64,000 bases of DNA, taken from assembly GCA_017937095.1 (NCBI GenBank), contig JAGBEG010000003.1:1-64000 (forward strand), written 5' to 3'. The DNA is from Roseburia sp. GTDB lineage: Bacteria; Bacillota; Clostridia; Lachnospirales; Lachnospiraceae. Shown piece by piece: positions 1-64,000 of this stretch. The position numbers and the translations under genes are program-made. Numbering within the stretch: the first letter of the stretch is position 1; the number at the start of each line of letters is the position of its first letter. The notes beneath the pieces were generated by a model, which worked only from the letters and a program-made list of their open reading frames with translations, ran no database searches and was not told the origin of the DNA.

Positions 1-1
1 C

Positions 2-445
2 CGAAAGCTGAAGGATACGGAAATATTTAAGACAGATGTAAAGCAGGTATTTGACTTTATCCGCTGTGCCGAGGATAAAAAGGCGTTGGCGCAGTTGGTG
101 GAGAAAGATACCTACTATCAGCATATGGAGGAAGATGCATTTGATGTGGTGGTGAATTACGCGAATGCAACGGAACTGGTAACGGCAAAGGATGATTATG
201 GAAAGGACGGTAAGGTGGATATGTGTACAGCGATAAGAGAGATGATGGCGGACAGCAGGGAAGAAGGAATCCGCACAGGACGGGAGGAAGGAATCCGCAC
301 AGGACGGGAGGAAGGCTTTGATGAGAAGGGCATTCAGGTATTTATCAATGCCGTAAACCGTGGAATGTCCGAGGCGGATGCGAAGGCGATCGCAGAGATT
401 GGCGATGAGCTTGTAGAGGCGGCGAGGAAAAGAATGGGCAGATAA
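2..445 (+). CDS. Rpn-family (PD-(D/E)XK nuclease/transposase-like) protein, C-terminal part
   Basis: The reading frame is open to the window edge, so the gene starts upstream; about 148 codons are visible. The tail has the features of Rpn/YhgA-like recombination-promoting nuclease proteins of Clostridia: a helical segment ending in REMMADSREEG, then charged EEGxRTGR repeats, then a short helical C-terminus rich in Glu, Lys and Arg. The catalytic nuclease core would lie upstream and cannot be checked. A TTG at 86 could be mistaken for a start, but the in-frame sequence before it is coding-like. Family assignment rests on the tail only. Confidence 0.6.
   Translation, partial: RKLKDTEIFKTDVKQVFDFIRCAEDKKALAQLVEKDTYYQHMEEDAFDVVVNYANATELVTAKDDYGKDGKVDMCTAIREMMADSREEGIRTGREEGIRTGREEGFDEKGIQVFINAVNRGMSEADAKAIAEIGDELVEAARKRMGR
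263..310 (+). repeat. Two exact 24-bp tandem repeats within the Rpn-like gene
   Basis: Positions 263-286 and 287-310 are identical 24-mers. They encode EEGIRTGR twice in frame and are followed by a partial third EEG. Such repeats are typical of the charged helical linker of Rpn-like proteins and probably vary in copy number. Confidence 0.9.
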
Positions 446-585
446 AGCCTCTTTTTCCGTTTCTTGTTTATTTTAAGAGAGTTTTCTGACCTGCCGCTGC
501 ACTTGATTTTGTTCCGGAGTTGTATTATGCTTCTTTTGGCGGGCGCAGACATTTCAAAACCGCGCTGTCAGCAAAGGAGGACGTA

Positions 586-1119
586 ATGAAGATTACAACA
601 AAGCAAATTACAACAACAGCAGTACTTCTGGCAATCTGTATCGTGAGCCAGTTTTTCAAGAACACCAGTGTCTATATCACGGGTCCGGTCATCAACGCGT
701 GCCTGATTCTTGCGGTGCTTGGCGGAGGCGTGGCATGCGGGGTGATTCTTGCAGTAATTACGCCGGTGACGGCTTTCTTTATCTCTGGAAGCCCGATCAT
801 GGCGGCGATTCCCGCGATTATTCCGTGTGTCATGATCGGAAATATCCTTCTGGTGCTCGGTACAGGTCTTTTGTATAAGAAGATAAAAGGAAACGGCGGG
901 CTGATCCTGGGTATGGCGGTCGGATCTGTGGTGAAGGCATTGTTCATGGGCATTGTCATTTCCATGATTCTGATTCCGAATCTGATTCCGGCGGCGATGG
1001 AAGCGAAGATGGGCGTGTTTCAGGCGACCTTTTCCGTGACGCAGCTTGTGACCGCGCTGATCGGAAGCGTGTATGCGTTTATCATCTGGATTCCGTTGAA
1101 AAAGGTCGTGGGAGAGTAA
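586..1119 (+). CDS. ECF transporter S component family membrane protein
   Basis: This 177-residue hydrophobic protein has about five or six membrane segments and a short basic start (MKITTKQITTTAVLLAIC), the layout of substrate-capture (S) components of energy-coupling-factor vitamin and metabolite importers. ATG 586 is chosen over an upstream in-frame codon because AAAGGAGG lies 5 bases before it. No EcfA/EcfT genes are nearby, so it would have to use a shared, housekeeping ECF module. The substrate cannot be told from the sequence. The amylase gene begins 5 bp after its stop, so the two are probably co-transcribed although no functional link is evident. The 140 bp upstream show no riboswitch I can recognise. 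Confidence 0.7.
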   Translation: MKITTKQITTTAVLLAICIVSQFFKNTSVYITGPVINACLILAVLGGGVACGVILAVITPVTAFFISGSPIMAAIPAIIPCVMIGNILLVLGTGLLYKKIKGNGGLILGMAVGSVVKALFMGIVISMILIPNLIPAAMEAKMGVFQATFSVTQLVTALIGSVYAFIIWIPLKKVVGE

Positions 1120-1124
1120 ATTTT

Positions 1125-2615
1125 ATGGATAATCGTACAATGATGCAGTATTTTGAGTGGTATCTTCCGGAAAACGGTCTGCATTGGAGAAGGCTTGCGG
1201 CGCAGGCGACGGAACTGAAGAGGGCGGGCATTAATATGGTATGGCTGCCGCCGGCCTACAAGGGAGCTGCGGGAGGCGGCAGTGTCGGCTATGACGTGTA
1301 TGATATGTACGATCTGGGCGAGTTCGATCAGAAGGGGAGCGTTCCGACCAAGTACGGTACGAGAGAGGAATATCTGGACGCCGTTATGGAGCTTCAGAAA
1401 AATGGAATCGAGGTACTTGCCGACGTCGTATTAAACCATCGCATGGGTGCGGACGGGACGGAGGACGTCACCGTAGTGGAGGAGCTTAGCACCAACCGGA
1501 ATCAGGCAGTTGGCGGAAAGCAGCAGATCCGCGCGTGGACGCGCCTTGATTTCCCGGGAAGAGCGGGAAAGTATTCGGCATTTCGGTGGAATGCTTCCCA
1601 TTTCAGCGGTACGGACTGGGATGATGCGGCGAAGCGGAACGGAATCTTCCGGTTCGACGGGAAAAACTGGAACAGGGAGACGGATTCGGAGAACGGCAAT
1701 TATGATTATCTGATGGGCGCGGATCTGGATACGGATCACCCGGAGGTCATAAGAGAGACGCACGACTGGGGCAAATGGTATCTGGACACTGTACATATGG
1801 ATGGATTCCGCCTTGATGCGGTCAAGCATATCGGTTTTGATTTCTACCGGGAATGGATGAAGGATATGAGATCCTATGCGGCTATGCCGGAGCACGGAGG
1901 AAAGGAGCTTTTCATTGTCGGGGAATACTGGGCGAAGGAAAACGCAAAGCTTCTGCATTATCTGGATGTGACAGAGCGGAACTTAAGCCTTTTTGATGTG
2001 CCGCTTCATTTCAAATTCCTTGCGGCGGCGACTTCCGACGGCAATTTCGATATGGGAAGGCTCTACGAGGATACGCTCACCGGGGCGGACCCGGAACATG
2101 CGGTGACGTTTGTGGACAATCACGATACGCAGCCGGGGCAGGCGCTTTATTCCTTTATTCCGGCATGGTTCAAGCCGATTGCCTACGCGCTCATTCTGCT
2201 TCGCGCAGTGGGTACGCCATGCGTTTTCTACGGGGACTATTACGGTATCCCGCACGATGGTGTTGCGCCTGTGGCAGAGCTTCCAAAGCTGCTTGCGGTT
2301 CGGGAGCGCTATGCATATGGACAGGAGCACCTGTTCTTCGACGATCCGTCTCTGGTCGGTTTTACGAGAGAGGGCGACGCAGAGCATGAGGATTCCGGTA
2401 TCGCGGTTTTGCTGACTGACAGCGTGGGAGGCAGAAAGCGGATGTATCTTGGCACGCAGCACGCAGGAGAAAAATTTGCGGACGCGCTGGGCAGGAGAAA
2501 AGAGATTGTCACAATCGGGACGGATGGCTGGGGAGAATTTGCCGTGGACGGCGGTTCGGTGTCCGTATGGGTCAGGGAAGCCGCCGGTGCATATCTCTAT
2601 ACGCATCTGAAATAA
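1125..2615 (+). CDS. Cytoplasmic alpha-amylase, GH13 (subfamily 5 type)
   Basis: The 496-residue protein starts with MMQYFEWY, the N-terminus typical of GH13_5 liquefying and cytoplasmic amylases, and has no signal peptide. It should hydrolyse internal alpha-1,4 bonds of imported maltodextrin or glycogen. Conserved region I (DVVLNH) is near residues 100-105. The catalytic residues read as Asp231 (FRLDAVKH), Glu267 (VGEYWA) and Asp334 (VDNHDT), with the expected spacing. It lies directly behind the ECF S-component gene. A weak inverted repeat (2623-2630 with 2640-2647) follows the stop but lacks a clear T tract. Length and motif set are normal for the family. Confidence 0.93.
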   Translation: MDNRTMMQYFEWYLPENGLHWRRLAAQATELKRAGINMVWLPPAYKGAAGGGSVGYDVYDMYDLGEFDQKGSVPTKYGTREEYLDAVMELQKNGIEVLADVVLNHRMGADGTEDVTVVEELSTNRNQAVGGKQQIRAWTRLDFPGRAGKYSAFRWNASHFSGTDWDDAAKRNGIFRFDGKNWNRETDSENGNYDYLMGADLDTDHPEVIRETHDWGKWYLDTVHMDGFRLDAVKHIGFDFYREWMKDMRSYAAMPEHGGKELFIVGEYWAKENAKLLHYLDVTERNLSLFDVPLHFKFLAAATSDGNFDMGRLYEDTLTGADPEHAVTFVDNHDTQPGQALYSFIPAWFKPIAYALILLRAVGTPCVFYGDYYGIPHDGVAPVAELPKLLAVRERYAYGQEHLFFDDPSLVGFTREGDAEHEDSGIAVLLTDSVGGRKRMYLGTQHAGEKFADALGRRKEIVTIGTDGWGEFAVDGGSVSVWVREAAGAYLYTHLK

Positions 2616-2684
2616 CATGCGATTATGGATAAAAAACAAATCCATAACTTGCAAACATGGACAATATAAGCCCCCGGAATAATC

Positions 2685-2712
2685 TTGACACCGAAAAAGA
2701 AAGTATTATAAT
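2685..2712 (+). promoter_or_regulatory. Consensus sigma-A promoter for the aminotransferase gene
   Basis: TTGACA (2685-2690) and TATAAT (2707-2712) are both perfect hexamers separated by 16 bp. The predicted start near 2719 gives a short leader of about 37 bases, too short for a T-box, so this BCAT gene appears not to be controlled by a leader RNA. Confidence 0.85.
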
Positions 2713-2755
2713 GGGTTTCAAGAATTTTAGATGTCGGGAAAGGAATGGTTAGAAA

Positions 2756-3820
2756 ATGGATATCAAGTTTGTAAAAAGAGACGTATTAAAGGAGAAACCG
2801 GATCAGAAAAATCTGGGCTTCGGCAAGTATATGACGGACTATATGTTTGTGATGGACTGGACGAAGGAGGACGGCTGGAAGGATGCAAGAATCGTTCCGG
2901 AAGGACCGATCACGCTTGATCCGGCGTGCGTGACGCTGCACTATGCGCAGGAGACCTTCGAGGGTATGAAGGCATACCGCACCGCAGAAGGCAGGATTCA
3001 GTTATTCCGCCCGGAGATGAACGCGAAGAGAATGATCAATTCCAATGCGAGACTCTGTATGCCGGAGTTCCCGGTCGATATGTTCGTGGAGGCTGTCAAA
3101 GCGCTGGTGAAGGTGGAGGAGGAATGGGTTCCGTCGGAGCCGGAGACTTCCCTTTATATCCGTCCGTTTATGTTCGCAACAGAGGCGGCGCTCGGCGTAC
3201 ATATGGCGTCTGCCTATAAGTTCATGATTATCTGCTGCCCGGTCGGCGCTTATTACGCAGAGGGCATCAATCCGGTGAAGATTCTCGTCGAGGATGAGCT
3301 TGTCCGCGCGGTAAAGGGCGGTACAGGCTTCACGAAGTGCGGCGGTAACTACGCAGGCTCTATCCTCGGTCAGGTGAAGGCTGAGAAGCTGGGATATTCC
3401 CAGGTGCTCTGGCTGGACGGCGAGCATCGCAAATACGTTGAGGAAGTCGGCACGATGAACATCATGTTCAAGATTGCAGGCGAGATTTACACAGCGCCAA
3501 TCGAGGGCACGGTACTTCCGGGCGTTACCAGAGATTCTATGATTCATCTGTTAAAGGATTGGGGATATAAGGTAAACGAGACGAGACTGTCGGTAGACGA
3601 CCTGATGAAGGCAGGACACGACGGTACGCTCGAGGAGGTATTCGGAACCGGTACGGCAGCGGTCATTTCTCCGGTGGGTGAGCTTCGCTACAAGGACGAC
3701 GTTGTTACGATCAACGACTTCAAGATCGGTGAACTGACACAGAAGCTTTACGATACCTTAACAGGAATCCAGTGGGGCAAGCTTCCGGACAAGTACGGCT
3801 GGACGGTTCCGGTAGAATAA
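2756..3820 (+). CDS. ilvE: Branched-chain amino acid aminotransferase
   Basis: This 354-residue class IV PLP aminotransferase interconverts valine, leucine and isoleucine with their 2-oxo acids, using glutamate/2-oxoglutarate. Length and sequence fit the BCAT2-like bacterial type. Visible signatures are LHYAQETFEGMKAYR near residues 63-77, SLYIRPFMFA, the PLP-lysine segment GGTGFTKCGGNYAGS, and the class IV signature region LDGEHRKYVEEVGTMN. It stands alone under a strong promoter and is followed by a strong terminator, so it is a monocistronic housekeeping gene and not part of the sugar loci. The ribosome binding site (AAAGGA) is about 11 bases from the ATG. Confidence 0.95.
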   Translation: MDIKFVKRDVLKEKPDQKNLGFGKYMTDYMFVMDWTKEDGWKDARIVPEGPITLDPACVTLHYAQETFEGMKAYRTAEGRIQLFRPEMNAKRMINSNARLCMPEFPVDMFVEAVKALVKVEEEWVPSEPETSLYIRPFMFATEAALGVHMASAYKFMIICCPVGAYYAEGINPVKILVEDELVRAVKGGTGFTKCGGNYAGSILGQVKAEKLGYSQVLWLDGEHRKYVEEVGTMNIMFKIAGEIYTAPIEGTVLPGVTRDSMIHLLKDWGYKVNETRLSVDDLMKAGHDGTLEEVFGTGTAAVISPVGELRYKDDVVTINDFKIGELTQKLYDTLTGIQWGKLPDKYGWTVPVE

Positions 3821-3872
3821 AGAAATGTACGCAACGCCGCGGCGTTCCCGCAAGGGAAGGCGGTTTGAAACG

Positions 3873-3920
3873 AGTCCCGGGCAAAAGGGGAAAGCTCCTT
3901 TTTCTGTCCGGGACTTTTCT
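3873..3920 (+). terminator. Rho-independent terminator of ilvE
   Basis: A long stem pairs GTCCCGG (3873 onward) with CCGGGAC (ending 3914). It is extended inward by AAAGG/CCTTT and followed by TTTTCTT. Confidence 0.85.
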
Positions 3921-3980
3921 TGCTCTATAGGAAATACCGTGTTGCGATAAAGTGTGAAAGCAATGCTTCCTATAGAGCAA
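3920..3980. repeat. 14-bp perfect inverted repeat with 33-bp spacer
   Basis: TTGCTCTATAGGAA (3920-3933) is the exact reverse complement of 3967-3980. The element starts at the last base of the ilvE terminator and is followed by a GC-rich, hairpin-prone stretch up to 4110. It has no ORF and no recognisable protein relics. This fills the gene-free stretch 3821-4226 together with the hairpin at 4051-4117 and the promoter at 4133-4161. Confidence 0.75.
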
Positions 3981-4050
3981 AAAGCGCTATCGCGCGGGAT
4001 GCGCACTCGCACAAGAGGAATTATGTCGCAAGCGACTGTGCTCGGCGCGG

Positions 4051-4117
4051 CAAAGTGTGCTCCGCATGTAAGCTGAAGTAAATTCGCGAGAGCGTGCGAA
4101 GCACACTTTGTTTTTTT
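4051..4117 (+). terminator. Hairpin with T tract in the intergenic repeat region
   Basis: CAAAGTGTGCT (4051-4061) pairs with AGCACACTTTG (4100-4110), followed by an uninterrupted run of seven T. It has the form of a terminator, although the loop of about 38 bases is long. It may be part of a dispersed intergenic element and not a dedicated terminator. Confidence 0.5.
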
Positions 4118-4132
4118 ATATAATTGGTAAGG

Positions 4133-4161
4133 TGAACACTGCGCGGCGCACATGCTATAAT
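4133..4161 (+). promoter_or_regulatory. Promoter for the C_GCAxxG_C_C gene
   Basis: TGAACA (4133-4138) and TATAAT (4156-4161) are 17 bp apart. The -10 is preceded by TGC, giving an extended -10, which makes up for the imperfect -35. Confidence 0.65.
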
Positions 4162-4226
4162 GAGTGTGACAGGGAAATTAAATAGAAATTCAAAGAAATA
4201 TAATAGGAAAAGGGAGGTCACATGGG

Positions 4227-4631
4227 ATGACAAAGAAGGAAAAGGCAATCGAATTGCATAACAGGGGGTTCAACTGCGCACAGGCAGTCTCCTGCGCGTT
4301 TGCGGAGGAAATCGGCGTGCCCGAGGACGTATTGTTTTCTGCCTGTGAAGGTTTTGGGCTTGGCATGGGCGGTATGGGAGCTACCTGCGGGGCGGTGTCC
4401 GGCGCGGTGATGCTGGCAGGCTTTAAGAATAGCTGCGGAGATCCCGGACATCCAACTACAAAGGCATCGACGTATCAGCTCACCCGTGCCATTACCGGAG
4501 AATTTGAGCAGAAGAACGGATCGCTTGTCTGTAAGGAGCTCAAGGGCGTTGAGACAGGCAAGGTGTTGAGAAGCTGCCCGGACTGTATCATGGACGCGGT
4601 GGAGATTGCGGAGAAAGTGCTTGGATTGTAA
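4227..4631 (+). CDS. C_GCAxxG_C_C family redox/metal-associated protein
   Basis: This 134-residue cysteine-rich protein matches the family named for its spaced C...GCAxxG...C...C pattern. Visible pieces are FNCAQAV near residue 16, then CEGFGLGMGGMGATCGAVSG, then C...C (LRSCPDC) near the end. The family is common in anaerobes; its function is unknown, and its Cys pattern suggests metal or redox-cofactor binding. ATG 4227 is used because the ATG five bases earlier runs straight into a stop; GGGAGG lies upstream. It is a single-gene unit between its own promoter and terminator. Confidence 0.85.
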   Translation: MTKKEKAIELHNRGFNCAQAVSCAFAEEIGVPEDVLFSACEGFGLGMGGMGATCGAVSGAVMLAGFKNSCGDPGHPTTKASTYQLTRAITGEFEQKNGSLVCKELKGVETGKVLRSCPDCIMDAVEIAEKVLGL

Positions 4632-4654
4632 GAGAAAATATCATTTAGGATTTC

Positions 4655-4699
4655 AGAGAGGGCATATCAATGGAAGACATTGGTATGTCCTCTTCTTTT
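4655..4699 (+). terminator. Terminator after the C_GCAxxG_C_C gene
   Basis: AGAGGGCATATCAATG pairs with CATTGGTATGTCCTCT (with G-U pairs) around a GAAGA loop, followed by TCTTTTG. Confidence 0.75.
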
Positions 4700-4841
4700 G
4701 TGCTATCATACGAAGAAATGCACTGCTTTATTTGCGAGGAATATAAATAATGCATAACAAATAAAAGTAAAATATCTTAGAATTATGCGAATTATACAAA
4801 GAAAAGAGAAGGATTTTCAAGAAAGACAGAAGGATATTATA

Positions 4842-4870
4842 TGTTCTTTGAAACTTCCGGTTGCTATAAT
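4842..4870 (+). promoter_or_regulatory. Extended -10 promoter of the mgl operon
   Basis: TGCTATAAT (4862-4870) is an extended -10. The region 17 bp upstream (4842-4847) has no good -35 hexamer, suggesting an activator-dependent promoter; the YesN-type regulator encoded downstream is the obvious candidate. A short direct repeat GAATTAT (4780-4786 and 4789-4795) lies upstream but is too short to call an operator. Confidence 0.55.
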
Positions 4871-4919
4871 ACATACTGTAACAAGGAGTTACGAATATAT
4901 TAAGGGAGGTTTTTAAAAC

Positions 4920-6041
4920 ATGAAAAAGAAAGTAGTGAGCTTGATTCTTGCGGCAACAATGATCGCAACAATGGTAACAGGCTGCGGCAGCAGTTCGGAT
5001 GAGACGGCTGCAACGGACGGAGCAGCAACAACAACAGATGAAGCGGCTCCGGCAACAGAAGCGGGGGCAGCGGACGCAGCAGATGCGGCAGCGGATGCAG
5101 CAGGCGGAGATTACGCAGATAAGGTAGTCGGCGTATGTATCTATCAGTTCTCCGACAACTTTATGACACTGTTCCGTACAGAGCTTGAGAATTATCTGAT
5201 CGAGCAGGGATTCTCCAAGGATAATATCAAGATCGTAGACGGCGCGAACGATCAGGCAACACAGACAGGACAGATCGACAACTTCATCGCAGAGGGCGTT
5301 GACGTGCTTATCATCAACCCGGTAAACTCTTCTTCCGCTGAGACGATCACGGATAAGGTCGTAGCAGCAGATATTCCTCTTGTATACATCAACCGTGAGC
5401 CGGATGAGAGCGAGGAGCAGAGATGGGCAGACAACGGCTGGGACGTTACATATGTAGGATGTGATGCAAGACAGTCCGGAACCATGCAGGGCGAGCTGAT
5501 CATTGACCTTGGTCTTGAAACTGTTGACTTAAACGGCGACGGCAAGATTCAGTACATCATGGTAGAGGGTGATCCGGAGAATGTTGACGCACAGTATCGT
5601 ACCGAGTATTCCGTTAAGGCTCTGACCGATGCGGGCTTTGAGGTAGAGTGCCTCTCCGATCAGGTCGGAAACTGGCAGCAGGATCAGGCACAGCAGATCG
5701 TTGCAAACGCACTTGGACAGTACGGCAATGACGTAGAGGTTGTATTCTGCAACAACGATGCAATGGCACTCGGCGCATTACAGGCAATCCAGTCCGCGGG
5801 ACGTACCGTAAATGAGGATATCTTCCTTGTAGGTGTAGATGCATTATCCGAGGCTCTTGAGGATGTAATCGCAGGAACCATGACCGGAACCGTATTTAAT
5901 GACCACTTCTCACAGTCTCACAGTGCGGCGGATGCAGCAATCAGATTTGTGAACGGCGAGACGAACGAGTACTACATTGGCTGTGATTACGTGAAAGTAA
6001 CAACTGAGAACGCACAGGAAGTTCTTGACATGGTAAAATAA
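4920..6041 (+). CDS. mglB: Galactose/glucose ABC transporter substrate-binding lipoprotein (MglB type)
   Basis: The 373-residue protein has a lipoprotein signal (lipobox ending VTGC, Cys22), an Ala/Thr/Glu-rich linker to about residue 62, and a periplasmic-binding-protein type I fold. The segment DLNGDGKIQY followed by VEGDPENVDAQYRTE matches the calcium-binding loop and adjoining region that mark MglB galactose/glucose-binding proteins. Other sugar-pocket segments visible are INREP and FCNNDAMALGA. It is the first gene of the operon with mglA and mglC and has its own stem-loop downstream, usual where the binding protein must be made in excess. D-galactose or D-glucose is the best-supported ligand by family. 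Confidence 0.9.
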   Translation: MKKKVVSLILAATMIATMVTGCGSSSDETAATDGAATTTDEAAPATEAGAADAADAAADAAGGDYADKVVGVCIYQFSDNFMTLFRTELENYLIEQGFSKDNIKIVDGANDQATQTGQIDNFIAEGVDVLIINPVNSSSAETITDKVVAADIPLVYINREPDESEEQRWADNGWDVTYVGCDARQSGTMQGELIIDLGLETVDLNGDGKIQYIMVEGDPENVDAQYRTEYSVKALTDAGFEVECLSDQVGNWQQDQAQQIVANALGQYGNDVEVVFCNNDAMALGALQAIQSAGRTVNEDIFLVGVDALSEALEDVIAGTMTGTVFNDHFSQSHSAADAAIRFVNGETNEYYIGCDYVKVTTENAQEVLDMVK

Positions 6042-6079
6042 TTGCCTTATGGGGTGAACAATTTATTCAGAAGTAAGAA

Positions 6080-6114
6080 AAGGTGCGGGTGTTCCGAAGC
6101 GGCGCCCGCGCCTT
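6080..6114 (+). other. Stem-loop between mglB and mglA
   Basis: A 12-bp stem, 6080-6091 with 6103-6114 (two G-U pairs), closes an 11-base loop with no T tract. It more likely stabilises the mglB transcript 3' end or partly attenuates transcription than fully terminates it. Confidence 0.55.
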
Positions 6115-6162
6115 ACATTTACGAGAGCATAAATCGCAGACCGCGATCCGGCTCTTTTGAAA

Positions 6163-6192
6163 TTGACAGCAAACAGGCATAATCTGTATCAG
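6163..6192 (+). promoter_or_regulatory. Possible secondary promoter for mglA
   Basis: A perfect TTGACA (6163-6168) is followed 18 bp later by TATCAG (6187-6192), a poor -10. It could provide background expression of the ATPase and permease. Confidence 0.3.
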
Positions 6193-6214
6193 TATAAATA
6201 AAAGGAGGAGAAAC

Positions 6215-7723
6215 ATGGCTGAGTACAAACTGGAGCTAAAGGGTATCTGCAAATCCTTCCCCGGTGTCAAAGCACTGGATAATGTACAGCTTTCCCTTCG
6301 CCCGGGAACCGTTCACGCGCTGATGGGAGAGAATGGTGCGGGAAAATCCACTCTGATGAAATGTCTCTTTGGTATCTACAAGATGGATGCGGGAGAGATT
6401 TATCTGGACGGTCAGAAAATCGAAGTGAACAATCCGGATGAGGCGATGAAGCACGGAATTGCGATGGTGCATCAGGAATTGCAGCCGGTTCCGGCGAGAA
6501 GTGTTGCGGAGAACCTTTATCTGGGAAGATTTCCGACAAAGAATATCGGACCGATTAAGCTGATTGATCACAAGACGATGTATGCGGAGACGGAGAAGTG
6601 GCTTAAGGAAGTGAAGATGGACTTCGATCCGAAGGCACAGCTTGGAACGCTCTCTGTCGGACAGATGCAGTCCGTAGAGATCGCAAAGGCAGTCTCGCAG
6701 CAGGCAAAGGTAGTTATCTTTGACGAGCCGACATCTTCGCTTTCCGATAACGAGGTAGAGGCGCTGTTCCGTATCATGAACGACCTTCGTGACAAGGGTG
6801 TTACGATGGTATACATTTCCCACAAGATGGATGAAATCAAGCGGATCGCAGATGACATCACTGTCATGCGTGACGGTACCTATGTGGGAACATGGCCGGC
6901 GGCGGAGTTAAGTACCGATCAGATCATTGCGAAGATGGTAGGACGCGAGCTGACAAATGTATATCCGGAAAGGGACAGCAAGCCGGGAGAGGTCGTCATG
7001 GAGGTGAAGAATTTATCTTCCATCCACTCCAATTCCTTCCAGGATGTGAGCTTTACGCTGCGCAAGGGAGAAATCCTTGGATTCGGCGGTCTGGTAGGTG
7101 CGCAGAGAACCGAGCTGATGGAAGGTATTTTCGGTATCCGCGGCGTTGCGTCGGGAGAGGTCTATATGCACGGCAAGAAGGTGAAGATCAAGCGCCCGAT
7201 CGACGCGATGAATGCGGGAATCGGACTGATTACCGAGGACCGGCGCGGCAACGGTATTTTCGGCTGCCTGTCCATCAAGGACAATGTCGGCGTTTCTATT
7301 TACAATAAGTATCTGAAGGCAAAGATCATACTGGATCACAAGAAAATCAACAGCATCGTAGATGAAAGCATCAAGAAGCTTTCCATCAAGACGCCGAGCA
7401 TGAATGAGCACATTGCAAATCTTTCAGGCGGAAATCAGCAGAAGGTCATTATTTCCAGATGGCTGGCGAATGATCCGGACGTTCTGATTATGGATGAACC
7501 TACCCGTGGAATCGATGTCGGTGCAAAGCATGAGATATATGAGATCATGAATGAACTGGCGAGTCAGGGAAAAGCGATTATCATGATTTCATCGGAAATG
7601 TCAGAGCTTCTTGGCATGGCGGATCGAATCTGCGTCATGTGTAACGGCAAGCTTACCGGCGAGATTGATCAGCCGGAAGAGATGACACAGGCGAGAGTCA
7701 TGAGCTTTGCAACGAAATTCTGA
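6215..7723 (+). CDS. mglA: Galactose/methyl-galactoside ABC importer ATP-binding protein
   Basis: At 502 residues it has the two fused ATPase domains of carbohydrate-uptake class 2 (CUT2) importers. The first has Walker A GENGAGKST near residue 38, the signature LSVGQMQ and Walker B VVIFDEPT. The second has the degenerate Walker A usual for the family (GGLVGAQRTE), signature LSGGNQQK and Walker B VLIMDEPTRGID. It powers sugar uptake with the adjacent permease and MglB. AAAGGAGGAG precedes the ATG, and mglC starts 20 bp after its stop. Confidence 0.95.
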   Translation: MAEYKLELKGICKSFPGVKALDNVQLSLRPGTVHALMGENGAGKSTLMKCLFGIYKMDAGEIYLDGQKIEVNNPDEAMKHGIAMVHQELQPVPARSVAENLYLGRFPTKNIGPIKLIDHKTMYAETEKWLKEVKMDFDPKAQLGTLSVGQMQSVEIAKAVSQQAKVVIFDEPTSSLSDNEVEALFRIMNDLRDKGVTMVYISHKMDEIKRIADDITVMRDGTYVGTWPAAELSTDQIIAKMVGRELTNVYPERDSKPGEVVMEVKNLSSIHSNSFQDVSFTLRKGEILGFGGLVGAQRTELMEGIFGIRGVASGEVYMHGKKVKIKRPIDAMNAGIGLITEDRRGNGIFGCLSIKDNVGVSIYNKYLKAKIILDHKKINSIVDESIKKLSIKTPSMNEHIANLSGGNQQKVIISRWLANDPDVLIMDEPTRGIDVGAKHEIYEIMNELASQGKAIIMISSEMSELLGMADRICVMCNGKLTGEIDQPEEMTQARVMSFATKF

Positions 7724-7743
7724 TGAGATAGGAGGAGACGAAA

Positions 7744-8733
7744 ATGGCAAAGACAAACCAACAGAAAGTAAAAGATTTTCTGATTAACAACGGAGTGATT
7801 ATCGTAATGTTCATTCTGGTTATTTACACCGGTCTGACATCGAATAACTTCTTTACATCAAACAACCTGATGAATATCCTGATGAATATGAGTTCCAGAC
7901 TGGTCATTGCACTCGGTATCGCCGGCTGTGTTATCACCGCAGGGTGCGATCTTTCCGCAGGACGTATGATCGGTCTTGGCGCATGTATCTCAGGCGTGCT
8001 GCTGCAGCGTATTGATTATTCCGGTAAATTCTTCCCGGATATGGAGCCGTTAAATGTTGTTGTCGTAGCGCTCATTGCAATGGCAATCTGCGCAGCGTTC
8101 GGCACAGTGACAGGTTTCTTTATCGCATACTTAAGCGTACCGCCATTCATTGCAACACTGGCAATGATGGAAATTGTATATGGCCTTGGACTGATTTTCA
8201 CGGGTGCGACTCCGTTGGGCGGCTACGTGAAGGAGTATACCAACGTTGCAAACGGTAAGTTCCTCGGCATTAATTACCTGATCTGGATCGCGATTATCGT
8301 AGCGATCGTGACATGGTTCATTTTCAATATGACACGTCACGGAAAATATATGTATGCAATCGGCGGTAACCCGCAGGCGGCAGAGGTTGCAGGTGTTCCG
8401 GTAAAGACGACGCTGATCTTAATCTACATGAAGGCGGCGGCTATGTACGGACTCGCAGGCTTTATGCTCGGCGCAAAGGCAGGCGGCGCATCGGTTCAGA
8501 CCGGATACGGCTATGAGATGGAGGCAATCGCAGCATGTACGATCGGCGGTGTATCTGTAACAGGCGGACGTGGTAAAGTGTCCTCGGCAATCATCGGTGT
8601 TGCAGTATTTGAGTTGCTGAAAGTAGCACTTCAGTACCTTGGAGTCGATGCAAACGCACAGTACGTCGCAATCGGTATTGTAATCTTTATCGCTATTTCG
8701 CTGGATATCAGAAAATATATAGCAAAGAAATAA
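7744..8733 (+). CDS. mglC: Galactose/methyl-galactoside ABC importer permease
   Basis: This 329-residue CUT2 permease has about eight to ten hydrophobic segments. The conserved stretch of the family is visible as AIGGNPQAAEVAGVPV near residue 205, followed by GYGYEMEAIAACTIGGVSVTGG. It forms the membrane channel as a homodimer with MglA. It is the last gene of the core importer operon and is followed by a good terminator, so the downstream regulatory genes depend on read-through or another promoter. Confidence 0.94.
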   Translation: MAKTNQQKVKDFLINNGVIIVMFILVIYTGLTSNNFFTSNNLMNILMNMSSRLVIALGIAGCVITAGCDLSAGRMIGLGACISGVLLQRIDYSGKFFPDMEPLNVVVVALIAMAICAAFGTVTGFFIAYLSVPPFIATLAMMEIVYGLGLIFTGATPLGGYVKEYTNVANGKFLGINYLIWIAIIVAIVTWFIFNMTRHGKYMYAIGGNPQAAEVAGVPVKTTLILIYMKAAAMYGLAGFMLGAKAGGASVQTGYGYEMEAIAACTIGGVSVTGGRGKVSSAIIGVAVFELLKVALQYLGVDANAQYVAIGIVIFIAISLDIRKYIAKK

Positions 8734-8751
8734 AGTATACATTATAATAGA

Positions 8752-8784
8752 TAGCGGCTGGGGAAAACCAGCCGCTATTTTAAA
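8752..8784 (+). terminator. Terminator after mglC
   Basis: TAGCGGCTGG (8752-8761) pairs perfectly with CCAGCCGCTA (8768-8777), followed by TTTT. Confidence 0.85.
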
Positions 8785-8799
8785 CGATGGAGGGCTTTT

Positions 8800-9111
8800 A
8801 TGTCAGTGGAGTTGATCTTAGAGCAGGCAGGAATACCGCTGCTGCTGTTTGTAATTTGTGTCTATTATGGCGTCCGGCTGCTTGTGCTTAAGGATGTGGA
8901 GGCAATCCGGGGGAAGAACAAGGAGCCGCTTAAGAATGCGGAGGCATATGCCGCAGAAGCCGGAAAACTGCTGCTTTTTTTCGCGGGGGCGACATTGCTT
9001 ATGGCGGTTTTAATATTTGTAAATATTTATGCTGCAGTTGCGCAGATTATTGTCTGCACGGTCATTCTCGGCGTGCTCTGGAAGCGGATGAATGATAAAT
9101 ACGGCGCGTAG
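8800..9111 (+). CDS. Small two-helix membrane protein, unknown function
   Basis: A 103-residue protein with an N-terminal hydrophobic segment (about residues 9-27), a charged loop (about 28-60) and a hydrophobic C-terminal half (about 64-95) that may form one or two helices, ending in basic residues. GGAGG with 6-base spacing supports the ATG. It lies between the mgl terminator and the two-component genes, 32 bp before the response regulator, and is probably transcribed with it. I do not recognise a family. Because of its position it might modulate the kinase or transporter, but this is inference only. Confidence 0.6.
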   Translation: MSVELILEQAGIPLLLFVICVYYGVRLLVLKDVEAIRGKNKEPLKNAEAYAAEAGKLLLFFAGATLLMAVLIFVNIYAAVAQIIVCTVILGVLWKRMNDKYGA

Positions 9112-9143
9112 AGCGCTTTGACATCAATGGAAGGATAGAAAAT

Positions 9144-10790
9144 ATGAGTTTATATTCCGTTTTACTGGTAGACGACGAGGAAGAGGTATGCTCCGTCATT
9201 ATGAAGAAGCTGGACTGGGAGAGCATGGGCTTTCATATCGCAGGCTATGCGAGAAATGGAGTCGAGGCGCTTGAAATGGCGGAAGAACTGCAGATCGACG
9301 TTGTTATGACGGATATCAAGATGCCGTATATGGACGGACTTACGCTGTGCCGGAAGCTCAAGGAGCAGTACCGCAAAATCAAGGTCATTATCTTTTCCGG
9401 ATTCGATGAATTTGAATATGCCAGAGAGGCGATCAAGATTGAGGCGGAGGAGTATATTCTAAAGCCGATCAATGCGAACGAACTGCGGGAGGTATTCTGC
9501 CGTATTAAGGATAACCTCGATCAGGAGATGGACGAGAAGCGCAATATCGACAAGCTGCGGGAGTATTATATGGAGAGCCTTCCTCTTTTGCAGGAGAATT
9601 TCCTCGTGTCGCTCATCGACGGGCGGATTCCGGGGGATGCAGTTGAAACTTATGCGAGAAATTGCAGGCTTGCGTTAAATGGTCCGTATTATGTGGCGAC
9701 GGTGCTTCATATCAGTACGACAGATCCGGCGGAGGACGCCCTTGGTGATCCGTTCCTTCTGGCGGTATCGGTGAAGAAACTGACGGAGGAGCAGCTTGCG
9801 GAAGGGGAGTACAACAGCAAGCTTGTGACCTATCTCGGAGACAGTATCGTGATTACACAGCTTCCGAACGAGGAGGCAATCACGCATTTTACCGACACGA
9901 TGGATAAGATATGCAAGATGGCATGGCGTGTCTGCAAGGCGAAGGTGACTGCGGGAATCGGTCATATCTGCAAGAATCCGTGCGAGCTACCGCTGTCTTA
10001 TCAGGGGGCGAAGAACGCCGTTTCCTACCGCGTGCTCTACGGAAATACGCGCGCCATCAATATTGCGGAGATGGACCCGCAGGAAAATGCCGATATGCCG
10101 TGGGAAGAGCCGTATATACAGCGGATTTTTAAGAAAATTAAAATGGGCGAAGCAGAGCCGCTTAAGGAGGCAATCGCGGAATTTACGGCGGAGCTTTCCG
10201 GAAGCAGGATGTCTTTGCAGAAATATCATATTCTGCTGATGGAACTGATTACAGAGATGTTCCGTTTCGGCGCGAATAACCAGATAAATCTCGAGAAAAT
10301 CTTTGGAGAGAATAACGACATCTATACGCAGGCGATGCAGTTGGAGTCCCCGGAGGCGCTGCGGGAATGGCTGAATGAAAGCTGTGTGAAGATGCAGACG
10401 GAGGTCTTGAACGAGCGGAGCGACACGACGAAGTCCTTTGTGGCGCGCGCCATCGAGTATGTGAAGGAGCATTACGCGGATACGGATCTTGGAATTGAGA
10501 CGATCTGCGGCTATTTAAACGTGAGCGCCGCTTATTTTTCCACGGTTTTTAAGAAGGAGACGGGCAAGACCTTTATCAATTATCTGACAGACTACCGGAT
10601 GGAAGCGGCGGTGGAGCTTCTTTTGATGAAAAATGAAAAGACGTACGTTATCGCCGAGAGCGTCGGATATTCCGACCCGAATTATTTCAGCTATGTGTTC
10701 AAGAAGCAGTACGGCATGTCGCCGTCGAAATATAAGGCGAGCAGATCAGGCGGCGCAGCAGGCGCGGCGAAGCCGGCGGATAAGGTATGA
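9144..10790 (+). CDS. YesN-type response regulator with AraC DNA-binding domain
   Basis: The 548-residue protein has an N-terminal receiver domain (about 1-122) with the acidic pocket LLVDDEE and phospho-acceptor Asp57 (VVMTDIKMP). A middle region of about 300 residues follows, then a C-terminal AraC-type double helix-turn-helix (about 430-535, with YLNVSAAYFSTVFKKETGKTF and ESVGYSDPNYFSYVFKK). It should be phosphorylated by the adjacent kinase and activate sugar-uptake genes, probably the mgl promoter and its own operon. Its stop overlaps the kinase start (ATGA), indicating translational coupling. Confidence 0.93.
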   Translation: MSLYSVLLVDDEEEVCSVIMKKLDWESMGFHIAGYARNGVEALEMAEELQIDVVMTDIKMPYMDGLTLCRKLKEQYRKIKVIIFSGFDEFEYAREAIKIEAEEYILKPINANELREVFCRIKDNLDQEMDEKRNIDKLREYYMESLPLLQENFLVSLIDGRIPGDAVETYARNCRLALNGPYYVATVLHISTTDPAEDALGDPFLLAVSVKKLTEEQLAEGEYNSKLVTYLGDSIVITQLPNEEAITHFTDTMDKICKMAWRVCKAKVTAGIGHICKNPCELPLSYQGAKNAVSYRVLYGNTRAINIAEMDPQENADMPWEEPYIQRIFKKIKMGEAEPLKEAIAEFTAELSGSRMSLQKYHILLMELITEMFRFGANNQINLEKIFGENNDIYTQAMQLESPEALREWLNESCVKMQTEVLNERSDTTKSFVARAIEYVKEHYADTDLGIETICGYLNVSAAYFSTVFKKETGKTFINYLTDYRMEAAVELLLMKNEKTYVIAESVGYSDPNYFSYVFKKQYGMSPSKYKASRSGGAAGAAKPADKV

Positions 10791-12655
10791 AGGCAAAAAT
10801 AAGTCAGTGGAAACAAACATTAATTTCATATATTGCAAAGCACATGAAGCCCCAGTCCATTCAGATGACGATCTCACTCTCGTTTACGATTGTCTCCGTC
10901 ATCAGCATGGGCATTCTTGGCGTGTCTCTCTATAATCGTTTTGTCAATAAGATGCAGGATATGACGACGCAGAGCGCGGAACAGCTCTTAAACCAGACCG
11001 CAATCAATCTGGAGAGCTATCTGCGCAACATGCGCCGTATCTCGGACGCTATGTACTACACGGTCATCAAGGACAAGGATCTGGCAACGGATACCCTTGA
11101 AGAGGAGATGAACCTTCTGTACGAGGCGAACAAGGATAACCTGATCAGTATCGCGTGTTATACGAATGACGGGAGACTTGTGGCGGCGGCTCCGGTCGCC
11201 ACGGAAAAGGAGGACTTAAATATCGTCGGCCAGGAGTGGTTTACGGAGGCGGTCGGGCAGATGGAGAACGTCCATTTTTCCACGCCGCATGTGCAGAATC
11301 TGTTTGACGATCCGAGTTACCGCTACTACTGGGTCGTGTCGCTAAGTCAGGCGGTCGAACTGACAAGCAGCGGTAATTCCACGCTCGGCGTGCTGCTTGT
11401 AGATATGAACTACAGCAGTATCGAGCAGCTTCTGACGAAGGCGAATACGGATAATACCTCCGAGTATGTCTATCTGATGGACGGCAACGGAGAACTGATC
11501 TATCATCCGAAGCAGATGTTGATCTACACGGATCTCTATCAGGAAAACAATCTTGCGGCGGCGGAGTATGAGGACGGCAGCAGGCTGGAAGAATTTCAGG
11601 GAGAAAAGCGCCTGGTGACGGTCAGGACCATCAGCTATACCGGATGGAAAATCGTCAGCGTCGTGCCGATGAGCGCGTTTGATATGGGAATATCCGGTAT
11701 GCGTTTTTTCGTGATCCTGCTCGTTGCGCTGTGTATGCTGATGATCATTCTGCTAAACCAGCTCGTGTCTGCGCGGATCGCAAAGCCCCTGCAGCGGCTC
11801 AACGCGTCTGTCCGCGACTGGGAGTCCGGCAATATGAATCCGGATATCTATGTGGGCGGTTCGCTTGAGGTGGAGCATCTGGGGCGCACGCTGCGGTCTA
11901 CGGTAGCGCAGATTCAGGAACTGATGCACGACATTCTTGTGGAGCAGGAGGAGAAGCGCAAAAGTGAGCTGGACGCCCTGCAGTCCCAGATCAATCCGCA
12001 CTTCCTGTACAACACGCTGGATTCTATCGTCTGGATGATCGAGGGCGAGCGCTATGAAGACGCGGTGTTCATGATTACGCAGCTTGCGAGTCTGTTCCGC
12101 ATTTCCTTAAGCCGCGGCAAGACGATCATCTCGGTCAGGGATGAGATTATGCATGCCAGAAACTATATGAATATCCAGAAAATCCGTTACAAGAATATTT
12201 TCAGCGTGGATTTTCAGATTGACGAGACGATTCTGGACTGCTGTACCGTAAAGCTTGTGGTTCAGCCGCTCCTCGAAAATGCGATCTACTACGGCGTGGA
12301 GTGCATGGATGGCGACGGGGAGATTACTGTCACAGGCTATCGGAAGGAGCGCGATATTTATATTGAGGTGACAGACAACGGACTTGGCATGCCAAAGGAG
12401 ACGGTCGATGCGCTGTTAAAGGAGAATCATCGTGTGCGCACAAGGGGCTCCGGCGTTGGTCTGATCAATGTACATAACCGTATCCGGCTGCGCTTTGGAA
12501 CGCCTTATGGCCTGGAAATCGAGAGCTCGCCGGATGAAGGAACCACGGTGCGCATCCATCTGCCGGACATCGCGTATTCCGCAGAAAACGTGGAGCTATT
12601 GGAGGGAGGAAAGCTTAAGGAGTTAAAGGAGGCGAAACGGGATGAAGAGAAATAG
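10787..12655 (+). CDS. LytS/YesM-type sensor histidine kinase
   Basis: The 622-residue membrane kinase has a first transmembrane helix near residues 28-48, a large extracellular dCache-like sensor, a second helix (about 305-331) ending in a HAMP segment (AKPLQRLNASVRDWESG), a His_kinase domain with phospho-acceptor His405 in SQINPHFLYNTLD, and an ATPase domain (VVQPLLENAIYYGVE, DNGLGMP, GSGVGLINVHNR). It overlaps the regulator by 4 bp and the next gene by 14 bp. The adjoining tethered binding protein suggests that ligand is sensed through that protein, as in the XylFII-LytS system of clostridia, and not only by the kinase's own sensor domain. Confidence 0.93.
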   Translation: MKAKISQWKQTLISYIAKHMKPQSIQMTISLSFTIVSVISMGILGVSLYNRFVNKMQDMTTQSAEQLLNQTAINLESYLRNMRRISDAMYYTVIKDKDLATDTLEEEMNLLYEANKDNLISIACYTNDGRLVAAAPVATEKEDLNIVGQEWFTEAVGQMENVHFSTPHVQNLFDDPSYRYYWVVSLSQAVELTSSGNSTLGVLLVDMNYSSIEQLLTKANTDNTSEYVYLMDGNGELIYHPKQMLIYTDLYQENNLAAAEYEDGSRLEEFQGEKRLVTVRTISYTGWKIVSVVPMSAFDMGISGMRFFVILLVALCMLMIILLNQLVSARIAKPLQRLNASVRDWESGNMNPDIYVGGSLEVEHLGRTLRSTVAQIQELMHDILVEQEEKRKSELDALQSQINPHFLYNTLDSIVWMIEGERYEDAVFMITQLASLFRISLSRGKTIISVRDEIMHARNYMNIQKIRYKNIFSVDFQIDETILDCCTVKLVVQPLLENAIYYGVECMDGDGEITVTGYRKERDIYIEVTDNGLGMPKETVDALLKENHRVRTRGSGVGLINVHNRIRLRFGTPYGLEIESSPDEGTTVRIHLPDIAYSAENVELLEGGKLKELKEAKRDEEK

Positions 12656-13616
12656 ACTTTATTTCAGCCTGATTATTGCAATGCTGGCTGTAATCGTTGT
12701 ATGGGCCTCCTGCCAGATGTGGAATGTGGGAAAAGAAGAGAAGGAATACAAGGTTTCTGTGATTGTCGAAAACAGCAGCCTTGACCGCTGGTCGCTGATG
12801 CGGCAGGGCTTGGAGCAGGCGGCAAGGGACTATCCGATCGATTTGAACTATGTATCGACGTCGGATTTTGAGGATGTATCGGCAGAGCTGGACGTCATCC
12901 ACAGGGAGATTGAAAACGGGGCAGATGGCGTCATCGTGCAGATGGCGTCCGGTGGAAGCGGAGCGGATATTGAGAGCTTTGGGGCGAAGACGTCCGTTGT
13001 GCTGATTGAGACGGATGTAACGCCGGAAGATTTTTATACGGTCGTAGAACCGGATAATGCCGGTATGGGAGAGGCACTTGCCGCCACGGTGGCTTTGGAT
13101 TACGGAGCCGAAGTCCCGGACAGAAGGATCGGAATCCTTTCCGGCAATCAGGCACAGCTTGCGATGCAGCAGAGACTTTCCGGCGTGACGAATGGCCTTG
13201 AAGAAAAAGGCGCCCGGATCGCGTGGTGTATCGAGGGGAAGGCAAAGCAGGCGCAGGAAGCGTTTGCCGCTGCGATGCAGAATACGCCGGTGGACGTTCT
13301 TATCGTGCTTGGAAACGATGAACTGGAGATGGTCATGGATGAGTTTGCCGCAGGGGAACTGGCAGGCAGCGGGTGCGCGCTTTACGGAGTGGGATGTTCG
13401 GAGAAGACGGTCTATTATCTGGATAAGGGCTGGATCGATACGCTCGTTGTTCCGAACGAGTTCAATATGGGCTATCAGAGTATGGAGAAGGTTGCCGGAC
13501 AGTTGCTTTACCACACACAGGAAGCGGAGAAACAGGAAGTGGATTATCTGGTCGTGAACCGGACGAATCTGTATGACGATGATATCCAGAAGATACTGTT
13601 TCCGATTGTGCAGTAG
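12642..13616 (+). CDS. Membrane-tethered sugar-binding protein, probable sensor partner of the kinase
   Basis: A 324-residue type I periplasmic-binding-fold protein (Peripla_BP_4 type). An N-terminal hydrophobic helix (about residues 7-23) ends in WASC, which could be a lipobox or an uncleaved anchor. The core keeps the two-lobe pattern (KVSVIVENSSLDRW, GADGVIVQ, RIGILSGNQAQLAMQQR, VLIVLGNDELEM) but lacks the MglB calcium loop. It overlaps the kinase gene by 14 bp with its own GGAGG. There is no permease partner beside it. Together this favours a sensory and not a transport role. Confidence 0.72.
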   Translation: MKRNRLYFSLIIAMLAVIVVWASCQMWNVGKEEKEYKVSVIVENSSLDRWSLMRQGLEQAARDYPIDLNYVSTSDFEDVSAELDVIHREIENGADGVIVQMASGGSGADIESFGAKTSVVLIETDVTPEDFYTVVEPDNAGMGEALAATVALDYGAEVPDRRIGILSGNQAQLAMQQRLSGVTNGLEEKGARIAWCIEGKAKQAQEAFAAAMQNTPVDVLIVLGNDELEMVMDEFAAGELAGSGCALYGVGCSEKTVYYLDKGWIDTLVVPNEFNMGYQSMEKVAGQLLYHTQEAEKQEVDYLVVNRTNLYDDDIQKILFPIVQ

Positions 13617-13640
13617 AGAATGCAGATATGGAGGAGCGAG

Positions 13641-14684
13641 ATGGAGAAGGGAATAAAAAGGGTGTGTGCGGCAGGAATGGTACTTGGACTGTCTGCCGGA
13701 ATGCTTGCTGGCTGCGGCGGGGGAGCGGGACAGGGCGAACCCAAAAGCATCCGGATCGGCGTGAGCGTGTACGACCAGTACGATACCTTTGTCTCTCAGA
13801 TGATGACGGATTTTAATGAGTATGCCGCCAGACGCGAGGAAGAGACCGGAGTAGTGATCAGTATCGAAATCTACAATGCGGCGGGCAGTCAGACGACGCA
13901 GAACAGTCAGGTGGAGGAAATGCTTGACGACGGCTGCGACGTTGTCTGTGTCAACCTTGTAGACCGCACGGAGCCGACGACCATTATTGATATGGCGGAG
14001 AAGAATCAGGTACCTGTCATCTTCTTTAACAGGGAACTCGTGGAAGAGGATTTAGAGCGCTGGAATCAGCTTTACTATGTGGGGGCAAAAGCATTTGAGT
14101 CAGGCGTGATGGAGGGGGAAATTGCCGCGGATAGTTTTAAAGAACACCCCGAGGTCGACAGAAACGGGGATGGAATTTTCCAGTATATTGTTCTGGAAGG
14201 GGAAGCGGGACATCAGGATGCCATCGTGCGTACGGAGTACGCGGTATCTACCATTGTAGAAAACGGCGTGGAAGTCGAGAAGCTCGGCTATGCAATCGCG
14301 AACTGGAACCGCGCGCAGGCGCAGACAAAGATGACGCAGATGCTGTCGGAGTACGGTACGGAAATTGAACTTGTGATCGCAAACAACGATGATATGGCAT
14401 TGGGGGCAATCGACGCGCTCAAAGCGTCCGAAGTGGACAGGGAAGAATGGCCTGTGATAGTCGGAATCGACGGGACGGACGTGGGGCTTGCGGCAGTTGC
14501 CGCAGGCGAGATGGCAGGTACGGTATACAACGATAAGAAAGGGCAGGCACAGGCAATGTTAGATCTCGCCTACGAGCTTTCCGTAGACGGCGATCTGACA
14601 GAGCTTGATCTGGAGGATGGAAAGTATATCCGGCTTCCCTATGCGAAGGTGGGACCGGACGAAGTCGAAACATATATGGAATGA
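13641..14684 (+). CDS. Second MglB-like galactose/glucose-binding lipoprotein
   Basis: The 347-residue lipoprotein (lipobox LAGC near residue 25) carries the MglB hallmark DRNGDGIFQY with EGEAGHQDAIVRTE and ANNDDMALGA, so it is a divergent paralogue of the protein encoded at 4920. ATG 13641 is preferred over an in-frame ATG at 13620 because GGAGG sits 6 bases before it. It ends the regulatory operon. It could feed the same MglAC permease with a different affinity or ligand range, or supply ligand information to the kinase module. The pocket-lining residues differ enough from the first copy that the ligand should not be assumed identical. Confidence 0.82.
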   Translation: MEKGIKRVCAAGMVLGLSAGMLAGCGGGAGQGEPKSIRIGVSVYDQYDTFVSQMMTDFNEYAARREEETGVVISIEIYNAAGSQTTQNSQVEEMLDDGCDVVCVNLVDRTEPTTIIDMAEKNQVPVIFFNRELVEEDLERWNQLYYVGAKAFESGVMEGEIAADSFKEHPEVDRNGDGIFQYIVLEGEAGHQDAIVRTEYAVSTIVENGVEVEKLGYAIANWNRAQAQTKMTQMLSEYGTEIELVIANNDDMALGAIDALKASEVDREEWPVIVGIDGTDVGLAAVAAGEMAGTVYNDKKGQAQAMLDLAYELSVDGDLTELDLEDGKYIRLPYAKVGPDEVETYME

Positions 14685-14712
14685 AAGGTTGCGCAAAACA
14701 TGAGCGCCGCCC

Positions 14713-14770
14713 GAAGCCTGCCGGAAATGCGTCGCAGACGTTATGACTGCGCCGCATTCCAGCAGGCTTC
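14713..14770. terminator. Large inverted repeat at the convergent gene junction
   Basis: GAAGCCTGCCGGAAATGCG (14713-14731) pairs with 14753-14770 with one bulge, plus an inner GCAG/CTGC. It separates the convergent binding-protein and DUF6553-like genes and overlaps the last codons of the latter. TTTT follows at 14775-14778. Confidence 0.55.
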
Positions 14771-15367
14771 TCCGTTTTCGAGCATCGAGCAGAAGGTGTC
14801 GCGCATGATCTCATAAAGCGGCGCAAAGGCGTCCGCCTGTCCGAACTGCGCCGGATAATCTCTTGTCACCAGAAGGATTTCTGCGGCAAGCTTTTCGGCA
14901 ACGGTGGCGTCTTTGATAGGGATAAGACCGAAGAGCGTGGAACAGTACGCCTTACTTCCGACGCAGGATGCGATAAAGTTCCGGGCGAAATCCTGCCATT
15001 CTGCAATCAGCAGGTCGTGCTCTGCAATGTCTGCCTGCGCGTCCGGCGTGAGCAGAAGCTGGTTCATATAGCCTTCCAGCTCTTTTGCGTTTCTTTTCTT
15101 CCCAAGGAAAGACACTCCGGCTGCGGCGGAAGCCCGAATCATCATCCAGGCGTGCAGGAAAACGTCGGTTGTCTTTCCGTTTTTATCTGTAATAAAGCGT
15201 TTCTCACAGAGCACTCTGCGGCAGTCATCCGCCGGAGTATGGAACTCTGTCTCTCTGATGGCGTCTAAGGCGGCAAGGCGTTCTGCCGCAGTCTCTATCT
15301 CATAGTAATGGCCCGGCCAGTCTTTCAGATAATCTGTTTTCTCGGTTGAAGTATCTTTTCGTAACAT
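14741..15367 (-). CDS. DUF6553-like protein, unknown function
   Basis: About 208 residues, soluble and alpha-helical by composition, with no signal peptide or membrane segment. It resembles the uncharacterised DUF6553 proteins seen in Lachnospiraceae; that name is from memory and the function is unknown. The most likely start is the ATG at 15367, with GGAAGGGG about 7 bases before it; two further in-frame starts lie 6 and 33 bases upstream. Cysteines are present but show no metal-site spacing. It is convergent with the sugar-sensing operon and divergent from the CapA gene, so it appears to be a single-gene unit. Confidence 0.65.
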   Translation of the reverse strand: MLRKDTSTEKTDYLKDWPGHYYEIETAAERLAALDAIRETEFHTPADDCRRVLCEKRFITDKNGKTTDVFLHAWMMIRASAAAGVSFLGKKRNAKELEGYMNQLLLTPDAQADIAEHDLLIAEWQDFARNFIASCVGSKAYCSTLFGLIPIKDATVAEKLAAEILLVTRDYPAQFGQADAFAPLYEIMRDTFCSMLENGEACWNAAQS

Positions 15368-15399
15368 CGTCATTCCCCTTCCGGCTGCTTTCTGTGCCA

Positions 15400-15429
15400 A
15401 TTATAACATGCGGGAGGGGAGGGCTTCAA
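15400..15429 (-). promoter_or_regulatory. Promoter for the DUF6553-like gene
   Basis: On the minus strand, TTGAAG and TATAAT are 18 bp apart (-10 at 15405-15400), about 33 bases before the predicted start codon. Confidence 0.6.
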
Positions 15430-15450
15430 TTCTGATTGGAACAATTTTTG

Positions 15451-15479
15451 TTGCCGGAAAAGAAAAGCCCTGCTAAACT
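15451..15479 (+). promoter_or_regulatory. Promoter for the CapA-like gene
   Basis: TTGCCG (15451-15456) and TAAACT (15474-15479) are 17 bp apart, with TGC just before the -10. Confidence 0.5.
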
Positions 15480-15513
15480 ATAGATATTGGCGAAATATGG
15501 AGGGGAAGACATC

Positions 15514-16752
15514 ATGGAAAAGAAAATGCGCATTACATTATACATATTGTCGGTTCTGGCGGTACTGGGTCTGATCGTCGCGGCATACGCGGCGGCGAAA
15601 AGACAGGGGGCAGAAGAGACGTTTGCGCCGGAAGCTGCGGGAATCGAGTCGCAGACAGAGGACATGACAGGCGACGCCGCGGCAGGAGACGGGGAAAGTG
15701 AAGGACAGCAGGCAGCCGCAGCAGGAGACGCGGAAAGCGAAGGGCAGGCAGCCGCGGCAGGAGACGGGGAAGGCAAAGGGCATCCGGACGCCGTGACAGG
15801 AGACGGGGGAGGAGAAGATACAGACGGCGAGACGACGATTCTCTTTACCGGAGACGTTCTTTTTGCGAATGCATTCAAGGCGGGCTACGATGCGAAGGGA
15901 ATCGAGGGCGTGATCGAAAAAGATTTGCTCGCGGAGCTGAACGATGCGGACATTCTGATGGTGAATAACGAATTTCCGTATTCCGACAGGGGAGTGCCGA
16001 TGGAGGACAAGCAGTTTACATTCCGGTGCAGTCCGTCCTATGTAAAGGCGTTGAACGAGATGGGCGTGGATGTGGTGTCGCTTGCGAACAATCACACCTT
16101 AGATTATGGAAAAGAGGCGTTAAGCGATACCTTCGCGACGCTCGATCAGGCGGGAATCCTCTACGGCGGCGCGGGCGAGAGCGTGGAGCGCGCCGAGGAG
16201 GTTCAGGTGATCGAGGTGAACGGCAAAAAATACGGATTCCTTGCAGTCTCCCGTGTCATTCCGGTGGCGAGCTGGAAAGTTGAAAATTCTGCGCCGGGGA
16301 TCTTTTCCTGCTATGACGATACAAGGCTGGTAGAGCTTGTGGCGGAGGCGAAAAAGGAATGCGATTTTCTCGCAGTTTATCCGCATTGGGGCGTGGAGTA
16401 TGCGGCATATCCGGAGAGCTACCAGACAAAGATTGCCGAGCGCTGCATCGAGGCCGGCGCGGATGTAATTGTCGGTTCTCATACGCATTGCTTGCAGGGC
16501 GTTTCCTATATAGACGGCAAGCCGGTATTTTATAGCCTTGGAAACTTCATCTTCGGGCAGAATATTGACCGTTCTGCGATCCTTAAGGTGACGGTGGACG
16601 ACGCCGGAAATGTGTCCTGTCAGTTCCTCCCTGTCTACGCTGCGGGCGGCGTGACGTATCTCGCAGAGGGAGAGCAGGCAGAGCAGATTTGCCGGTATCT
16701 TGACAGTATTTCCGATGCGTCTGTCGGAGCGGACGGCAGCGTGACGGAATAA
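15514..16752 (+). CDS. CapA-family (poly-gamma-glutamate synthesis-like) membrane-anchored phosphoesterase-fold protein
   Basis: The 412-residue protein has an N-terminal membrane anchor (about residues 7-27), a Gly/Ala/Glu/Asp-rich linker with imperfect repeats (AAAGDGESEGQ-like, about residues 45-105), and a C-terminal CapA domain of the metallophosphatase fold. Visible CapA motifs are ILFTGDVLFAN near residue 109, NNEFPYSDRG, SLANNHTLDYG, VYPHWGVEY and VGSHTHCLQG. CapA proteins act in poly-gamma-glutamate or capsule metabolism, but many stand-alone homologues have no known substrate. No capB or capC is nearby. ATG 15514 follows GGAGGGGAAG and is preferred to a TTG at 15487. Confidence 0.88.
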   Translation: MEKKMRITLYILSVLAVLGLIVAAYAAAKRQGAEETFAPEAAGIESQTEDMTGDAAAGDGESEGQQAAAAGDAESEGQAAAAGDGEGKGHPDAVTGDGGGEDTDGETTILFTGDVLFANAFKAGYDAKGIEGVIEKDLLAELNDADILMVNNEFPYSDRGVPMEDKQFTFRCSPSYVKALNEMGVDVVSLANNHTLDYGKEALSDTFATLDQAGILYGGAGESVERAEEVQVIEVNGKKYGFLAVSRVIPVASWKVENSAPGIFSCYDDTRLVELVAEAKKECDFLAVYPHWGVEYAAYPESYQTKIAERCIEAGADVIVGSHTHCLQGVSYIDGKPVFYSLGNFIFGQNIDRSAILKVTVDDAGNVSCQFLPVYAAGGVTYLAEGEQAEQICRYLDSISDASVGADGSVTE

Positions 16753-16767
16753 GCCGGGGCATTCGCT

Positions 16768-17691
16768 TTATACATGATACTTCATCCGGTACTGATGCGG
16801 CGTTATGCCGTATTTTTCCCGGAACGCACGGATCAGGTGGCTGCAGTCGGAAAAGCCGGTCTCCTGGCTGATATAGCTTAGATCGAAGCTTGTGAACAGA
16901 AGCATATCCTCCACCTTTGAGAGGCGCATGGACTCCATATATTTCTTGCAGGACTGTCCGTAGACTTCGCGGAAATTCTTGGCGAAATACGAATAGCTCA
17001 TATTACAGCGGGCGGCAAGCTCTGTGGCGCGCAGATCGTCGCCCAGATGGCTGTCGATGTACTCGGTGATGCTGTAGATAGAATCGTACTGGTCTGCGGG
17101 TGCGTAGAGTGCATCGGTATGAAATCCGTCTGCGCGCCAGAAACGAAGAATGTAGGCTAAAAGTTCCTGTATCTTTGCGTGCAGCAGCGTCTGATAGCCG
17201 TACTGTTTCTGCTCCATCTCAGCAAGACAGGTGCCAAACAGCGCGGCAATGGGAAGCGCCGACAATATGTCCGCGGAAAAGAAAATCCGAAGCCCTGTGG
17301 TCTTTGTATCGGAGGCAGTTCCCTTAGAATCGTGCCGCGCGGCGTTTGCGGCGGCAAAGAGCGACGGAAAATTTACGGAAACACCGAATGAGGAATCCGA
17401 CCTTGCGCCAAAGGCGGCGGGGTCGAATTTGATCACTTCATAGCGGTAGGGCGCGTCAGAGGTCGCGTAGAGCGCATGTACCATCGAGGGCAGGAAGACG
17501 ATCATATCCCCCTCTGACAGAACATGGCTCTCGCTGTCTGAGGTCACGAGGATGGAGCCTTTCGTGACATAGATAATTTCTACAAAATAGTGAAAGTGCG
17601 GCGGCACGGGGAGCGAGTGCAAAAAGCTGCTGCAGGCAAAGCATTCACAGGGATTATTCAGTTTGTCCGAAAATTCAAACAGCGGATTCAT
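16768..17691 (-). CDS. AraC-family regulator with cupin sensor domain
   Basis: About 307 residues: an N-terminal cupin-like ligand domain (PPHFHYFVEIIYVTKGSI near residue 31, then LSEGDMIVFLPSMVHA) and a C-terminal double helix-turn-helix (ELAARCNMSYSYFAKNFREVYGQ, SQETGFSDCSHLIRAFREKYG). ATG 17691 with GGAGG 5 bases upstream is chosen over an adjacent TTG. It is divergent from the GH113 mannanase operon and separated by about 108 bp, so it very likely controls that operon in response to a mannan-derived sugar. Its 3' end abuts the CapA gene in convergent orientation. Confidence 0.92.
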   Translation of the reverse strand: MNPLFEFSDKLNNPCECFACSSFLHSLPVPPHFHYFVEIIYVTKGSILVTSDSESHVLSEGDMIVFLPSMVHALYATSDAPYRYEVIKFDPAAFGARSDSSFGVSVNFPSLFAAANAARHDSKGTASDTKTTGLRIFFSADILSALPIAALFGTCLAEMEQKQYGYQTLLHAKIQELLAYILRFWRADGFHTDALYAPADQYDSIYSITEYIDSHLGDDLRATELAARCNMSYSYFAKNFREVYGQSCKKYMESMRLSKVEDMLLFTSFDLSYISQETGFSDCSHLIRAFREKYGITPHQYRMKYHV

Positions 17692-17757
17692 CAAAGCCTC
17701 CAGAATAGTTTTTTACAATTTTTATTTGAAAATATTATATCAGCGCCATGGGAGGAA

Positions 17758-17766
17758 TGCTATAGT
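17758..17766 (+). promoter_or_regulatory. Candidate extended -10 for the GH113 operon
   Basis: TGCTATAGT (17758-17766) lies 33 bases before the GH113 start. No good -35 is 17 bp upstream. This fits dependence on the divergent AraC activator. Confidence 0.4.
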
Positions 17767-17799
17767 TTTTGCAGAAAAAACAGGCAAAGGAGGATGGCG

Positions 17800-18744
17800 A
17801 TGGAATATATTTGCGGAATGACATTTGCGCCGTTTGCACCGGAGGGGAGATTTTCCAAAAAAGAGACGCGAAAAAGCCTCGCGGAAATGAAGGAGCGCAC
17901 CGGAGCGAATTTTGTGATTTTCGTTCCGAACGGTCTGCAGAAAACGCCGCAGTCGGAGGAGATTTCCTTTTCGACGCGGGCGACGATGACGGATGAAGAA
18001 CTGATCGGGATGATCGCTTATGCAAAGGAACTCGGGCTTCGGGTGGCGCTCAAGCCGACAGCGAACTGCGCCAACGGAACATGGCGGGCGCATATCAACT
18101 TTTTTGACGAGGATGTTCCCTGCGAACCGAAGTGGTGCAACTGGTTCGCTTCCTATACGAAGTTCCAGCTTCACTACGCAAGGATCGCGGAGGAGTGCGG
18201 CTGTGAGATGTTCATTGCAGGCTGCGAGATGGTGATGAGCGAGCGGCGCGAAGCGGAGTGGCGGAAGCTGATTGCTGATATCCGCACGGTCTATCACGGG
18301 CTTGTCTCCTATAATACAGACAAGTATCAGGAACACAATGTACACTGGTGGGACTGTGTGGACGTGATTTCCTCGAGCGGTTATTATCCGATTGACGACT
18401 GGGAGAGACAGCTCGACCGGATCGGGGCGGTCGTAAAGAAATACGGGAAACCCTTCTTTTTTGCGGAGGCGGGCTGTATGTCCGTGACGGGCTCTTCGCT
18501 TGTTCCTAATAACTGGGAGGTGCAGGGAGAGGCAGCACAGGAGGAGCAGAGAGACTGGTACGAGACGATGCTTGCGGCGTGTGAGAGAAGACCGTGGGTA
18601 GAGGGGATGGCGTTCTGGTCGTGGGGAGAGCATTTATACCCGGAGCGGACGGCGCACTTGCGCAGGGATTACGAGATTTTCGGAAAGCCTGCGGAGAAAA
18701 GCGTCAGACACTATTATGAGAAATGGCAGGCAGAGGGAAGGTGA
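17800..18744 (+). CDS. GH113 beta-1,4-mannanase / manno-oligosaccharide hydrolase, cytoplasmic
   Basis: A 314-residue (beta/alpha)8 glycosidase without signal peptide. Glu143 (AGCEM) and Glu223 (FAEAG) are 80 residues apart, the same spacing as the acid/base and nucleophile (Glu151, Glu231) reported for the Alicyclobacillus GH113 mannanase. It should cut imported beta-manno-oligosaccharides inside the cell. ATG 17800 is chosen because the GGAGG ends 6 bases before it; an in-frame ATG at 17794 directly abuts the Shine-Dalgarno. It starts the operon and is followed 4 bp later by an ABC exporter-type gene. Its transglycosylation or exo activity cannot be judged from sequence. Confidence 0.88.
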   Translation: MEYICGMTFAPFAPEGRFSKKETRKSLAEMKERTGANFVIFVPNGLQKTPQSEEISFSTRATMTDEELIGMIAYAKELGLRVALKPTANCANGTWRAHINFFDEDVPCEPKWCNWFASYTKFQLHYARIAEECGCEMFIAGCEMVMSERREAEWRKLIADIRTVYHGLVSYNTDKYQEHNVHWWDCVDVISSSGYYPIDDWERQLDRIGAVVKKYGKPFFFAEAGCMSVTGSSLVPNNWEVQGEAAQEEQRDWYETMLAACERRPWVEGMAFWSWGEHLYPERTAHLRRDYEIFGKPAEKSVRHYYEKWQAEGR

Positions 18745-18748
18745 GCAC

Positions 18749-20527
18749 ATGGCACAGAAACAGAAAACGGCGCCGGACTACCAGCAGATTTTTTACGAGA
18801 ACCGCGGCAGCAGCCTTAAGACACTGATTGCCATGTATCAGGGGAAATATGTAAAGCTTTTGCTTTCCGTAATTTTCTTTGTCATCAAGCATTCTCCGGT
18901 CTGGGTGATGCCGATCGTGACGGCGAACGTTATCGACGCGATTCTGACGGGCGGAGCGGATGCACCGCGCAGGATTCTGTTCAATGCGGCGCTGATGTTC
19001 GTCATTGTGGTGCAGAATGTGCCGACGAACTATATTCACACTTATTTTTATGCGAAAGCGATCCGGCAGGTGGAGCGGGAACTGAGAAGCGCGCTGGTAA
19101 GAAAGCTTCAGCAGCTTTCGATTGACTTTCACCGGAAGACCGAGTCCGGGCGGATCCAGTCAAAGATCATGCGCGACGTCGAGCAGATCGAGACGTTAAG
19201 CGCACAGATTTTTATCAATCTGCTCAGTATCGTTCTAAACGTCGTGATTGCGGGAACGGTCGTCGTGATGAACAGCCGTATCGTATTTCTGTTCTTCGTC
19301 GCGACGATACCGCTTGCGGTGCTTGTCATCGTTCATTTCCGCGGAAAGATACGCGGCTATAACCGCGATTTCCGCAGGGAGATGGAGGAGACGAGCGTAC
19401 AGGTCATGGAGATGGTCGAGATGATTCCGGTCACGCGGGCACATGCGCTGGAGGCAAGAGAAGCCGAGAAGATGGAAGGGCGATTAAAGCAGGTCGCGGA
19501 TAAGGGATTCCGGCTTGATATGATACAGACCTATTTCGGGTCGGTGAGCTGGATCGTCTTTCAGATCTTCCAGGTCGTCTGTCTGATATTTACTTCATTT
19601 ATGGCGCTTCGGGGAAATATTACAGTCGGCGACGTGACGATGTATCAGTCTTATTTCTCGACAATTGTAAATGGAATTACCGGTATTGTGGGACTGATCC
19701 CGATTATCGCCAAGGGGCTTGAGTCGGTGGAGTCAGTCGGAGACATTCTGCTCTCGGAAGAAATCGAGACGGGGCGAAGCGGAGGAACGCAGATTGACGT
19801 TAAGGGCAATATCCGTTTTGAGCATGTGGGCTTTCAGTATGCGGACGCCGATCGGCCGGTATTTTCGGACGTCAGCTTCGAGGTAAAGACGGGAGAGACG
19901 ATCGCCTTTGTCGGAAGCTCCGGCGCGGGAAAGACGACGATCTTAAATCTGCTCATCGGTTTTGCGCAGCCGACGAGCGGGCGGATATTGATTGACGGAA
20001 CGGATATCCGCGAACTGGATTTGAAGCATTACAGAGAGAGTCTTGCGGTCGTGCCGCAGAACTCGATTCTCTTTAGCGGGACGATCCGTGAGAACATTAC
20101 CTATGGATTGGATGACGTTGACGAGCAGACACTTATGGAGGCAGTTGACGCCTCGAATCTGAAAGAAATGGTAGAAAGCCTCCCGGACGGGATCGACACG
20201 AGAATCAGCGAACATGGAGGGAACTTATCGGGCGGACAGAAACAGCGCATCTCGATTGCGCGTGCGTTCGTGCGCAATCCCCGGATTCTGATTTTGGACG
20301 AGGCGACCTCGGCGCTTGATACGGTTTCCGAGCACCAGATCAAGGAGGCGACGGCGAATCTGGCGCGGACGCGCACGACGCTGATCGTGGCGCACCGTCT
20401 GTCCACGATACGCGACGCGGATAAGATCGCAGTCATCGATCACGGCGGTCTGCAGGAATTTGGCACTTATGAGGAACTGATGGAGAAAAAGGGCGCGTTT
20501 TACCATTTACAGGAAATGCAGAATTAA
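18749..20527 (+). CDS. Half-size ABC exporter-type transporter (membrane plus ATPase domain)
   Basis: The 592-residue protein fuses a six-helix type IV (ABC_membrane) domain (about residues 30-310) to an ATPase domain with Walker A GSSGAGKTT, signature LSGGQKQR, Walker B ILILDEATSALD and the H-loop AHRLS. It should act as a homodimer. The substrate is unknown; family members move lipids, peptides, drugs or oligosaccharides outward. It starts 4 bp after the GH113 stop and precedes the phosphohexomutase, so it is part of the mannan transcription unit, although known mannan importers are of a different class. This is unusual context. ATG 18749 is preferred because GGGAAGG precedes it. Confidence 0.88.
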   Translation: MAQKQKTAPDYQQIFYENRGSSLKTLIAMYQGKYVKLLLSVIFFVIKHSPVWVMPIVTANVIDAILTGGADAPRRILFNAALMFVIVVQNVPTNYIHTYFYAKAIRQVERELRSALVRKLQQLSIDFHRKTESGRIQSKIMRDVEQIETLSAQIFINLLSIVLNVVIAGTVVVMNSRIVFLFFVATIPLAVLVIVHFRGKIRGYNRDFRREMEETSVQVMEMVEMIPVTRAHALEAREAEKMEGRLKQVADKGFRLDMIQTYFGSVSWIVFQIFQVVCLIFTSFMALRGNITVGDVTMYQSYFSTIVNGITGIVGLIPIIAKGLESVESVGDILLSEEIETGRSGGTQIDVKGNIRFEHVGFQYADADRPVFSDVSFEVKTGETIAFVGSSGAGKTTILNLLIGFAQPTSGRILIDGTDIRELDLKHYRESLAVVPQNSILFSGTIRENITYGLDDVDEQTLMEAVDASNLKEMVESLPDGIDTRISEHGGNLSGGQKQRISIARAFVRNPRILILDEATSALDTVSEHQIKEATANLARTRTTLIVAHRLSTIRDADKIAVIDHGGLQEFGTYEELMEKKGAFYHLQEMQN

Positions 20528-20549
20528 GAATAAGATTAGCTAAAAAAAG

Positions 20550-20578
20550 TTTACAAACAACCTAAAAAATATTATAAT
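20550..20578 (+). promoter_or_regulatory. Promoter for the phosphohexomutase gene
   Basis: TTTACA (20550-20555) and TATAAT (20573-20578) are exactly 17 bp apart, a near-consensus sigma-A promoter. The leader to the start codon is about 80 bases and shows no clear hairpin. Confidence 0.85.
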
Positions 20579-20664
20579 CAAGAAGAGTTGTGAAATATTT
20601 CCTAAATATAGAATCAGGGAAATTTTTAACAAGAGAAGTGATATTGAGAAAAGGAGAACAGGAT

Positions 20665-22380
20665 ATGAGCTACATGGAGACATACAGACAGTGGTGTACA
20701 GATCCATATTTTGACGAGGATACAAAGGCGGAGCTTAAGGCGATCGAGGGAGATACGGCGGAGATCGAGGATCGTTTCTACCGTCAGCTCGAGTTCGGCA
20801 CGGGAGGACTCCGCGGCGTGATCGGCGCAGGAACGAACCGCATGAATATTTACACGGTGCGTCAGGCGACACAGGGACTTGCAAATTATATTATCTCACA
20901 GAACGGTCAGGACAAGGGAGTTGCGATTGCGCACGATTCCAGAATCATGTCTACGGAGTTTGCCGATGAGGCTGCGCTCTGCTTAAACGCGAACGGCATT
21001 AAGGCGTATGTGTTCGACAGCCTGCGCCCGACGCCGGAGCTTTCCTTTGCAGTCAGAGAGCTCGGCTGTATTTCCGGTATTGTTATTACAGCGAGCCATA
21101 ACCCGAGAGAATATAACGGCTACAAGGTATACTGGGAGGACGGCGCGCAGATTACGCCGCCGCACGATAAGAACATCCTCGCGGAGGTGGCGAAGGTGAC
21201 CTCCTTTGCACAGGTTAGGACGATGGAGAAGGACGCGGCAGTCGCAGCAGGGCTCTATCAGGTCATCGGGGCGGAAATCGACGACCGCTATATGGAAGAG
21301 CTCAAAAAGCAGTCCATCCATCCGGAAATTATTAAGGAGATGGCAAAGGATATTAAGATTGTATACACACCGCTTCACGGAACGGGCAACCTTCCGGTGC
21401 GCCGCGTGTTAAAGGAGCTTGGCTTTGAACAGGTCTATGTCGTAAAGGAGCAGGAACTGCCGGACGGCAATTTCCCGACCGTTGCTTATCCGAACCCGGA
21501 GTCACCGAAAGCATTCGAGCTTGCGTTAAAGCTTGCAAAAGAGGTTGACGCTGACATCGTTCTTGCGACCGATCCCGATGCGGACCGTCTCGGCGTATAC
21601 TGCAAGGACACAAAGAGCGGCGAATATGTGACCTTCACCGGAAATATGTCCGGTATGCTGATTGCGGAGTACATCTTAAGAGAGCGCACGGCGATGGGCA
21701 CGATGCCGGAGCATCCGGCGCTCGTTGAGACAATTGTAACGACCGATATGGCAAAGGCGATCGCAGAGGCTTACGGCGTGAAGCTGATTGAGGTGCTGAC
21801 CGGATTTAAGTATATCGGTGAGCAGATCAAGTTCTTTGAAGAACAGAATACCTATCACTATGTATTCGGACTTGAGGAGAGCTACGGATGCCTCGCAGGA
21901 ACCTACGCGAGAGACAAGGACGCCTGCGTGGCGGTCATGATGCTCTGCGAGGTGGCTTCCTGGTGCAAGAAGCACGGCAAGACACTGTGGGATGCGATGC
22001 TTGACATGTACGAGAAGTACGGCTACTACAGAGAAGGGCTTGAGACAAAGACCTTAAAGGGAATCGACGGCGCAGCGCAGATCGCGCATATGATGAGCGA
22101 ATCCCGGGAGAACCCGCCGAAGGAGCTTGGCGGCTTTCAGGTGCTCGCAGTCCGCGATTATAAGGAAGACACCAGAAAGGACATGACGACAGGCGAGGTG
22201 ACGAAGACCGGACTGCCAACATCCAATGTACTTTATTATGAGCTTTCAGACAATGCATGGTGCTGCGTGCGCCCGTCAGGAACAGAGCCGAAGATCAAGT
22301 ACTACTTTGGCGTAAAGGGAGAGAGCCTTGCGGACGCAGAGGAGAAGCTTGCGGCGGTTAAAGCAGACCTGCTGCGATAA
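20665..22380 (+). CDS. Phosphohexomutase (phosphomannomutase/phosphoglucomutase)
   Basis: This 571-residue alpha-D-phosphohexomutase has all four signature regions: the phosphoserine loop ITASHNP with Ser144, the metal loop DPDADRLG, the sugar-binding loop EESYG, and the phosphate-binding loop RPSGTEPKIKYY. In this locus it should convert mannose-1-phosphate from the GH130 phosphorylases to mannose-6-phosphate; glucose-1-phosphate is probably also a substrate. ATG 20665 follows AAAGGAGA; an upstream TTG-type start lacks a site. Own promoter present, so it can be expressed apart from GH113. GH36 follows after 88 bp. Confidence 0.93.
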   Translation: MSYMETYRQWCTDPYFDEDTKAELKAIEGDTAEIEDRFYRQLEFGTGGLRGVIGAGTNRMNIYTVRQATQGLANYIISQNGQDKGVAIAHDSRIMSTEFADEAALCLNANGIKAYVFDSLRPTPELSFAVRELGCISGIVITASHNPREYNGYKVYWEDGAQITPPHDKNILAEVAKVTSFAQVRTMEKDAAVAAGLYQVIGAEIDDRYMEELKKQSIHPEIIKEMAKDIKIVYTPLHGTGNLPVRRVLKELGFEQVYVVKEQELPDGNFPTVAYPNPESPKAFELALKLAKEVDADIVLATDPDADRLGVYCKDTKSGEYVTFTGNMSGMLIAEYILRERTAMGTMPEHPALVETIVTTDMAKAIAEAYGVKLIEVLTGFKYIGEQIKFFEEQNTYHYVFGLEESYGCLAGTYARDKDACVAVMMLCEVASWCKKHGKTLWDAMLDMYEKYGYYREGLETKTLKGIDGAAQIAHMMSESRENPPKELGGFQVLAVRDYKEDTRKDMTTGEVTKTGLPTSNVLYYELSDNAWCCVRPSGTEPKIKYYFGVKGESLADAEEKLAAVKADLLR

Positions 22381-22468
22381 GAGCAGGATAAAAGCAAAGC
22401 GGCTGCCGTAGACGTTTGGAGCGGTGCTGCCGGTATGACGGCAGAATGATAATATATTGGGGGATGAC

Positions 22469-24664
22469 ATGATTCGTTATTATGAGAAGGAGCGTATCTT
22501 TAAGCTGGATACGCCGCATACAAGCTATGTGATCGGCATTGTGGATGAGGAGAATTTCATCGGACATGCCTATTACGGACCGCGCATCAGCGACGCCGGT
22601 GTGGGAGCGCTGATGCGCACGGATGAGCCGCCCTTTGTTCCGTCAAAGAACAACCGGGACAGAAGCTCGTTCCTCGATGCCTTTCCGTCGGAGTATCCGG
22701 GAAACGGCGTAGGCGATTACAGGGAAAGCGCGATAGAGGTACTGGATGCAAACGGCAACACCGCGGTGCAGCCGCTTTATGTGAAGCATGAAATCTATGC
22801 GGGGAAGCCGGGGATTCCCGGACTTCCGGCAACGTTTGCGGACGACGGGGACTGTGAGACGTTAGAGATCACGGCGGAGGACGCCATTCTCCATCTGGAA
22901 GTAAAGCTTTATTACACGGCGTTCTCGGATGTGGACGTCATCACGCGCAGCGTCCGGGTGAAAAACCTCGCGAAAGAGCCTATCTTCCTCACGAAGGTCA
23001 TGTCGGCGGCGCTCGATATGGATGCAGAGGATTATGAAATGCTGACGCTCCACGGTTCGTGGGCGAGAGAACGCCAGATCGAGCAGAGAAAGATCGGCTA
23101 CGGCAGACAGAATGTCGCATCGACAAGGGGCGAGTCGTCGCATCAGGAGCACCCGTTTGTAGCGCTGGTATCAGAAAACTGCGATCAGGAGCACGGGAGA
23201 GTGTACGGCTTTCATTTCGTGTATTCCGGCAATTTTCTGGCGCAGGTGGAGAAGAACCAGTTCGATTCCCTGCGCATTATCATGGGAATCCATCCGCAGG
23301 ATTTTCGGTGGGAGCTTTCGGAGGGAGAGACTTTCTTTGCGCCGGAGGTCGTGCTGACCTGCTCACAGCAGGGACTCGGCGGCATGACGCGAACCCTGCA
23401 TGACCTTTACCGGGAGCATCTGATCCGAAGTCCGTACAAGGATAAGGAGCGCCCCATTCTGATCAATAACTGGGAGGCGACTTACTTCGATTTCGATACG
23501 GAAAAGCTGCTTGCCATCGCGCGTGAGGCGAAGGAATCGGGAATTGAGATGCTCGTCATGGACGACGGGTGGTTCGGCTGCCGAAATGATGACAATACGA
23601 GCCTTGGCGACTGGACGGTGAATGAGGAGAAGCTTGCCGGAGGACTTAAGCATCTTGTGGATGAGGTGAACCGCATCGGGCTGAAATTCGGTATCTGGTT
23701 TGAGCCGGAGATGATCTCGCCGGAGTCTAAGCTTTACCGTGCGCACCCGGACTGGGCGATTGCACTGCCGGGACGGACGCCGTGCCGCTCGCGCAATCAG
23801 TATGTGCTCGATCTTTCACGGAAAGAGGTAAGGGATTACGTCTATGAGGCGGTTGCTTCCATATTGCGAAGCGCCAATATTGAATATGTAAAGTGGGATA
23901 TGAACCGTCAGCTTACCGATCTGGGAAGCGCTGTGTCTGGCGCGCGCGGGCAGGGAGAGCTTCTGCACCGCTACGTGCTTGCGGTGTACGAACTGCAGGA
24001 ACGGCTGATAGGGGAGTTCCCGGATCTTCTGCTGGAGAACTGCTCCGGCGGAGGCGCACGGTTCGATCCCGGTATGCTCTACTACAGCCCGCAGATCTGG
24101 TGCTCGGATGATACGGACGCAGTGGAACGCTTAAAGATTCAGGAGGGCACGGCGCTGATTTATCCGCTCTCTGCGATAGGGGCGCATGTGTCGGACTGCC
24201 CGAATCATACGGTCGGGCGCGTGACGCCGTTTGAGACGAGGGGAAATGTGGCGCTTGCCGGAACCTTCGGCTATGAGCTGGATATCACAAAGATTCCGAA
24301 GGAGGACCGCGCGCAGATTCCGGGACAGGTTGCGCAGTACCACAAGTATCACGCGCTGATCCAAAGCGGCGATTATTACCGTATCGCTTCCTATTCGAAG
24401 AACCATGCCTACGACTGCTATGCGGTTGTGGCAAAGGATAAGTCGGAGGCGCTGCTCACCTTTGTACAGGTGATAAACCGGCCGAATTACCACAGCAGAC
24501 GCATTCGCGTGCCGGGGCTTGCGCCGCAGAAGCGCTACCTTTTAGAGCCGGGCGGTGAGATTTACTACGGAGATACGCTGATACATGCGGGAATCAATAT
24601 TCCGAATATGTGGGGAGATTTCCAGTCCGTACGGCTTCATTTTACCGAGGTGACGGAGGCATAG
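22469..24664 (+). CDS. GH36 alpha-galactosidase, cytoplasmic
   Basis: A 731-residue GH36 enzyme: N-terminal beta-sandwich, central barrel with nucleophile Asp477 (YVKWDMNR) and acid/base Asp547 (WCSDDTDAVERLKIQ), and a C-terminal beta-domain. Residue numbering is almost the same as in the well-studied Geobacillus alpha-galactosidases. The motifs PFVPSKNNRDRSS, MDDGWFG and ENCSGGGARFDPG are also present. With no signal peptide it should remove alpha-1,6-galactose from imported galactomanno-oligosaccharides or raffinose-type sugars. It follows phosphohexomutase and precedes the LacI regulator. ATG 22469 follows a GGGGGA site. The 88-bp gap before it has a small 6-bp hairpin (22427-22444). Confidence 0.94.
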   Translation: MIRYYEKERIFKLDTPHTSYVIGIVDEENFIGHAYYGPRISDAGVGALMRTDEPPFVPSKNNRDRSSFLDAFPSEYPGNGVGDYRESAIEVLDANGNTAVQPLYVKHEIYAGKPGIPGLPATFADDGDCETLEITAEDAILHLEVKLYYTAFSDVDVITRSVRVKNLAKEPIFLTKVMSAALDMDAEDYEMLTLHGSWARERQIEQRKIGYGRQNVASTRGESSHQEHPFVALVSENCDQEHGRVYGFHFVYSGNFLAQVEKNQFDSLRIIMGIHPQDFRWELSEGETFFAPEVVLTCSQQGLGGMTRTLHDLYREHLIRSPYKDKERPILINNWEATYFDFDTEKLLAIAREAKESGIEMLVMDDGWFGCRNDDNTSLGDWTVNEEKLAGGLKHLVDEVNRIGLKFGIWFEPEMISPESKLYRAHPDWAIALPGRTPCRSRNQYVLDLSRKEVRDYVYEAVASILRSANIEYVKWDMNRQLTDLGSAVSGARGQGELLHRYVLAVYELQERLIGEFPDLLLENCSGGGARFDPGMLYYSPQIWCSDDTDAVERLKIQEGTALIYPLSAIGAHVSDCPNHTVGRVTPFETRGNVALAGTFGYELDITKIPKEDRAQIPGQVAQYHKYHALIQSGDYYRIASYSKNHAYDCYAVVAKDKSEALLTFVQVINRPNYHSRRIRVPGLAPQKRYLLEPGGEIYYGDTLIHAGINIPNMWGDFQSVRLHFTEVTEA

Positions 24665-24723
24665 CAGGGCGGAAAGCGAATTTTTCAAATAGAAAATATC
24701 AGATAAGAAGTGAGGAAAAGGAT

Positions 24724-25749
24724 ATGGCAAAGGCGGTGAAGCTCGCGGATATCGCGGAGCGCCTTGGAGTCAGCACAGTTACGGTGTCAAAAGCGCTGTC
24801 GGGACAAAAGGGCGTCAGTGAAGAACTGCGGGCGAAGATAAAATCACTGGCAGATGAGATGGGCTACAGGCAGCCCTCCACGCAGCGCCGGGAAAAAGCG
24901 GGCAGAAGCTATAACATAGGTGTGCTGATCTCGGAGCGCTATCTGGATAAATACGATTCATTTTATTGGCAGATGTATCAGCAGGTGGCGACGAGGGCGG
25001 TGGCGAAGGAGAGCTTCACGCTGATGGAGGTCGTCAGTACACAGGCGGAGGCGGAATGCGAGATGCCAAAGCTTGTGCAGGAGCAGAAGGTAGACGGAAT
25101 TATCATCATCGGGCGGCTGTTTGAACATTACCTTTCCTTCTTAAATGAGAAAACAGGACTTCCGCTGATTTATCTGGATTTCTGCGATGAAAAGGCGGAT
25201 ACGGACGCTGTGATTTCAGACAGCTACTACGGGGCTTACCGGCTGACGAATTATCTGTTCGATATGGGGCACCGGAGAATCGCTTATGTGGGAACGCTGC
25301 TTGCGACCGGTTCCATCACGGACCGCTACTTCGGCTATGTGAAATCCCTGCTCGAGCATGGACTTGCGGTGCGGGAGGACTGGGTGATTGAGGACCGCGA
25401 CAAAGAGACGGGAGAGATTGACGTGGAACGGCTCATACAGCTCCCTGAGGAGATGCCGACCGCCTTTGTCTGCAACTGCGATCTGACCGCCAGCTATCTG
25501 ATCAAGAAGCTGCGGGATGCAGGCTACCGCGTACCGGAGGATATTTCGGTGGCGGGATATGACAACTATCTATTCCCGGGGCTGTGCGACGTGGCGATTA
25601 CGACTTACGAGGTAGACATGAAGGAAATGGCGCGCAGGGCGATACAGACATTGACAAAGAAGATCAACGGTGAGAGCTACCGTCAGGGAATCTGCATTGT
25701 CGAAGGGCATATGGTCATAAAGGACAGTGTCCGCAGGGTAACGCAATAA
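24724..25749 (+). CDS. LacI-family transcriptional regulator
   Basis: At 341 residues it has an N-terminal LacI helix-turn-helix (VKLADIAERLGVSTVTVSKALSG, residues 4-26) and a hinge (GVSEELRAKIKSLADEMGYR), followed by a sugar-binding domain like periplasmic binding proteins. It is the last gene of the phosphohexomutase-GH36 group and is likely a repressor of mannan or alpha-galactoside genes. ATG 24724 with GAGGAAAAGG upstream is chosen over an ORF extension that overlaps the GH36 3' end. A foreign-looking cassette starts just behind it. Confidence 0.93.
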   Translation: MAKAVKLADIAERLGVSTVTVSKALSGQKGVSEELRAKIKSLADEMGYRQPSTQRREKAGRSYNIGVLISERYLDKYDSFYWQMYQQVATRAVAKESFTLMEVVSTQAEAECEMPKLVQEQKVDGIIIIGRLFEHYLSFLNEKTGLPLIYLDFCDEKADTDAVISDSYYGAYRLTNYLFDMGHRRIAYVGTLLATGSITDRYFGYVKSLLEHGLAVREDWVIEDRDKETGEIDVERLIQLPEEMPTAFVCNCDLTASYLIKKLRDAGYRVPEDISVAGYDNYLFPGLCDVAITTYEVDMKEMARRAIQTLTKKINGESYRQGICIVEGHMVIKDSVRRVTQ

Positions 25750-25792
25750 GTTATGGACAGGTTTTTGAATACAAAAGAAAGGAACGCTTGAA

Positions 25793-26464
25793 ATGAATCA
25801 GATTCTGATTATAGAAGATGACACTGATATTAACAATTTGATGGCGAAAGCATTGACGAAAGCAGGATATAATTGTATGCAGGCATTTTCTGGAACAGAA
25901 GCTATGATTCATCTTTCTGATAAAGTATTTGATGTGATTATTTTGGACTTAATGCTTCCTGGCAAGAGCGGAAACTGCATTATGGAAGAGATCCGGCCGC
26001 AGATAGATACGCCCGTTATTGTTGTCTCGGCAAAGGATGCGTTAGACACAAAAGTAAATCTGCTTTTATCCGGGGCTGATGATTACATGACGAAGCCCTT
26101 TGAAATAGACGAACTTCTGGCAAGAGTGGCCGTTCAGATCAGAAAGCATACCTCCGAAGGGAACAAGAGTAGCTATTCCTATAAAGATTTGACATTGAAC
26201 ACGGAGGAACACAGCGTTACGGTATGTGGGCAGACAGTAACATTTACCCGTCAGGAATTTAAGATTTTAGAGTTGTTGATTACTCACCCGAAGCGTGTAT
26301 TTTCGAAAAAGGAAATATATGATTACGCATGGGATGACAGATACATTGGGGAAGACCGCACGATAAATGTTCATATCAGCAACATCCGGCAAAAGATCAA
26401 ACCTCTGTCAGATGAAGAATATATAGAAACTGTGTGGGGAGTAGGATTCAGGCTGGCAGATTGA
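25793..26464 (+). CDS. OmpR/PhoB-type response regulator of an ABC-transporter cassette
   Basis: The 223-residue protein has a receiver domain with phospho-acceptor Asp52 (VIILDLMLP) and a winged-helix DNA-binding domain (FTRQEFKILELLITHPKRVFSKKEIY, then DRTINVHISNIRQKI). The sequence is visibly AT-richer than its neighbours and marks the start of a cassette with an ABC transporter and a kinase, the arrangement seen in lantibiotic or peptide-antibiotic resistance and immunity systems of Firmicutes. It probably binds the direct repeat at its own 3' end (26462-26481) to switch on the transporter genes. Confidence 0.92.
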   Translation: MNQILIIEDDTDINNLMAKALTKAGYNCMQAFSGTEAMIHLSDKVFDVIILDLMLPGKSGNCIMEEIRPQIDTPVIVVSAKDALDTKVNLLLSGADDYMTKPFEIDELLARVAVQIRKHTSEGNKSSYSYKDLTLNTEEHSVTVCGQTVTFTRQEFKILELLITHPKRVFSKKEIYDYAWDDRYIGEDRTINVHISNIRQKIKPLSDEEYIETVWGVGFRLAD

Positions 26465-26481
26465 TTTCTTGATGATTTCTT
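26462..26481 (+). promoter_or_regulatory. Direct-repeat operator candidate for the response regulator
   Basis: TGATTTCTT occurs at 26462-26470 and 26473-26481, an 11-bp period as expected for head-to-tail OmpR-family dimers. It spans the regulator's stop codon. An extended -10-like TGCTATATT lies downstream (26518-26526), before the ATPase gene. Confidence 0.5.
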
Positions 26482-26553
26482 AAACATTCCTTTGCGATGT
26501 TTTTGTAAAGATGCAGTATGCTATATTCAGAATCAGCAAAGGAGGATTTACAA

Positions 26554-27468
26554 ATGGAGTATCTGTTATCTACAGACTGCCTGACAAAAAAATTCAAAAA
26601 GCAGGCAGCCGTTGATAATATTACTGTACACATTGGGCGTGGAGAAATCTATGGGTTGATTGGGAAAAACGGCGCGGGAAAAACGACTTTTTTGAAAATG
26701 ATCTGCGGTCTTTCCACTCCGACAAGCGGGGATATCTCGTTGTTCGGATATCATGGTTCCGAACGGAAGAAGGTTATTTCCCGTATAGGAACATTGATCG
26801 AAGCTCCCGGTCTTTATCCCGATATGTCGGCTTATGATAATCTGAAACTGAAGTGTATTTGTGTTGGTATCCGGAGGAAGGGATACATCCAGAATATTCT
26901 GGATATTGTTGGCTTAGGTAATGTGGGCAAAAAGAAAGTCGGTCAATTCTCACTCGGTATGAAACAGCGTTTGGGTATTGGCATGGCATTGGTCGGAGAA
27001 CCCGATCTTCTTGTATTGGATGAGCCGATCAATGGGCTTGACCCGGAGGGAATTGCGGAAGTACGGGAAATATTATTGCGTCTGAACCGGGAGAAAAACC
27101 TGACAATGGTGATCTCCAGTCATATTCTGGAAGAACTCTCTAAAATCGCTACAAATTATGCGATTATAGACGAGGGGCGGCTCATAAAGGAATTAAGCTG
27201 TGACGAACTGGATGCGGCCTGCAGTGAACATATTGAAATCAGGATGGAACACCCCAATCTGGCTCTGCCCGTGCTGGATGCGCTCGGTTTTCGCGATTAC
27301 AAGGTTGTAGATGAAAATACCATCTACATCTTTGAGCGTCTGGATGAAAGCGGCAACATCACAATGGAACTGTCGAAACAGGGCATCTATATTCAATCAA
27401 TATCGGTTACAAACGAGTCGATCGAGGATTATTTCCTGCATCTTACGGGAGGTGTGCATCATGCTTAA
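26554..27468 (+). CDS. ABC transporter ATP-binding protein, BcrA/LanF type
   Basis: 304 residues with Walker A GKNGAGKTT, signature FSLGMKQRLGI, Walker B LLVLDEPINGLDPEG and H-loop SSHILEEL. The usual Q-loop glutamine is replaced by Glu (GTLIEAPGLYPDMSAYDNL), the so-called E-loop of lantibiotic immunity LanF proteins. This favours export or shedding of a membrane-active peptide over bacitracin or drug efflux. ATG 26554 follows AAAGGAGG. It overlaps the permease gene by 8 bp. Confidence 0.9.
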   Translation: MEYLLSTDCLTKKFKKQAAVDNITVHIGRGEIYGLIGKNGAGKTTFLKMICGLSTPTSGDISLFGYHGSERKKVISRIGTLIEAPGLYPDMSAYDNLKLKCICVGIRRKGYIQNILDIVGLGNVGKKKVGQFSLGMKQRLGIGMALVGEPDLLVLDEPINGLDPEGIAEVREILLRLNREKNLTMVISSHILEELSKIATNYAIIDEGRLIKELSCDELDAACSEHIEIRMEHPNLALPVLDALGFRDYKVVDENTIYIFERLDESGNITMELSKQGIYIQSISVTNESIEDYFLHLTGGVHHA

Positions 27469-28318
27469 TGTAATTAGAATGGATTTATACAGGATGTTGA
27501 AGTCCAGATATACTTACATTGTGTTAGCGGCAGCGATGCTTATGATGCTTGCATCCGTCTTTATGTCGAAACAGGATGTTACCTATTATCAGCAGACACC
27601 CTCCGCTTTGGAAACTTTGCGGCTGAATGAAGAAGATACCGAAGTAAAATGGGGGATTTATATCGGTCATGTTTCCCCCGAATGGTGTGCCGATGCAGAA
27701 ATACCGCTTCCGGAATTGGTTTCTTCAAATCTGCAAAGCCATATTCTCCTGATGTTCTTAGTCGTGTTTATTGTTTTATTTGCAGGAAATGAAAACCGGA
27801 CCGGTTTTATTAAAAATATCGCCAGTCAGGTACGACACCGCTATGAACTTGTGATCGGAAAACTGCTGTCAACCGCTATCTTCACGGCAGTCATGCTGGT
27901 TATGGCAGTTTTGGTAATTATGCTTGGCAGCGAGATTTTCTTTGGCTATGTCCATATACAGGATTTTGGGAAATTTATGGCATTTCTGGGAATCCAGTTC
28001 CTGCTTCATATAGGCTATGGGAGTGTTATACTGATGTTTGTATATCTGTTTCAAAATGCGGTCGCAAGTCTGATCACAGGCATTTTAATCGCGGCGGGAA
28101 TTTTACAGGTTGCGGACGCCGTTTTGCTGAATGTCGTACCCGCATTCAATGAAATAGAAAATTTCAGCATAATGAACTATCTGACATCCGGGAATGTGGC
28201 GTTGGTTTCTATGGCAAGTGGAAATGATATTTATTTGAAAGCGGTAATCATTGTGGCAATTACACTTGTCATCATGGGATGTTTTAGCGGTACGATCATG
28301 GAAAAAAGAGATATTTAG
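27461..28318 (+). CDS. ABC-2 type permease of the peptide-resistance-like transporter
   Basis: A 285-residue protein with about six hydrophobic segments: one N-terminal helix (IVLAAAMLMMLASVFM), a soluble loop, then a block of five helices, the layout of LanE/LanG and BcrB permeases. Its ATG lies inside the ATPase gene (8-bp overlap), so the two are translationally coupled. Only one permease is present, whereas classical LanFEG systems have two. It may function as a homodimer, or a second permease may have been lost. Confidence 0.82.
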   Translation: MLNVIRMDLYRMLKSRYTYIVLAAAMLMMLASVFMSKQDVTYYQQTPSALETLRLNEEDTEVKWGIYIGHVSPEWCADAEIPLPELVSSNLQSHILLMFLVVFIVLFAGNENRTGFIKNIASQVRHRYELVIGKLLSTAIFTAVMLVMAVLVIMLGSEIFFGYVHIQDFGKFMAFLGIQFLLHIGYGSVILMFVYLFQNAVASLITGILIAAGILQVADAVLLNVVPAFNEIENFSIMNYLTSGNVALVSMASGNDIYLKAVIIVAITLVIMGCFSGTIMEKRDI

Positions 28319-28334
28319 AGGATAAGGTGAAGGA

Positions 28335-29236
28335 ATGGCGGTTGTGTGTATCATATTGGCGGCAGCAGCGATGATCGGGTCAGGAATGGCTGCTTATTAC
28401 CGGCAGCAAATCAAATCCATAGTCGGACAGTTGTCTTTCCTGAATTGCCACGAAACAAATATGATGATTACCGGCGACTATGGGACTGGCTGTGTCGCTG
28501 ATCTGATCGGGGAACTGAATACAATGATTGATCGTACTGCTGCGTTGCGGAAAGCAGGCGCAGACAGCGAGAGGCACATGAGGGATACGATCATGAACCT
28601 TTCTCATGATATACGCACACCGCTCACTTCTCTGGATGGTTATTTTCAGCTTTTGCTGCGGAGCGAACAGCCGGCCGAGCAACAACAATATGCGGACATT
28701 ATAAACAATCGGCTGCTATCTCTAAAAGAGATACTGGATGAACTTTTTACCTACGCTAAATTGACCAATAAATCCTATGAAATTGAGTTGACCGCCTGTC
28801 ATATAAAAGAAATACTTCTAAGTGTAATATTCAGCTTCTATGAGGATTTTAAGCATAGCGGCATAGAGCCCCAGATTGATCTTCCGGAAAAAGATATTGT
28901 CATTTTTGCGAATGAAGCGGCTCTTCGGCGTGTATTTCAAAACATATTAAAAAACGGATTGGAACACGGAAAAGAGAAAATATCTGTGCAGTCAGTTCTA
29001 AGCGGTCATAATATAATATAGAGATTTGTTTTCGGAATGACTATAGATCTTCAACTCCCATAGATGCCGGGAGAGTATTTGACCGTTTTTACAAAGCCGA
29101 TGATGCGCGAAGCAGGACTTCTACCGGTTTAGGATTGCCCATTGCAAAAGAACTGGTACATCGGATGAATGGTTCTATATCTGCGGCTGCCCGGAACGAT
29201 ATATTTACCATAAAGGTATCTTTCCCGATCGGATAG
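28335..29236 (+). pseudogene. Sensor histidine kinase broken by a single frameshift
   Basis: The first frame encodes a one-helix membrane kinase: TM about residues 2-22, phospho-acceptor in NLSHDIRTPLTSLDG and N-box region FQNILKNGLEHG, then stops at 29021. The rest of the ATPase domain continues in another frame from about 29012 to the TAG at 29234-29236, with [17 protein letters not shown] and [16 protein letters not shown]. The switch falls in a TA-rich repeat (ATAATATAATATA, 29009-29020), so one base lost (or two gained) explains it. Either the kinase is dead, or the repeat hides a sequencing error or phase variation. Confidence 0.85.
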
Positions 29237-29286
29237 CCGGTCCTCTCTTTTGGAAGCAGCGATTGCCTGTGTTGAAATGCAAAGGA

Positions 29287-30246
29287 TTACAGCATAGAAG
29301 TCTGCCGGAATTGCAAGGGTGTGATTCCGGCGCTTTTTTTGAACAGATTAATAAAATGCGTCGTGTTTTCAATGCCCACCGCAATGCCGACCTCGCGTAT
29401 GGTCAGATTGGTCGACCGCAGGAGAGATCTTGCGGCCGAAATGCGGGTCTGGTTCAGATATTGAAGCGGGGATATGCCGATGTGCTTCGAAAAATCGCGG
29501 CATAAGCGGTAGCGGCTGATCCCGAGCTGTGTCTCAAGCTCCGGCAGGGAATGCGGATTCTGATAGTCCGTATCAAAGATTTCCTTCATCTGTGCGACGT
29601 GCGCGGGAAGCGAAGCGTCCTGCCTGGGCTGGGCGGACTGCGCCAGCGTGGATAATATAAGGTGGAGTATGGCGGAGATATGCAGGGAGGATAGCGCGTC
29701 TTCTTTGGGCAGGAGTGCGGGAAGGCGGTCTAATAGCTGGCAGAGGATGCCGTCGAGATTTGCCCGGTTATCGCAGAAGAATCCGGTTTCTGCGCACAGA
29801 AACGGCGCGTAATCACAGAGCAGTTCACCTGTCAGATAGAACACCTCACATGTAAAGGGCGTGCGTGCAGTCGCAAAGCTGCATGACGTATGCGCCGGAA
29901 AGAACAGAAGGTCACCGGAAGAGAGCACGAGGGACGCATCCTGTGAAGCGGCAGAAGCTTCGTCGGAACAAAACGACGCATTATTTATAGAAGAAAGTGT
30001 TCCCTCGCCGGATTTCATGTAACAGAGCACGGCATAAGGAAGGCGTGTCTGCGTGAATCTGACAGGTACGGTGTAGGTGATTTCCCCGCCTGCCGGAATG
30101 CTTAACATATGTGAAGCAGCTTCCCCACGGAAGAAGAACGCATCCTTGGATACACTGCTAAAAAAATCGCTGTTTTTCCCGGATATGCTTAAAAAAGAAT
30201 AAGACTGGTTCAAAAGGGAAATGACATCCTGCTTTCCTCTGTTCAT
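29287..30246 (-). CDS. AraC-family regulator of the mannan operon
   Basis: 319 residues: an N-terminal sensor region with a cupin-like fold (SGDLLFFPAHTSCSF) and a C-terminal AraC helix-turn-helix pair (ETQLGISRYRLCRDFSKHIGISP, GIAVGIENTTHFINLFKKSAGITP). AAGGAG lies 8 bases before the ATG. It is divergent from the ten-gene manno-oligosaccharide operon across a 360-bp AT-rich region and is the natural candidate activator. Its last codons overlap a strong hairpin used as terminator by the opposing cassette. Confidence 0.92.
   Translation of the reverse strand: MNRGKQDVISLLNQSYSFLSISGKNSDFFSSVSKDAFFFRGEAASHMLSIPAGGEITYTVPVRFTQTRLPYAVLCYMKSGEGTLSSINNASFCSDEASAASQDASLVLSSGDLLFFPAHTSCSFATARTPFTCEVFYLTGELLCDYAPFLCAETGFFCDNRANLDGILCQLLDRLPALLPKEDALSSLHISAILHLILSTLAQSAQPRQDASLPAHVAQMKEIFDTDYQNPHSLPELETQLGISRYRLCRDFSKHIGISPLQYLNQTRISAARSLLRSTNLTIREVGIAVGIENTTHFINLFKKSAGITPLQFRQTSML
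29304..29340 (+). terminator. Terminator of the cassette, overlapping the AraC 3' end
   Basis: GCCGGAAT (29304-29311) pairs with ATTCCGGC (29324-29331), followed by GC and seven T. It lies within the last codons of the AraC gene on the other strand (encoding GITPLQFRQ). Confidence 0.75.
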
Positions 30247-30606
30247 CGTGCATTCTCCTTTTCGGATGGTAAGTTTATTTTGCTATATATAAAGTAAATT
30301 AACTTTATTATAGCTGTTTTTTGCGGAAATACAATACTTTACAAGATGAGAAAGTAAAAATACAGTTAAAATGATTTAAAAAGAAAAACTAAAATAAAGT
30401 AAAAACAAGTAAAAATACAAAAACACAGTATGCATTATTACTAAAAAAGGATGATAAAATTTGTATAATATGTGGAAAATGCAGAAAAACACAAGAAAAG
30501 AATATAAAAAACAAGAATGAGTGATGATTAAAAAACAAAACAATATATAATTAAATTAAGTTACAAAACAAAAGTAACCAAGAAAATAAAGGAGGGAATT
30601 TTTATT
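30247..30606 (+). promoter_or_regulatory. AT-rich divergent control region of the mannan operon
   Basis: This gene-free stretch separates the AraC gene from the binding-protein gene. TATAAT is at 30464-30469, with only a poor -35 17 bp upstream (CTAAAA), as expected for an activator-dependent promoter. AGTAAAAATAC is repeated at 30353-30363 and 30408-30418, with a related AGTAAAAAC at 30398-30406. An AAAGT...ACTTT dyad lies near 30290-30305. These are candidate AraC or LacI sites; which protein binds where is unknown. Confidence 0.55.
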
Positions 30607-32073
30607 ATGAAATTGAAAAAGGTTTTAGCAGTTACCCTGGCAGCCGTTATGACGATGAGTATGGCAGCATGCGGCGACAGCACAGGAGAGACAAGCGGAA
30701 CAAATGACGGCGTAGCAGATAACAGCGCGGCAGCAGGTACGGAGGCAGCAGATGCCGGGGCAGCGGATGACGGCGCAGCGGATGACGGCGCAGCAGAGGG
30801 AAGCTTATCCTACGCGGACATTACATTAGGCGAGGATTACACGGATCTGACAGCGACTATTACGTTGTTCAACCACAGAACAGATATGGACAGCGCTGAT
30901 TACGGCGGAAAGAACTGGGAAAGCTATCTTGCAGATTTCAACGCAGTATACCCGAACATCACAGTTGAGATTACGACCGACACCAACTATGCGGACGACG
31001 CTCTGACACATTTACAGTCCGGCGACTATGAGACGATCATGATGATCCCGGCGGTGGATAAGGCAGACTTAAGCAATTACTTCGTATCTTACGGCGATCT
31101 TGACACGATGAAGGAGCAGATCAATTACGCAACGACCTGGGAGTACGGCGGAGAGGTATACGGTGTACCTTCCACAGCGACAACGCAGGGTATCGTTTAC
31201 AACAAGAAGGTATTCGAGGCAGCAGGTATTACCGAGCTTCCGAAGACTCCGGAAGAGTTCCTTGCAGCATTGCAGGCAATCAAGGATAACACAGATGCGA
31301 TTCCTCTTTACACCAACTATGCAGCAGGCTGGACCATGGGTGCATGGGATGCGTACATCGGCAACAATGCAACAGGCGATGTTACATACATGAATCAGAA
31401 ATTTGCTCACACCAAAGATCCGTTCCAGGATTACGGTGATGGCACACATGCATATGCAGTATACAAGATTCTCTATGATGCAGTAGCACAGGGCTTGATC
31501 GAGGATGACTACTCCACGACAGACTGGGAAGGCTGCAAGGGTATGATCAACAACGGCGAGATTGGTTGTATGGTACTTGGTTCCTGGGCTTACCCGCAGA
31601 TGGAAGCAGGCGGTCCGAACGCAGCGGATATCGGATATATGCCGTTCCCGATCACAGTAAACGGCGAGCAGTACGCATCCGCAGGCGCTGATTACTCCTA
31701 TGGTATCAATGTAAACGCATCTGCAGACGAGCAGGCAGCAGCAATGGTATTCGTTAAGTGGATGACCGAGGAATCCGGTTTCTCTTACAACGAGGACGGT
31801 CTCCCGGTAGCAAAGAGCAGCACAGAGACAAAGCTTGCATTTGAGGGCGTTACCTTCCTTGAGGACGAACCGTCTGTTGCAGGTGAGGAGGATCTCTTAA
31901 ACGAGCTCAATTCCGAGTCTGAGCTGAATATCAATGCAGGTGGAAATGACAAGATCCAGAAGATCATTGAGCACGCTTCCAACGGAGACATGACATTTGA
32001 TGAGATTATGGCTGAGTGGAATCAGGCATGGTCCGATGCACAGGAAGTATGCGGAGTTGAAGTAACCGAATAA
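30607..32073 (+). CDS. Manno-oligosaccharide ABC transporter binding lipoprotein (family 1 SBP)
   Basis: A 488-residue extracellular solute-binding protein with lipobox MAAC (Cys at residue 22), an acidic Ala/Gly/Asp linker to about residue 62, and a two-lobe family 1 fold for oligosaccharides (CUT1 class). Visible segments are YGVPSTATTQGIVYNKKVFEAAGI and GEIGCMVLGSWAYPQ. It is the first and probably most abundant product of the operon. The two permeases follow, and the enzymes downstream make beta-1,4-manno-oligosaccharides the expected ligand, as for the Roseburia intestinalis mannan-binding protein. No ATPase is encoded here, so a shared MsmK-like ATPase must be used. Confidence 0.88.
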   Translation: MKLKKVLAVTLAAVMTMSMAACGDSTGETSGTNDGVADNSAAAGTEAADAGAADDGAADDGAAEGSLSYADITLGEDYTDLTATITLFNHRTDMDSADYGGKNWESYLADFNAVYPNITVEITTDTNYADDALTHLQSGDYETIMMIPAVDKADLSNYFVSYGDLDTMKEQINYATTWEYGGEVYGVPSTATTQGIVYNKKVFEAAGITELPKTPEEFLAALQAIKDNTDAIPLYTNYAAGWTMGAWDAYIGNNATGDVTYMNQKFAHTKDPFQDYGDGTHAYAVYKILYDAVAQGLIEDDYSTTDWEGCKGMINNGEIGCMVLGSWAYPQMEAGGPNAADIGYMPFPITVNGEQYASAGADYSYGINVNASADEQAAAMVFVKWMTEESGFSYNEDGLPVAKSSTETKLAFEGVTFLEDEPSVAGEEDLLNELNSESELNINAGGNDKIQKIIEHASNGDMTFDEIMAEWNQAWSDAQEVCGVEVTE

Positions 32074-32088
32074 AGAAAAAACAGCAGA

Positions 32089-32118
32089 TGAGCCGGGGAG
32101 GTTATCATCCCTGGCTCA
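32089..32118 (+). other. Stem-loop after the binding-protein gene
   Basis: TGAGCCGGGGA (32089-32099) pairs with TCCCTGGCTCA (32108-32118) with one mismatch, with no T tract. It probably protects the upstream message and sets binding protein above permease levels. Confidence 0.6.
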
Positions 32119-32169
32119 AACTGCCACAAAAACGGTGCGGTGTGTTTTTAAAGTGGAGGAAGTGTGAAC

Positions 32170-33201
32170 ATGGCAGCGACGGTTTCAAAAACAAAGAATG
32201 AAAAGAAACCATTTCATTTTATGAAGTGGGCAAAAAGCAGAAAAGGACAGCAGGTATTGATCTGCATAGCATTTATGGTAATTCCGCTGTTACTGCTGTT
32301 TACATTTACATATCTGCCATTTGGCGAGATGGTAAAATTCAGCTTTTACAAAATGAAATACAGTACCCCGGTCGACAAGAGAGTCTTCGTGGGACTGAAG
32401 AATTATATAGATGTGTTCCAGAGGGACGATTGCTTCGGGGCGCTCAAACTCAGCCTCTATTATATGGTCGGAGCGATTATCCAGCTTGTTCTGGCGTTGT
32501 ATCTGGCGACAATCTTAAGTTTTAAGGTGAAGGGCGGAAATTTCTTCAAGGGACTGATGTTCTTCCCGTATCTGATCAGCGGTATTGCAATCGGATTTAT
32601 CTTTAAATTTTTCTACACCAGAGGCTTCGTATTCGATACGATCTTACAGTGGTGTGGATTTGAACTTGAAAATCTTCCATACTGGTTAAAAGACCAGTCC
32701 ATCAACAACTGGTCTTTGGTAGCTACCTCCGTATGGCGTTATTTCGGACAGAATATGGTACTTTTCATCGGTGCCATCATGTCGGTGGACGCAGATCTCT
32801 ACGAGGCGGCGGAACTGGATGGTGCAAATAAATTCCAGCAGTTTAAACATATTATTCTGCCGAGCATCCGTACAATCGTGACCCTCAATGTGATTCTTTC
32901 CATCACAGGTTCCTTAAGCGCATTCGAGCAGCCGTTCGTTATTACAGACGGTGCGAACGGAACCGGTACGTATTTCGTTATCATGAACGATATTGCGCAT
33001 ACGAGCCAGAAGGTCGGTCTTGCGTGTGCGATGGCGGTCGTACTGCTCCTCATTATTTTCGCATGTACGATTTTGCAGAAGTTGTTCTTTAAATATGTCT
33101 TCCGCGACGCGGAGTCGGATGACGAATCCTACAAGGCGAAGAAGGCACGGCTTGCAGCGGAGAAAGCGGCGCGCCGTTCGACAAAGAAAGGGGTGGCATA
33201 A
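32170..33201 (+). CDS. Manno-oligosaccharide ABC importer permease 1 (MalF-like)
   Basis: About 343 residues with six membrane helices and the CUT1 EAA loop (YEAAELDGANKFQQFKHIILPSI, about residues 218-240). An ATG at 32170 and a GTG at 32164 are both possible with the GTGGAGGA site; spacing favours the ATG slightly. The Lys/Ala-rich C-terminal tail is cytoplasmic. It pairs with the next gene; no ATPase gene is adjacent. Confidence 0.9.
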   Translation: MAATVSKTKNEKKPFHFMKWAKSRKGQQVLICIAFMVIPLLLLFTFTYLPFGEMVKFSFYKMKYSTPVDKRVFVGLKNYIDVFQRDDCFGALKLSLYYMVGAIIQLVLALYLATILSFKVKGGNFFKGLMFFPYLISGIAIGFIFKFFYTRGFVFDTILQWCGFELENLPYWLKDQSINNWSLVATSVWRYFGQNMVLFIGAIMSVDADLYEAAELDGANKFQQFKHIILPSIRTIVTLNVILSITGSLSAFEQPFVITDGANGTGTYFVIMNDIAHTSQKVGLACAMAVVLLLIIFACTILQKLFFKYVFRDAESDDESYKAKKARLAAEKAARRSTKKGVA

Positions 33202-33204
33202 ACG

Positions 33205-34095
33205 ATGGAAAAATCGAATCTTCAGACAGCAGCAAAGCCTGTCGCACATAGAAGAAAGCATTATACGCCCGGCGGAATTATCTGGCTTATTGTAGAATAT
33301 GCATCTTTAATTTTCTTTGGCCTGTGCGCAGTGATTCCGGTCATCTCCTGTGTGATTACGGCGTTTAAGACAGAGGAAGAGTACCGCTCGACAAACGTCA
33401 TGACACTGCCGGAGAGCTGGCTTAATTTCGACAACTTTGTCAAAGCATTTCAGGCGGCGGATATGGGGCACGCGTTTTTAAATTCCGTAATCGTTATGGT
33501 CTGCGTACTGCTTGTTTCCGTTATCATCGGAACACAACTCGCCTATGTACTGAACCGTTTTAAGTTTCCTGGAAACGGACTGATCCGGAATCTGTTCCTG
33601 TTCGCATCCCTGCTTCCGTCGGTGGCAATGCAGGTAACGGTATATCAGATCATGACAAACCTTCATCTGGTCAATCATCTGTACGGATATATTATCATGA
33701 TGTGTGGAACCGATGTAATTTCGATTTACATTTTCATTCAGTTCATGGAAAACATTCCGGTTTCGCTGGATGAATCGGCGATTATCGACGGGGCGTCCTA
33801 CTGGACGATTTACTGGAAAATCATGCTGCCGCTGCTTAAGCCCGCAATCGTGACATCCTGCATCTTAAAGGGCGTGGGCGTGTATAACGAGTACTATGCA
33901 GCGAACCTCTATTTGCAGAAAAAGGAACTGCATACCATCGCGATTTCGCTCTACACCTTCGTTGGACCGATGGGAAGCCAGTATAATCTCATTTGTGCAG
34001 GCGTTATCATCTCTTTGCTTCCGGCACTGATCGTGTTCATCCTCTGCCAGAAACAGATCTACAGTGGTATCGCGGCAGGAGCTGTCAAGGGTTAG
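33205..34095 (+). CDS. Manno-oligosaccharide ABC importer permease 2 (MalG-like)
   Basis: A 296-residue permease with six hydrophobic segments and the EAA-loop equivalent DESAIIDGASYWTIYWKIMLPLLKP (split here as DESAIIDGAS and IMLPLLKP, about residues 191-215). It starts 3 bp after the first permease stop, so the pair is translationally linked. It completes the CUT1 membrane channel for manno-oligosaccharides. Confidence 0.9.
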   Translation: MEKSNLQTAAKPVAHRRKHYTPGGIIWLIVEYASLIFFGLCAVIPVISCVITAFKTEEEYRSTNVMTLPESWLNFDNFVKAFQAADMGHAFLNSVIVMVCVLLVSVIIGTQLAYVLNRFKFPGNGLIRNLFLFASLLPSVAMQVTVYQIMTNLHLVNHLYGYIIMMCGTDVISIYIFIQFMENIPVSLDESAIIDGASYWTIYWKIMLPLLKPAIVTSCILKGVGVYNEYYAANLYLQKKELHTIAISLYTFVGPMGSQYNLICAGVIISLLPALIVFILCQKQIYSGIAAGAVKG

Positions 34096-34115
34096 TGTAA
34101 GAAGGAGGCAGGAAC

Positions 34116-35357
34116 ATGGCAAACGCAGAAGGTGTGCAGACGCTTGCTGCAATGAAGGACGAAATAAAGCACGAACTGCTTTTTGATATTATCCCGTTTT
34201 GGAGAAAACTGCGGGACGATGAATACGGCGGCTATTATGGCTGGCTTGCTTACGATTTGGAATTGGATAAAAAGGCACAAAAGGGCTGTATTCTAAACAG
34301 CCGCATCACATGGTTCTTTGCCAACGCCTATACGGCGTACAGGAACGGATTTCTTACCGATGCGGAGTGCGAGGCGGCGGGCTTTACGGGCAGTGACCTT
34401 TTGGCGGAGGCAAGGCATGGATATGAGTTTCTGCGCGCACACTGTGTGGACGAGGAGTTCGGCGGCATCTACTGGTCGTTAAATTACGACGGAACGCCGC
34501 TTGATACGACAAAGCATACATATAATCAGGCTTTCTGCATCTATGCGTTAGCTTCCTATTATGAAGCGTCGGGTGATGAGGAAGCGCTTGCGTTGGCGCG
34601 CAGGCTGTTTCATCTGATCGAGGAGAAATGTACGGATGAGATTGGCTATCTCGAGGCATTCACCAGAGAATTTGCGCCGGAATCCAACGAGAAGCTTTCT
34701 GAAAACGGCGTGCTCGCAGATAAGACGATGAACACACTTCTTCATGTGTTCGAGGCGTACACAGAGCTTTACCGCGTCGCCCCGGATGACGAAGTGGGGG
34801 CGCGTCTTCGCCGGATTATGGATGTGTTCGCGGATAAGGTATACAATCCCGCAAAGCGCAGGCAGGAGGTCTTCTTCGACGCAGAGTATAACACGATCTT
34901 AGATCTTCATTCCTACGGGCATGACATTGAGACGGCGTGGCTTATGGACCGCGGCGTGGAGGTGCTCGCAGACCCGGAATACGAAGAGAAGATGAGCCCG
35001 ATCACACAGGCGCTGACGGCGCAGATTTACGAGACGGCGTTTGACGGGCATTCTCTGGCGAACGAGTGCGACAGAGGCGTCGTCAATACGCACCGCGTCT
35101 GGTGGGTGCAGGCGGAGACGGTAGTCGGATTCTTAAACGGCTATGAAAAGACGCCGGAGCACACCGAGTACAAAGAGGCGGCAATCGCCCAGTGGGAGTT
35201 CATCAAAGAATATGTGATTGATGCACGCCCAGGCTCAGAGTGGTACTGGGAGGTGAATGAGGACGGAAGTCCGATTCCTGACAGACCGATCGTGGAGCCG
35301 TGGAAGTGCCCGTATCATAACGGGAGGATGTGCATCGAAGTGCTCAAAAGGATTTGA
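34116..35357 (+). CDS. Mannobiose 2-epimerase (cellobiose 2-epimerase / AGE family)
   Basis: A 413-residue (alpha/alpha)6 barrel of the N-acylglucosamine/cellobiose 2-epimerase family. Conserved segments are LNSRITWFFANAY, EFGGIYWSLNYDG, KHTYNQAFCIYALA, SYGHDIETAWL and HRVWWVQAETVVGF, with several conserved His residues of the active site (for example in HSYGHDIE). It should turn beta-1,4-mannobiose into mannosyl-glucose, the substrate of the GH130_1 phosphorylase encoded next. GGAGG lies 7 bases before the ATG. This gene pair is the hallmark of the mannobiose phosphorolysis pathway first shown in Bacteroides and Ruminococcus. Confidence 0.93.
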   Translation: MANAEGVQTLAAMKDEIKHELLFDIIPFWRKLRDDEYGGYYGWLAYDLELDKKAQKGCILNSRITWFFANAYTAYRNGFLTDAECEAAGFTGSDLLAEARHGYEFLRAHCVDEEFGGIYWSLNYDGTPLDTTKHTYNQAFCIYALASYYEASGDEEALALARRLFHLIEEKCTDEIGYLEAFTREFAPESNEKLSENGVLADKTMNTLLHVFEAYTELYRVAPDDEVGARLRRIMDVFADKVYNPAKRRQEVFFDAEYNTILDLHSYGHDIETAWLMDRGVEVLADPEYEEKMSPITQALTAQIYETAFDGHSLANECDRGVVNTHRVWWVQAETVVGFLNGYEKTPEHTEYKEAAIAQWEFIKEYVIDARPGSEWYWEVNEDGSPIPDRPIVEPWKCPYHNGRMCIEVLKRI

Positions 35358-35390
35358 GCACTTCGACGAAGAATGGCGGAGCCATTCTTC
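35338..35390 (+). other. Two successive perfect hairpins at the epimerase stop
   Basis: 35338-35348 pairs with 35353-35363 (11 bp, loop AGGA) across the epimerase stop codon, and 35368-35377 pairs with 35381-35390 (10 bp, 3-base loop). No T tract follows, so they are more likely processing or stability elements than terminators. Confidence 0.6.
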
Positions 35391-35440
35391 CGGGGCGGGA
35401 TGCATGAAAAGTATGAAACAGAGTTCGAGGAGAGAGTTTT

Positions 35441-36616
35441 ATGTTGCACGAAAAGTATTATACGGAGAAGGAGAAGCAGGAGAAGCTGCTCTCCAGAAAG
35501 AATGTGAAGTCGGATTTCTACAACGGCGTATTTGACCGTTACGAGTATCCGGTGCTCACGAGAGAGCACATTCCGCTGACATGGCGGTATGACTTAAATC
35601 CAGAGACGAATCCGTATTTCATGGAGCGTCTTGGCGTCAACGCAGTCATGAATTCCGGCGCAATCGAGCTGGACGGAAAATATTATCTGGTGGCGCGCAT
35701 CGAGGGGAACGACAGAAAGTCCTTCTTCGGCGTGGCGGAGAGCGACAACGGTGTGGATGGTTTCCGTTTCTGGGATTACCCGATTCTTCTTGCGGATACC
35801 TGCCCGGAGGAAACGAACGTTTATGATATGCGCCTGACAAAGCATGAGGACGGTTATATTTACGGCGTGTTCTGCTCGGAGTCGAAGGATAAGAGCACAA
35901 ACGATCTGTCTGCGGCGGTCGCGGCGGCAGGTATTGTCCGCACCAAAGATTTAAAGAACTGGGAGCGCCTTCCGAATCTTGTGACGCTTCATTCCCCGCA
36001 GCAGAGAAACGTGGTGCTGCACCCCGAGTTCGTGGATGGAAAGTACGCGTTCTATACAAGACCGATGGATGATTTCATTGAGACGGGAAGCGGCGGCGGT
36101 ATCGGCTTCGGACTCTGCGAGGATATCACCCACGCGGTGATCGACGAGGAGAAGATGACGAGCCTGCGCAAGTATCACACGATCACGGAGGCGAAGAACG
36201 GAGCGGGCGCAACGCCGATCAAGACCGAAAAGGGCTGGATTCACATTGCACACGGCGTGCGTAATACGGCGGCAGGGCTCCGCTATGTCATCTACGCATT
36301 TGCGACGGACTTAAACGATCCTTCGAAGGTGATTGCAGAGCCGTCGGGACTTTTGATCGGACCGAGAGGCGAAGAGCGCGTCGGTGACGTCAGCAATGTC
36401 GTTTTCACAAACGGTGCGATTGTAAATGAAAACGGCGAGGTGTTCCTCTACTACGCATCTTCCGATACGAGAATGCACGTCGCGACGACGACGCTTGAGA
36501 AATTGATCGATTATGTATTCAACACCCCGCAGGACCCGGGACGTTCCGTAGAGTGCGTGGCGCAGCGATGTGAACTGATTCGTAAGAACCTTGCATTGTT
36601 GGAGCGGCAGGCGTGA
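35441..36616 (+). CDS. GH130_1 4-O-beta-D-mannosyl-D-glucose phosphorylase
   Basis: The 391-residue five-bladed propeller protein matches subfamily 1: [12 protein letters not shown]-like start (here [12 protein letters not shown]), [17 protein letters not shown], and NVYDMRL with catalytic Asp129. It should convert mannosyl-glucose plus phosphate to alpha-mannose-1-phosphate and glucose. Position right after the mannobiose 2-epimerase supports this reaction. Length is normal for the subfamily (about 390 residues, longer at the N-terminus than GH130_2). Confidence 0.93.
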
Positions 36617-36710
36617 GAAGAGCTTCCATAAGCTTACAGCAAAGAACGCGAAAGCAGCGTTTGATAAAATTTGAGGAAGCCGCAGGAGCGGCGGAAAGAG
36701 GTAGAAGGCT

Positions 36711-37733
36711 ATGAGCAAATATAAAATGATAAGCCCGGCAGTGCCGAATGTGCCGTGGCAGGAGCGCCCGGAGGGTATCACGGATGCGCCGGTCTGGAGA
36801 TATCATGAGAATCCGATTATCGGAAGAAATCCGGTGAAGGGCGTGGCGAGAATCTTTAACAGCGCGGTCATGCCGTATGAGGACGGATTTATCGGTGTAT
36901 TTCGCGGAGAGCAGACGAACGGCATCCCGTATATTTACCTTGGCAGAAGCGAGGATGCGATTCACTGGAACTTCGAGGAGAATAAGATTGATTTCGTGGA
37001 CGAGGAAGGAAAGCCGTTCATGCCGGTATACGCATACGATCCGCGTCTGGTAAAGGTGGAGGACACCTATTATATCATCTGGTGTCAGGATTTCTATGGC
37101 GCGGCGATCGGTATGGCAAAGACGACGGACTTTAAGACCTTTACGAGAATCGAGAATCCATTCCTCCCGTTCAACCGCAACGCAGTGCTTTTCCCGCGCA
37201 AGATTAACGGCAATTTCATGCTGTTATCCCGTCCGTCCGACAGCGGGCACACACCGTTTGGTGATATTTTCATCAGTGAAAGCCCGGATCTGACCTATTG
37301 GGGCAAGCACAGACATGTGATGGGAAAAGGCTCTGAGTGGTGGGAGTCCTTAAAAATCGGCGGCGGTGCAGCTCCGATTGAGACTTCCGAGGGATGGCTT
37401 TTGTTCTATCACGGTGTGAGCGGAACCTGCAACGGTTATGTGTACTCGATCGGCGGTGCGATCTTAGACATCGACAATCCTTCCATCGTGAAATACCGCT
37501 GTGAGAATTTCCTTCTGACGCCGGAAGAGTGGTACGAGGAGCGCGGCTTTGTGCCGAACGTATGCTTCCCGTGCGCGACGATTCACGATTCCGCGTCCGG
37601 TAAGATCGCGATTTACTACGGTGCGGCTGACAGTTATGTAGGTCTTGCTTTTACAGAGCTGGACGATATTATTGACTACATCAAGGAACACAGCGCTGTG
37701 ACAACGGCCGACACGGAAATCGGAAGAAGATAA
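36711..37733 (+). CDS. GH130_2 beta-1,4-mannooligosaccharide phosphorylase
   Basis: A 340-residue GH130 enzyme of the shorter subfamily 2 type: PVWRYHENPIIGRNP, ARIFNSAVMPYEDGF, YAYDPRLVKVED with catalytic Asp110, and the phosphate-binding Arg/His region FYHGVSGTCNGYVYSIG. It should release alpha-mannose-1-phosphate from the non-reducing end of manno-oligosaccharides longer than two units, complementing the GH130_1 enzyme. There are 94 bp between the two genes. The product goes to the phosphohexomutase encoded at 20665. Confidence 0.93.
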   Translation: MSKYKMISPAVPNVPWQERPEGITDAPVWRYHENPIIGRNPVKGVARIFNSAVMPYEDGFIGVFRGEQTNGIPYIYLGRSEDAIHWNFEENKIDFVDEEGKPFMPVYAYDPRLVKVEDTYYIIWCQDFYGAAIGMAKTTDFKTFTRIENPFLPFNRNAVLFPRKINGNFMLLSRPSDSGHTPFGDIFISESPDLTYWGKHRHVMGKGSEWWESLKIGGGAAPIETSEGWLLFYHGVSGTCNGYVYSIGGAILDIDNPSIVKYRCENFLLTPEEWYEERGFVPNVCFPCATIHDSASGKIAIYYGAADSYVGLAFTELDDIIDYIKEHSAVTTADTEIGRR

Positions 37734-37752
37734 AAAACATTCTTTATTTTGG

Positions 37753-37926
37753 CATAGAGACGCACTTCGCTGTCTATGTATATAAAATTCATTGCAGTTT
37801 GGAGGCTGCCGCAATGTCAGGAATCAGGGAAAACGCGTGTGGCGTGTTCAGATATCCGGTTTGCGGCAGCTTTGCTGCATTGTAAGACAATATTTGAGAA
37901 TGGCGCGGGAGGTATCTGCGCCATGG
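37753..37926 (+). other. Structured intergenic leader before the CE2 gene
   Basis: The 214-bp gap holds three stem-loops in series: 37753-37760 with 37771-37778 (7 of 8 pairs), GCTGCCGCAA at 37805-37814 with 37861-37870 (perfect, 46-base loop), and ATGGCGC at 37902-37908 with 37920-37926. No known riboswitch class was recognised. It might be an RNA processing site or a decayed mobile repeat. Confidence 0.45.
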
Positions 37927-37947
37927 AAGGAAGAGAAGGAGAGCGGT

Positions 37948-38997
37948 ATGTTCATATCACCGGAGAACGAAAATTTGCAATACAGCGGGCGCATTGACTT
38001 CGACGACGCGTCCGCGCCTGTGCTTGTCTATGCGGCGAGCTGGGTAAAAATGGTCTTTACGGGAACTTCGGCTGCGGTTACGCTTGCCAACCACCATTCC
38101 TACTGGACGAATGAGATGGGATATTTTATCGACGGAAAGCAGGCGCGCATCCGTCTTCGTGACGACGACGCAAAGGAGACTTATCTGTTGGCGGAAAATC
38201 TTAGCGATACCCGTCATGAGCTTCTGTTCTTTAAGCGGATGGATTCATGTCATACCGTGACCTTCTACGGCTTTACGGTGGACGACGGCGCAAGGCTTTT
38301 TATGCCGTCTCCAAAGCCCGCGCGCCGTATCGAGGTGTTCGGTGACAGCGTATCCTGCGGCGAGGTATCGGAGGCGGTCGATTTCGTGGGAAAAGAAGAC
38401 CCGGAGCATGACGGGCAGTATTCCAATAGCTGGTATTCCTATGCGTGGATGACGGCGCGAAAGCTGAATGCAGAGCTGCACGATACCTCGCAGGGCGGAA
38501 TTGCGCTTCTCGACCATACGGGCTGGTTCGCGGCTCCCGATTATAAAGGGGTGGAATCCTGTTATGATAAGATAGAGTACCACCCGGAGCTGGGAGCGGC
38601 AAAGCAGTGGGATTTTTCCCGCTATACGCCGCAGGTCGTTATCGTTGCGATCGGGCAGAATGACAATCATCCGGACGATTATATGGCGGAGGACTATGAC
38701 GGGGAGAAGGGAAGGAACTGGCGTAAGCATTACCGGAAGTTCGTTGAGCGTCTGATGGAACTCTACCCTAAGGCGCAGATCATTCTTGCGACGACGATCT
38801 TACAGCACGATGCGAACTGGGATAAGGCAATCGGCGAGGTATGCGCGCAGATTGGAAACGGGAGGGTGCATCATTTCCTGTATCAGAGAAACGGCGCGGG
38901 AACGCCGGGACACATCCGCATCCCGGAGGCAGAGGAGATGTCGGAGGAGCTTGCCTGCTATATCCGCTCGCTCGGCGAAGAAATCTGGGATGCGTAG
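37948..38997 (+). CDS. CE2-type acetylesterase acting on acetylated manno-oligosaccharides
   Basis: 349 residues in the two-part CE2 layout: an N-terminal beta-sandwich (about residues 1-120) and an SGNH hydrolase domain with Ser134 (FGDSVSCG), IGQNDN, and a late His (TPGHIRIPEAEEM) for the Ser-His dyad. It resembles the R. intestinalis CE2 enzyme that, with the CE17 partner, removes acetyl groups from all positions of imported acetylated mannan oligosaccharides. No signal peptide. ATG 37948 follows GAAGGAGA and is preferred to a far-upstream start that would run through the structured leader. Confidence 0.86.
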   Translation: MFISPENENLQYSGRIDFDDASAPVLVYAASWVKMVFTGTSAAVTLANHHSYWTNEMGYFIDGKQARIRLRDDDAKETYLLAENLSDTRHELLFFKRMDSCHTVTFYGFTVDDGARLFMPSPKPARRIEVFGDSVSCGEVSEAVDFVGKEDPEHDGQYSNSWYSYAWMTARKLNAELHDTSQGGIALLDHTGWFAAPDYKGVESCYDKIEYHPELGAAKQWDFSRYTPQVVIVAIGQNDNHPDDYMAEDYDGEKGRNWRKHYRKFVERLMELYPKAQIILATTILQHDANWDKAIGEVCAQIGNGRVHHFLYQRNGAGTPGHIRIPEAEEMSEELACYIRSLGEEIWDA

Positions 38998-39071
38998 AAG
39001 AATGAAAAATGTGTGCATTACGCCCGCAGAAAGAGAAGAGAACCGGAAGCATTCGGCAGAATGGAGGAAAT

Positions 39072-40208
39072 ATGGAATATCAGATTGACAAAGAAAAAGG
39101 AATTGCAAATGTAGGAAATACCGACCGTTTAAAGGAAGTGTTCGCACGCGCCGGGCGCGGGGAACATCTGACGCTCGGATTTCTGGGCGGTTCGATCACA
39201 CAGGGAAGTCTTTCGTCTTCGCCGGAGACCTGTTATGCCTACCGTGTCTATGAGTGGTGGCGCAAGACATTTCCGCAGGCAGAGTTCACTTATCTTAATG
39301 CCGGAATCGGCGGAACGACGTCGCAGTTCGGCGTGGCGAGAGCACAGACCGATCTGCTTGCGGGGAAACCGGATTTTGTGATCATTGAATTTTCGGTCAA
39401 CGACGAGAGCACGGAGCATTTTATGGAGACTTATGAGGGACTGGTGCGAAGCGTTTGCGGAGCGGAGTTCTCGCCTGCGGTTCTTCTGGTGCACAATGTC
39501 TATTATCACAACGGGGGAAACGCACAGCTTATGCACGGGCGCGTCGGAAGACATTACGGGCTTCCGGCAGTGAGTATGCAGAGCGCGATTTTCCCGGAGG
39601 TAGTGAGCGGCAGAATCGAAAACCGTGCGATCACGCCGGACGATCTGCACCCGAACGATGCGGGGCACGCGCTGGTGGCGTCGGTCATCACTTATTTTCT
39701 GGAAAAGGTGCGGATTGGAGCGCTCGATGCGGCGGAGGATAAAGCAGCCGCACTTCCAGCGCCGCTCACGGCGAACGCCTACGAGCATTCTGTGCGTTAC
39801 CGCAATTCCTATGCGCCGGATATGGCGGGGAGAGAACAACCGGTGCTCTGCGGCTTTGCGGAGGATGCCGCGCCGCAGGACGGTATCACGGACTGCTTTA
39901 AATACGGCTGGACGGCGTCGCATGCTGGGGATGCAATCACATTTCATGTGGAGGGAAGCTGCATTGCGGTGCAGTACCGGAAATCGGTAAGGCTTCCGGC
40001 GCCTGTCGCAGAGGTCGTCGTGGACGGCGACACAGAGCACGCATTCCGGCTGGATGCGAACTTTGATGAGACATGGGGCGATAAACTGGAGCTTGATACG
40101 GTCATGGAGCACGGGAAAACAGGACTGCATGAGGTGACGGTCCGATTGACCGAAACGCATGAAAAGGACGCGGTGCCGTTCTATCTGGTATCGGTGATCG
40201 GTTCATAA
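39072..40208 (+). CDS. CE17 acetyl-mannan esterase with C-terminal CBM35-like domain
   Basis: A 378-residue SGNH esterase with a beta-sandwich C-terminal domain (about residues 240-378). The triad reads Ser41 (LGGSITQG), Asp190 and His193 (PDDLHPNDAGH), and block III is SVNDEST. This matches the R. intestinalis CE17 enzyme, which removes 2-O-acetyl groups from mannose and uses the CBM35-like domain to complete the active site. It follows the CE2 gene by 74 bp; deacetylation is needed before the epimerase and GH130 steps. ATG 39072 follows GGAGGAAAT. Confidence 0.88.
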   Translation: MEYQIDKEKGIANVGNTDRLKEVFARAGRGEHLTLGFLGGSITQGSLSSSPETCYAYRVYEWWRKTFPQAEFTYLNAGIGGTTSQFGVARAQTDLLAGKPDFVIIEFSVNDESTEHFMETYEGLVRSVCGAEFSPAVLLVHNVYYHNGGNAQLMHGRVGRHYGLPAVSMQSAIFPEVVSGRIENRAITPDDLHPNDAGHALVASVITYFLEKVRIGALDAAEDKAAALPAPLTANAYEHSVRYRNSYAPDMAGREQPVLCGFAEDAAPQDGITDCFKYGWTASHAGDAITFHVEGSCIAVQYRKSVRLPAPVAEVVVDGDTEHAFRLDANFDETWGDKLELDTVMEHGKTGLHEVTVRLTETHEKDAVPFYLVSVIGS

Positions 40209-40241
40209 GTGTGGTTGGTTTATGAGATAGGAGAAGTGGGC

Positions 40242-42335
40242 ATGAGGGCAAAACGAAAGATTAAGTATACGCTGATTCAGGCATTTTTCATCCCTGTAGT
40301 GCTGATCGTGCTTTTGGGAGCGCTTTCTTATCAGAAAGCGGCAAAGAGCGTGACACAGCAGTACGAAAGCTCTGCGGAGGCGACGGCAGGCGCAGTCAGC
40401 AATTACTGCGACCTGCTCTGCAATACGGTGGAAGTGAAGATGAACGAACTGGTCACGAATGACGCCGTAACTGCTTACTATGGGCGTTATGCGGGAAAGA
40501 CCGACAGCGACGCGATGCAGACCTTCCGCGAGGCGCAGTCTGCGTTTACGACAGCCAAAGGGACCTGCCGCTATATCTATGGATATTATGTGGCAGCGGA
40601 AAAGGGCGGAACTTTCTCTTCTGCATCTACGGCTCTTCCGAATGACGCTTATGCCGCGCTGGCAGAAAGCGGCGAGGTCGACAGTGTGAATGCGACCGGA
40701 GGCGTCTGGATGGGATATCACAGGTATTTCGATACGGCACTGCAGATTGATGAGAATGCGTACGGGCTGTCCTATGTCCGCAGGCTTGTGAAAGGCAACG
40801 GCTATGTGTGCATGGATATTTCCATGGATAAGATTACAGAGATGCTTGGCGATGCGGGAGGAGATGAGAAATCCTATGCGATCCTGCTTTGCCCGGATGG
40901 AAGGGAAATTGTCATGCAGGCAGGCGAGCTGCTTACCGCAGAGCAGATCCCGTTTTCGGGCAGTGAACTTCTCGACAGGATAGAAGCGGAAGCTTCCGAT
41001 GCCGGGGTCGGTCAGAAGGAAGTTTCCGGGGCAGAGGACGCTGCGGCGGAAGCGGCGCAGGAAACAAGCTCCTATGTGCAGATTGCAGGGGAGAACTATC
41101 TTTTTATCCACAGCGCAGTCGGTAAGACAGGGCTTACGGTGTGCAGCCTCATTCCGGAAAGTTCGATTCTTGAGTCGGCGAAGGATATCAAAACAATGAC
41201 AATTGTCATCGTATTGGCGGCGTGTATCATTGCGCTTGCAGTGGGAAGCTTTCTTGCAGCGCGCATCAGCGGTGAGGTCAACCGGATGGTACGCACAATG
41301 CAGCGCGCAGCGGAAGGAGATTTCACGGTTTCGGTCGCGTCGAAACGCAGGGATGAATTTCAGGTGATGGCGGCGCGCACATCCGATATGTTCGAGAGCG
41401 TCCGGGCGGCGTTGGGGCGGGTCGTCGTGTTCGGGGATGAGGTGAGAAATACGGCGGAGCGGCTTGCGGAGGCGAACGCCGGAATGGCGGAATCCATGCA
41501 GGGAATCAATGCGGCGATGGACGAGGTCGCGAAGGGCGTCGGACAGCAGTCCGCAGACGCGGAGGCGAGCTATGAACAGATGGTACGCTTTTCGGGCATT
41601 TTAAAGGAACTGACGGAGGAGACGGGACGGATGCAGCAGACGTCGGGCGGCGTCATGGAGGCAATCGCATCCGGGAGCACACAGGTGTCAGAGCTTGCCG
41701 AAAAATCCGGCGAGGCGGGAAAGAGTACGGAGGTGCTCCTCTCCAATATCGAGGAGGTACAGCATAAATCGGAGAATATCGGCGGTATCGTCGATGCGAT
41801 ACAGGAGATTGCATCGCAGACCAATCTTCTCTCATTAAACGCCTCCATCGAGGCGGCGAGAGCCGGGGAAGCCGGAAGAGGGTTTGCGGTGGTCGCAGAG
41901 GAAATCCGCAGGCTTTCCGAGCAGTCCGTGGAATCGGCGGAGAAGATCGAGCGGCTTGTGGAAAGTATTCAGCAATCGGCGAAAAACACGACCGTGTGCG
42001 CACAGCAGACCAGAGAGGTGTTGGATGAGCAGAATGCATCCGTTGACAATACGATTGATATTTTCGGGAAAATCGCTTCCGATGTGACTGGAATGACAGA
42101 TACGCTGAAAAAAGTGATTGAAAAAATGTCCGGAATGTTAGAAGATAATGAAAGGGTCTTAACTGCGGTGCAGAGTATGGCGGCAGTATCGGAAGAGGAA
42201 GCTGCGAGCGCGCAGGAAATTACCGCGACGGTCAATACGCAGCTTTGCGAGGCGCAGAATATGGCGGTACAGGCAAAACAGTTAAGCGAAGCGACAGAGC
42301 AGCTTGGCGAGCTGCTGAAGAGATTTCAGGTATAA
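40242..42335 (+). CDS. Methyl-accepting chemotaxis protein within the mannan operon
   Basis: A 697-residue chemoreceptor: first membrane helix about residues 12-30, an extracellular sensor of about 290 residues (dCache-like), second helix ([17 protein letters not shown] region, about residues 320-342), HAMP, and a long cytoplasmic signalling domain whose tip reads [21 protein letters not shown]. No C-terminal pentapeptide tether is present. GATAGGAGAAG precedes ATG 40242; an upstream GTG at 40209 is less likely. It lies between CE17 and GH1, so it is probably induced with mannan use and may steer motility towards manno-oligosaccharides, directly or through the binding lipoprotein. This implies a flagellated host. 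Confidence 0.92.
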
Positions 42336-42350
42336 GACGGAGGAGACGGC

Positions 42351-44660
42351 ATGTTTCGAGATGATTTTGTGTGGGGCGTGGCAAGCAGCGCCTATCAGGT
42401 AGAGGGAAGCGATCCGGCGGACGGCAGAGGAAAAACGGTCTGGGATATGTTCACGGAGGACGGCAGGGTGTATGAGAATCAGAATGCGTATACGAGCTGC
42501 GACCATATGCACCGTTATAAAGAGGATATCGCGCTGATGAAGCATCTTGGAATCCGGGCATACCGCTTTTCTTTGAACTGGGCGCGGATTCTGCCGGAGG
42601 GCACGGGAAGGGTCAACGAGAAAGCAATCGCGATGTACCGTGATATGATTCTTACGATGAAGGAAAACGGAATCACACCGTATATTACGATGTTCCACTG
42701 GGAGTTTCCGCTTGCGCTCTACGAGCAGGGCGGCTGGATGAACCCGAAGGTCGTGGATTGGTTCGGGGAATATGCGAAGGTCGTTGCGGAGCATTTTTCG
42801 GATCTGTGCGAGTATTTTATCACAATCAATGAACCGCAGTGCGTTGTGGGGCTGGGGCATCTGAGCGGGGTGCACGCGCCGGGCGTGAAGCTGTCTGTAA
42901 AAGAGACGTTTGTCGTAGCACATCATCTTCTGATGGCGCACGGACAGGCGGTCATCAATCTGCGTAAGTATGCGTCCCGCCCGGTTAAGGTCGGCTTTGC
43001 GCCGACGGGCAGCGTGGCATATCCGTATACGGACAGCCCCGAGGATATTGCCGCGGCGAAGAAGGCTTACTTTGGCTTTTATAATCCGATGGAGAACTGG
43101 ACATGGAATGTGTCATGGTTCTCAGACCCTGTATTTCTGGGGCATTATCCTGCGGAGGGCTTAGAGAAATTCGCGGCGTATCTGCCGGATATCAGGGAAG
43201 AGGATATGAAGCTCATCCACCAGCCGTTAGACTTCATGGGGCAGAATATCTATAACGGCTACTATGTGCGCGCGGGAGCAGACGGCGAGCCGGAATTTGT
43301 GAACCGTGCGCCGGGCTTTCCGAAGACGGGATCGGCCTGGCCGGTAACGCCGGAGGCATTCTACTACGGCATTAAATTTCTGACGGAGCGGTATCCGCTG
43401 CCGCTTTATATTACCGAAAACGGTATGTCCTGTCATGACATTGTAAGCAGTGACGGGCGGGTGCACGATCCGAACCGCATCACATTTCTGGATTCCTACA
43501 TTGGGGCAATGCAGCGGGCTTACGATGAGGGCGCAAATGTGGCAGGCTATTTCCTGTGGACATTCCTTGACAACTTTGAGTGGGCAGACGGCTACAAACA
43601 GCGGTTCGGCATCATTCATGTGGATTTTGAGAGCCAGAGACGTATCGTAAAGGATTCGGCATACTGGTATAAGGATATGATAAAAACAAACGGAAGGACA
43701 TTATCTATGAATCAGACGACGAAAGAAATATTATTTTTAGATCCGGTCTGCACCCATAATATCTGGGGCGGAACGAGGCTCAGAGAGGAATTCGGCTACC
43801 CGGCAGAGGGAGACGACATCGGAGAGTGCTGGGGCATTTCGGCGCATCCGAACGGAGACGGTACGATCCGCTGCGGCGCTTACGCGGGGATGAAGCTGTC
43901 TGCGGTGTGGGAAGAGCACCCGGAGGTATTCGGCAATCTGGACTGTGACAGATTCCCGCTCCTTACGAAGATTATTGACGCGCGGGACGATCTGAGCATT
44001 CAGGTACACCCGGACGACGCGTATGCGAAGGTACACGAGAACGGCTCTCTCGGCAAGACCGAGTGCTGGTACATTCTGGATGCACCGGAGAATGCTACAC
44101 TTGTAATAGGACACAATGCAAAGACAAAAGAAGAGCTTTTCGATATGATTCACGGGGGGCGTTTTCGGGAGCTCATCCGCGAGATTCCGGTGAAGAAAGG
44201 GGATTTTATCCAGATCGATCCGGGTACGGTACATGCGATCAAGGGCGGAATCCTGCTCCTTGAGACACAGCAGAACAGTGATATCACTTACCGTGTTTAC
44301 GATTATGACAGGCTTCAGAATGGCAAGCCGAGGGAGCTTCATGTGGAAAAGAGCATTGACGTGATTACGGTTCCGGCAAAATCAGTGGAGGATTCCGTAA
44401 AGTCGGCGGCTGACCTGCCGAAGAACCGGCCCAATGAGCTGTATTCCTGCAGCTATTATAAGATTTTCAAGCTGGACGTAGCGGGAGAAATGACATTTGC
44501 GCAGGACTATCCGTTCCTGCTCATGTCGGTCATCAGCGGAAGCGGTATTATAAACGGACAGCCGGTGAAGAAGGGCGATCACTTTATTTTGCCGTGCGGC
44601 TTCGGGGAGGTTAAGCTTACCGGAGAGATGAGCATGATCGCATCGACTGTGACTGCCTGA
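42351..44660 (+). CDS. Fusion protein: GH1 beta-glycosidase plus class I mannose-6-phosphate isomerase
   Basis: One 769-codon frame joins two full enzymes. Residues 1-450 form a GH1 barrel with acid/base Glu161 (FITINEPQ) and nucleophile Glu356 (YITENG). Residues 453-769 form a class I phosphomannose isomerase with the zinc-site motifs IQVHPDD, KTECWYIL and GTVHAIKGG. The first half should remove beta-linked glucose (or mannose) from oligosaccharides; the second converts mannose-6-phosphate to fructose-6-phosphate, the last step of this pathway. Met453 (43707) has a GGAAGG nine bases upstream, so the isomerase may also be made separately from an internal start. GGAGG precedes ATG 42351. Confidence 0.93.
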   Translation: MFRDDFVWGVASSAYQVEGSDPADGRGKTVWDMFTEDGRVYENQNAYTSCDHMHRYKEDIALMKHLGIRAYRFSLNWARILPEGTGRVNEKAIAMYRDMILTMKENGITPYITMFHWEFPLALYEQGGWMNPKVVDWFGEYAKVVAEHFSDLCEYFITINEPQCVVGLGHLSGVHAPGVKLSVKETFVVAHHLLMAHGQAVINLRKYASRPVKVGFAPTGSVAYPYTDSPEDIAAAKKAYFGFYNPMENWTWNVSWFSDPVFLGHYPAEGLEKFAAYLPDIREEDMKLIHQPLDFMGQNIYNGYYVRAGADGEPEFVNRAPGFPKTGSAWPVTPEAFYYGIKFLTERYPLPLYITENGMSCHDIVSSDGRVHDPNRITFLDSYIGAMQRAYDEGANVAGYFLWTFLDNFEWADGYKQRFGIIHVDFESQRRIVKDSAYWYKDMIKTNGRTLSMNQTTKEILFLDPVCTHNIWGGTRLREEFGYPAEGDDIGECWGISAHPNGDGTIRCGAYAGMKLSAVWEEHPEVFGNLDCDRFPLLTKIIDARDDLSIQVHPDDAYAKVHENGSLGKTECWYILDAPENATLVIGHNAKTKEELFDMIHGGRFRELIREIPVKKGDFIQIDPGTVHAIKGGILLLETQQNSDITYRVYDYDRLQNGKPRELHVEKSIDVITVPAKSVEDSVKSAADLPKNRPNELYSCSYYKIFKLDVAGEMTFAQDYPFLLMSVISGSGIINGQPVKKGDHFILPCGFGEVKLTGEMSMIASTVTA

Positions 44661-44706
44661 CCTGCGGCAGACCGTATCATTTGGCGCCAGAAAATGAAAA
44701 ATAGTC

Positions 44707-44735
44707 TTTAGCTTGCCGCAAAGATTTGCTATAAT
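44707..44735 (+). promoter_or_regulatory. Promoter for the GH3 gene
   Basis: An extended -10 TGCTATAAT (TATAAT at 44730-44735) has a moderate -35 (TTTAGC, 44707-44712) 17 bp upstream. Confidence 0.5.
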
Positions 44736-44774
44736 CAGACCATAGACAGAATATACAGTGGAAAGAGGAAGCAT

Positions 44775-46073
44775 ATGGATCAGGAAGAGAGACGACAGAG
44801 AAGACAAAAAGATACCAAGAATGCGACGATCGTTTTTGTCGTATTCCTGTTGGTCGTACTGGCGCTTGTGGCAGGCGTGGTGTTTGCTGTCGGCAAGTTC
44901 GTGATTGGGGACAAACAGGACGAACCGCAGCCGACAGAGACGGGGACGCAGGAGACAGAGCAGGTGTCTGTAACGGAGGTTCCGGAGGCTCCGGTCGTTC
45001 CGGCGGTGGACCCGGTGATACAGCAGGCGGCGGAGACTGTCGCAGGGATGACACTGGAGGATAAGATTGCGCAGATGTTCGTCATTACCCCGGACGCCCT
45101 GACAGGCTATAACGGTGTGACGGCGGCAGGCGATACGACGAAGGCGGCATATCAGAACCGTCCGGTCGGGGGCATTATCTATATGTCCGACAATCTGACC
45201 GACAGGGAGCAGACGGCGGCGATGCTTGAAAATATGCAGGCAATCGCAGAGGAACGCACGGGACTGCCGCTTTTCCTCTGTGTGGATGAAGAGGGCGGAA
45301 GCGTTGCGCGGATTGCGTCCACTCCTGCGTTTGAGGTAGAAAATGTGGGCGATATGAGCGAGATCGGAGCGAGCGGTGATCCGCAGAATGCATACAACGC
45401 CGGAAGTACGATCGGGACATACCTTGCAGAGCTGGGCTTTAACGTGGACTTTGCCCCGGTGGCGGATGTACTGACAAATGACGATAATACGGCGATCGGG
45501 GATCGTTCCTTCGGTTCGGATGCACAGACAGTCGCCTCGATGGTGACGTCGGAGCTGGAAGGGCTTTCTGCGGCGGGTGTTTACGGAACGGTGAAGCATT
45601 TTCCGGGACACGGCGGTACGACGGGGGATTCCCACGACGGGGCGGTGACGACGGAGCGTACGCTCGAGGAACTGATGGCGGAGGAACTTGTACCGTTCCA
45701 GAGCGCGGTGAATGCGGGCGTTTCATTCGTGATGGTCGGACATATCTCTGCGCCGAATGTGACGGGCGACAACACACCGTCATCTTTATCCAAGATGATG
45801 ATTACCGATGTGCTGCGCACACAGATGGGCTATGACGGCATCGTGATTACGGACGCCATGAATATGAAAGCGATCACCGATCACTACAATTCCGATCAGG
45901 CGGCGGTGCTTGCCGTGACAGCGGGAGCGGATATGATCCTGATGCCCGCGGACTATGAGGCGGCTTATGAGGGGCTGCTTGCGGCGGTGCAGGACGGTAC
46001 GATTACGGAAGAGCGGATTGATGAATCCGTCAACCGGATCGTGCGCGTGAAGCTTTCCATGGGGCAGCAGTAA
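44775..46073 (+). CDS. Membrane-anchored GH3 glycosidase, beta-N-acetylhexosaminidase (NagZ) type
   Basis: 432 residues: a basic start, an uncleaved-looking membrane helix (about 17-42), an acidic Thr/Glu/Pro linker to about residue 72, and a single-domain GH3 barrel facing outside. The NagZ-type acid/base loop is visible as KHFPGHG followed by GDSHD (Asp285/His287), and the nucleophile is Asp360 (VITDAMNM). NagZ-like enzymes act on GlcNAc-containing muropeptides or chitobiose; beta-glucosidase members of GH3 are larger and lack this loop. It follows the mannan operon but has its own promoter, so membership of the locus is uncertain. Confidence 0.88.
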   Translation: MDQEERRQRRQKDTKNATIVFVVFLLVVLALVAGVVFAVGKFVIGDKQDEPQPTETGTQETEQVSVTEVPEAPVVPAVDPVIQQAAETVAGMTLEDKIAQMFVITPDALTGYNGVTAAGDTTKAAYQNRPVGGIIYMSDNLTDREQTAAMLENMQAIAEERTGLPLFLCVDEEGGSVARIASTPAFEVENVGDMSEIGASGDPQNAYNAGSTIGTYLAELGFNVDFAPVADVLTNDDNTAIGDRSFGSDAQTVASMVTSELEGLSAAGVYGTVKHFPGHGGTTGDSHDGAVTTERTLEELMAEELVPFQSAVNAGVSFVMVGHISAPNVTGDNTPSSLSKMMITDVLRTQMGYDGIVITDAMNMKAITDHYNSDQAAVLAVTAGADMILMPADYEAAYEGLLAAVQDGTITEERIDESVNRIVRVKLSMGQQ

Positions 46074-46141
46074 GAATAATTGCAATGATTTCATAAAAGA
46101 GCAGGATTTCGGGCAGAATGGAATTGACAGAACGGTCAATG

Positions 46142-46179
46142 AAAATCCCCGCCGTACTGTGGAGTACGGCGGGGATTTT
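46142..46179. terminator. Bidirectional terminator between convergent genes
   Basis: A perfect 17-bp stem (46142-46158 with 46163-46179) with a 4-base loop, ending in AAAA on one side and TTTT on the other. It serves both the GH3 gene and the AIM24-family gene. Confidence 0.92.
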
Positions 46180-46200
46180 GTATACAGCTTTTTGTGCAAT

Positions 46201-46953
46201 TTACAGCGGAGACATTAAGATCTTACCGGTTCCGCGGAAGACGTTGACAAGACCTTCGCCGGATACGGCGGAGCCGATTAAGCTCTTGCTGGAACGCTCT
46301 ACCGTGAACTGGAGCGTGTTGCTCCATGCGATTGCCATGTTGCCGTCGATCTTGATCTCATCGTTCTCGACCTCGAATACGATAAGCTCCTCCATCGGTA
46401 CAGGGCTTTCTAAGACTGCAAGACCGCTTCCGCTTAAGCAGAGGTTAAAAAGTCCCTCGCCGCCGAGCGCTGCGGAGGAGAGATTGCTTCTTGCGACAAC
46501 GTTCTGCTGGATTCTGCCGTCGCATGCAAGGAATAAGCCGTCCTCAAGTACAAGACCGCCCCACTCCTCGACATTCATAAGTAGGATGTGCTTGTAGGTC
46601 GGTTCTAACATCAGAAGTCCGTAGCCGTTGTACTCCGGCTTGGAAACAGATTCTTTCGTTACCTTTGCGGAGAGGGCTTTGCCGAGGAAATCGCCTACGC
46701 CCTTAACGCCGGAGCCCATCTGAATATTGCCGCCGGTCCACTGCATGGCGCCCGCCTGTAAGACCCATGGAGTACCGTTTAACTCGATTAAGACCTGACG
46801 CTGCCGAAGATTCATCTCGGAAGCGTAGTAAGCGGCGATTGCCGTCTGCGGCGTAACGCTTAAATCACGCTGGTACTCGAATACCTTTACATTGCCCGAA
46901 GCAGCGATCTGCTTCATATTCGGGTTGTCAAATAAGTTTTTGCATCGAAACAT
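46201..46953 (-). CDS. AIM24/DUF124-family protein
   Basis: About 250 residues, rich in beta-strands, of the AIM24 (DUF124) family, with repeated Gly-rich turns (MQWTGGNIQMG, SAALGGEGLFNLCLSGSG, VSGEGLVNVFRGTG). The bacterial function is unknown; the fold is a trimer-like beta-prism that may bind lipid or scaffold membranes. The ATG at 46953 is preferred because GGAAGG lies 7 bases upstream; in-frame ATG 46959 is nearly adjacent to it. It is convergent with GH3 and divergent from GH2, and probably unrelated to sugar use. Confidence 0.85.
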   Translation of the reverse strand: MFRCKNLFDNPNMKQIAASGNVKVFEYQRDLSVTPQTAIAAYYASEMNLRQRQVLIELNGTPWVLQAGAMQWTGGNIQMGSGVKGVGDFLGKALSAKVTKESVSKPEYNGYGLLMLEPTYKHILLMNVEEWGGLVLEDGLFLACDGRIQQNVVARSNLSSAALGGEGLFNLCLSGSGLAVLESPVPMEELIVFEVENDEIKIDGNMAIAWSNTLQFTVERSSKSLIGSAVSGEGLVNVFRGTGKILMSPL

Positions 46954-47182
46954 TTTCATACCTTCCTTTGTGTGTATTTGGACGCCGCGGATGCCCCGCG
47001 CGGCGCAGGGCATCCGGATGAGCCGGAACCCTTTATTTCAGTATATAGAACGGACGGCGAAAACGCAATTTGAATCTATTTGAAAAAATGAATTTTTGAA
47101 TTATATTTTCATGAAAATGGAAGTATAACAAAAATTGTACCAATTTTGCTAAAAAATATCTAAAGATTTACACAGGGCTTTA

Positions 47183-47191
47183 TGCTAAGAT
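47183..47191 (+). promoter_or_regulatory. Candidate extended -10 for the GH2 gene
   Basis: TGCTAAGAT lies 53 bases before the GH2 start in an AT-rich 291-bp divergent gap (46954-47244). No clear -35 was seen; a TTTACA upstream is only 13 bp away. Confidence 0.3.
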
Positions 47192-47244
47192 ACAAATAGC
47201 TGAACAAATGAAATCTGGCTGATTGCTATGGAGGGATGCGACGC

Positions 47245-49512
47245 ATGAGAGAAGTAATCAATTTTAACACAAAGTGGGCTTTTACCAAGGAAGCAACGGA
47301 GATACCGAAGGAGATGCCGCAGAAGTGGTACTGGGTAACGCTTCCGCATTGCTGGAACGAGATTGACGGACAGGACGGCGGCAACGACTATTACCGCGGC
47401 ACCTGCTATTATGCGAAGGAGCTTGAGAAGAGGGACCTGCCGGAGGCGGACCGCTATTATCTGGAGCTTCGCGGAGCGAACTCTTCCGCAGATGTGTATG
47501 TCAACGGCAGGAAGCTTGCACATCATGACGGAGGTTATTCTACCTGGCGCGTTGATATGACAGAGAGCCTTACAGAGCAGAATCTGATCGTCGTTGCGGT
47601 GGACAACAGCGCAAATGAGACCGTATATCCGCAGAATGCAGACTTTACATTCTACGGCGGAATTTACCGCGATGTGAACATTATTGCAGTGAGCGAGTCA
47701 CACTTTGATCTGGATTATTACGGCGGACCGGGCATCCGTGTGACGCCGGAGATCAAGGGAGACGATGCGAAGGTGGAGATCGAGGTCTACCTTACAAATG
47801 CAAAGGCGGGACAGACGCTTGTATATACAATCCGTGATGCAGAAGGGAATATTGTGGGCGAAGTAAAGAGCGCCGCAGAGGATACAAAGGCAGTGATGGA
47901 GATTCCTTCCGTACACCTGTGGAACGGAAGAAAAGATCCGTACCTCTATACCGCAGAGGTTTCCCTTGCGGACGGTGAGGATGTGCTCGATACAGTTTCC
48001 ACACGTTTCGGATGCCGTACCTTTGAGATTGACCCGGAGCGTGGATTTATCTTAAACGGCAAGGATTATCCGCTGCGCGGCGTATCACGCCATCAGGACA
48101 GATGGGGCAGGGGAAATGCGCTTCTGCCGGAGCACCACAGAGAGGATATGGAGCTTATTTGCGAGCTTGGCGCTACGACGATCCGTCTCGCACATTACCA
48201 GCACGATCAGTATTTCTATGACCTGTGCGACGAGAAGGGACTTGTGATCTGGGCGGAAATTCCGTATATTTCCTCGCATATGCCGGGCGGACGCGAGAAT
48301 ACGATCTCCCAGATGAAGGAGCTTGTGGTACAGAATTATAACCATCCGAGTATCGTGGTATGGGGACTGTCGAACGAGATTACGATGACAGGAAGCTCTA
48401 CGCCGGATCTGCTGGAGAACCACAATATCTTAAATGATATGGTACACGAGATGGACAAGACCAGACTGACGACGATGGCGGTCGTATCGATGTGTGATAT
48501 CCACGATCCGTATATCCAGATTCCCGATACGGTATCTTACAATCACTACTTCGGCTGGTACGGCGGAGATACTTCGATGAACGGTCCGTGGTTCGACAAT
48601 TTCCACAAGGAGTTCCCGAATATCCCGATCGGTGTCAGCGAGTACGGCTGCGAGGCGCTCAACTGGCATACCTCCGACCCCAAGCAGGGCGATTATACCG
48701 AGGAATATCAGGCATATTACCATGAGGAACTCATTAAGCAGCTCTACACCAGACCGTATCTGTGGGCGACCCACGTATGGAATATGTTCGATTTCGGCGC
48801 GGATGCGAGAAATGAGGGCGGCGAGAACGGACAGAACCACAAGGGACTTGTCACCTTCGACCGCAAGTACAAGAAGGATTCCTTCTATGCATACAAGGCG
48901 TGGCTGTCTGACGAACCGTTCGTTCACCTCTGCGGCAAGCGCTATGTAGACCGCGTGGAAGATACGACGAAGGTTACGGTATACTCGAACCTTCCGGAGG
49001 TCGAGCTGTTTGCAAACGGCAAGAGCCTTGGCAAAAAGACGGCGGAGGATCATTTCTTCTATTTTGAGGTGCCGAATGCAGGAGAGACAACGCTCGTTGC
49101 CGTAGCGGGAGAGTGCAGGGATGAGAGCCATATCCGCAAGGTAGATACCTTTAATGAAGAGTACCGCTTAAAGGAGAAGGGAGCGATCCTGAATTGGTTC
49201 GATATCACCGCGCCGGAGGGCTATTATTCGCTCAATGATAAGCTTTCCGATATCATGAAGTCCGAAGACGGAAAGAATCTCTTCATGGGTCTGATGTCTA
49301 AGATGATGGGCGATATGGCAAATAAGGATAATGACGGAAATCCTGCAGGAGCAGCGATGGCGAATCCGAAGATGATGGATATGATGGGAGGCTTTACGGT
49401 CATCCGCCTTATGAATCTGCTCGGAGCGGCAGGACCGAAGGCAGAAGTGACAAAAGAGCAGCTTCTCGGATTGAACGCACAGCTCAATCAGATCAAGAGA
49501 GTTGACTGCTAA
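47245..49512 (+). CDS. GH2 beta-glycosidase (probable beta-galactosidase) with extra Met-rich C-terminal region
   Basis: A 755-residue GH2 enzyme: sugar-binding jelly roll (LPHCWNEIDGQDGGNDYYRG), immunoglobulin-like domain, and catalytic barrel with acid/base Glu378 (WGLSNE) and nucleophile Glu466 (SEYGCE). Beta-galactosidase is most likely, but GH2 also includes beta-mannosidase and beta-glucuronidase, and the pocket does not settle this. No signal peptide. After the usual Ig-like domain (to about residue 645) comes an unusual tail of about 110 residues with clusters of Met, Gly and Ala (MSKMMGDMA, NPKMMDMMGG). ATG 47245 is preferred to 47236 because GGAGGG abuts the latter. Confidence 0.88.
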   Translation: MREVINFNTKWAFTKEATEIPKEMPQKWYWVTLPHCWNEIDGQDGGNDYYRGTCYYAKELEKRDLPEADRYYLELRGANSSADVYVNGRKLAHHDGGYSTWRVDMTESLTEQNLIVVAVDNSANETVYPQNADFTFYGGIYRDVNIIAVSESHFDLDYYGGPGIRVTPEIKGDDAKVEIEVYLTNAKAGQTLVYTIRDAEGNIVGEVKSAAEDTKAVMEIPSVHLWNGRKDPYLYTAEVSLADGEDVLDTVSTRFGCRTFEIDPERGFILNGKDYPLRGVSRHQDRWGRGNALLPEHHREDMELICELGATTIRLAHYQHDQYFYDLCDEKGLVIWAEIPYISSHMPGGRENTISQMKELVVQNYNHPSIVVWGLSNEITMTGSSTPDLLENHNILNDMVHEMDKTRLTTMAVVSMCDIHDPYIQIPDTVSYNHYFGWYGGDTSMNGPWFDNFHKEFPNIPIGVSEYGCEALNWHTSDPKQGDYTEEYQAYYHEELIKQLYTRPYLWATHVWNMFDFGADARNEGGENGQNHKGLVTFDRKYKKDSFYAYKAWLSDEPFVHLCGKRYVDRVEDTTKVTVYSNLPEVELFANGKSLGKKTAEDHFFYFEVPNAGETTLVAVAGECRDESHIRKVDTFNEEYRLKEKGAILNWFDITAPEGYYSLNDKLSDIMKSEDGKNLFMGLMSKMMGDMANKDNDGNPAGAAMANPKMMDMMGGFTVIRLMNLLGAAGPKAEVTKEQLLGLNAQLNQIKRVDC

Positions 49513-49521
49513 AGGATAAGC

Positions 49522-49602
49522 TTCCGGCATGCCGGAACAAAGATAAGAAGAGAAAAAGGGGCGCACCCGGATATGTATATGACATGTCCGGGCGCGCCCC
49601 TT
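49522..49602. terminator. Bidirectional terminator and adjoining palindrome
   Basis: A 16-bp stem (49556-49571 with 49587-49602, one mismatch) is flanked by AGAAAAA and TTCTTT, serving the GH2 gene and the convergent AraC gene. A perfect 16-bp palindrome TTCCGGCATGCCGGAA lies at 49522-49537. Confidence 0.8.
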
Positions 49603-49610
49603 CTTTGCGT

Positions 49611-49709
49611 GCGCTGCGATTTGCCGCCGTGCGTTACGCTCTGCCGCCGTGCGCTGCGTTCTGCCGCCGTGCGTTACGCTCTGCCGCCGTGCGCTGCGTC
49701 CTGCTGCTT
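49611..49709. repeat. Five tandem 20-bp repeats at the AraC 3' end
   Basis: The unit GCGYTRCGYTCTGCCGCCGT repeats at 49611, 49631, 49651, 49671 and 49691 (the first and last units diverged). Copies alternate between two versions, giving a 40-bp higher-order period. The array spans the stop codon of the AraC gene, whose C-terminus (AAHGGRA) is read from repeat DNA. Confidence 0.9.
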
Positions 49710-50678
49710 TCTCGCGGAATCCGGCGTCTGCTCGTGCGTCGGCGGCGTCATCCATCCGGTACACTTTAAGAGCGAGCGGTCGCGGATGCACGACATCTGG
49801 CTGCGGTACTGCGAGGGCTTCATGCCGACAATTTCCATGAAGTGCCGGTTAAAGCTGGAAACAGAGTGAAAGCCGATTTCCTCGGAAATCTCAAGTACCG
49901 GCATCTCCGTGGTGCGCAGCAGATGCGTCGCATGGGTGATGCGGATGCGGTTTACATATTCAAGCGCGCCAAAGCCCATGATCTGGCTGAAGGTGCGTCT
50001 GAAATGCGTCGGGCTCATGTGGCACATATCGGCAAGGCTCTCCATCGGGAAATCCTGCATGTAATTTTTGCGGATATAGTAGATGGCGGGCGCGATGGAA
50101 AGCGAGTTCTCATGCGATTGAATCGTACCGATGCCGGTGTCCTTTGCGGTGGCGTAGATGTTCATCAGCTTCATCATCAAAGAGAGCATCAGTCCGCGCA
50201 CGGAGAACTGAAAATTGTTGTCCTTCTCCGTCATTTCCCGGATGATTTCCGTCACGAGCATATAGATATCCGGGTATTCTGCGCGCGGCAGAATCGCACA
50301 ATAGCTGCGTATCAGCTTAAGAAGCATATCGCCGTTTGAGATGATGTCCAGCGGAAAATACGGCGCGAACAGCTCCTCGATATTTACGAACAGATAGGAC
50401 CATTTGCTCGCGGTGCCGGGTGAGGAGTAGGTCGTGTGCGCGACGTCGCTCGCCACGATCGTGACGTCCCCGGCATGAAACGGGCAGGAGGCGTCGGCAA
50501 ACTCCATTGTGCCGCTGTCGGTTTCACACAGACCGATCTCCAGACAGTTGTGGAAATGCAGCGTTCCCGATGGAATATCGGAGATGTGCCAGTTGTCCCC
50601 TGAGAGCAGTATGATCGGAAAATATGCGGGCAGTGCATAGTTACGGTATTCGATAGTGGTATGCTTGGGTCTTGACAA
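49674..50678 (-). CDS. AraC-family regulator of the rhamnogalacturonan locus, TTG start
   Basis: About 334 residues: N-terminal cupin-type sensor (LHFHNCLEIGLCETDSG, FHAGDVTIVASDVAHT) and C-terminal AraC helix-turn-helix pair (LADMCHMSPTHFRRTFSQIMG, EIGFHSVSSFNRHFMEIVG). The TTG at 50678 is the likely start because AAAGGAGT lies 7 bases upstream; a GTG at 50708 has no such site. The last residues after HTH are low-complexity and come from the tandem repeat. It is divergent from the importer operon across a 356-bp AT-rich region and should activate it. Confidence 0.88.
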   Translation of the reverse strand: MSRPKHTTIEYRNYALPAYFPIILLSGDNWHISDIPSGTLHFHNCLEIGLCETDSGTMEFADASCPFHAGDVTIVASDVAHTTYSSPGTASKWSYLFVNIEELFAPYFPLDIISNGDMLLKLIRSYCAILPRAEYPDIYMLVTEIIREMTEKDNNFQFSVRGLMLSLMMKLMNIYATAKDTGIGTIQSHENSLSIAPAIYYIRKNYMQDFPMESLADMCHMSPTHFRRTFSQIMGFGALEYVNRIRITHATHLLRTTEMPVLEISEEIGFHSVSSFNRHFMEIVGMKPSQYRSQMSCIRDRSLLKCTGWMTPPTHEQTPDSARKQQDAAHGGRA

Positions 50679-51034
50679 GATGATGACTCCTTTCCGGTAA
50701 AAACGCACAGAAGTATGTGCCTGTATCTGAGGATATTATACAATATGAATAAAAGAAAGGCAAATAAACAAAAAGACGTTAGAAAATTGCACAACGGCAA
50801 TTTGAAAATGGAAAAAGTTGTAAATGAAGATAAAAGAAGAAAAATAAAACCAGAAAATATACATAATGCACAAAAAAAAGTATTTGCAAAATGTATGATT
50901 TGTATAAAAATACTGTTGTAATAAAAAATAAATGGTCGAAATTGCAAAGTTTTAGACGAAATGCAAATAGATATGGCGTTGGATATTTTGTATAATAGCA
51001 TCATAAAGAGAGGGGAACGAAAAGGAGTGAGGAT
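50679..51034 (+). promoter_or_regulatory. AT-rich divergent control region of the importer operon
   Basis: TATAAT at 50991-50996 lacks a proper -35. Just upstream lie two TGCAAA direct repeats (50943-50948 and 50962-50967, 19 bp apart), and a further TTGCAAA occurs at 50884-50890. Two repeats about two helical turns apart next to the -35 position are the usual arrangement for AraC-type activators. The rest of the stretch is simple A-rich sequence without a credible gene. Confidence 0.6.
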
Positions 51035-51967
51035 ATGATGCAGACAAAGAAATCAAAACCCAAGGAAAGCCTGGCATTGTATATGAAGAAGAACTGGCAG
51101 TTATACGCGCTGATGGTGCTGCCGCTGCTCTTTATCTTCATATTTAAGTACGGCGCTTATTTCGGACTTACGATAGCGTTTAAGGATTACAAAGTAGCCA
51201 AGGGCTTTGCCGACAGCGAATGGGTTGGCTTTAAGATTTTCGAGAAGGTCTTTCGACATCGCGATTTCGGAAAATCGGTGTGGAACACGCTGCTTCTTAA
51301 TATTCTGGACCTGGTATTCAGCTTTCCGATGCCGATTATTCTGGCTCTGATTTTAAATGAGATCCGCTGCAAATGGTTTAAGAAATTAACGCAGACATTG
51401 TTATATCTGCCGCATTTCTTATCCTGGGTCATCATCGGAGCACTTGCATATCAGTTGTTCTCTGTGAGCAACGGCGTTGTCAATAACCTGATTTCCAATA
51501 TGGGCGGAAGCCCGATTCCGTTTTTACAGGATGATACATGGTGGCTGATCTCCTATATTCTGATCGGCGTATGGCAGTCAATGGGATGGGGAACGATCAT
51601 CTATCTCGCGGCGATTACCGGAGTCAATCCGGAGCTTTACGAGGCGGCGAGGGTAGACGGCGCAGGGCGATGGAAACAATGCCTGCATGTAACGCTTCCC
51701 TGCATCCGCAGCACGGTCGTTACACTGCTTATCATGAATCTCGGCAAAGTAATGCAGGGTTCCTTCGAACGAATCTATGCATTGATGAATGCGAAAGCGA
51801 CAGAGTATACGACAACGATTCCGGTACTTGTTTATCGCTGGGGTATTGAGGGCGGTAAGTTCTCAGAGGCGACTGCGCTTGGATTATTCCAGTCTGTGAT
51901 TGGTCTGATTCTGGTTCTTCTGGCGGACTTTATTGCAAAGCGTCTCGGCGAAGACGGATTGATTTAA
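51035..51967 (+). CDS. ABC importer permease 1, LplB/YteP type
   Basis: A 310-residue CUT1 permease with six hydrophobic segments and EAA loop LYEAARVDGAGRWKQ (about residues 203-217). The N-terminal signature LMVLPLLFIFIFKYGAYFGL is typical of the LplB/YteP group used for pectin-derived and complex polysaccharide fragments in Bacillus and Clostridia. ATG 51035 and 51038 are both possible after AAGGAGTGAG. A second permease and a large binding protein complete the importer. No ATPase gene is present. Confidence 0.9.
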   Translation: MMQTKKSKPKESLALYMKKNWQLYALMVLPLLFIFIFKYGAYFGLTIAFKDYKVAKGFADSEWVGFKIFEKVFRHRDFGKSVWNTLLLNILDLVFSFPMPIILALILNEIRCKWFKKLTQTLLYLPHFLSWVIIGALAYQLFSVSNGVVNNLISNMGGSPIPFLQDDTWWLISYILIGVWQSMGWGTIIYLAAITGVNPELYEAARVDGAGRWKQCLHVTLPCIRSTVVTLLIMNLGKVMQGSFERIYALMNAKATEYTTTIPVLVYRWGIEGGKFSEATALGLFQSVIGLILVLLADFIAKRLGEDGLI

Positions 51968-51979
51968 GGAGGTGGCAGT

Positions 51980-52900
51980 ATGAGTGATATCAGTATGGGT
52001 ACGACAAAGCATAAAAAGGCATGGACAGCAGCCCGCAAGAAAAATCTCGCGATTGATATTTTCTTCTATGTGCTGCTGACGGTGATCGCATTGATCTGTC
52101 TGTTCCCGGTCGTTCACGTATTTTCGAAGTCTATCAGTGAGGAATCGTATGTTATTGCGAACAAGGTCGTACTTTTCCCGAAGGGATTTTCCCTGAATGC
52201 GTATCAGAAGATTTTCGCGGACTCATCGATTCTGCGTTCGATGTTCGTAACAGTTGTTGTGACAATCAGCTTTACGGTAATCGGAATGTTCTTAACGGTC
52301 TGCGCGGCATATGCGCTCAGCCGAAGAGAGTTAAAAGGCAGAAAGCTGATGACGTTCCTTATCATGCTGACGATGTACTTCACAGCAGGAACCATCCCGG
52401 ATTACCTGTTGATGAACAACTTACATATGTTAGACACCTGGTGGTGTATGATTCTTCCGCTGTGTTTTGCACCGTATAACCTATTGATTATGAAGACGAA
52501 TTTCCAGGCGAGCATACCCGATTCTCTCGTGGAATCAGCCGTCATCGACGGCGCGGGACATTTCCGCATTCTGGCAAGCATCGTACTTCCGCTTTCCAAG
52601 CCGATCCTTGCAACAATTGCATTGTTCTATGCGGTAGGACGCTGGAATGCATATCAGGATGCGCTGTACTATATCAAGCAGAGAACGGATTTAAGACCGC
52701 TTCAGTTAAAGCTTTATTACCTGGTCGTATCTGCACAGGAGTCCTTCCAGGCAGAGGGCGGCAACGTCGGGGTATTGACAAATCCAGAGGTATTAAAAGC
52801 GGCGTGCGTAATCTTCGCGACGCTCCCGATCGTCTGCATCTACCCGTTCGTACAGAAGTATTTCGTACAGGGAACGATGGTCGGCGCGGTAAAGGGTTAA
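51980..52900 (+). CDS. ABC importer permease 2, LplC/YtcP type
   Basis: 306 residues, six hydrophobic segments and the EAA-loop region VESAVIDGAGHFRILASIVLP (about residues 178-198), ending KYFVQGTMVGAVKG as in LplC/YtcP permeases. AAGGAGG is placed 7 bases before the ATG, 12 bp after the first permease. It works as a heterodimer with it. Confidence 0.9.
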   Translation: MSDISMGTTKHKKAWTAARKKNLAIDIFFYVLLTVIALICLFPVVHVFSKSISEESYVIANKVVLFPKGFSLNAYQKIFADSSILRSMFVTVVVTISFTVIGMFLTVCAAYALSRRELKGRKLMTFLIMLTMYFTAGTIPDYLLMNNLHMLDTWWCMILPLCFAPYNLLIMKTNFQASIPDSLVESAVIDGAGHFRILASIVLPLSKPILATIALFYAVGRWNAYQDALYYIKQRTDLRPLQLKLYYLVVSAQESFQAEGGNVGVLTNPEVLKAACVIFATLPIVCIYPFVQKYFVQGTMVGAVKG

Positions 52901-52924
52901 GTATAAGCCCGGCATAAGCCGGAA

Positions 52925-52944
52925 GGGAAGCGGTGCCGCTTCCC
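52925..52944 (+). other. Hairpin between permease and binding-protein genes
   Basis: GGGAAGCGG (52925-52933) pairs perfectly with CCGCTTCCC (52936-52944) with a 2-base spacer and no T tract. It probably protects the transcript or sets unequal gene dosage. Confidence 0.6.
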
Positions 52945-53016
52945 ATGACAGATGAATGGTTTTGGTAAGGCGCAGGGCGTCTGAAACCAGAGTAAATAAA
53001 TACAGGAGGGTTATTT

Positions 53017-54699
53017 ATGAGAAAAAGTACCATGAAAAAGGGATTGTCCGTAATGCTGACAATCGCAATGGCAGCAGGCATGATGGCAGGCTGCGGCGAC
53101 AGCGGCAATGATGCGGGAAACACCGCTGCAACACCGGATTCCGGTTCCAGTGCAGCACCAGCAACAGAAGCAGCAGATGCAGGAAGCTCTGATGCGGCGT
53201 CCGGTTCCTACACCGATTATTCGGCAGGATTTCCGGAGAATGTCACCATCCAGATCCCGGTTTATGACCGTGCATTCGAGGGATGGAATGTAACAGACAA
53301 CTACTATACGCAGTGGATTCAGTCTGAATTTGGCGATAAGTACAATGTTACCGTAGAGTATGTTGCAATCAACCGTACCGATGAGGTACAGGATTTCATG
53401 CAGTTAATCGCAGCAGGAAATGCACCGGACATCATTTTCCACTACGATATGCCGTCCGCTGTTAAGTATTACAGCGAGGGTGCGATGCAGCCGATTGATC
53501 TGGATGAGATCGCATTCTATGCACCGACCTACTATGCGAACATGAAGGACACGATCGAGAAGTACGGCACACTGGATGAGCAGAACATTTTCTTCTTTGC
53601 AGGACGTAATGCAATCTATTATAATTTCGTAACACTGATCCGTAAAGACTGGCTGGATGCTGTCGGAGCAGAGATGCCGACCAACCGCGCAGAGTTAGAA
53701 GAAGTTGCAAGAAAGTGGCAGGAAGCAGGACTTGGAACGATTGCTGATAAGCTTTGGACGGGAAGCTTCACAATGGAATATCCGTTCATGGACGATGGCA
53801 TTACGACTGAGGATTACGCAAAGTATCTTGACTTAAATGTAGCTCCGTTTACATGGAAACCGACCGAGGATTATCTGCGCACCTTAAATGCAGAGTACAA
53901 CGAGGGTATTCTCGATCAGGAGTTCTACTTAAGAACCGATGATGCGGCTGCAAAGGCTGAGTTCGTAGCAGGAAACGTAGGAACCTATGGATTCTACATC
54001 AACAGCTCCACCGATGTGATCACATCCCTTCTGGCAAATGATCCGGATGCAGAGGTTGCAGTTCTTGATCCGGGAGCACTTGGTACAACCGGAAACGGAT
54101 ATTACTATGAGTATCCGCCTTACGGTATGATCATGGGTATGAACAGCACTTCCACACCGGAAGAGAGAGCAGCCGTATGGATGTTCTTAGACTGGATGAG
54201 CCAGCCGGAGAATCTGTTCTACTTACAGAACGGTGTTGAGGGTGAGAACTACACCTTAGAGGATGGAATCGCAGTGCCGGTAGCTGACTATGCAGGCGAG
54301 TCCAAGCTGTCCCAGAACAATAACAAGGATTACTGGTGCTTAGTAGCCGAGGTTGCAGATTACGGCGACGAGGAAATGAACTATAAAGCAAATCTTCGTA
54401 CCCTTGCTCCGGCAGGCTATGAGAGTCTGATTGAGGATTCTTACAACTACGCACAGAAAAATGAGCCGTATGGTGTTGTAACGCCGATCTTCACACAGGC
54501 AGTGCAGGCGACGAACGACTATACCGCAGATTTAAATGCAATGTGGCAGGAGTTCTCCACCGATTGTATCACCTGCGCACCGGAAGAGTTTGACGCAACT
54601 TATGCGGAGTGCTGCGAGGAGTACTTAGCAGGCGGTTATCAGGAAATCTTAGACGAGAAAGCATCCCTCTATGAGAACGGAAGCTATATCGCTGACTAA
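53017..54699 (+). CDS. Large extracellular binding lipoprotein, LipO/YtcQ type
   Basis: The 560-residue binding protein has a lipobox (MAGC, Cys near residue 28), a Ser/Ala/Asp-rich linker to about residue 65, and the long family 1-like fold that always accompanies LplB/LplC permeases. Segments such as NIFFFAGRNAIYYNFVTLIRKDWLDAVG and YGMIMGMNSTS are typical. The ligand is expected to be an unsaturated or galactosylated rhamnogalacturonan-I fragment because the genes behind it encode GH105, CE12 and GH112. GGAGG precedes the ATG. Confidence 0.88.
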   Translation: MRKSTMKKGLSVMLTIAMAAGMMAGCGDSGNDAGNTAATPDSGSSAAPATEAADAGSSDAASGSYTDYSAGFPENVTIQIPVYDRAFEGWNVTDNYYTQWIQSEFGDKYNVTVEYVAINRTDEVQDFMQLIAAGNAPDIIFHYDMPSAVKYYSEGAMQPIDLDEIAFYAPTYYANMKDTIEKYGTLDEQNIFFFAGRNAIYYNFVTLIRKDWLDAVGAEMPTNRAELEEVARKWQEAGLGTIADKLWTGSFTMEYPFMDDGITTEDYAKYLDLNVAPFTWKPTEDYLRTLNAEYNEGILDQEFYLRTDDAAAKAEFVAGNVGTYGFYINSSTDVITSLLANDPDAEVAVLDPGALGTTGNGYYYEYPPYGMIMGMNSTSTPEERAAVWMFLDWMSQPENLFYLQNGVEGENYTLEDGIAVPVADYAGESKLSQNNNKDYWCLVAEVADYGDEEMNYKANLRTLAPAGYESLIEDSYNYAQKNEPYGVVTPIFTQAVQATNDYTADLNAMWQEFSTDCITCAPEEFDATYAECCEEYLAGGYQEILDEKASLYENGSYIAD

Positions 54700-54740
54700 C
54701 AGAGTGTTCCTCTCTTAATAAAAGAAAAGAAAATCCCAGA

Positions 54741-54774
54741 AAGAGGCTGCTGCAAATCCGCAGCAGCCTCTTTT
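54741..54774 (+). terminator. Terminator after the binding-protein gene
   Basis: An AAGAGGCTGCTGC stem pairs perfectly with GCAGCAGCCTCTT around a 6-base loop, followed by TTTT. It separates importer genes from the enzyme genes, which may depend on read-through. Confidence 0.85.
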
Positions 54775-54830
54775 GAACATAAGAAAAGTTTGCAGAGCGT
54801 GCTTTTCATTGTTTAGAAAAGGAGAGTCGT

Positions 54831-55880
54831 ATGGCAGGATTGGAATATGACAAGAAAGAAATCGAAGAACTGATTGACAAGATGGTTACGCGCACGATGC
54901 GCATGGATATGACATGGGATTGGCCCTGCGGTGTGGCATATTACGGAATCAGCAGGGCATATGAAGTGACAAAGAACGAAAAATACTTAAACCTGATGAA
55001 AGACCGGGTGGATGAATATATAGAGTTGGGGCTTCCGACGTGGACGGTGAATACCTGTGCAATGGGACATTGTCTGATTACGCTTTACGAGGCGACGGGA
55101 GACGAGAGGTACTGGGAGATTGCGATGAGCAAGGTGGATTACCTGCGAAATCATGCGCTGCGCTTCGGCGATTCCGTGCTGCAGCACACGGTTTCTGCCA
55201 ATAACGATTTCCCGGAACAGGCGTGGGCGGATACGCTTTTTATGGCGGCGTTTTTCCTGCTGCGCGTCGGTGTGAAATTAAAGGATGAGGCGATTATCGA
55301 CGATGCATTGAACCAGTATTACTGGCACATCAAGTATCTGCAGAATCCCGATACCGGGCTCTGGTATCACGGCTACAACAATATTACGGGAGACCATATG
55401 TCGGGCTTCTACTGGGGGCGGGCAAATGCGTGGGCGGCTTATACGATGTCGCAGGTCGGCGTGATCCTGCCGGAGTGCTATCTCTATCCGAAGTTCTTAG
55501 AGGTCGTCGGCTCGCTCAATGAGCAGCTTTCCGCGCTCAAGCTGGTGCAGACGGAGAACGGATTGTGGCGGACGATTCTGGATGACGAGGAATCCTACGA
55601 GGAGATTTCTGCGTCCTGCGGAATCGCAGCGGCGATGCTTGTAAAGGGCAATCCGCTGCACATCAAGTATATCAATAAGGCGATTGCAGGCGTGAAAGAG
55701 CATATCAGCCCGGACGGGCGCGTGATGGATGTATCCGGCGGAACGGCGGTCATGAAGGATCGCGACGGCTACCGCAATATCTCCAAGGACTGGATTCAGG
55801 GCTGGGGTCAGGGACTCGCGCTGGCATTTTATGCGGGCGTGCTTGATTACGAAAATTCCAGAAATGACGGAGCATTGTAG
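54831..55880 (+). CDS. GH105 unsaturated rhamnogalacturonyl hydrolase
   Basis: The 349-residue (alpha/alpha)6 barrel matches YteR/YesR: MDMTWDWPCGVAYYGI near residue 25, the catalytic Asp134 segment AWADTLFMAAFFL, GLWYHGYN, GFYWGRANAWAAYTMSQV, and SASCGIAAAML. It hydrates and removes the unsaturated galacturonosyl residue that rhamnogalacturonan lyases leave at the non-reducing end, exposing rhamnose. No signal peptide, so it acts after import. The CE12-like gene follows 3 bp later. Confidence 0.93.
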   Translation: MAGLEYDKKEIEELIDKMVTRTMRMDMTWDWPCGVAYYGISRAYEVTKNEKYLNLMKDRVDEYIELGLPTWTVNTCAMGHCLITLYEATGDERYWEIAMSKVDYLRNHALRFGDSVLQHTVSANNDFPEQAWADTLFMAAFFLLRVGVKLKDEAIIDDALNQYYWHIKYLQNPDTGLWYHGYNNITGDHMSGFYWGRANAWAAYTMSQVGVILPECYLYPKFLEVVGSLNEQLSALKLVQTENGLWRTILDDEESYEEISASCGIAAAMLVKGNPLHIKYINKAIAGVKEHISPDGRVMDVSGGTAVMKDRDGYRNISKDWIQGWGQGLALAFYAGVLDYENSRNDGAL

Positions 55881-55883
55881 AAT

Positions 55884-57677
55884 ATGATGAAATATCGGTT
55901 CGATCATCCGGAGGACGGGGCGGTGTTTGTGCCGCAGGAGAAACTTTATATGCCGCAGGAAGAGGAAAATGCGGTCTGTCATGTAAAAACGACAGGGAAA
56001 GATTTTTCAGACGGCGCAGGAAGACAGCCGGAATACGGATTTCTCACAGAAGCGAACAGACAGATGGCGCGCCGTCTTACCATCCCGGAGTTAAACAGCG
56101 GATTTGACGCGGTGTACTGGGGGCAGGGACAGAAGCTTACAAGACTGACGGCGGACGGCAGCGGGGTTAGCGTGGACTATAAGGGCGAGGGAGAGATTCC
56201 TCTTACCTTTGCGGCGGATGTGCCGTCGGAGGGAAATTATCTTGTCCGCGTGACGCTTTATTCCCGCAGACCGGGGACGGAGGCGCTGCTTTTCCTTGGA
56301 AGACGGCGGCTTGCGTGGCGCGGTCAGTTAAAGGAAGCGGGAGAACACCGTCTGGGCGGATTTGTCACAAATATCTGTCCGATCATCCCGCGGACTTATG
56401 AGGAGCCGATGGAGGATCTGACGCTGGATGTGACGGTTGTGGGGCGCGGCGTCTCCCTTGTCTCGGTGGAGATAGAACCGCAGAGCGGCAGGACGCTCTA
56501 TATTGCAGGCGATTCAACGGTGACGGATCAGAGCGCAGATTATCCGTATCTGCCGTGCCGCAGTTATTGCGGCTGGGGACAGATGCTATCTGCATTTGTA
56601 GGAACACAGTTCGCAGTTTCCAACCATGCGCACTCGGGGCTTACGACCGAGAGCTTCCGGGAGGAAGGGCATTATGCAATTCTGTATGAGAGACTGCGCG
56701 CGGGCGATCTGTGTCTGATACAGTTCGGACACAACGACCAGAAGCTGATGCACCTGATGGCGGAAGACGGCTACCGCAGGAATCTGATCCGCTACATCGA
56801 AGAAATCCGAGGAAAAGGGGCGGTTCCGGTTCTGGTGACGCCTCTCGCACGCAATAGCTGGCGTGGAGACGACGGCGGGTACAACGATCTGCTCGCGCCG
56901 TATGAGGATGCCTGCATCCGGCTGGCAGAGGAATACGATGTGCCGCTTTTGGATTTACATAAGAAGAGCATGGAGTTTGTTATGGAATGCGGCAGGGAAC
57001 GCGCGATGCGCTATTTCTTCCCGGGCGATTACACGCACAGCAACGATTACGGCGCGTACCGCTATGCGGGCTATGTGTATGACGAGCTGGTCCGCGTGGG
57101 ACTCGTGCAGGCGGAAGCGGCAGGAGACGAAGCGTTGCATGGAAACGTGAATGCGGCAGAAGATGCAGCGACGCATGGAAACGTGAATGCCGCAGGAGAC
57201 TACGGGATGTGGGAGCCGCCGGAAGTGCTCCCGCAGCTTACCGTTCCCGAGGAATTTGAAGGGATCGAGAATCCGGCGGATGAGCACCTCTTTGAAGGGC
57301 TTGAACGACCGGAGGAGATGCTTACGCGCGTGGAGGCGTTAGAGCTTGTGATCGAGGCAATGCATTTTTTCCCGACGAATGTTTACAACGATATGTTCGA
57401 GGATGTGATCGGGCATGAGAGGTATGCGGGCGCGGTCGAATGCGCATGGCAGAACGGGCTGATTCCGGAGAAGATGGTGGAGAATCACTGCTTTTTCCCG
57501 CAGAGGAATGTGACGGGAGCAGAGTTTTATCAGATCGTAAAGAACGGATATAAGAGCAGAAGGACGTGGACAGACGCCTGCGAGCAGAAGCTTATGAAAA
57601 TTGCGGGTTCAGGGGAACCGCTTACGCGCGGCGAGGCGGCGCAGATATGCAAAAGCATTGTGAAGGAAGAGGGCTGA
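55884..57677 (+). CDS. CE12-like rhamnogalacturonan acetylesterase with SLH-like C-terminal module
   Basis: 597 residues in three parts. Residues 1-200 form a beta-sandwich like that preceding several CE12 enzymes. Residues 205-410 form the SGNH esterase with Ser211 (IAGDSTVTD), FGHNDQK, and Asp382/His385 (GDYTHSNDYG). Residues 470-597 look like S-layer-homology modules (FEDVIGHERYAGAVECAWQNG and NVTGAEFYQIV), joined by a linker with two HGNVNAA repeats. It should remove acetyl groups from RG-I oligosaccharides. An SLH-like module without a signal peptide is odd: cell-wall anchoring is impossible unless secretion is non-classical. It starts 3 bp after GH105; its own RBS is weak. Confidence 0.85.
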   Translation: MMKYRFDHPEDGAVFVPQEKLYMPQEEENAVCHVKTTGKDFSDGAGRQPEYGFLTEANRQMARRLTIPELNSGFDAVYWGQGQKLTRLTADGSGVSVDYKGEGEIPLTFAADVPSEGNYLVRVTLYSRRPGTEALLFLGRRRLAWRGQLKEAGEHRLGGFVTNICPIIPRTYEEPMEDLTLDVTVVGRGVSLVSVEIEPQSGRTLYIAGDSTVTDQSADYPYLPCRSYCGWGQMLSAFVGTQFAVSNHAHSGLTTESFREEGHYAILYERLRAGDLCLIQFGHNDQKLMHLMAEDGYRRNLIRYIEEIRGKGAVPVLVTPLARNSWRGDDGGYNDLLAPYEDACIRLAEEYDVPLLDLHKKSMEFVMECGRERAMRYFFPGDYTHSNDYGAYRYAGYVYDELVRVGLVQAEAAGDEALHGNVNAAEDAATHGNVNAAGDYGMWEPPEVLPQLTVPEEFEGIENPADEHLFEGLERPEEMLTRVEALELVIEAMHFFPTNVYNDMFEDVIGHERYAGAVECAWQNGLIPEKMVENHCFFPQRNVTGAEFYQIVKNGYKSRRTWTDACEQKLMKIAGSGEPLTRGEAAQICKSIVKEEG

Positions 57678-57722
57678 CAGTCCGGCTGTGCGGCGGACAG
57701 AATGAGTGTGAAAGGTGTGGTT

Positions 57723-59891
57723 ATGAATATGTCAGAAAAAGAGAAGGGAAGTTTTACACTTCCGGGAGAAGCGGGCTACGAGGCGCTTACACTGAAGATG
57801 GCGGAAAAATGGGGCGCGGATGTCATTAGAGACAGCGACGGCACGGTATTGTCGGATGAGATCACACAGGCTGGGTATGGAATCTATTCTACGATCTGCA
57901 TTATAAGAGATCACAATGTCTGGGCGAGAGAGCACATGGATAAGCTCCAGCAGACATTTCTGATGAGCCAGCCGGTTCTGGCAGCCACAGATACGGTGAC
58001 AATTCATCTGATGGACGGTTTCTTTGAGGAACAGTTCCGGGTGAATGACAGCGAGGATGCGCTCCGTTACTGGGAGGTCTATGACCGCACAGCGGAGCGG
58101 AAGCTTCCGAAGGGAAGCTGGACGCTGGAGCGGGAAGCCGGAAATGTCGTGATCACGGGAGCGGAGCAGTTCCATACTTATACGGTAAGTTTTCTTGCGT
58201 ACCGCATCTGGGAAGAGATATCCATGTACAACCATGTGACGAACCAGTGGGAGAAGGAACACCTGATGCCGGTCGATCCGCGCACAAAGGAAGCGCGGGA
58301 ATATCTCTACCAGTGGCTTCGCGACTGGTGCGAGACGCACCCGGACACAACGGTAGTCCGTTTTACATCCTTATTCTATAACTTTGTGTGGATCTGGGGC
58401 AGCAGCGAGCAGAACCGCAGCCTGTATTCGGACTGGGGTTCCTATGATTTTACGGTAAGCCCGCAGGCGCTGGATGCATTTGAGCAGGCATACGGCTATG
58501 CGTTATGCGCGGAGGATTTCATTCATCAGGGAAAGCTTCACGTCACGCACATGCCGGCAGGCAAAAAGCAGCGCGACTATATCGAGTTTACGAACCGCTT
58601 CGTTGTGGACTTCGGGAAAGAACTGGTAAAGCTCGTGCATGACTACGGCAAGAAAGCGTATGTCTTCTATGACGACAGTTGGATCGGCGTGGAGCCGTAC
58701 AGCAAGCTGTTTCCGGAGTTCGGCTTCGACGGTCTGATCAAATGCGTATTTTCCGGTTATGAGGCGAGACTCTGTGCAGGTGTGGAGGTGGAGACGCACG
58801 AGCTCCGTCTGCATCCGTACTTATTCCCGGTAGGGCTCGGCGGCGCGCCGACCTTTTCGGAGGGCGGCAATCCGACGCTGGATGCAAAGAAATACTGGAA
58901 CAGCATAAGACGCGCCCTGCTGCGGCAGCCGGTAGACCGTATCGGACTGGGCGGCTATCTGCACCTCGTAGAGCCGTACCCGGATTTCTGCGATTACATC
59001 GAGCTGGTCGGGGATGAATTTCGCCGTATCAAGGCAATGCATAAGGACGGCGGCGTGTATACGCTTCCATGCCGGGTAGCGGTGCTCCATAGCTGGGGCG
59101 CGCTCCGTTCCTGGACGTTGTCCGGGCATTTCCATGAAACATATATGCACGATCTGATTCATATCAATGAGGCGCTCGCGGGGCTTCCGGTCGATGTGAA
59201 GTTCATTGATTTCGCCGATGTGAAAGCGGGAGCGCTTGCAGACGTTGATGTTGTCATCAATGCGGGCAGAGCGGGGACTGCATGGAGCGGCGGAGATGCG
59301 TGGAAGGAGACGGAAGTAGTTACAAAGCTGCAGGAGTGGGTCTGCGGCGGCGGTGTGTTCTTAGGCGTCGGCGAGCCGTCTGCGGCAGATGGATATATGG
59401 ATTATTTCCGTATGGCGCGTGTGCTCGGAATCGACGAGGACACCGGGGCGCGCGTGTGCCACGGAAGATGGCAGTATGAGGTGGACGATGCACTGCGTCA
59501 GCAGATTTTCCCGGAGGGAGCAAAGATTTCGGGACGGGATTGGCTGTTCTTAACGGACGGCAGGGCGGACGTCCTCGCGGAGGAGAACGGGATTCCGACT
59601 GTGTGCATCAACGATTTCGGAAAAGGAAAGGGAATTTATCTCTCGAGCTTCTCGTTTGACAACGCGAATACGCGTATGCTCCTTAATCTCATGATGTACG
59701 GCATGGGATTGCCGCTTGATGCCGATTATCTGACGGACAATGCGGACGCGGAGTGTGCATATTATCCGAAGAGCGGCAAGCTCGTTGTCATCAATAACAG
59801 CGGACAGGAAATCTGCACATCGGTGCGTATGGAGGGAAAGAGCAGGGCGTTTACCCTGCAGCCGTTCGAGACACAGATTGTGGATGTATAA
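57723..59891 (+). CDS. GH112 phosphorylase, probably D-galactosyl-beta-1,4-L-rhamnose phosphorylase
   Basis: About 722 residues, with the full GH112 domain order (barrel, beta-sandwich, C-terminal domain) and LPGEAGYE and YDDSWIGVEPY segments. Asp317/Asp318 in the latter fall where the catalytic acid of GH112 enzymes is found. The family phosphorolyses beta-galactosyl disaccharides to alpha-galactose-1-phosphate: galacto/lacto-N-biose, or galactosyl-rhamnose in C. phytofermentans. Here it is followed by L-rhamnose mutarotase and sits among RG-I enzymes, with no N-acetylhexosamine genes nearby, so galactosyl-rhamnose is favoured. Start: ATG 57723 after AAAGGTG; 57702 and 57729 are alternatives. 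Confidence 0.88.
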   Translation: MNMSEKEKGSFTLPGEAGYEALTLKMAEKWGADVIRDSDGTVLSDEITQAGYGIYSTICIIRDHNVWAREHMDKLQQTFLMSQPVLAATDTVTIHLMDGFFEEQFRVNDSEDALRYWEVYDRTAERKLPKGSWTLEREAGNVVITGAEQFHTYTVSFLAYRIWEEISMYNHVTNQWEKEHLMPVDPRTKEAREYLYQWLRDWCETHPDTTVVRFTSLFYNFVWIWGSSEQNRSLYSDWGSYDFTVSPQALDAFEQAYGYALCAEDFIHQGKLHVTHMPAGKKQRDYIEFTNRFVVDFGKELVKLVHDYGKKAYVFYDDSWIGVEPYSKLFPEFGFDGLIKCVFSGYEARLCAGVEVETHELRLHPYLFPVGLGGAPTFSEGGNPTLDAKKYWNSIRRALLRQPVDRIGLGGYLHLVEPYPDFCDYIELVGDEFRRIKAMHKDGGVYTLPCRVAVLHSWGALRSWTLSGHFHETYMHDLIHINEALAGLPVDVKFIDFADVKAGALADVDVVINAGRAGTAWSGGDAWKETEVVTKLQEWVCGGGVFLGVGEPSAADGYMDYFRMARVLGIDEDTGARVCHGRWQYEVDDALRQQIFPEGAKISGRDWLFLTDGRADVLAEENGIPTVCINDFGKGKGIYLSSFSFDNANTRMLLNLMMYGMGLPLDADYLTDNADAECAYYPKSGKLVVINNSGQEICTSVRMEGKSRAFTLQPFETQIVDV

Positions 59892-59904
59892 GGAGGAAAA
59901 CGTA

Positions 59905-60216
59905 ATGGTCAAGGGATTTAAGATGAAGCTTTATCCGGGGCAGGAAGCGGAGTATGAAAAGCGCCATAATGAGCTGTGGCAGGAAATGAAGGATATGATT
60001 CATGAGCACGGCGGAAAGAATTATACGATTTTTCTGGATAAAGAGACACTGACGTTGTTCGGTTATATCGAAATAGAGGATGAGGCGCTCTGGGCGAAGG
60101 GAGCGGACACAGAGATCAACCGCAAATGGTGGGATTTCATGGCGGATATCATGGAGACGAATCCGGATAACAGTCCGGTCTCGATTGACTTAAAGCCGCT
60201 GTTCCATCTGGATTAG
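59905..60216 (+). CDS. rhaM: L-rhamnose mutarotase
   Basis: The 103-residue protein matches the RhaM/YiiL/RhaU family in length and motifs: KGFKMKLYPGQEAEYEKRHNELW with the conserved Tyr17 and His21, then NYTIFLDKETLTLFGYIE and WWDFMADIM. It interconverts alpha- and beta-L-rhamnopyranose. AAGGAGG lies 9 bases before the ATG, 13 bp behind the GH112 gene, so the two are made together. This coupling is the strongest sign that the GH112 enzyme releases L-rhamnose. No rhaA, rhaB or rhaD is in the window. Confidence 0.93.
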   Translation: MVKGFKMKLYPGQEAEYEKRHNELWQEMKDMIHEHGGKNYTIFLDKETLTLFGYIEIEDEALWAKGADTEINRKWWDFMADIMETNPDNSPVSIDLKPLFHLD

Positions 60217-60225
60217 AGGCAGAGC

Positions 60226-61563
60226 ATGAGAAAGCAGTTGGTAAATACGGGAGTGTTGGAGCTTCCGGCGGTGCGGCTTCGGGCAGAAGCCATACAGAAA
60301 GAGGAGCGGGCGGGGGAGCTTGCAGCGCTGTTAAATAAGCAGCGGTTAGTAGCGTGCTACAGTGACGGGAGTAAGAAGAGCTACCGCATCCGCTTTCGAG
60401 AGGACGATATTGCAAAAATCGGCGCGCAGGGGGCAGGTGTCTACGAGGTGCGGGGAACGGCAGTGTTCCCCGAATACCCGGAGATACTGATCGAACAGCG
60501 CGCCGATCCGTATGTCATCCGGGCGGACGGCTGGTATTATTTTACCGCGTCTTATCCGGTATGCGGGATGCGTGAAAATGAGCAGGGCGTCGGATATGAC
60601 AGGATCGTGCTGCGCCGGGCGCGCTCGATCGGGGAGCTTGCCGCGGCAAAAGAGGTGACGATCTGGCATCAGAAGGATTCGAAGAAGGCGTTCCGCTTTA
60701 TCTGGGCGCCGGAACTGCACTGCATCAATGGGAAATGGTGCATATTGTTCACGGCGGGCACCAGCGCGGACAATGTGTGGGGAATCCGGCCGCATCTTCT
60801 GGAGTGTAAGGGCGGGGATCTGATGAATCCCGCGAGCTGGGGAACGGATGAGAATCTGCACCGCATGGAAGCATTGCCGGAAGAAATGACGGCGTTCCGT
60901 CATTTTTCTCTGGACATGACTTATTTTGAGCATAATGGGAGACATTATGTGGTGTGGGCGGAAGTGCCGGAGCAGGATTCCAATCTCTATATTGCAGAAA
61001 TTGATCCGGAAGAGCCGTGGAGGCTTAAGAGCGCAGCCGTGCAGATCAGCGCTCCCGAATACGGCTGGGAGAGGCGCGGGGGCGTACAGGTCAACGAAGG
61101 TCCGGCGGTGCTCTTTCACGGGAGAAAGGTGTATCTGGCATTTTCCGCTTCTGCGGTAGATTATAATTATTGTGTCGGAATGCTGGAAGCCCCGGCGGAT
61201 GCAAATCTTTTGGATGCGTCTTCGTGGAAGAAGCACAGCGAGCCGCTTTTGATGAGCAGTGATTTTACAAATCAGTGCGGACCGGGGCACAATTCTTTTA
61301 CGACGGACGAGAACGGAAATGTCGTGCTTGTATATCATGCAAGACCTTATGAATGCTCGAATGCGCAGGATGCGTCCGGTCATTATGGGGATTGCGGCTA
61401 TACGAAGCCAGGCGAACATGGGTTGAGCGACCCATGCCGCCATGCGCGCGCCAAGTCGGTGAATTTTGCGGCGGACGGCACGCCTGTGCTGCACCTTGCG
61501 CCCTGTGAGGAGCTTTTGGATGCGTATCGGGATGTTGTGCTTTGTGTGATTGTAGAAGCGTGA
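60226..61563 (+). CDS. GH43 glycosidase with N-terminal Ig-like domain, cytoplasmic
   Basis: 445 residues: about 1-85 form a bacterial Ig-like (BIg_4) domain ending in AGVYEVRGTA, and the rest is a five-bladed GH43 propeller with base Asp94 (RADPYVIR), Asp230 (SLDMTYF) and acid Glu291 (VNEGPAVL), plus the GPGHNSF metal-site strand. Substrate is probably an arabinose or galactose side chain of RG-I (alpha-L-arabinofuranosidase or related), but GH43 subfamily cannot be fixed by eye. It starts 9 bp after rhaM with GAGG upstream. No signal peptide. Confidence 0.86.
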   Translation: MRKQLVNTGVLELPAVRLRAEAIQKEERAGELAALLNKQRLVACYSDGSKKSYRIRFREDDIAKIGAQGAGVYEVRGTAVFPEYPEILIEQRADPYVIRADGWYYFTASYPVCGMRENEQGVGYDRIVLRRARSIGELAAAKEVTIWHQKDSKKAFRFIWAPELHCINGKWCILFTAGTSADNVWGIRPHLLECKGGDLMNPASWGTDENLHRMEALPEEMTAFRHFSLDMTYFEHNGRHYVVWAEVPEQDSNLYIAEIDPEEPWRLKSAAVQISAPEYGWERRGGVQVNEGPAVLFHGRKVYLAFSASAVDYNYCVGMLEAPADANLLDASSWKKHSEPLLMSSDFTNQCGPGHNSFTTDENGNVVLVYHARPYECSNAQDASGHYGDCGYTKPGEHGLSDPCRHARAKSVNFAADGTPVLHLAPCEELLDAYRDVVLCVIVEA

Positions 61564-61580
61564 AAGGGAGGAGAAGGAAC

Positions 61581-62504
61581 GTGCGGGACGGAGGCTATTT
61601 ATTTGTGACGTTTACGGACGGCAGAGCGGATGGGGAACAGATTTATTTTGCACTCAGCAGGGACGGGCTGCACTGGCAGGACTTAAACGGCGGCAATCCG
61701 GTACTCTGCTCTCGCATCGGGGAGCAGGGCGTCAGGGACCCGTTTCTTTTGCGCACGCAGCAGAACCGCTTTGTTCTGATTGCGACGGATCTTCGGATTG
61801 CAAACGGCAAGGGCTGGGAGGCGGCAGTTTCCGGGGGAAGCCGTTCGATCATCCTATGGGAGTCCGATGATCTTGTGCATTGGAGTAAGGAACGGAGCGT
61901 AAGAGTCGGTCTGCCGGAGGCGGGCTGCGTCTGGGCGCCGGAAGCGGTCTATGATAAGGCGCGTGACGCATATCTCGTCTTTTTTGCCTCGAAGGTAAAA
62001 TATCCCGGGGAGACGGAGGCGAAGCACCGTATTTATGGTTCCTATACGAAGGATTTTGAGACGTTTTCCGAGGCGGAGATTTACATAGAGCGGGAAAATG
62101 ATGTGATTGACACGACAATTGTGCAGGAGAATGGGGTTTATTACCGTTTTTCAAAGGATGAGACAGAAAAATGCATCCGAGTGGACTGCGGCGCGGATCT
62201 GATGGGAAGCTTTGTCCCGGTCGGGTCGAAGACGCTGTCCGGGCTGTACGGCGTCGAGGGTCCGGCGGTATTTTATGTAAAGGAGCGTCAGGCATGGTGT
62301 CTGCTCGTGGATCAGTTTGCGTCGCAGAAAGGGTATCTGCCGCTTCTGGCGGAGCATTTGGCGGATGGCTCGTTTACGGTTATGGAACAGGGCAGCTATG
62401 ATATGGGTGGAATCAAGAAGCGCCATGGCTCGGTGCTTTCCGTGACGGAAGAGGAGTATATGCGCCTTGCAAAGCGCTATGGAATGGCGGAGGACGTCGT
62501 CTGA
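61581..62504 (+). CDS. GH43-like glycosidase, small single-domain
   Basis: 307 residues with GTG start (GGGAGGAGAAGG upstream). The GH43 triad is visible: Asp53 (GVRDPFLL), Asp177 (VIDTTIV) and Glu226 (GVEGPAVF), with WAPEAVYDKARDAYLVFFAS between. It is a short, domain-less GH43 enzyme. Its place 17 bp after the first GH43 gene suggests complementary cleavage of arabinan or arabinogalactan side chains. It is the last gene of the locus; the AraC gene that follows is convergent. Confidence 0.84.
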   Translation: MRDGGYLFVTFTDGRADGEQIYFALSRDGLHWQDLNGGNPVLCSRIGEQGVRDPFLLRTQQNRFVLIATDLRIANGKGWEAAVSGGSRSIILWESDDLVHWSKERSVRVGLPEAGCVWAPEAVYDKARDAYLVFFASKVKYPGETEAKHRIYGSYTKDFETFSEAEIYIERENDVIDTTIVQENGVYYRFSKDETEKCIRVDCGADLMGSFVPVGSKTLSGLYGVEGPAVFYVKERQAWCLLVDQFASQKGYLPLLAEHLADGSFTVMEQGSYDMGGIKKRHGSVLSVTEEEYMRLAKRYGMAEDVV

Positions 62505-62513
62505 CTGCGGCAG

Positions 62514-62583
62514 GCGCGGGGACATCCCGTGCCGTGGGGCGCGTCAGGAGTCGGCTGCCCGGTAGGCGCGCGGGGACATCCCG
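62514..62583. repeat. 16-bp direct repeat at the AraC 3' end
   Basis: GCGCGGGGACATCCCG occurs at 62514-62529 and 62568-62583. The second copy encodes the final GMSPRA of the AraC protein on the minus strand; the first lies beyond its stop, so it looks like a small duplication of the gene's end. Confidence 0.85.
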
Positions 62584-63752
62584 GTCGCGCGGCGGAAGAG
62601 ACGCGTGAAATAGTGAATATCCGGAATACCGGACGAAGCGGCAATATCCTGTATGGAAAGCGTCGTGCTTTTCAGCAGTTTTTTGGCGTATTCGATCCGG
62701 TTTTTGTTTACATAATCTGTGAGCGTCATGCCGACCTCTTTTTTAAAGAGGGAGGAGAGATAGCTCGTGTTTAAGAACAGCTCGTTTGCAAAGCGGCTGA
62801 GGCTTAGATCACCCGTCAGGGAAGCGTCCACAGTCACCAGAACCTGACGGATCGGAGCGGAATAAGAACTCATACTGCGTTTTTCCACGAGATTGCAGTA
62901 ACTCTGGATCATGTAGGGAATGATGTCGCTGATGTCGTCCTCGGAGTCAGAGCGCTCGATCATGCGCGCGTAATTGTCGGATACCGCGTCGATATAAAAG
63001 GGGTGCACGCCTGCTTCGTAGGCGGTGCGCCGCAGCAGGGTATTAAAGGTAATGATGAGGTTCTTGCGGTTGCGCAGAGCGTCCCCGGTGCGCGGAGCAA
63101 AGCGGATGGTTCCCATATTTTCCGCGAGGGAGAGCGCTCTTTTGGTATTTCCGTGAGAGACGGCGTCAAGAAGCTCATCCTCGATGCGGTAGCGGTCTTC
63201 TAAGAGATGCATACCAAGTACGGGGTCTTCGGAAACATGAAACTGGTGCTTTTTCAGAAACGTTTCCTGCTTTTCGAGGTCCCTAAGATCCAGATACTCG
63301 CTGTCGGGAGAAGCGACGGAAAAGGCAGTCTCATACAGATGGCGCAGAAGCGAGAGAAACGGAACCTTATCAGTCATGAGCGGGAGCGCATAGTAGTAGC
63401 TTTGAAGCTGTGGAAAAAGTTCCGACGGGATGCGCAGTGCCTCCATCAGACGACGAATGTCAGAATCTTCGAAATTCTTTGCCAGATACGGACCGATGAA
63501 GAGGAATTTACTCTCGTCCGGGAATCGAAAAAAGGAGTAGCTGCACTCGTAATAATCCGTAATGTGGTAGATCGTGTGCTTCCGGGGCTTAAACAGGCTA
63601 CCGGATGACGCGGGCTCGTCTGCTTTTAAAATACTGTTGCGCAGACCGAGATCAAGCGAGGAAAACGTGATCGCAGTGTCCGTGGTGAGCACACAGTTCA
63701 TGTGCAGATCGGATAAATATTCTATTACAAAAGTAAATGCCGGGTGCTCCAT
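62544..63752 (-). CDS. AraC-family regulator with large N-terminal region
   Basis: A 402-residue protein: about 300 residues of N-terminal sensor region (including ITDYYECSYSFFRFPDESKFLFIGPYL), then an AraC helix-turn-helix pair (FANELFLNTSYLSSLFKKEVGMTLTDY, AASSGIPDIHYFTRLFRRATGMSP). It resembles the cytoplasmic-sensor AraC proteins that accompany sugar-uptake operons in Lachnospiraceae. GGAGG lies 8 bases before the ATG. It is convergent with the GH43 gene and divergent from a gene starting near the right edge, which it may regulate. Confidence 0.9.
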   Translation of the reverse strand: MEHPAFTFVIEYLSDLHMNCVLTTDTAITFSSLDLGLRNSILKADEPASSGSLFKPRKHTIYHITDYYECSYSFFRFPDESKFLFIGPYLAKNFEDSDIRRLMEALRIPSELFPQLQSYYYALPLMTDKVPFLSLLRHLYETAFSVASPDSEYLDLRDLEKQETFLKKHQFHVSEDPVLGMHLLEDRYRIEDELLDAVSHGNTKRALSLAENMGTIRFAPRTGDALRNRKNLIITFNTLLRRTAYEAGVHPFYIDAVSDNYARMIERSDSEDDISDIIPYMIQSYCNLVEKRSMSSYSAPIRQVLVTVDASLTGDLSLSRFANELFLNTSYLSSLFKKEVGMTLTDYVNKNRIEYAKKLLKSTTLSIQDIAASSGIPDIHYFTRLFRRATGMSPRAYRAADS

Positions 63753-63985
63753 GCCGGTTTCCTCCGTGAATCAAGAATGTCATGTCTGCCGCTGTCGCCT
63801 GCGGCGCATTTCCTGATTTCATTTTGGCATAATTTTACACTATATGCAATATAAAACAAAAATTGTGCCGCTATATCCCTTTAAAGCGCAGGCTTGCCAA
63901 ACGCTGTTTTTTATGATAATTCTATAGGAAAGTCTGGAAAAGGAAAGCGCGGCAGTGACGCCGGGCAGATGAGGGATAGTGCGGA

Positions 63986-64000
63986 ATGAAGATTACAGTG
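63986..64000 (+). CDS. Possible start of a further gene cut by the window edge
   Basis: ATG at 63986 is followed by AAG ATT ACA GTG, with GAGGG 10 bases upstream. Only five codons are visible, so neither reality nor product can be judged. The 233 bp before it (63753-63985) are AT-rich near 63820-63930 and contain TTGCCA with GATAAT 15 bp downstream, a weak promoter candidate. Confidence 0.35.

Follow-up and report, generated by a model that had tools for sequence, protein, structure and literature searches.

A predicted bifunctional GH1 beta-glucosidase and mannose-6-phosphate isomerase encoded as one protein in a mannan-oligosaccharide locus of Roseburia sp.

Described GH1-isomerase fusions

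Butyrate-forming gut bacteria use loci of the kind treated here on dietary mannans. The best described protein of the type is RiGH1 (ROSINTL182_05469/70), a 768-amino-acid GH1-isomerase fusion encoded in the Roseburia intestinalis MULL (La Rosa 2019, PMC6385246). The available text of that paper shows the interconversion of mannose-6-phosphate (M6P) and fructose-6-phosphate (F6P) by the C-terminal piece (D2). It also reports that the N-terminal piece RiGH1_D1, printed as amino acids 1-246, showed no activity on the substrates assayed, among them G4, M4, M5, M6P, G6P and F6P. Two further relatives have been predicted according to the accessible parts of their papers. One is the fusion RhGH1-M6P of the R. 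hominis RhMosUL (PMC9784577), and the other is the “GH1 isomerase (FpGH1)” of the F. prausnitzii FpMULL (PMC8262883). An isomerase is not mentioned in the portion of PMC13278490 that was available.

The window analysed here is a stretch of 64,000 nucleotides from Roseburia sp. (family Lachnospiraceae; contig JAGBEG010000003.1, positions 1 to 64,000). RiGH1, as far as described, resembles the window protein in domain order, near-equal length and type of locus, and its isomerase activity has been shown. Its printed internal border lies at amino acids 246/247, whereas that of the window protein, known from sequence, lies at about 449-453. The published RhGH1-M6P belongs to strain A2-183, whereas the strain compared here is An869. 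FpGH1 comes from the same kind of locus by its description, while the sampled genomes outside the family of the window were without the fusion. A sequence-only reading of the window had taken no fusion of this kind to be characterised. This was mistaken, as the R. intestinalis case is in print with its isomerase activity (PMC6385246). The window protein itself is new; this kind of fusion has been described before.

The mannan locus

The gene set of the window resembles the mannan loci of R. intestinalis and R. hominis as they are described in the available text of PMC6385246 and PMC9784577. It shares with the RiGH1 setting GH130, an epimerase, an ABC transporter (permeases inferred), esterases and a phosphomutase. 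Genes that precede the fusion include:

17590..18744, + strand: GH113, predicted mannan-oligosaccharide hydrolase (start codon unsettled)
20590..22380, + strand: phosphoglucomutase/phosphomannomutase, predicted to convert mannose-1-phosphate to M6P
22457..24664, + strand: GH36 alpha-galactosidase
24610..25749, + strand: LacI-type regulator (start codon unsettled)
30607..32073, + strand: ABC solute-binding protein
32164..33201 and 33205..34095, + strand: two predicted ABC permeases (from position and same-order homologues in related loci)
34116..35357, + strand: AGE-type 2-epimerase (mannobiose epimerase-like)
35441..36616, + strand: GH130 phosphorylase
36711..37733, + strand: GH130 phosphorylase
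37945..38997, + strand: CE2-type acetyl esterase
39069..40208, + strand: GDSL esterase (named CEX here)
40242..42335, + strand: chemoreceptor (dCache_1, HAMP, MCPsignal), immediately before the fusion gene

One or more GH130 homologues turned up in 14 of the 16 further wide stretches compared around fused genes. The GDSL esterase was the sole marker in L138, a whole contig of 18.7 kb, and L145 held no marker at all. Among the named stretches, L036, L037 and L038 likewise carry the GDSL esterase as the sole marker beside the fusion. GH26 was not found in the genome of the window (94.6% complete) at an E-value of 0.001. The lack of such a match fits the use of oligosaccharides rather than of the polymer, which the available text of PMC6385246 argues for R. 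hominis.

The chemoreceptor matches the Pfam models MCPsignal (116 bits), HAMP (25.6 bits; cut-off 25) and, below its cut-off of 45, dCache_1 (27.3 bits). Homologues occupy the corresponding position in R. hominis An869 (L035, 40%) and in G045 (L140, 37%), and another adjoins a separate isomerase gene in L048 (34%). The receptor may steer cells toward manno-oligosaccharides. On the 3′ side of the fusion, a GH3 gene (44775-46073) encodes a protein with a hydrophobic N-terminus that resembles beta-N-acetylhexosaminidases (182 bits; cut-off 207). Given both properties, it is unlikely to be the intracellular beta-glucosidase of the locus.

The fusion gene

The fusion gene and its parts are:

42339..42345, + strand: GGAGGAG, likely the fusion gene's ribosome-binding site (read from the sequence)
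42351..44660, + strand: GH1 and mannose-6-phosphate isomerase fusion gene (open frame, Pfam and NCBIfam models)
42351..43694, + strand: GH1 domain of beta-glucosidase type, residues 1-448 (Pfam, alignment to Ks5A7, site conservation)
43695..43709, + strand: junction without spacer domain, residues 449-453, R-T-L-S-M (junction comparison)
43707..44657, + strand: type I (Bacillus ManA-like) mannose-6-phosphate isomerase (PMI) domain (Pfam, NCBIfam, 1qwr match, site conservation)

The frame at 42351-44660 (+) runs for 769 codons without an internal stop and encodes 769 amino acids. A complete GH1 domain (2-448) is followed directly by a type I PMI (about 454-769), as in RiGH1, within a single open frame of about 768 amino acids. 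The ATG stands 15 bases past the end of the chemoreceptor gene, and the GGAGGAG ends five bases before it. The two halves have near-equal GC contents (53.1 and 52.7%) and third-position GC contents (64.7 and 64.4%). A lost stop codon or an assembly error was ruled out, since the fusion is present in other genera at 56-75% identity. It is thus real and, from sequence comparison, very likely functional. The sequence-only reading had proposed one polypeptide with both halves complete, and this holds: both family models score above their cut-offs within the one frame, and the catalytic glutamates Glu161 (NEP) and Glu356 (TENG) lie at the positions that it gave.

The GH1 half matches Pfam Glyco_hydro_1 at residues 2-448 (460 bits). 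Its full-length match and both catalytic glutamates place it among GH1 beta-glucosidases, and the NCBIfam beta-glucosidase model TIGR03356 scores 492 bits (cut-off 478.5). Scores for 6-phospho-beta-glucosidase/galactosidase models remained far lower (PRK13511 310.9 bits against 610; lacG 265.6 against 561.2), and the matches to PRK09589, PRK09852, PRK09593 and PRK15014 were also under their cut-offs. The closest solved chain is Ks5A7 (PDB 9l0q; E 1.2e-159), with 223 of 451 aligned columns identical (49%). E163 and E357 of Ks5A7 align with E161 and E356, which identifies Glu161 as the acid/base and Glu356 as the nucleophile. In the available text of PMC4468940, the glutamine mutants of E163 and E357 are without activity on pNPGlc. 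While these glutamates align, Ks5A7 itself is a stand-alone enzyme from a metagenome.

In the isomerase half, Pfam places PMI_typeI_cat at 462-561 and MPI_cupin_dom at 699-766. The assignment to type I PMI (manA) follows from TIGR00218, which scores 200 bits (cut-off 116.2), together with the Q, H, E, H and R site residues. The ManA-type isomerase of PDB 1qwr aligns along nearly the whole half (2-313 of 317 residues; E 2.4e-98), although 1qwr is a stand-alone protein and not a fusion. In its own genome the fused PMI is the sole PMI_typeI_cat match, and a search there for bact-PGI_C gave no match. It is nevertheless not claimed as the only M6P isomerase, because a GMP/PMI-like protein is also present (TIGR01479 189 bits, under the cut-off of 373).

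Proposed role

The reading that we favour, with a probability of about 0.72, is that of one bifunctional protein of a beta-mannan (glucomannan) oligosaccharide locus, which joins a GH1 beta-glucosidase to an M6P isomerase and whose R. intestinalis counterpart appeared inactive in its GH1 part because it was cut at residue 246. The protein is predicted to be most likely cytoplasmic. The GH130 phosphorylases would release mannose-1-phosphate, which the phosphomutase of the locus would convert to M6P. The C-terminal metal-dependent isomerase would then form F6P, a reaction that the available text of PMC6385246 demonstrates with the orthologue from R. intestinalis. An intact retaining GH1 beta-glucosidase would most likely trim beta-1,4-linked glucose off the non-reducing termini of glucomanno-oligosaccharides after import, and this removal would let the mannosyl phosphorylases go on. 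The view that the halves serve two steps of one pathway, already put forward from the sequence, agrees with this scheme. The fusion would tie the production of an early-step enzyme firmly to that of a late-step one. There is no sign of substrate channelling, since neither half makes what the other consumes.

It has to be considered that glucose removal from glucomannan oligosaccharides is not the main task of the GH1 half, which could instead be mostly a beta-mannosidase or act on a different beta-glycoside. The mannan locus itself and the existence of beta-mannosidases within GH1 (stated in the available portion of PMC13278490) are compatible with this. In addition, two GH3 beta-glucosidases serve glucose trimming in R. 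intestinalis, so the GH1 domain may do something else. Against a beta-mannosidase stand the beta-glucosidase model above its cut-off and the properties of Ks5A7, which cleaves cellobiose to cellopentaose and for which activity on pNP-beta-mannoside was not detected (PMC4468940, as available). We therefore consider this alternative unlikely, and the preferred assignment of the GH1 half is that of a glucose-removing beta-glucosidase.

The junction and a possible internal start

A further alternative is that the gene yields, besides the full fusion, a second product, an isomerase on its own that begins at Met453, perhaps in the species of the window only. The layout proposed from the sequence is present as described, with GGAAGG at 43692-43697, nine bases before the Met453 ATG at 43707, and L006 has the same layout. 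The separate product proposed with it is not supported, as an ATG occurs at that codon in two of 20 fused loci (the window and L006). Two more loci (L014 and L013) have an ATG one or two codons further on, and L009 and L036 have a GTG at the Met453 codon. From four codons before to seven codons after this position, an in-frame ATG occurs in six of the 20 loci (L037 and L115 being added), GTG alone in three and TTG alone in two; the other nine have no ATG, GTG or TTG there. The 20 loci leave out L035 and L038; L018/L154, in which the GH1 runs to the edge of its contig, and L021/L164 are not counted as fused. L165 (G006), where GH1 348-448 is in frame with the PMI at a contig edge, counts as fused for junction and PMI only, and L036 and L037 are possibly close kin of G060.

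GGAAGG also forms the codons of Gly448 and Arg449. Asn447-Gly448 is invariant in 12 aligned proteins, so coding constraint on the conserved GH1 end can explain part of the motif. From these comparisons a conserved second product from an internal start is unlikely, and the two-product alternative, even when restricted to one species, appears improbable. Met453 may instead be the leftover start codon of an isomerase gene that formerly stood alone. The separate PMI of G099 (L186) reads MNGEKEILF and the fused PMI of that genome (L014) MNKEKEILF.

Active sites, selection and the published cut

Q16, H116, W117, N160, Y301, W403, E410 and W411 are further GH1 active-site residues. Along with both catalytic glutamates, all are unchanged in the 19 complete fused proteins, except that N160 is kept in 18 and is D in one. 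The sites are equally unchanged in 43 rows outside GH1-PMI fusions (42 and the window; W117 not counted), a “separate” set that also includes L018, the GH1-CE2 row L019 and L040. Q551, H553, E571, H628 and R648, the site residues of the isomerase, are unchanged in 20 of 20 fused isomerase halves and equally so in 41 PMI rows outside such fusions (40 and the window). As these residues are just as conserved in unfused sequences, their conservation argues for activity and not for the fusion.

Both halves are, as judged from codon comparison, under purifying selection. In seven fused pairs, dN/dS was 0.029-0.059 for the GH1 half and 0.038-0.097 for the isomerase half; these ratios are rough because all but two of the 14 dS values lie above 1.2. 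The comparison of the window with L006 was saturated, and closer pairs were used instead. The ratio was lower in the GH1 half in six of the seven pairs, which share members and are not all independent.

The published border was applied to the window protein and to that of R. hominis An869. A cut at 246/247 falls close to position 241 in the GH1 profile, which has 453 positions, and parts Glu161 from Glu356 in both. The first piece covers GH1 model positions 5-241 in the window protein (5-240 in R. hominis An869), and the second covers GH1 model 241-452 and both isomerase models. Residue 246 of the R. intestinalis protein was placed by analogy with orthologues of 767-769 amino acids. If the 768-residue protein aligns as these do, then D1 is half an enzyme and its inactivity is uninformative on the GH1 domain. 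The published N-terminal inactivity is most simply explained as a half-barrel artefact, and on these coordinates the GH1 half of the described fusion has probably never been assayed as a whole enzyme. The published map of the pathway gives the GH1 half no role.

Least probable is a GH1 half without useful catalysis that would scaffold the isomerase or help it to oligomerise, for which the reported D1 inactivity speaks, but against which stand an assayed piece that would be half a barrel, the near-invariant GH1 sites and the lower GH1 dN/dS ratios.

Distribution of the fusion

The search for the same domain order across genomes of the family, suggested in the sequence-only reading, has now been run: among 299 genomes, 12 carry the fusion at full length, the own genome included. 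Order and class searches, also counting the own genome, gave nine of 392 and four of 391. Combined, the three overlapping sets hold 17 distinct genomes with the fusion, all in the family of the window; an 18th, G006, has the gene split over two contigs. No fusion was found in sampled genomes outside this family in the order (n = 392) and class (n = 391) searches. These counts refer to strict E-values (1e-60, 1e-150 and 1e-120), to genomes drawn evenly from larger groups and to the best two or three candidates per genome.

The 11 other full fusions of the family search are 56-75% identical to the window protein, and mean column identity is 72% among 12 aligned fusion proteins. Among the 80 matches listed, at least four named loci (L035-L038) carry the fusion. 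The R. hominis An869 protein (L035), also among the matches listed, is 75% identical to that of the window. Streptococcus oralis L057 seemed to match along its whole length (1-765, 34%) but has stop codons between GH1 and PMI and is no fusion. In L062, the gene ahead of the separate PMI was considered as a remnant of GH1, which was rejected because it is a CE2 homologue. G376 of the class search (query 442-766) has a separate PMI, and the 17 kb examined held no GH1 homologue at an E-value of 1e-5. The patchy distribution offers a natural set for the question of why enzymes that pass no substrate between them are joined.

Variant fusions and history

As a test of a single origin of the fusion, one clade of fused halves was rejected by the AU test for GH1 (p 2.3e-8) and for the PMI (p 5.2e-5), and two smaller PMI groupings were rejected too (p 2.3e-10 and 2.6e-4). 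All these tests come from rapidly built trees in which many forks are weak and in which repeated gain, loss and domain exchange are not separable. For the GH1 test, 27 unfused GH1 rows were taken from the tree, and L018 was left out. L023 was dropped from the PMI trees, and the PMI set of the AU tests was also without L099, L034, L163, L029, L026, L057 and L085. The GH1 tree implies five to seven changes, depending on the row set. The PMI tree implies 12, with two or three forced by the starred branches. In G099, the fused PMI groups with the separate PMI of its own genome (SH-aLRT 99).

Variant arrangements were also seen. The GH1 of L039 ends with NGANLYINQKK and a stop, much like the L007 junction NGEILSINQKERP, which suggests that the isomerase was lost in L039. 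In a mannan locus of G288 (L155:9187-11628), GH1 and CE2 share one 814-codon frame after the same L-S-V-N junction, so that a CE2-type esterase stands where others carry the isomerase. CE2_N is above its cut-off there, and the GDSL model (31.8 bits) is just below 32.9. A literature search for the GH1-CE2 form, with all terms combined, found no paper. The 1007-codon frame L040:183-3203 encodes a GDSL esterase, GH1 and then a probable short remnant of the isomerase cupin (39% over 41 amino acids, E 7.5e-6 in a search of seven stretches; no cupin from Pfam). The GH1-CE2 and esterase-GH1 forms were each seen once, in draft data. On balance, though with modest confidence, the GH1 half of this known fusion would be an active beta-glucosidase whose printed inactivity came from a split barrel, and its ends would be a site of repeated joining and exchange of mannan-locus enzymes (isomerase or CE2 C-terminally, esterase N-terminally), with more than one gain or loss.

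Other joined frames involve the PMI. In L163 (minus strand), a different type I PMI (7108-8055; 40%) lies just downstream of a separate GH1 and runs, in one 635-codon frame, into an apparent ROK-type sugar kinase (label by reading). In L160:8761-11265, one open frame covers a PMI together with a GH5 protein that has a signal-like start of its own; the arrangement may be due to a missing stop and not to a fusion that works. In L161:1402-3384, a 661-codon frame, the PMI runs into an apparent PHP-type phosphoesterase, also labelled by reading.
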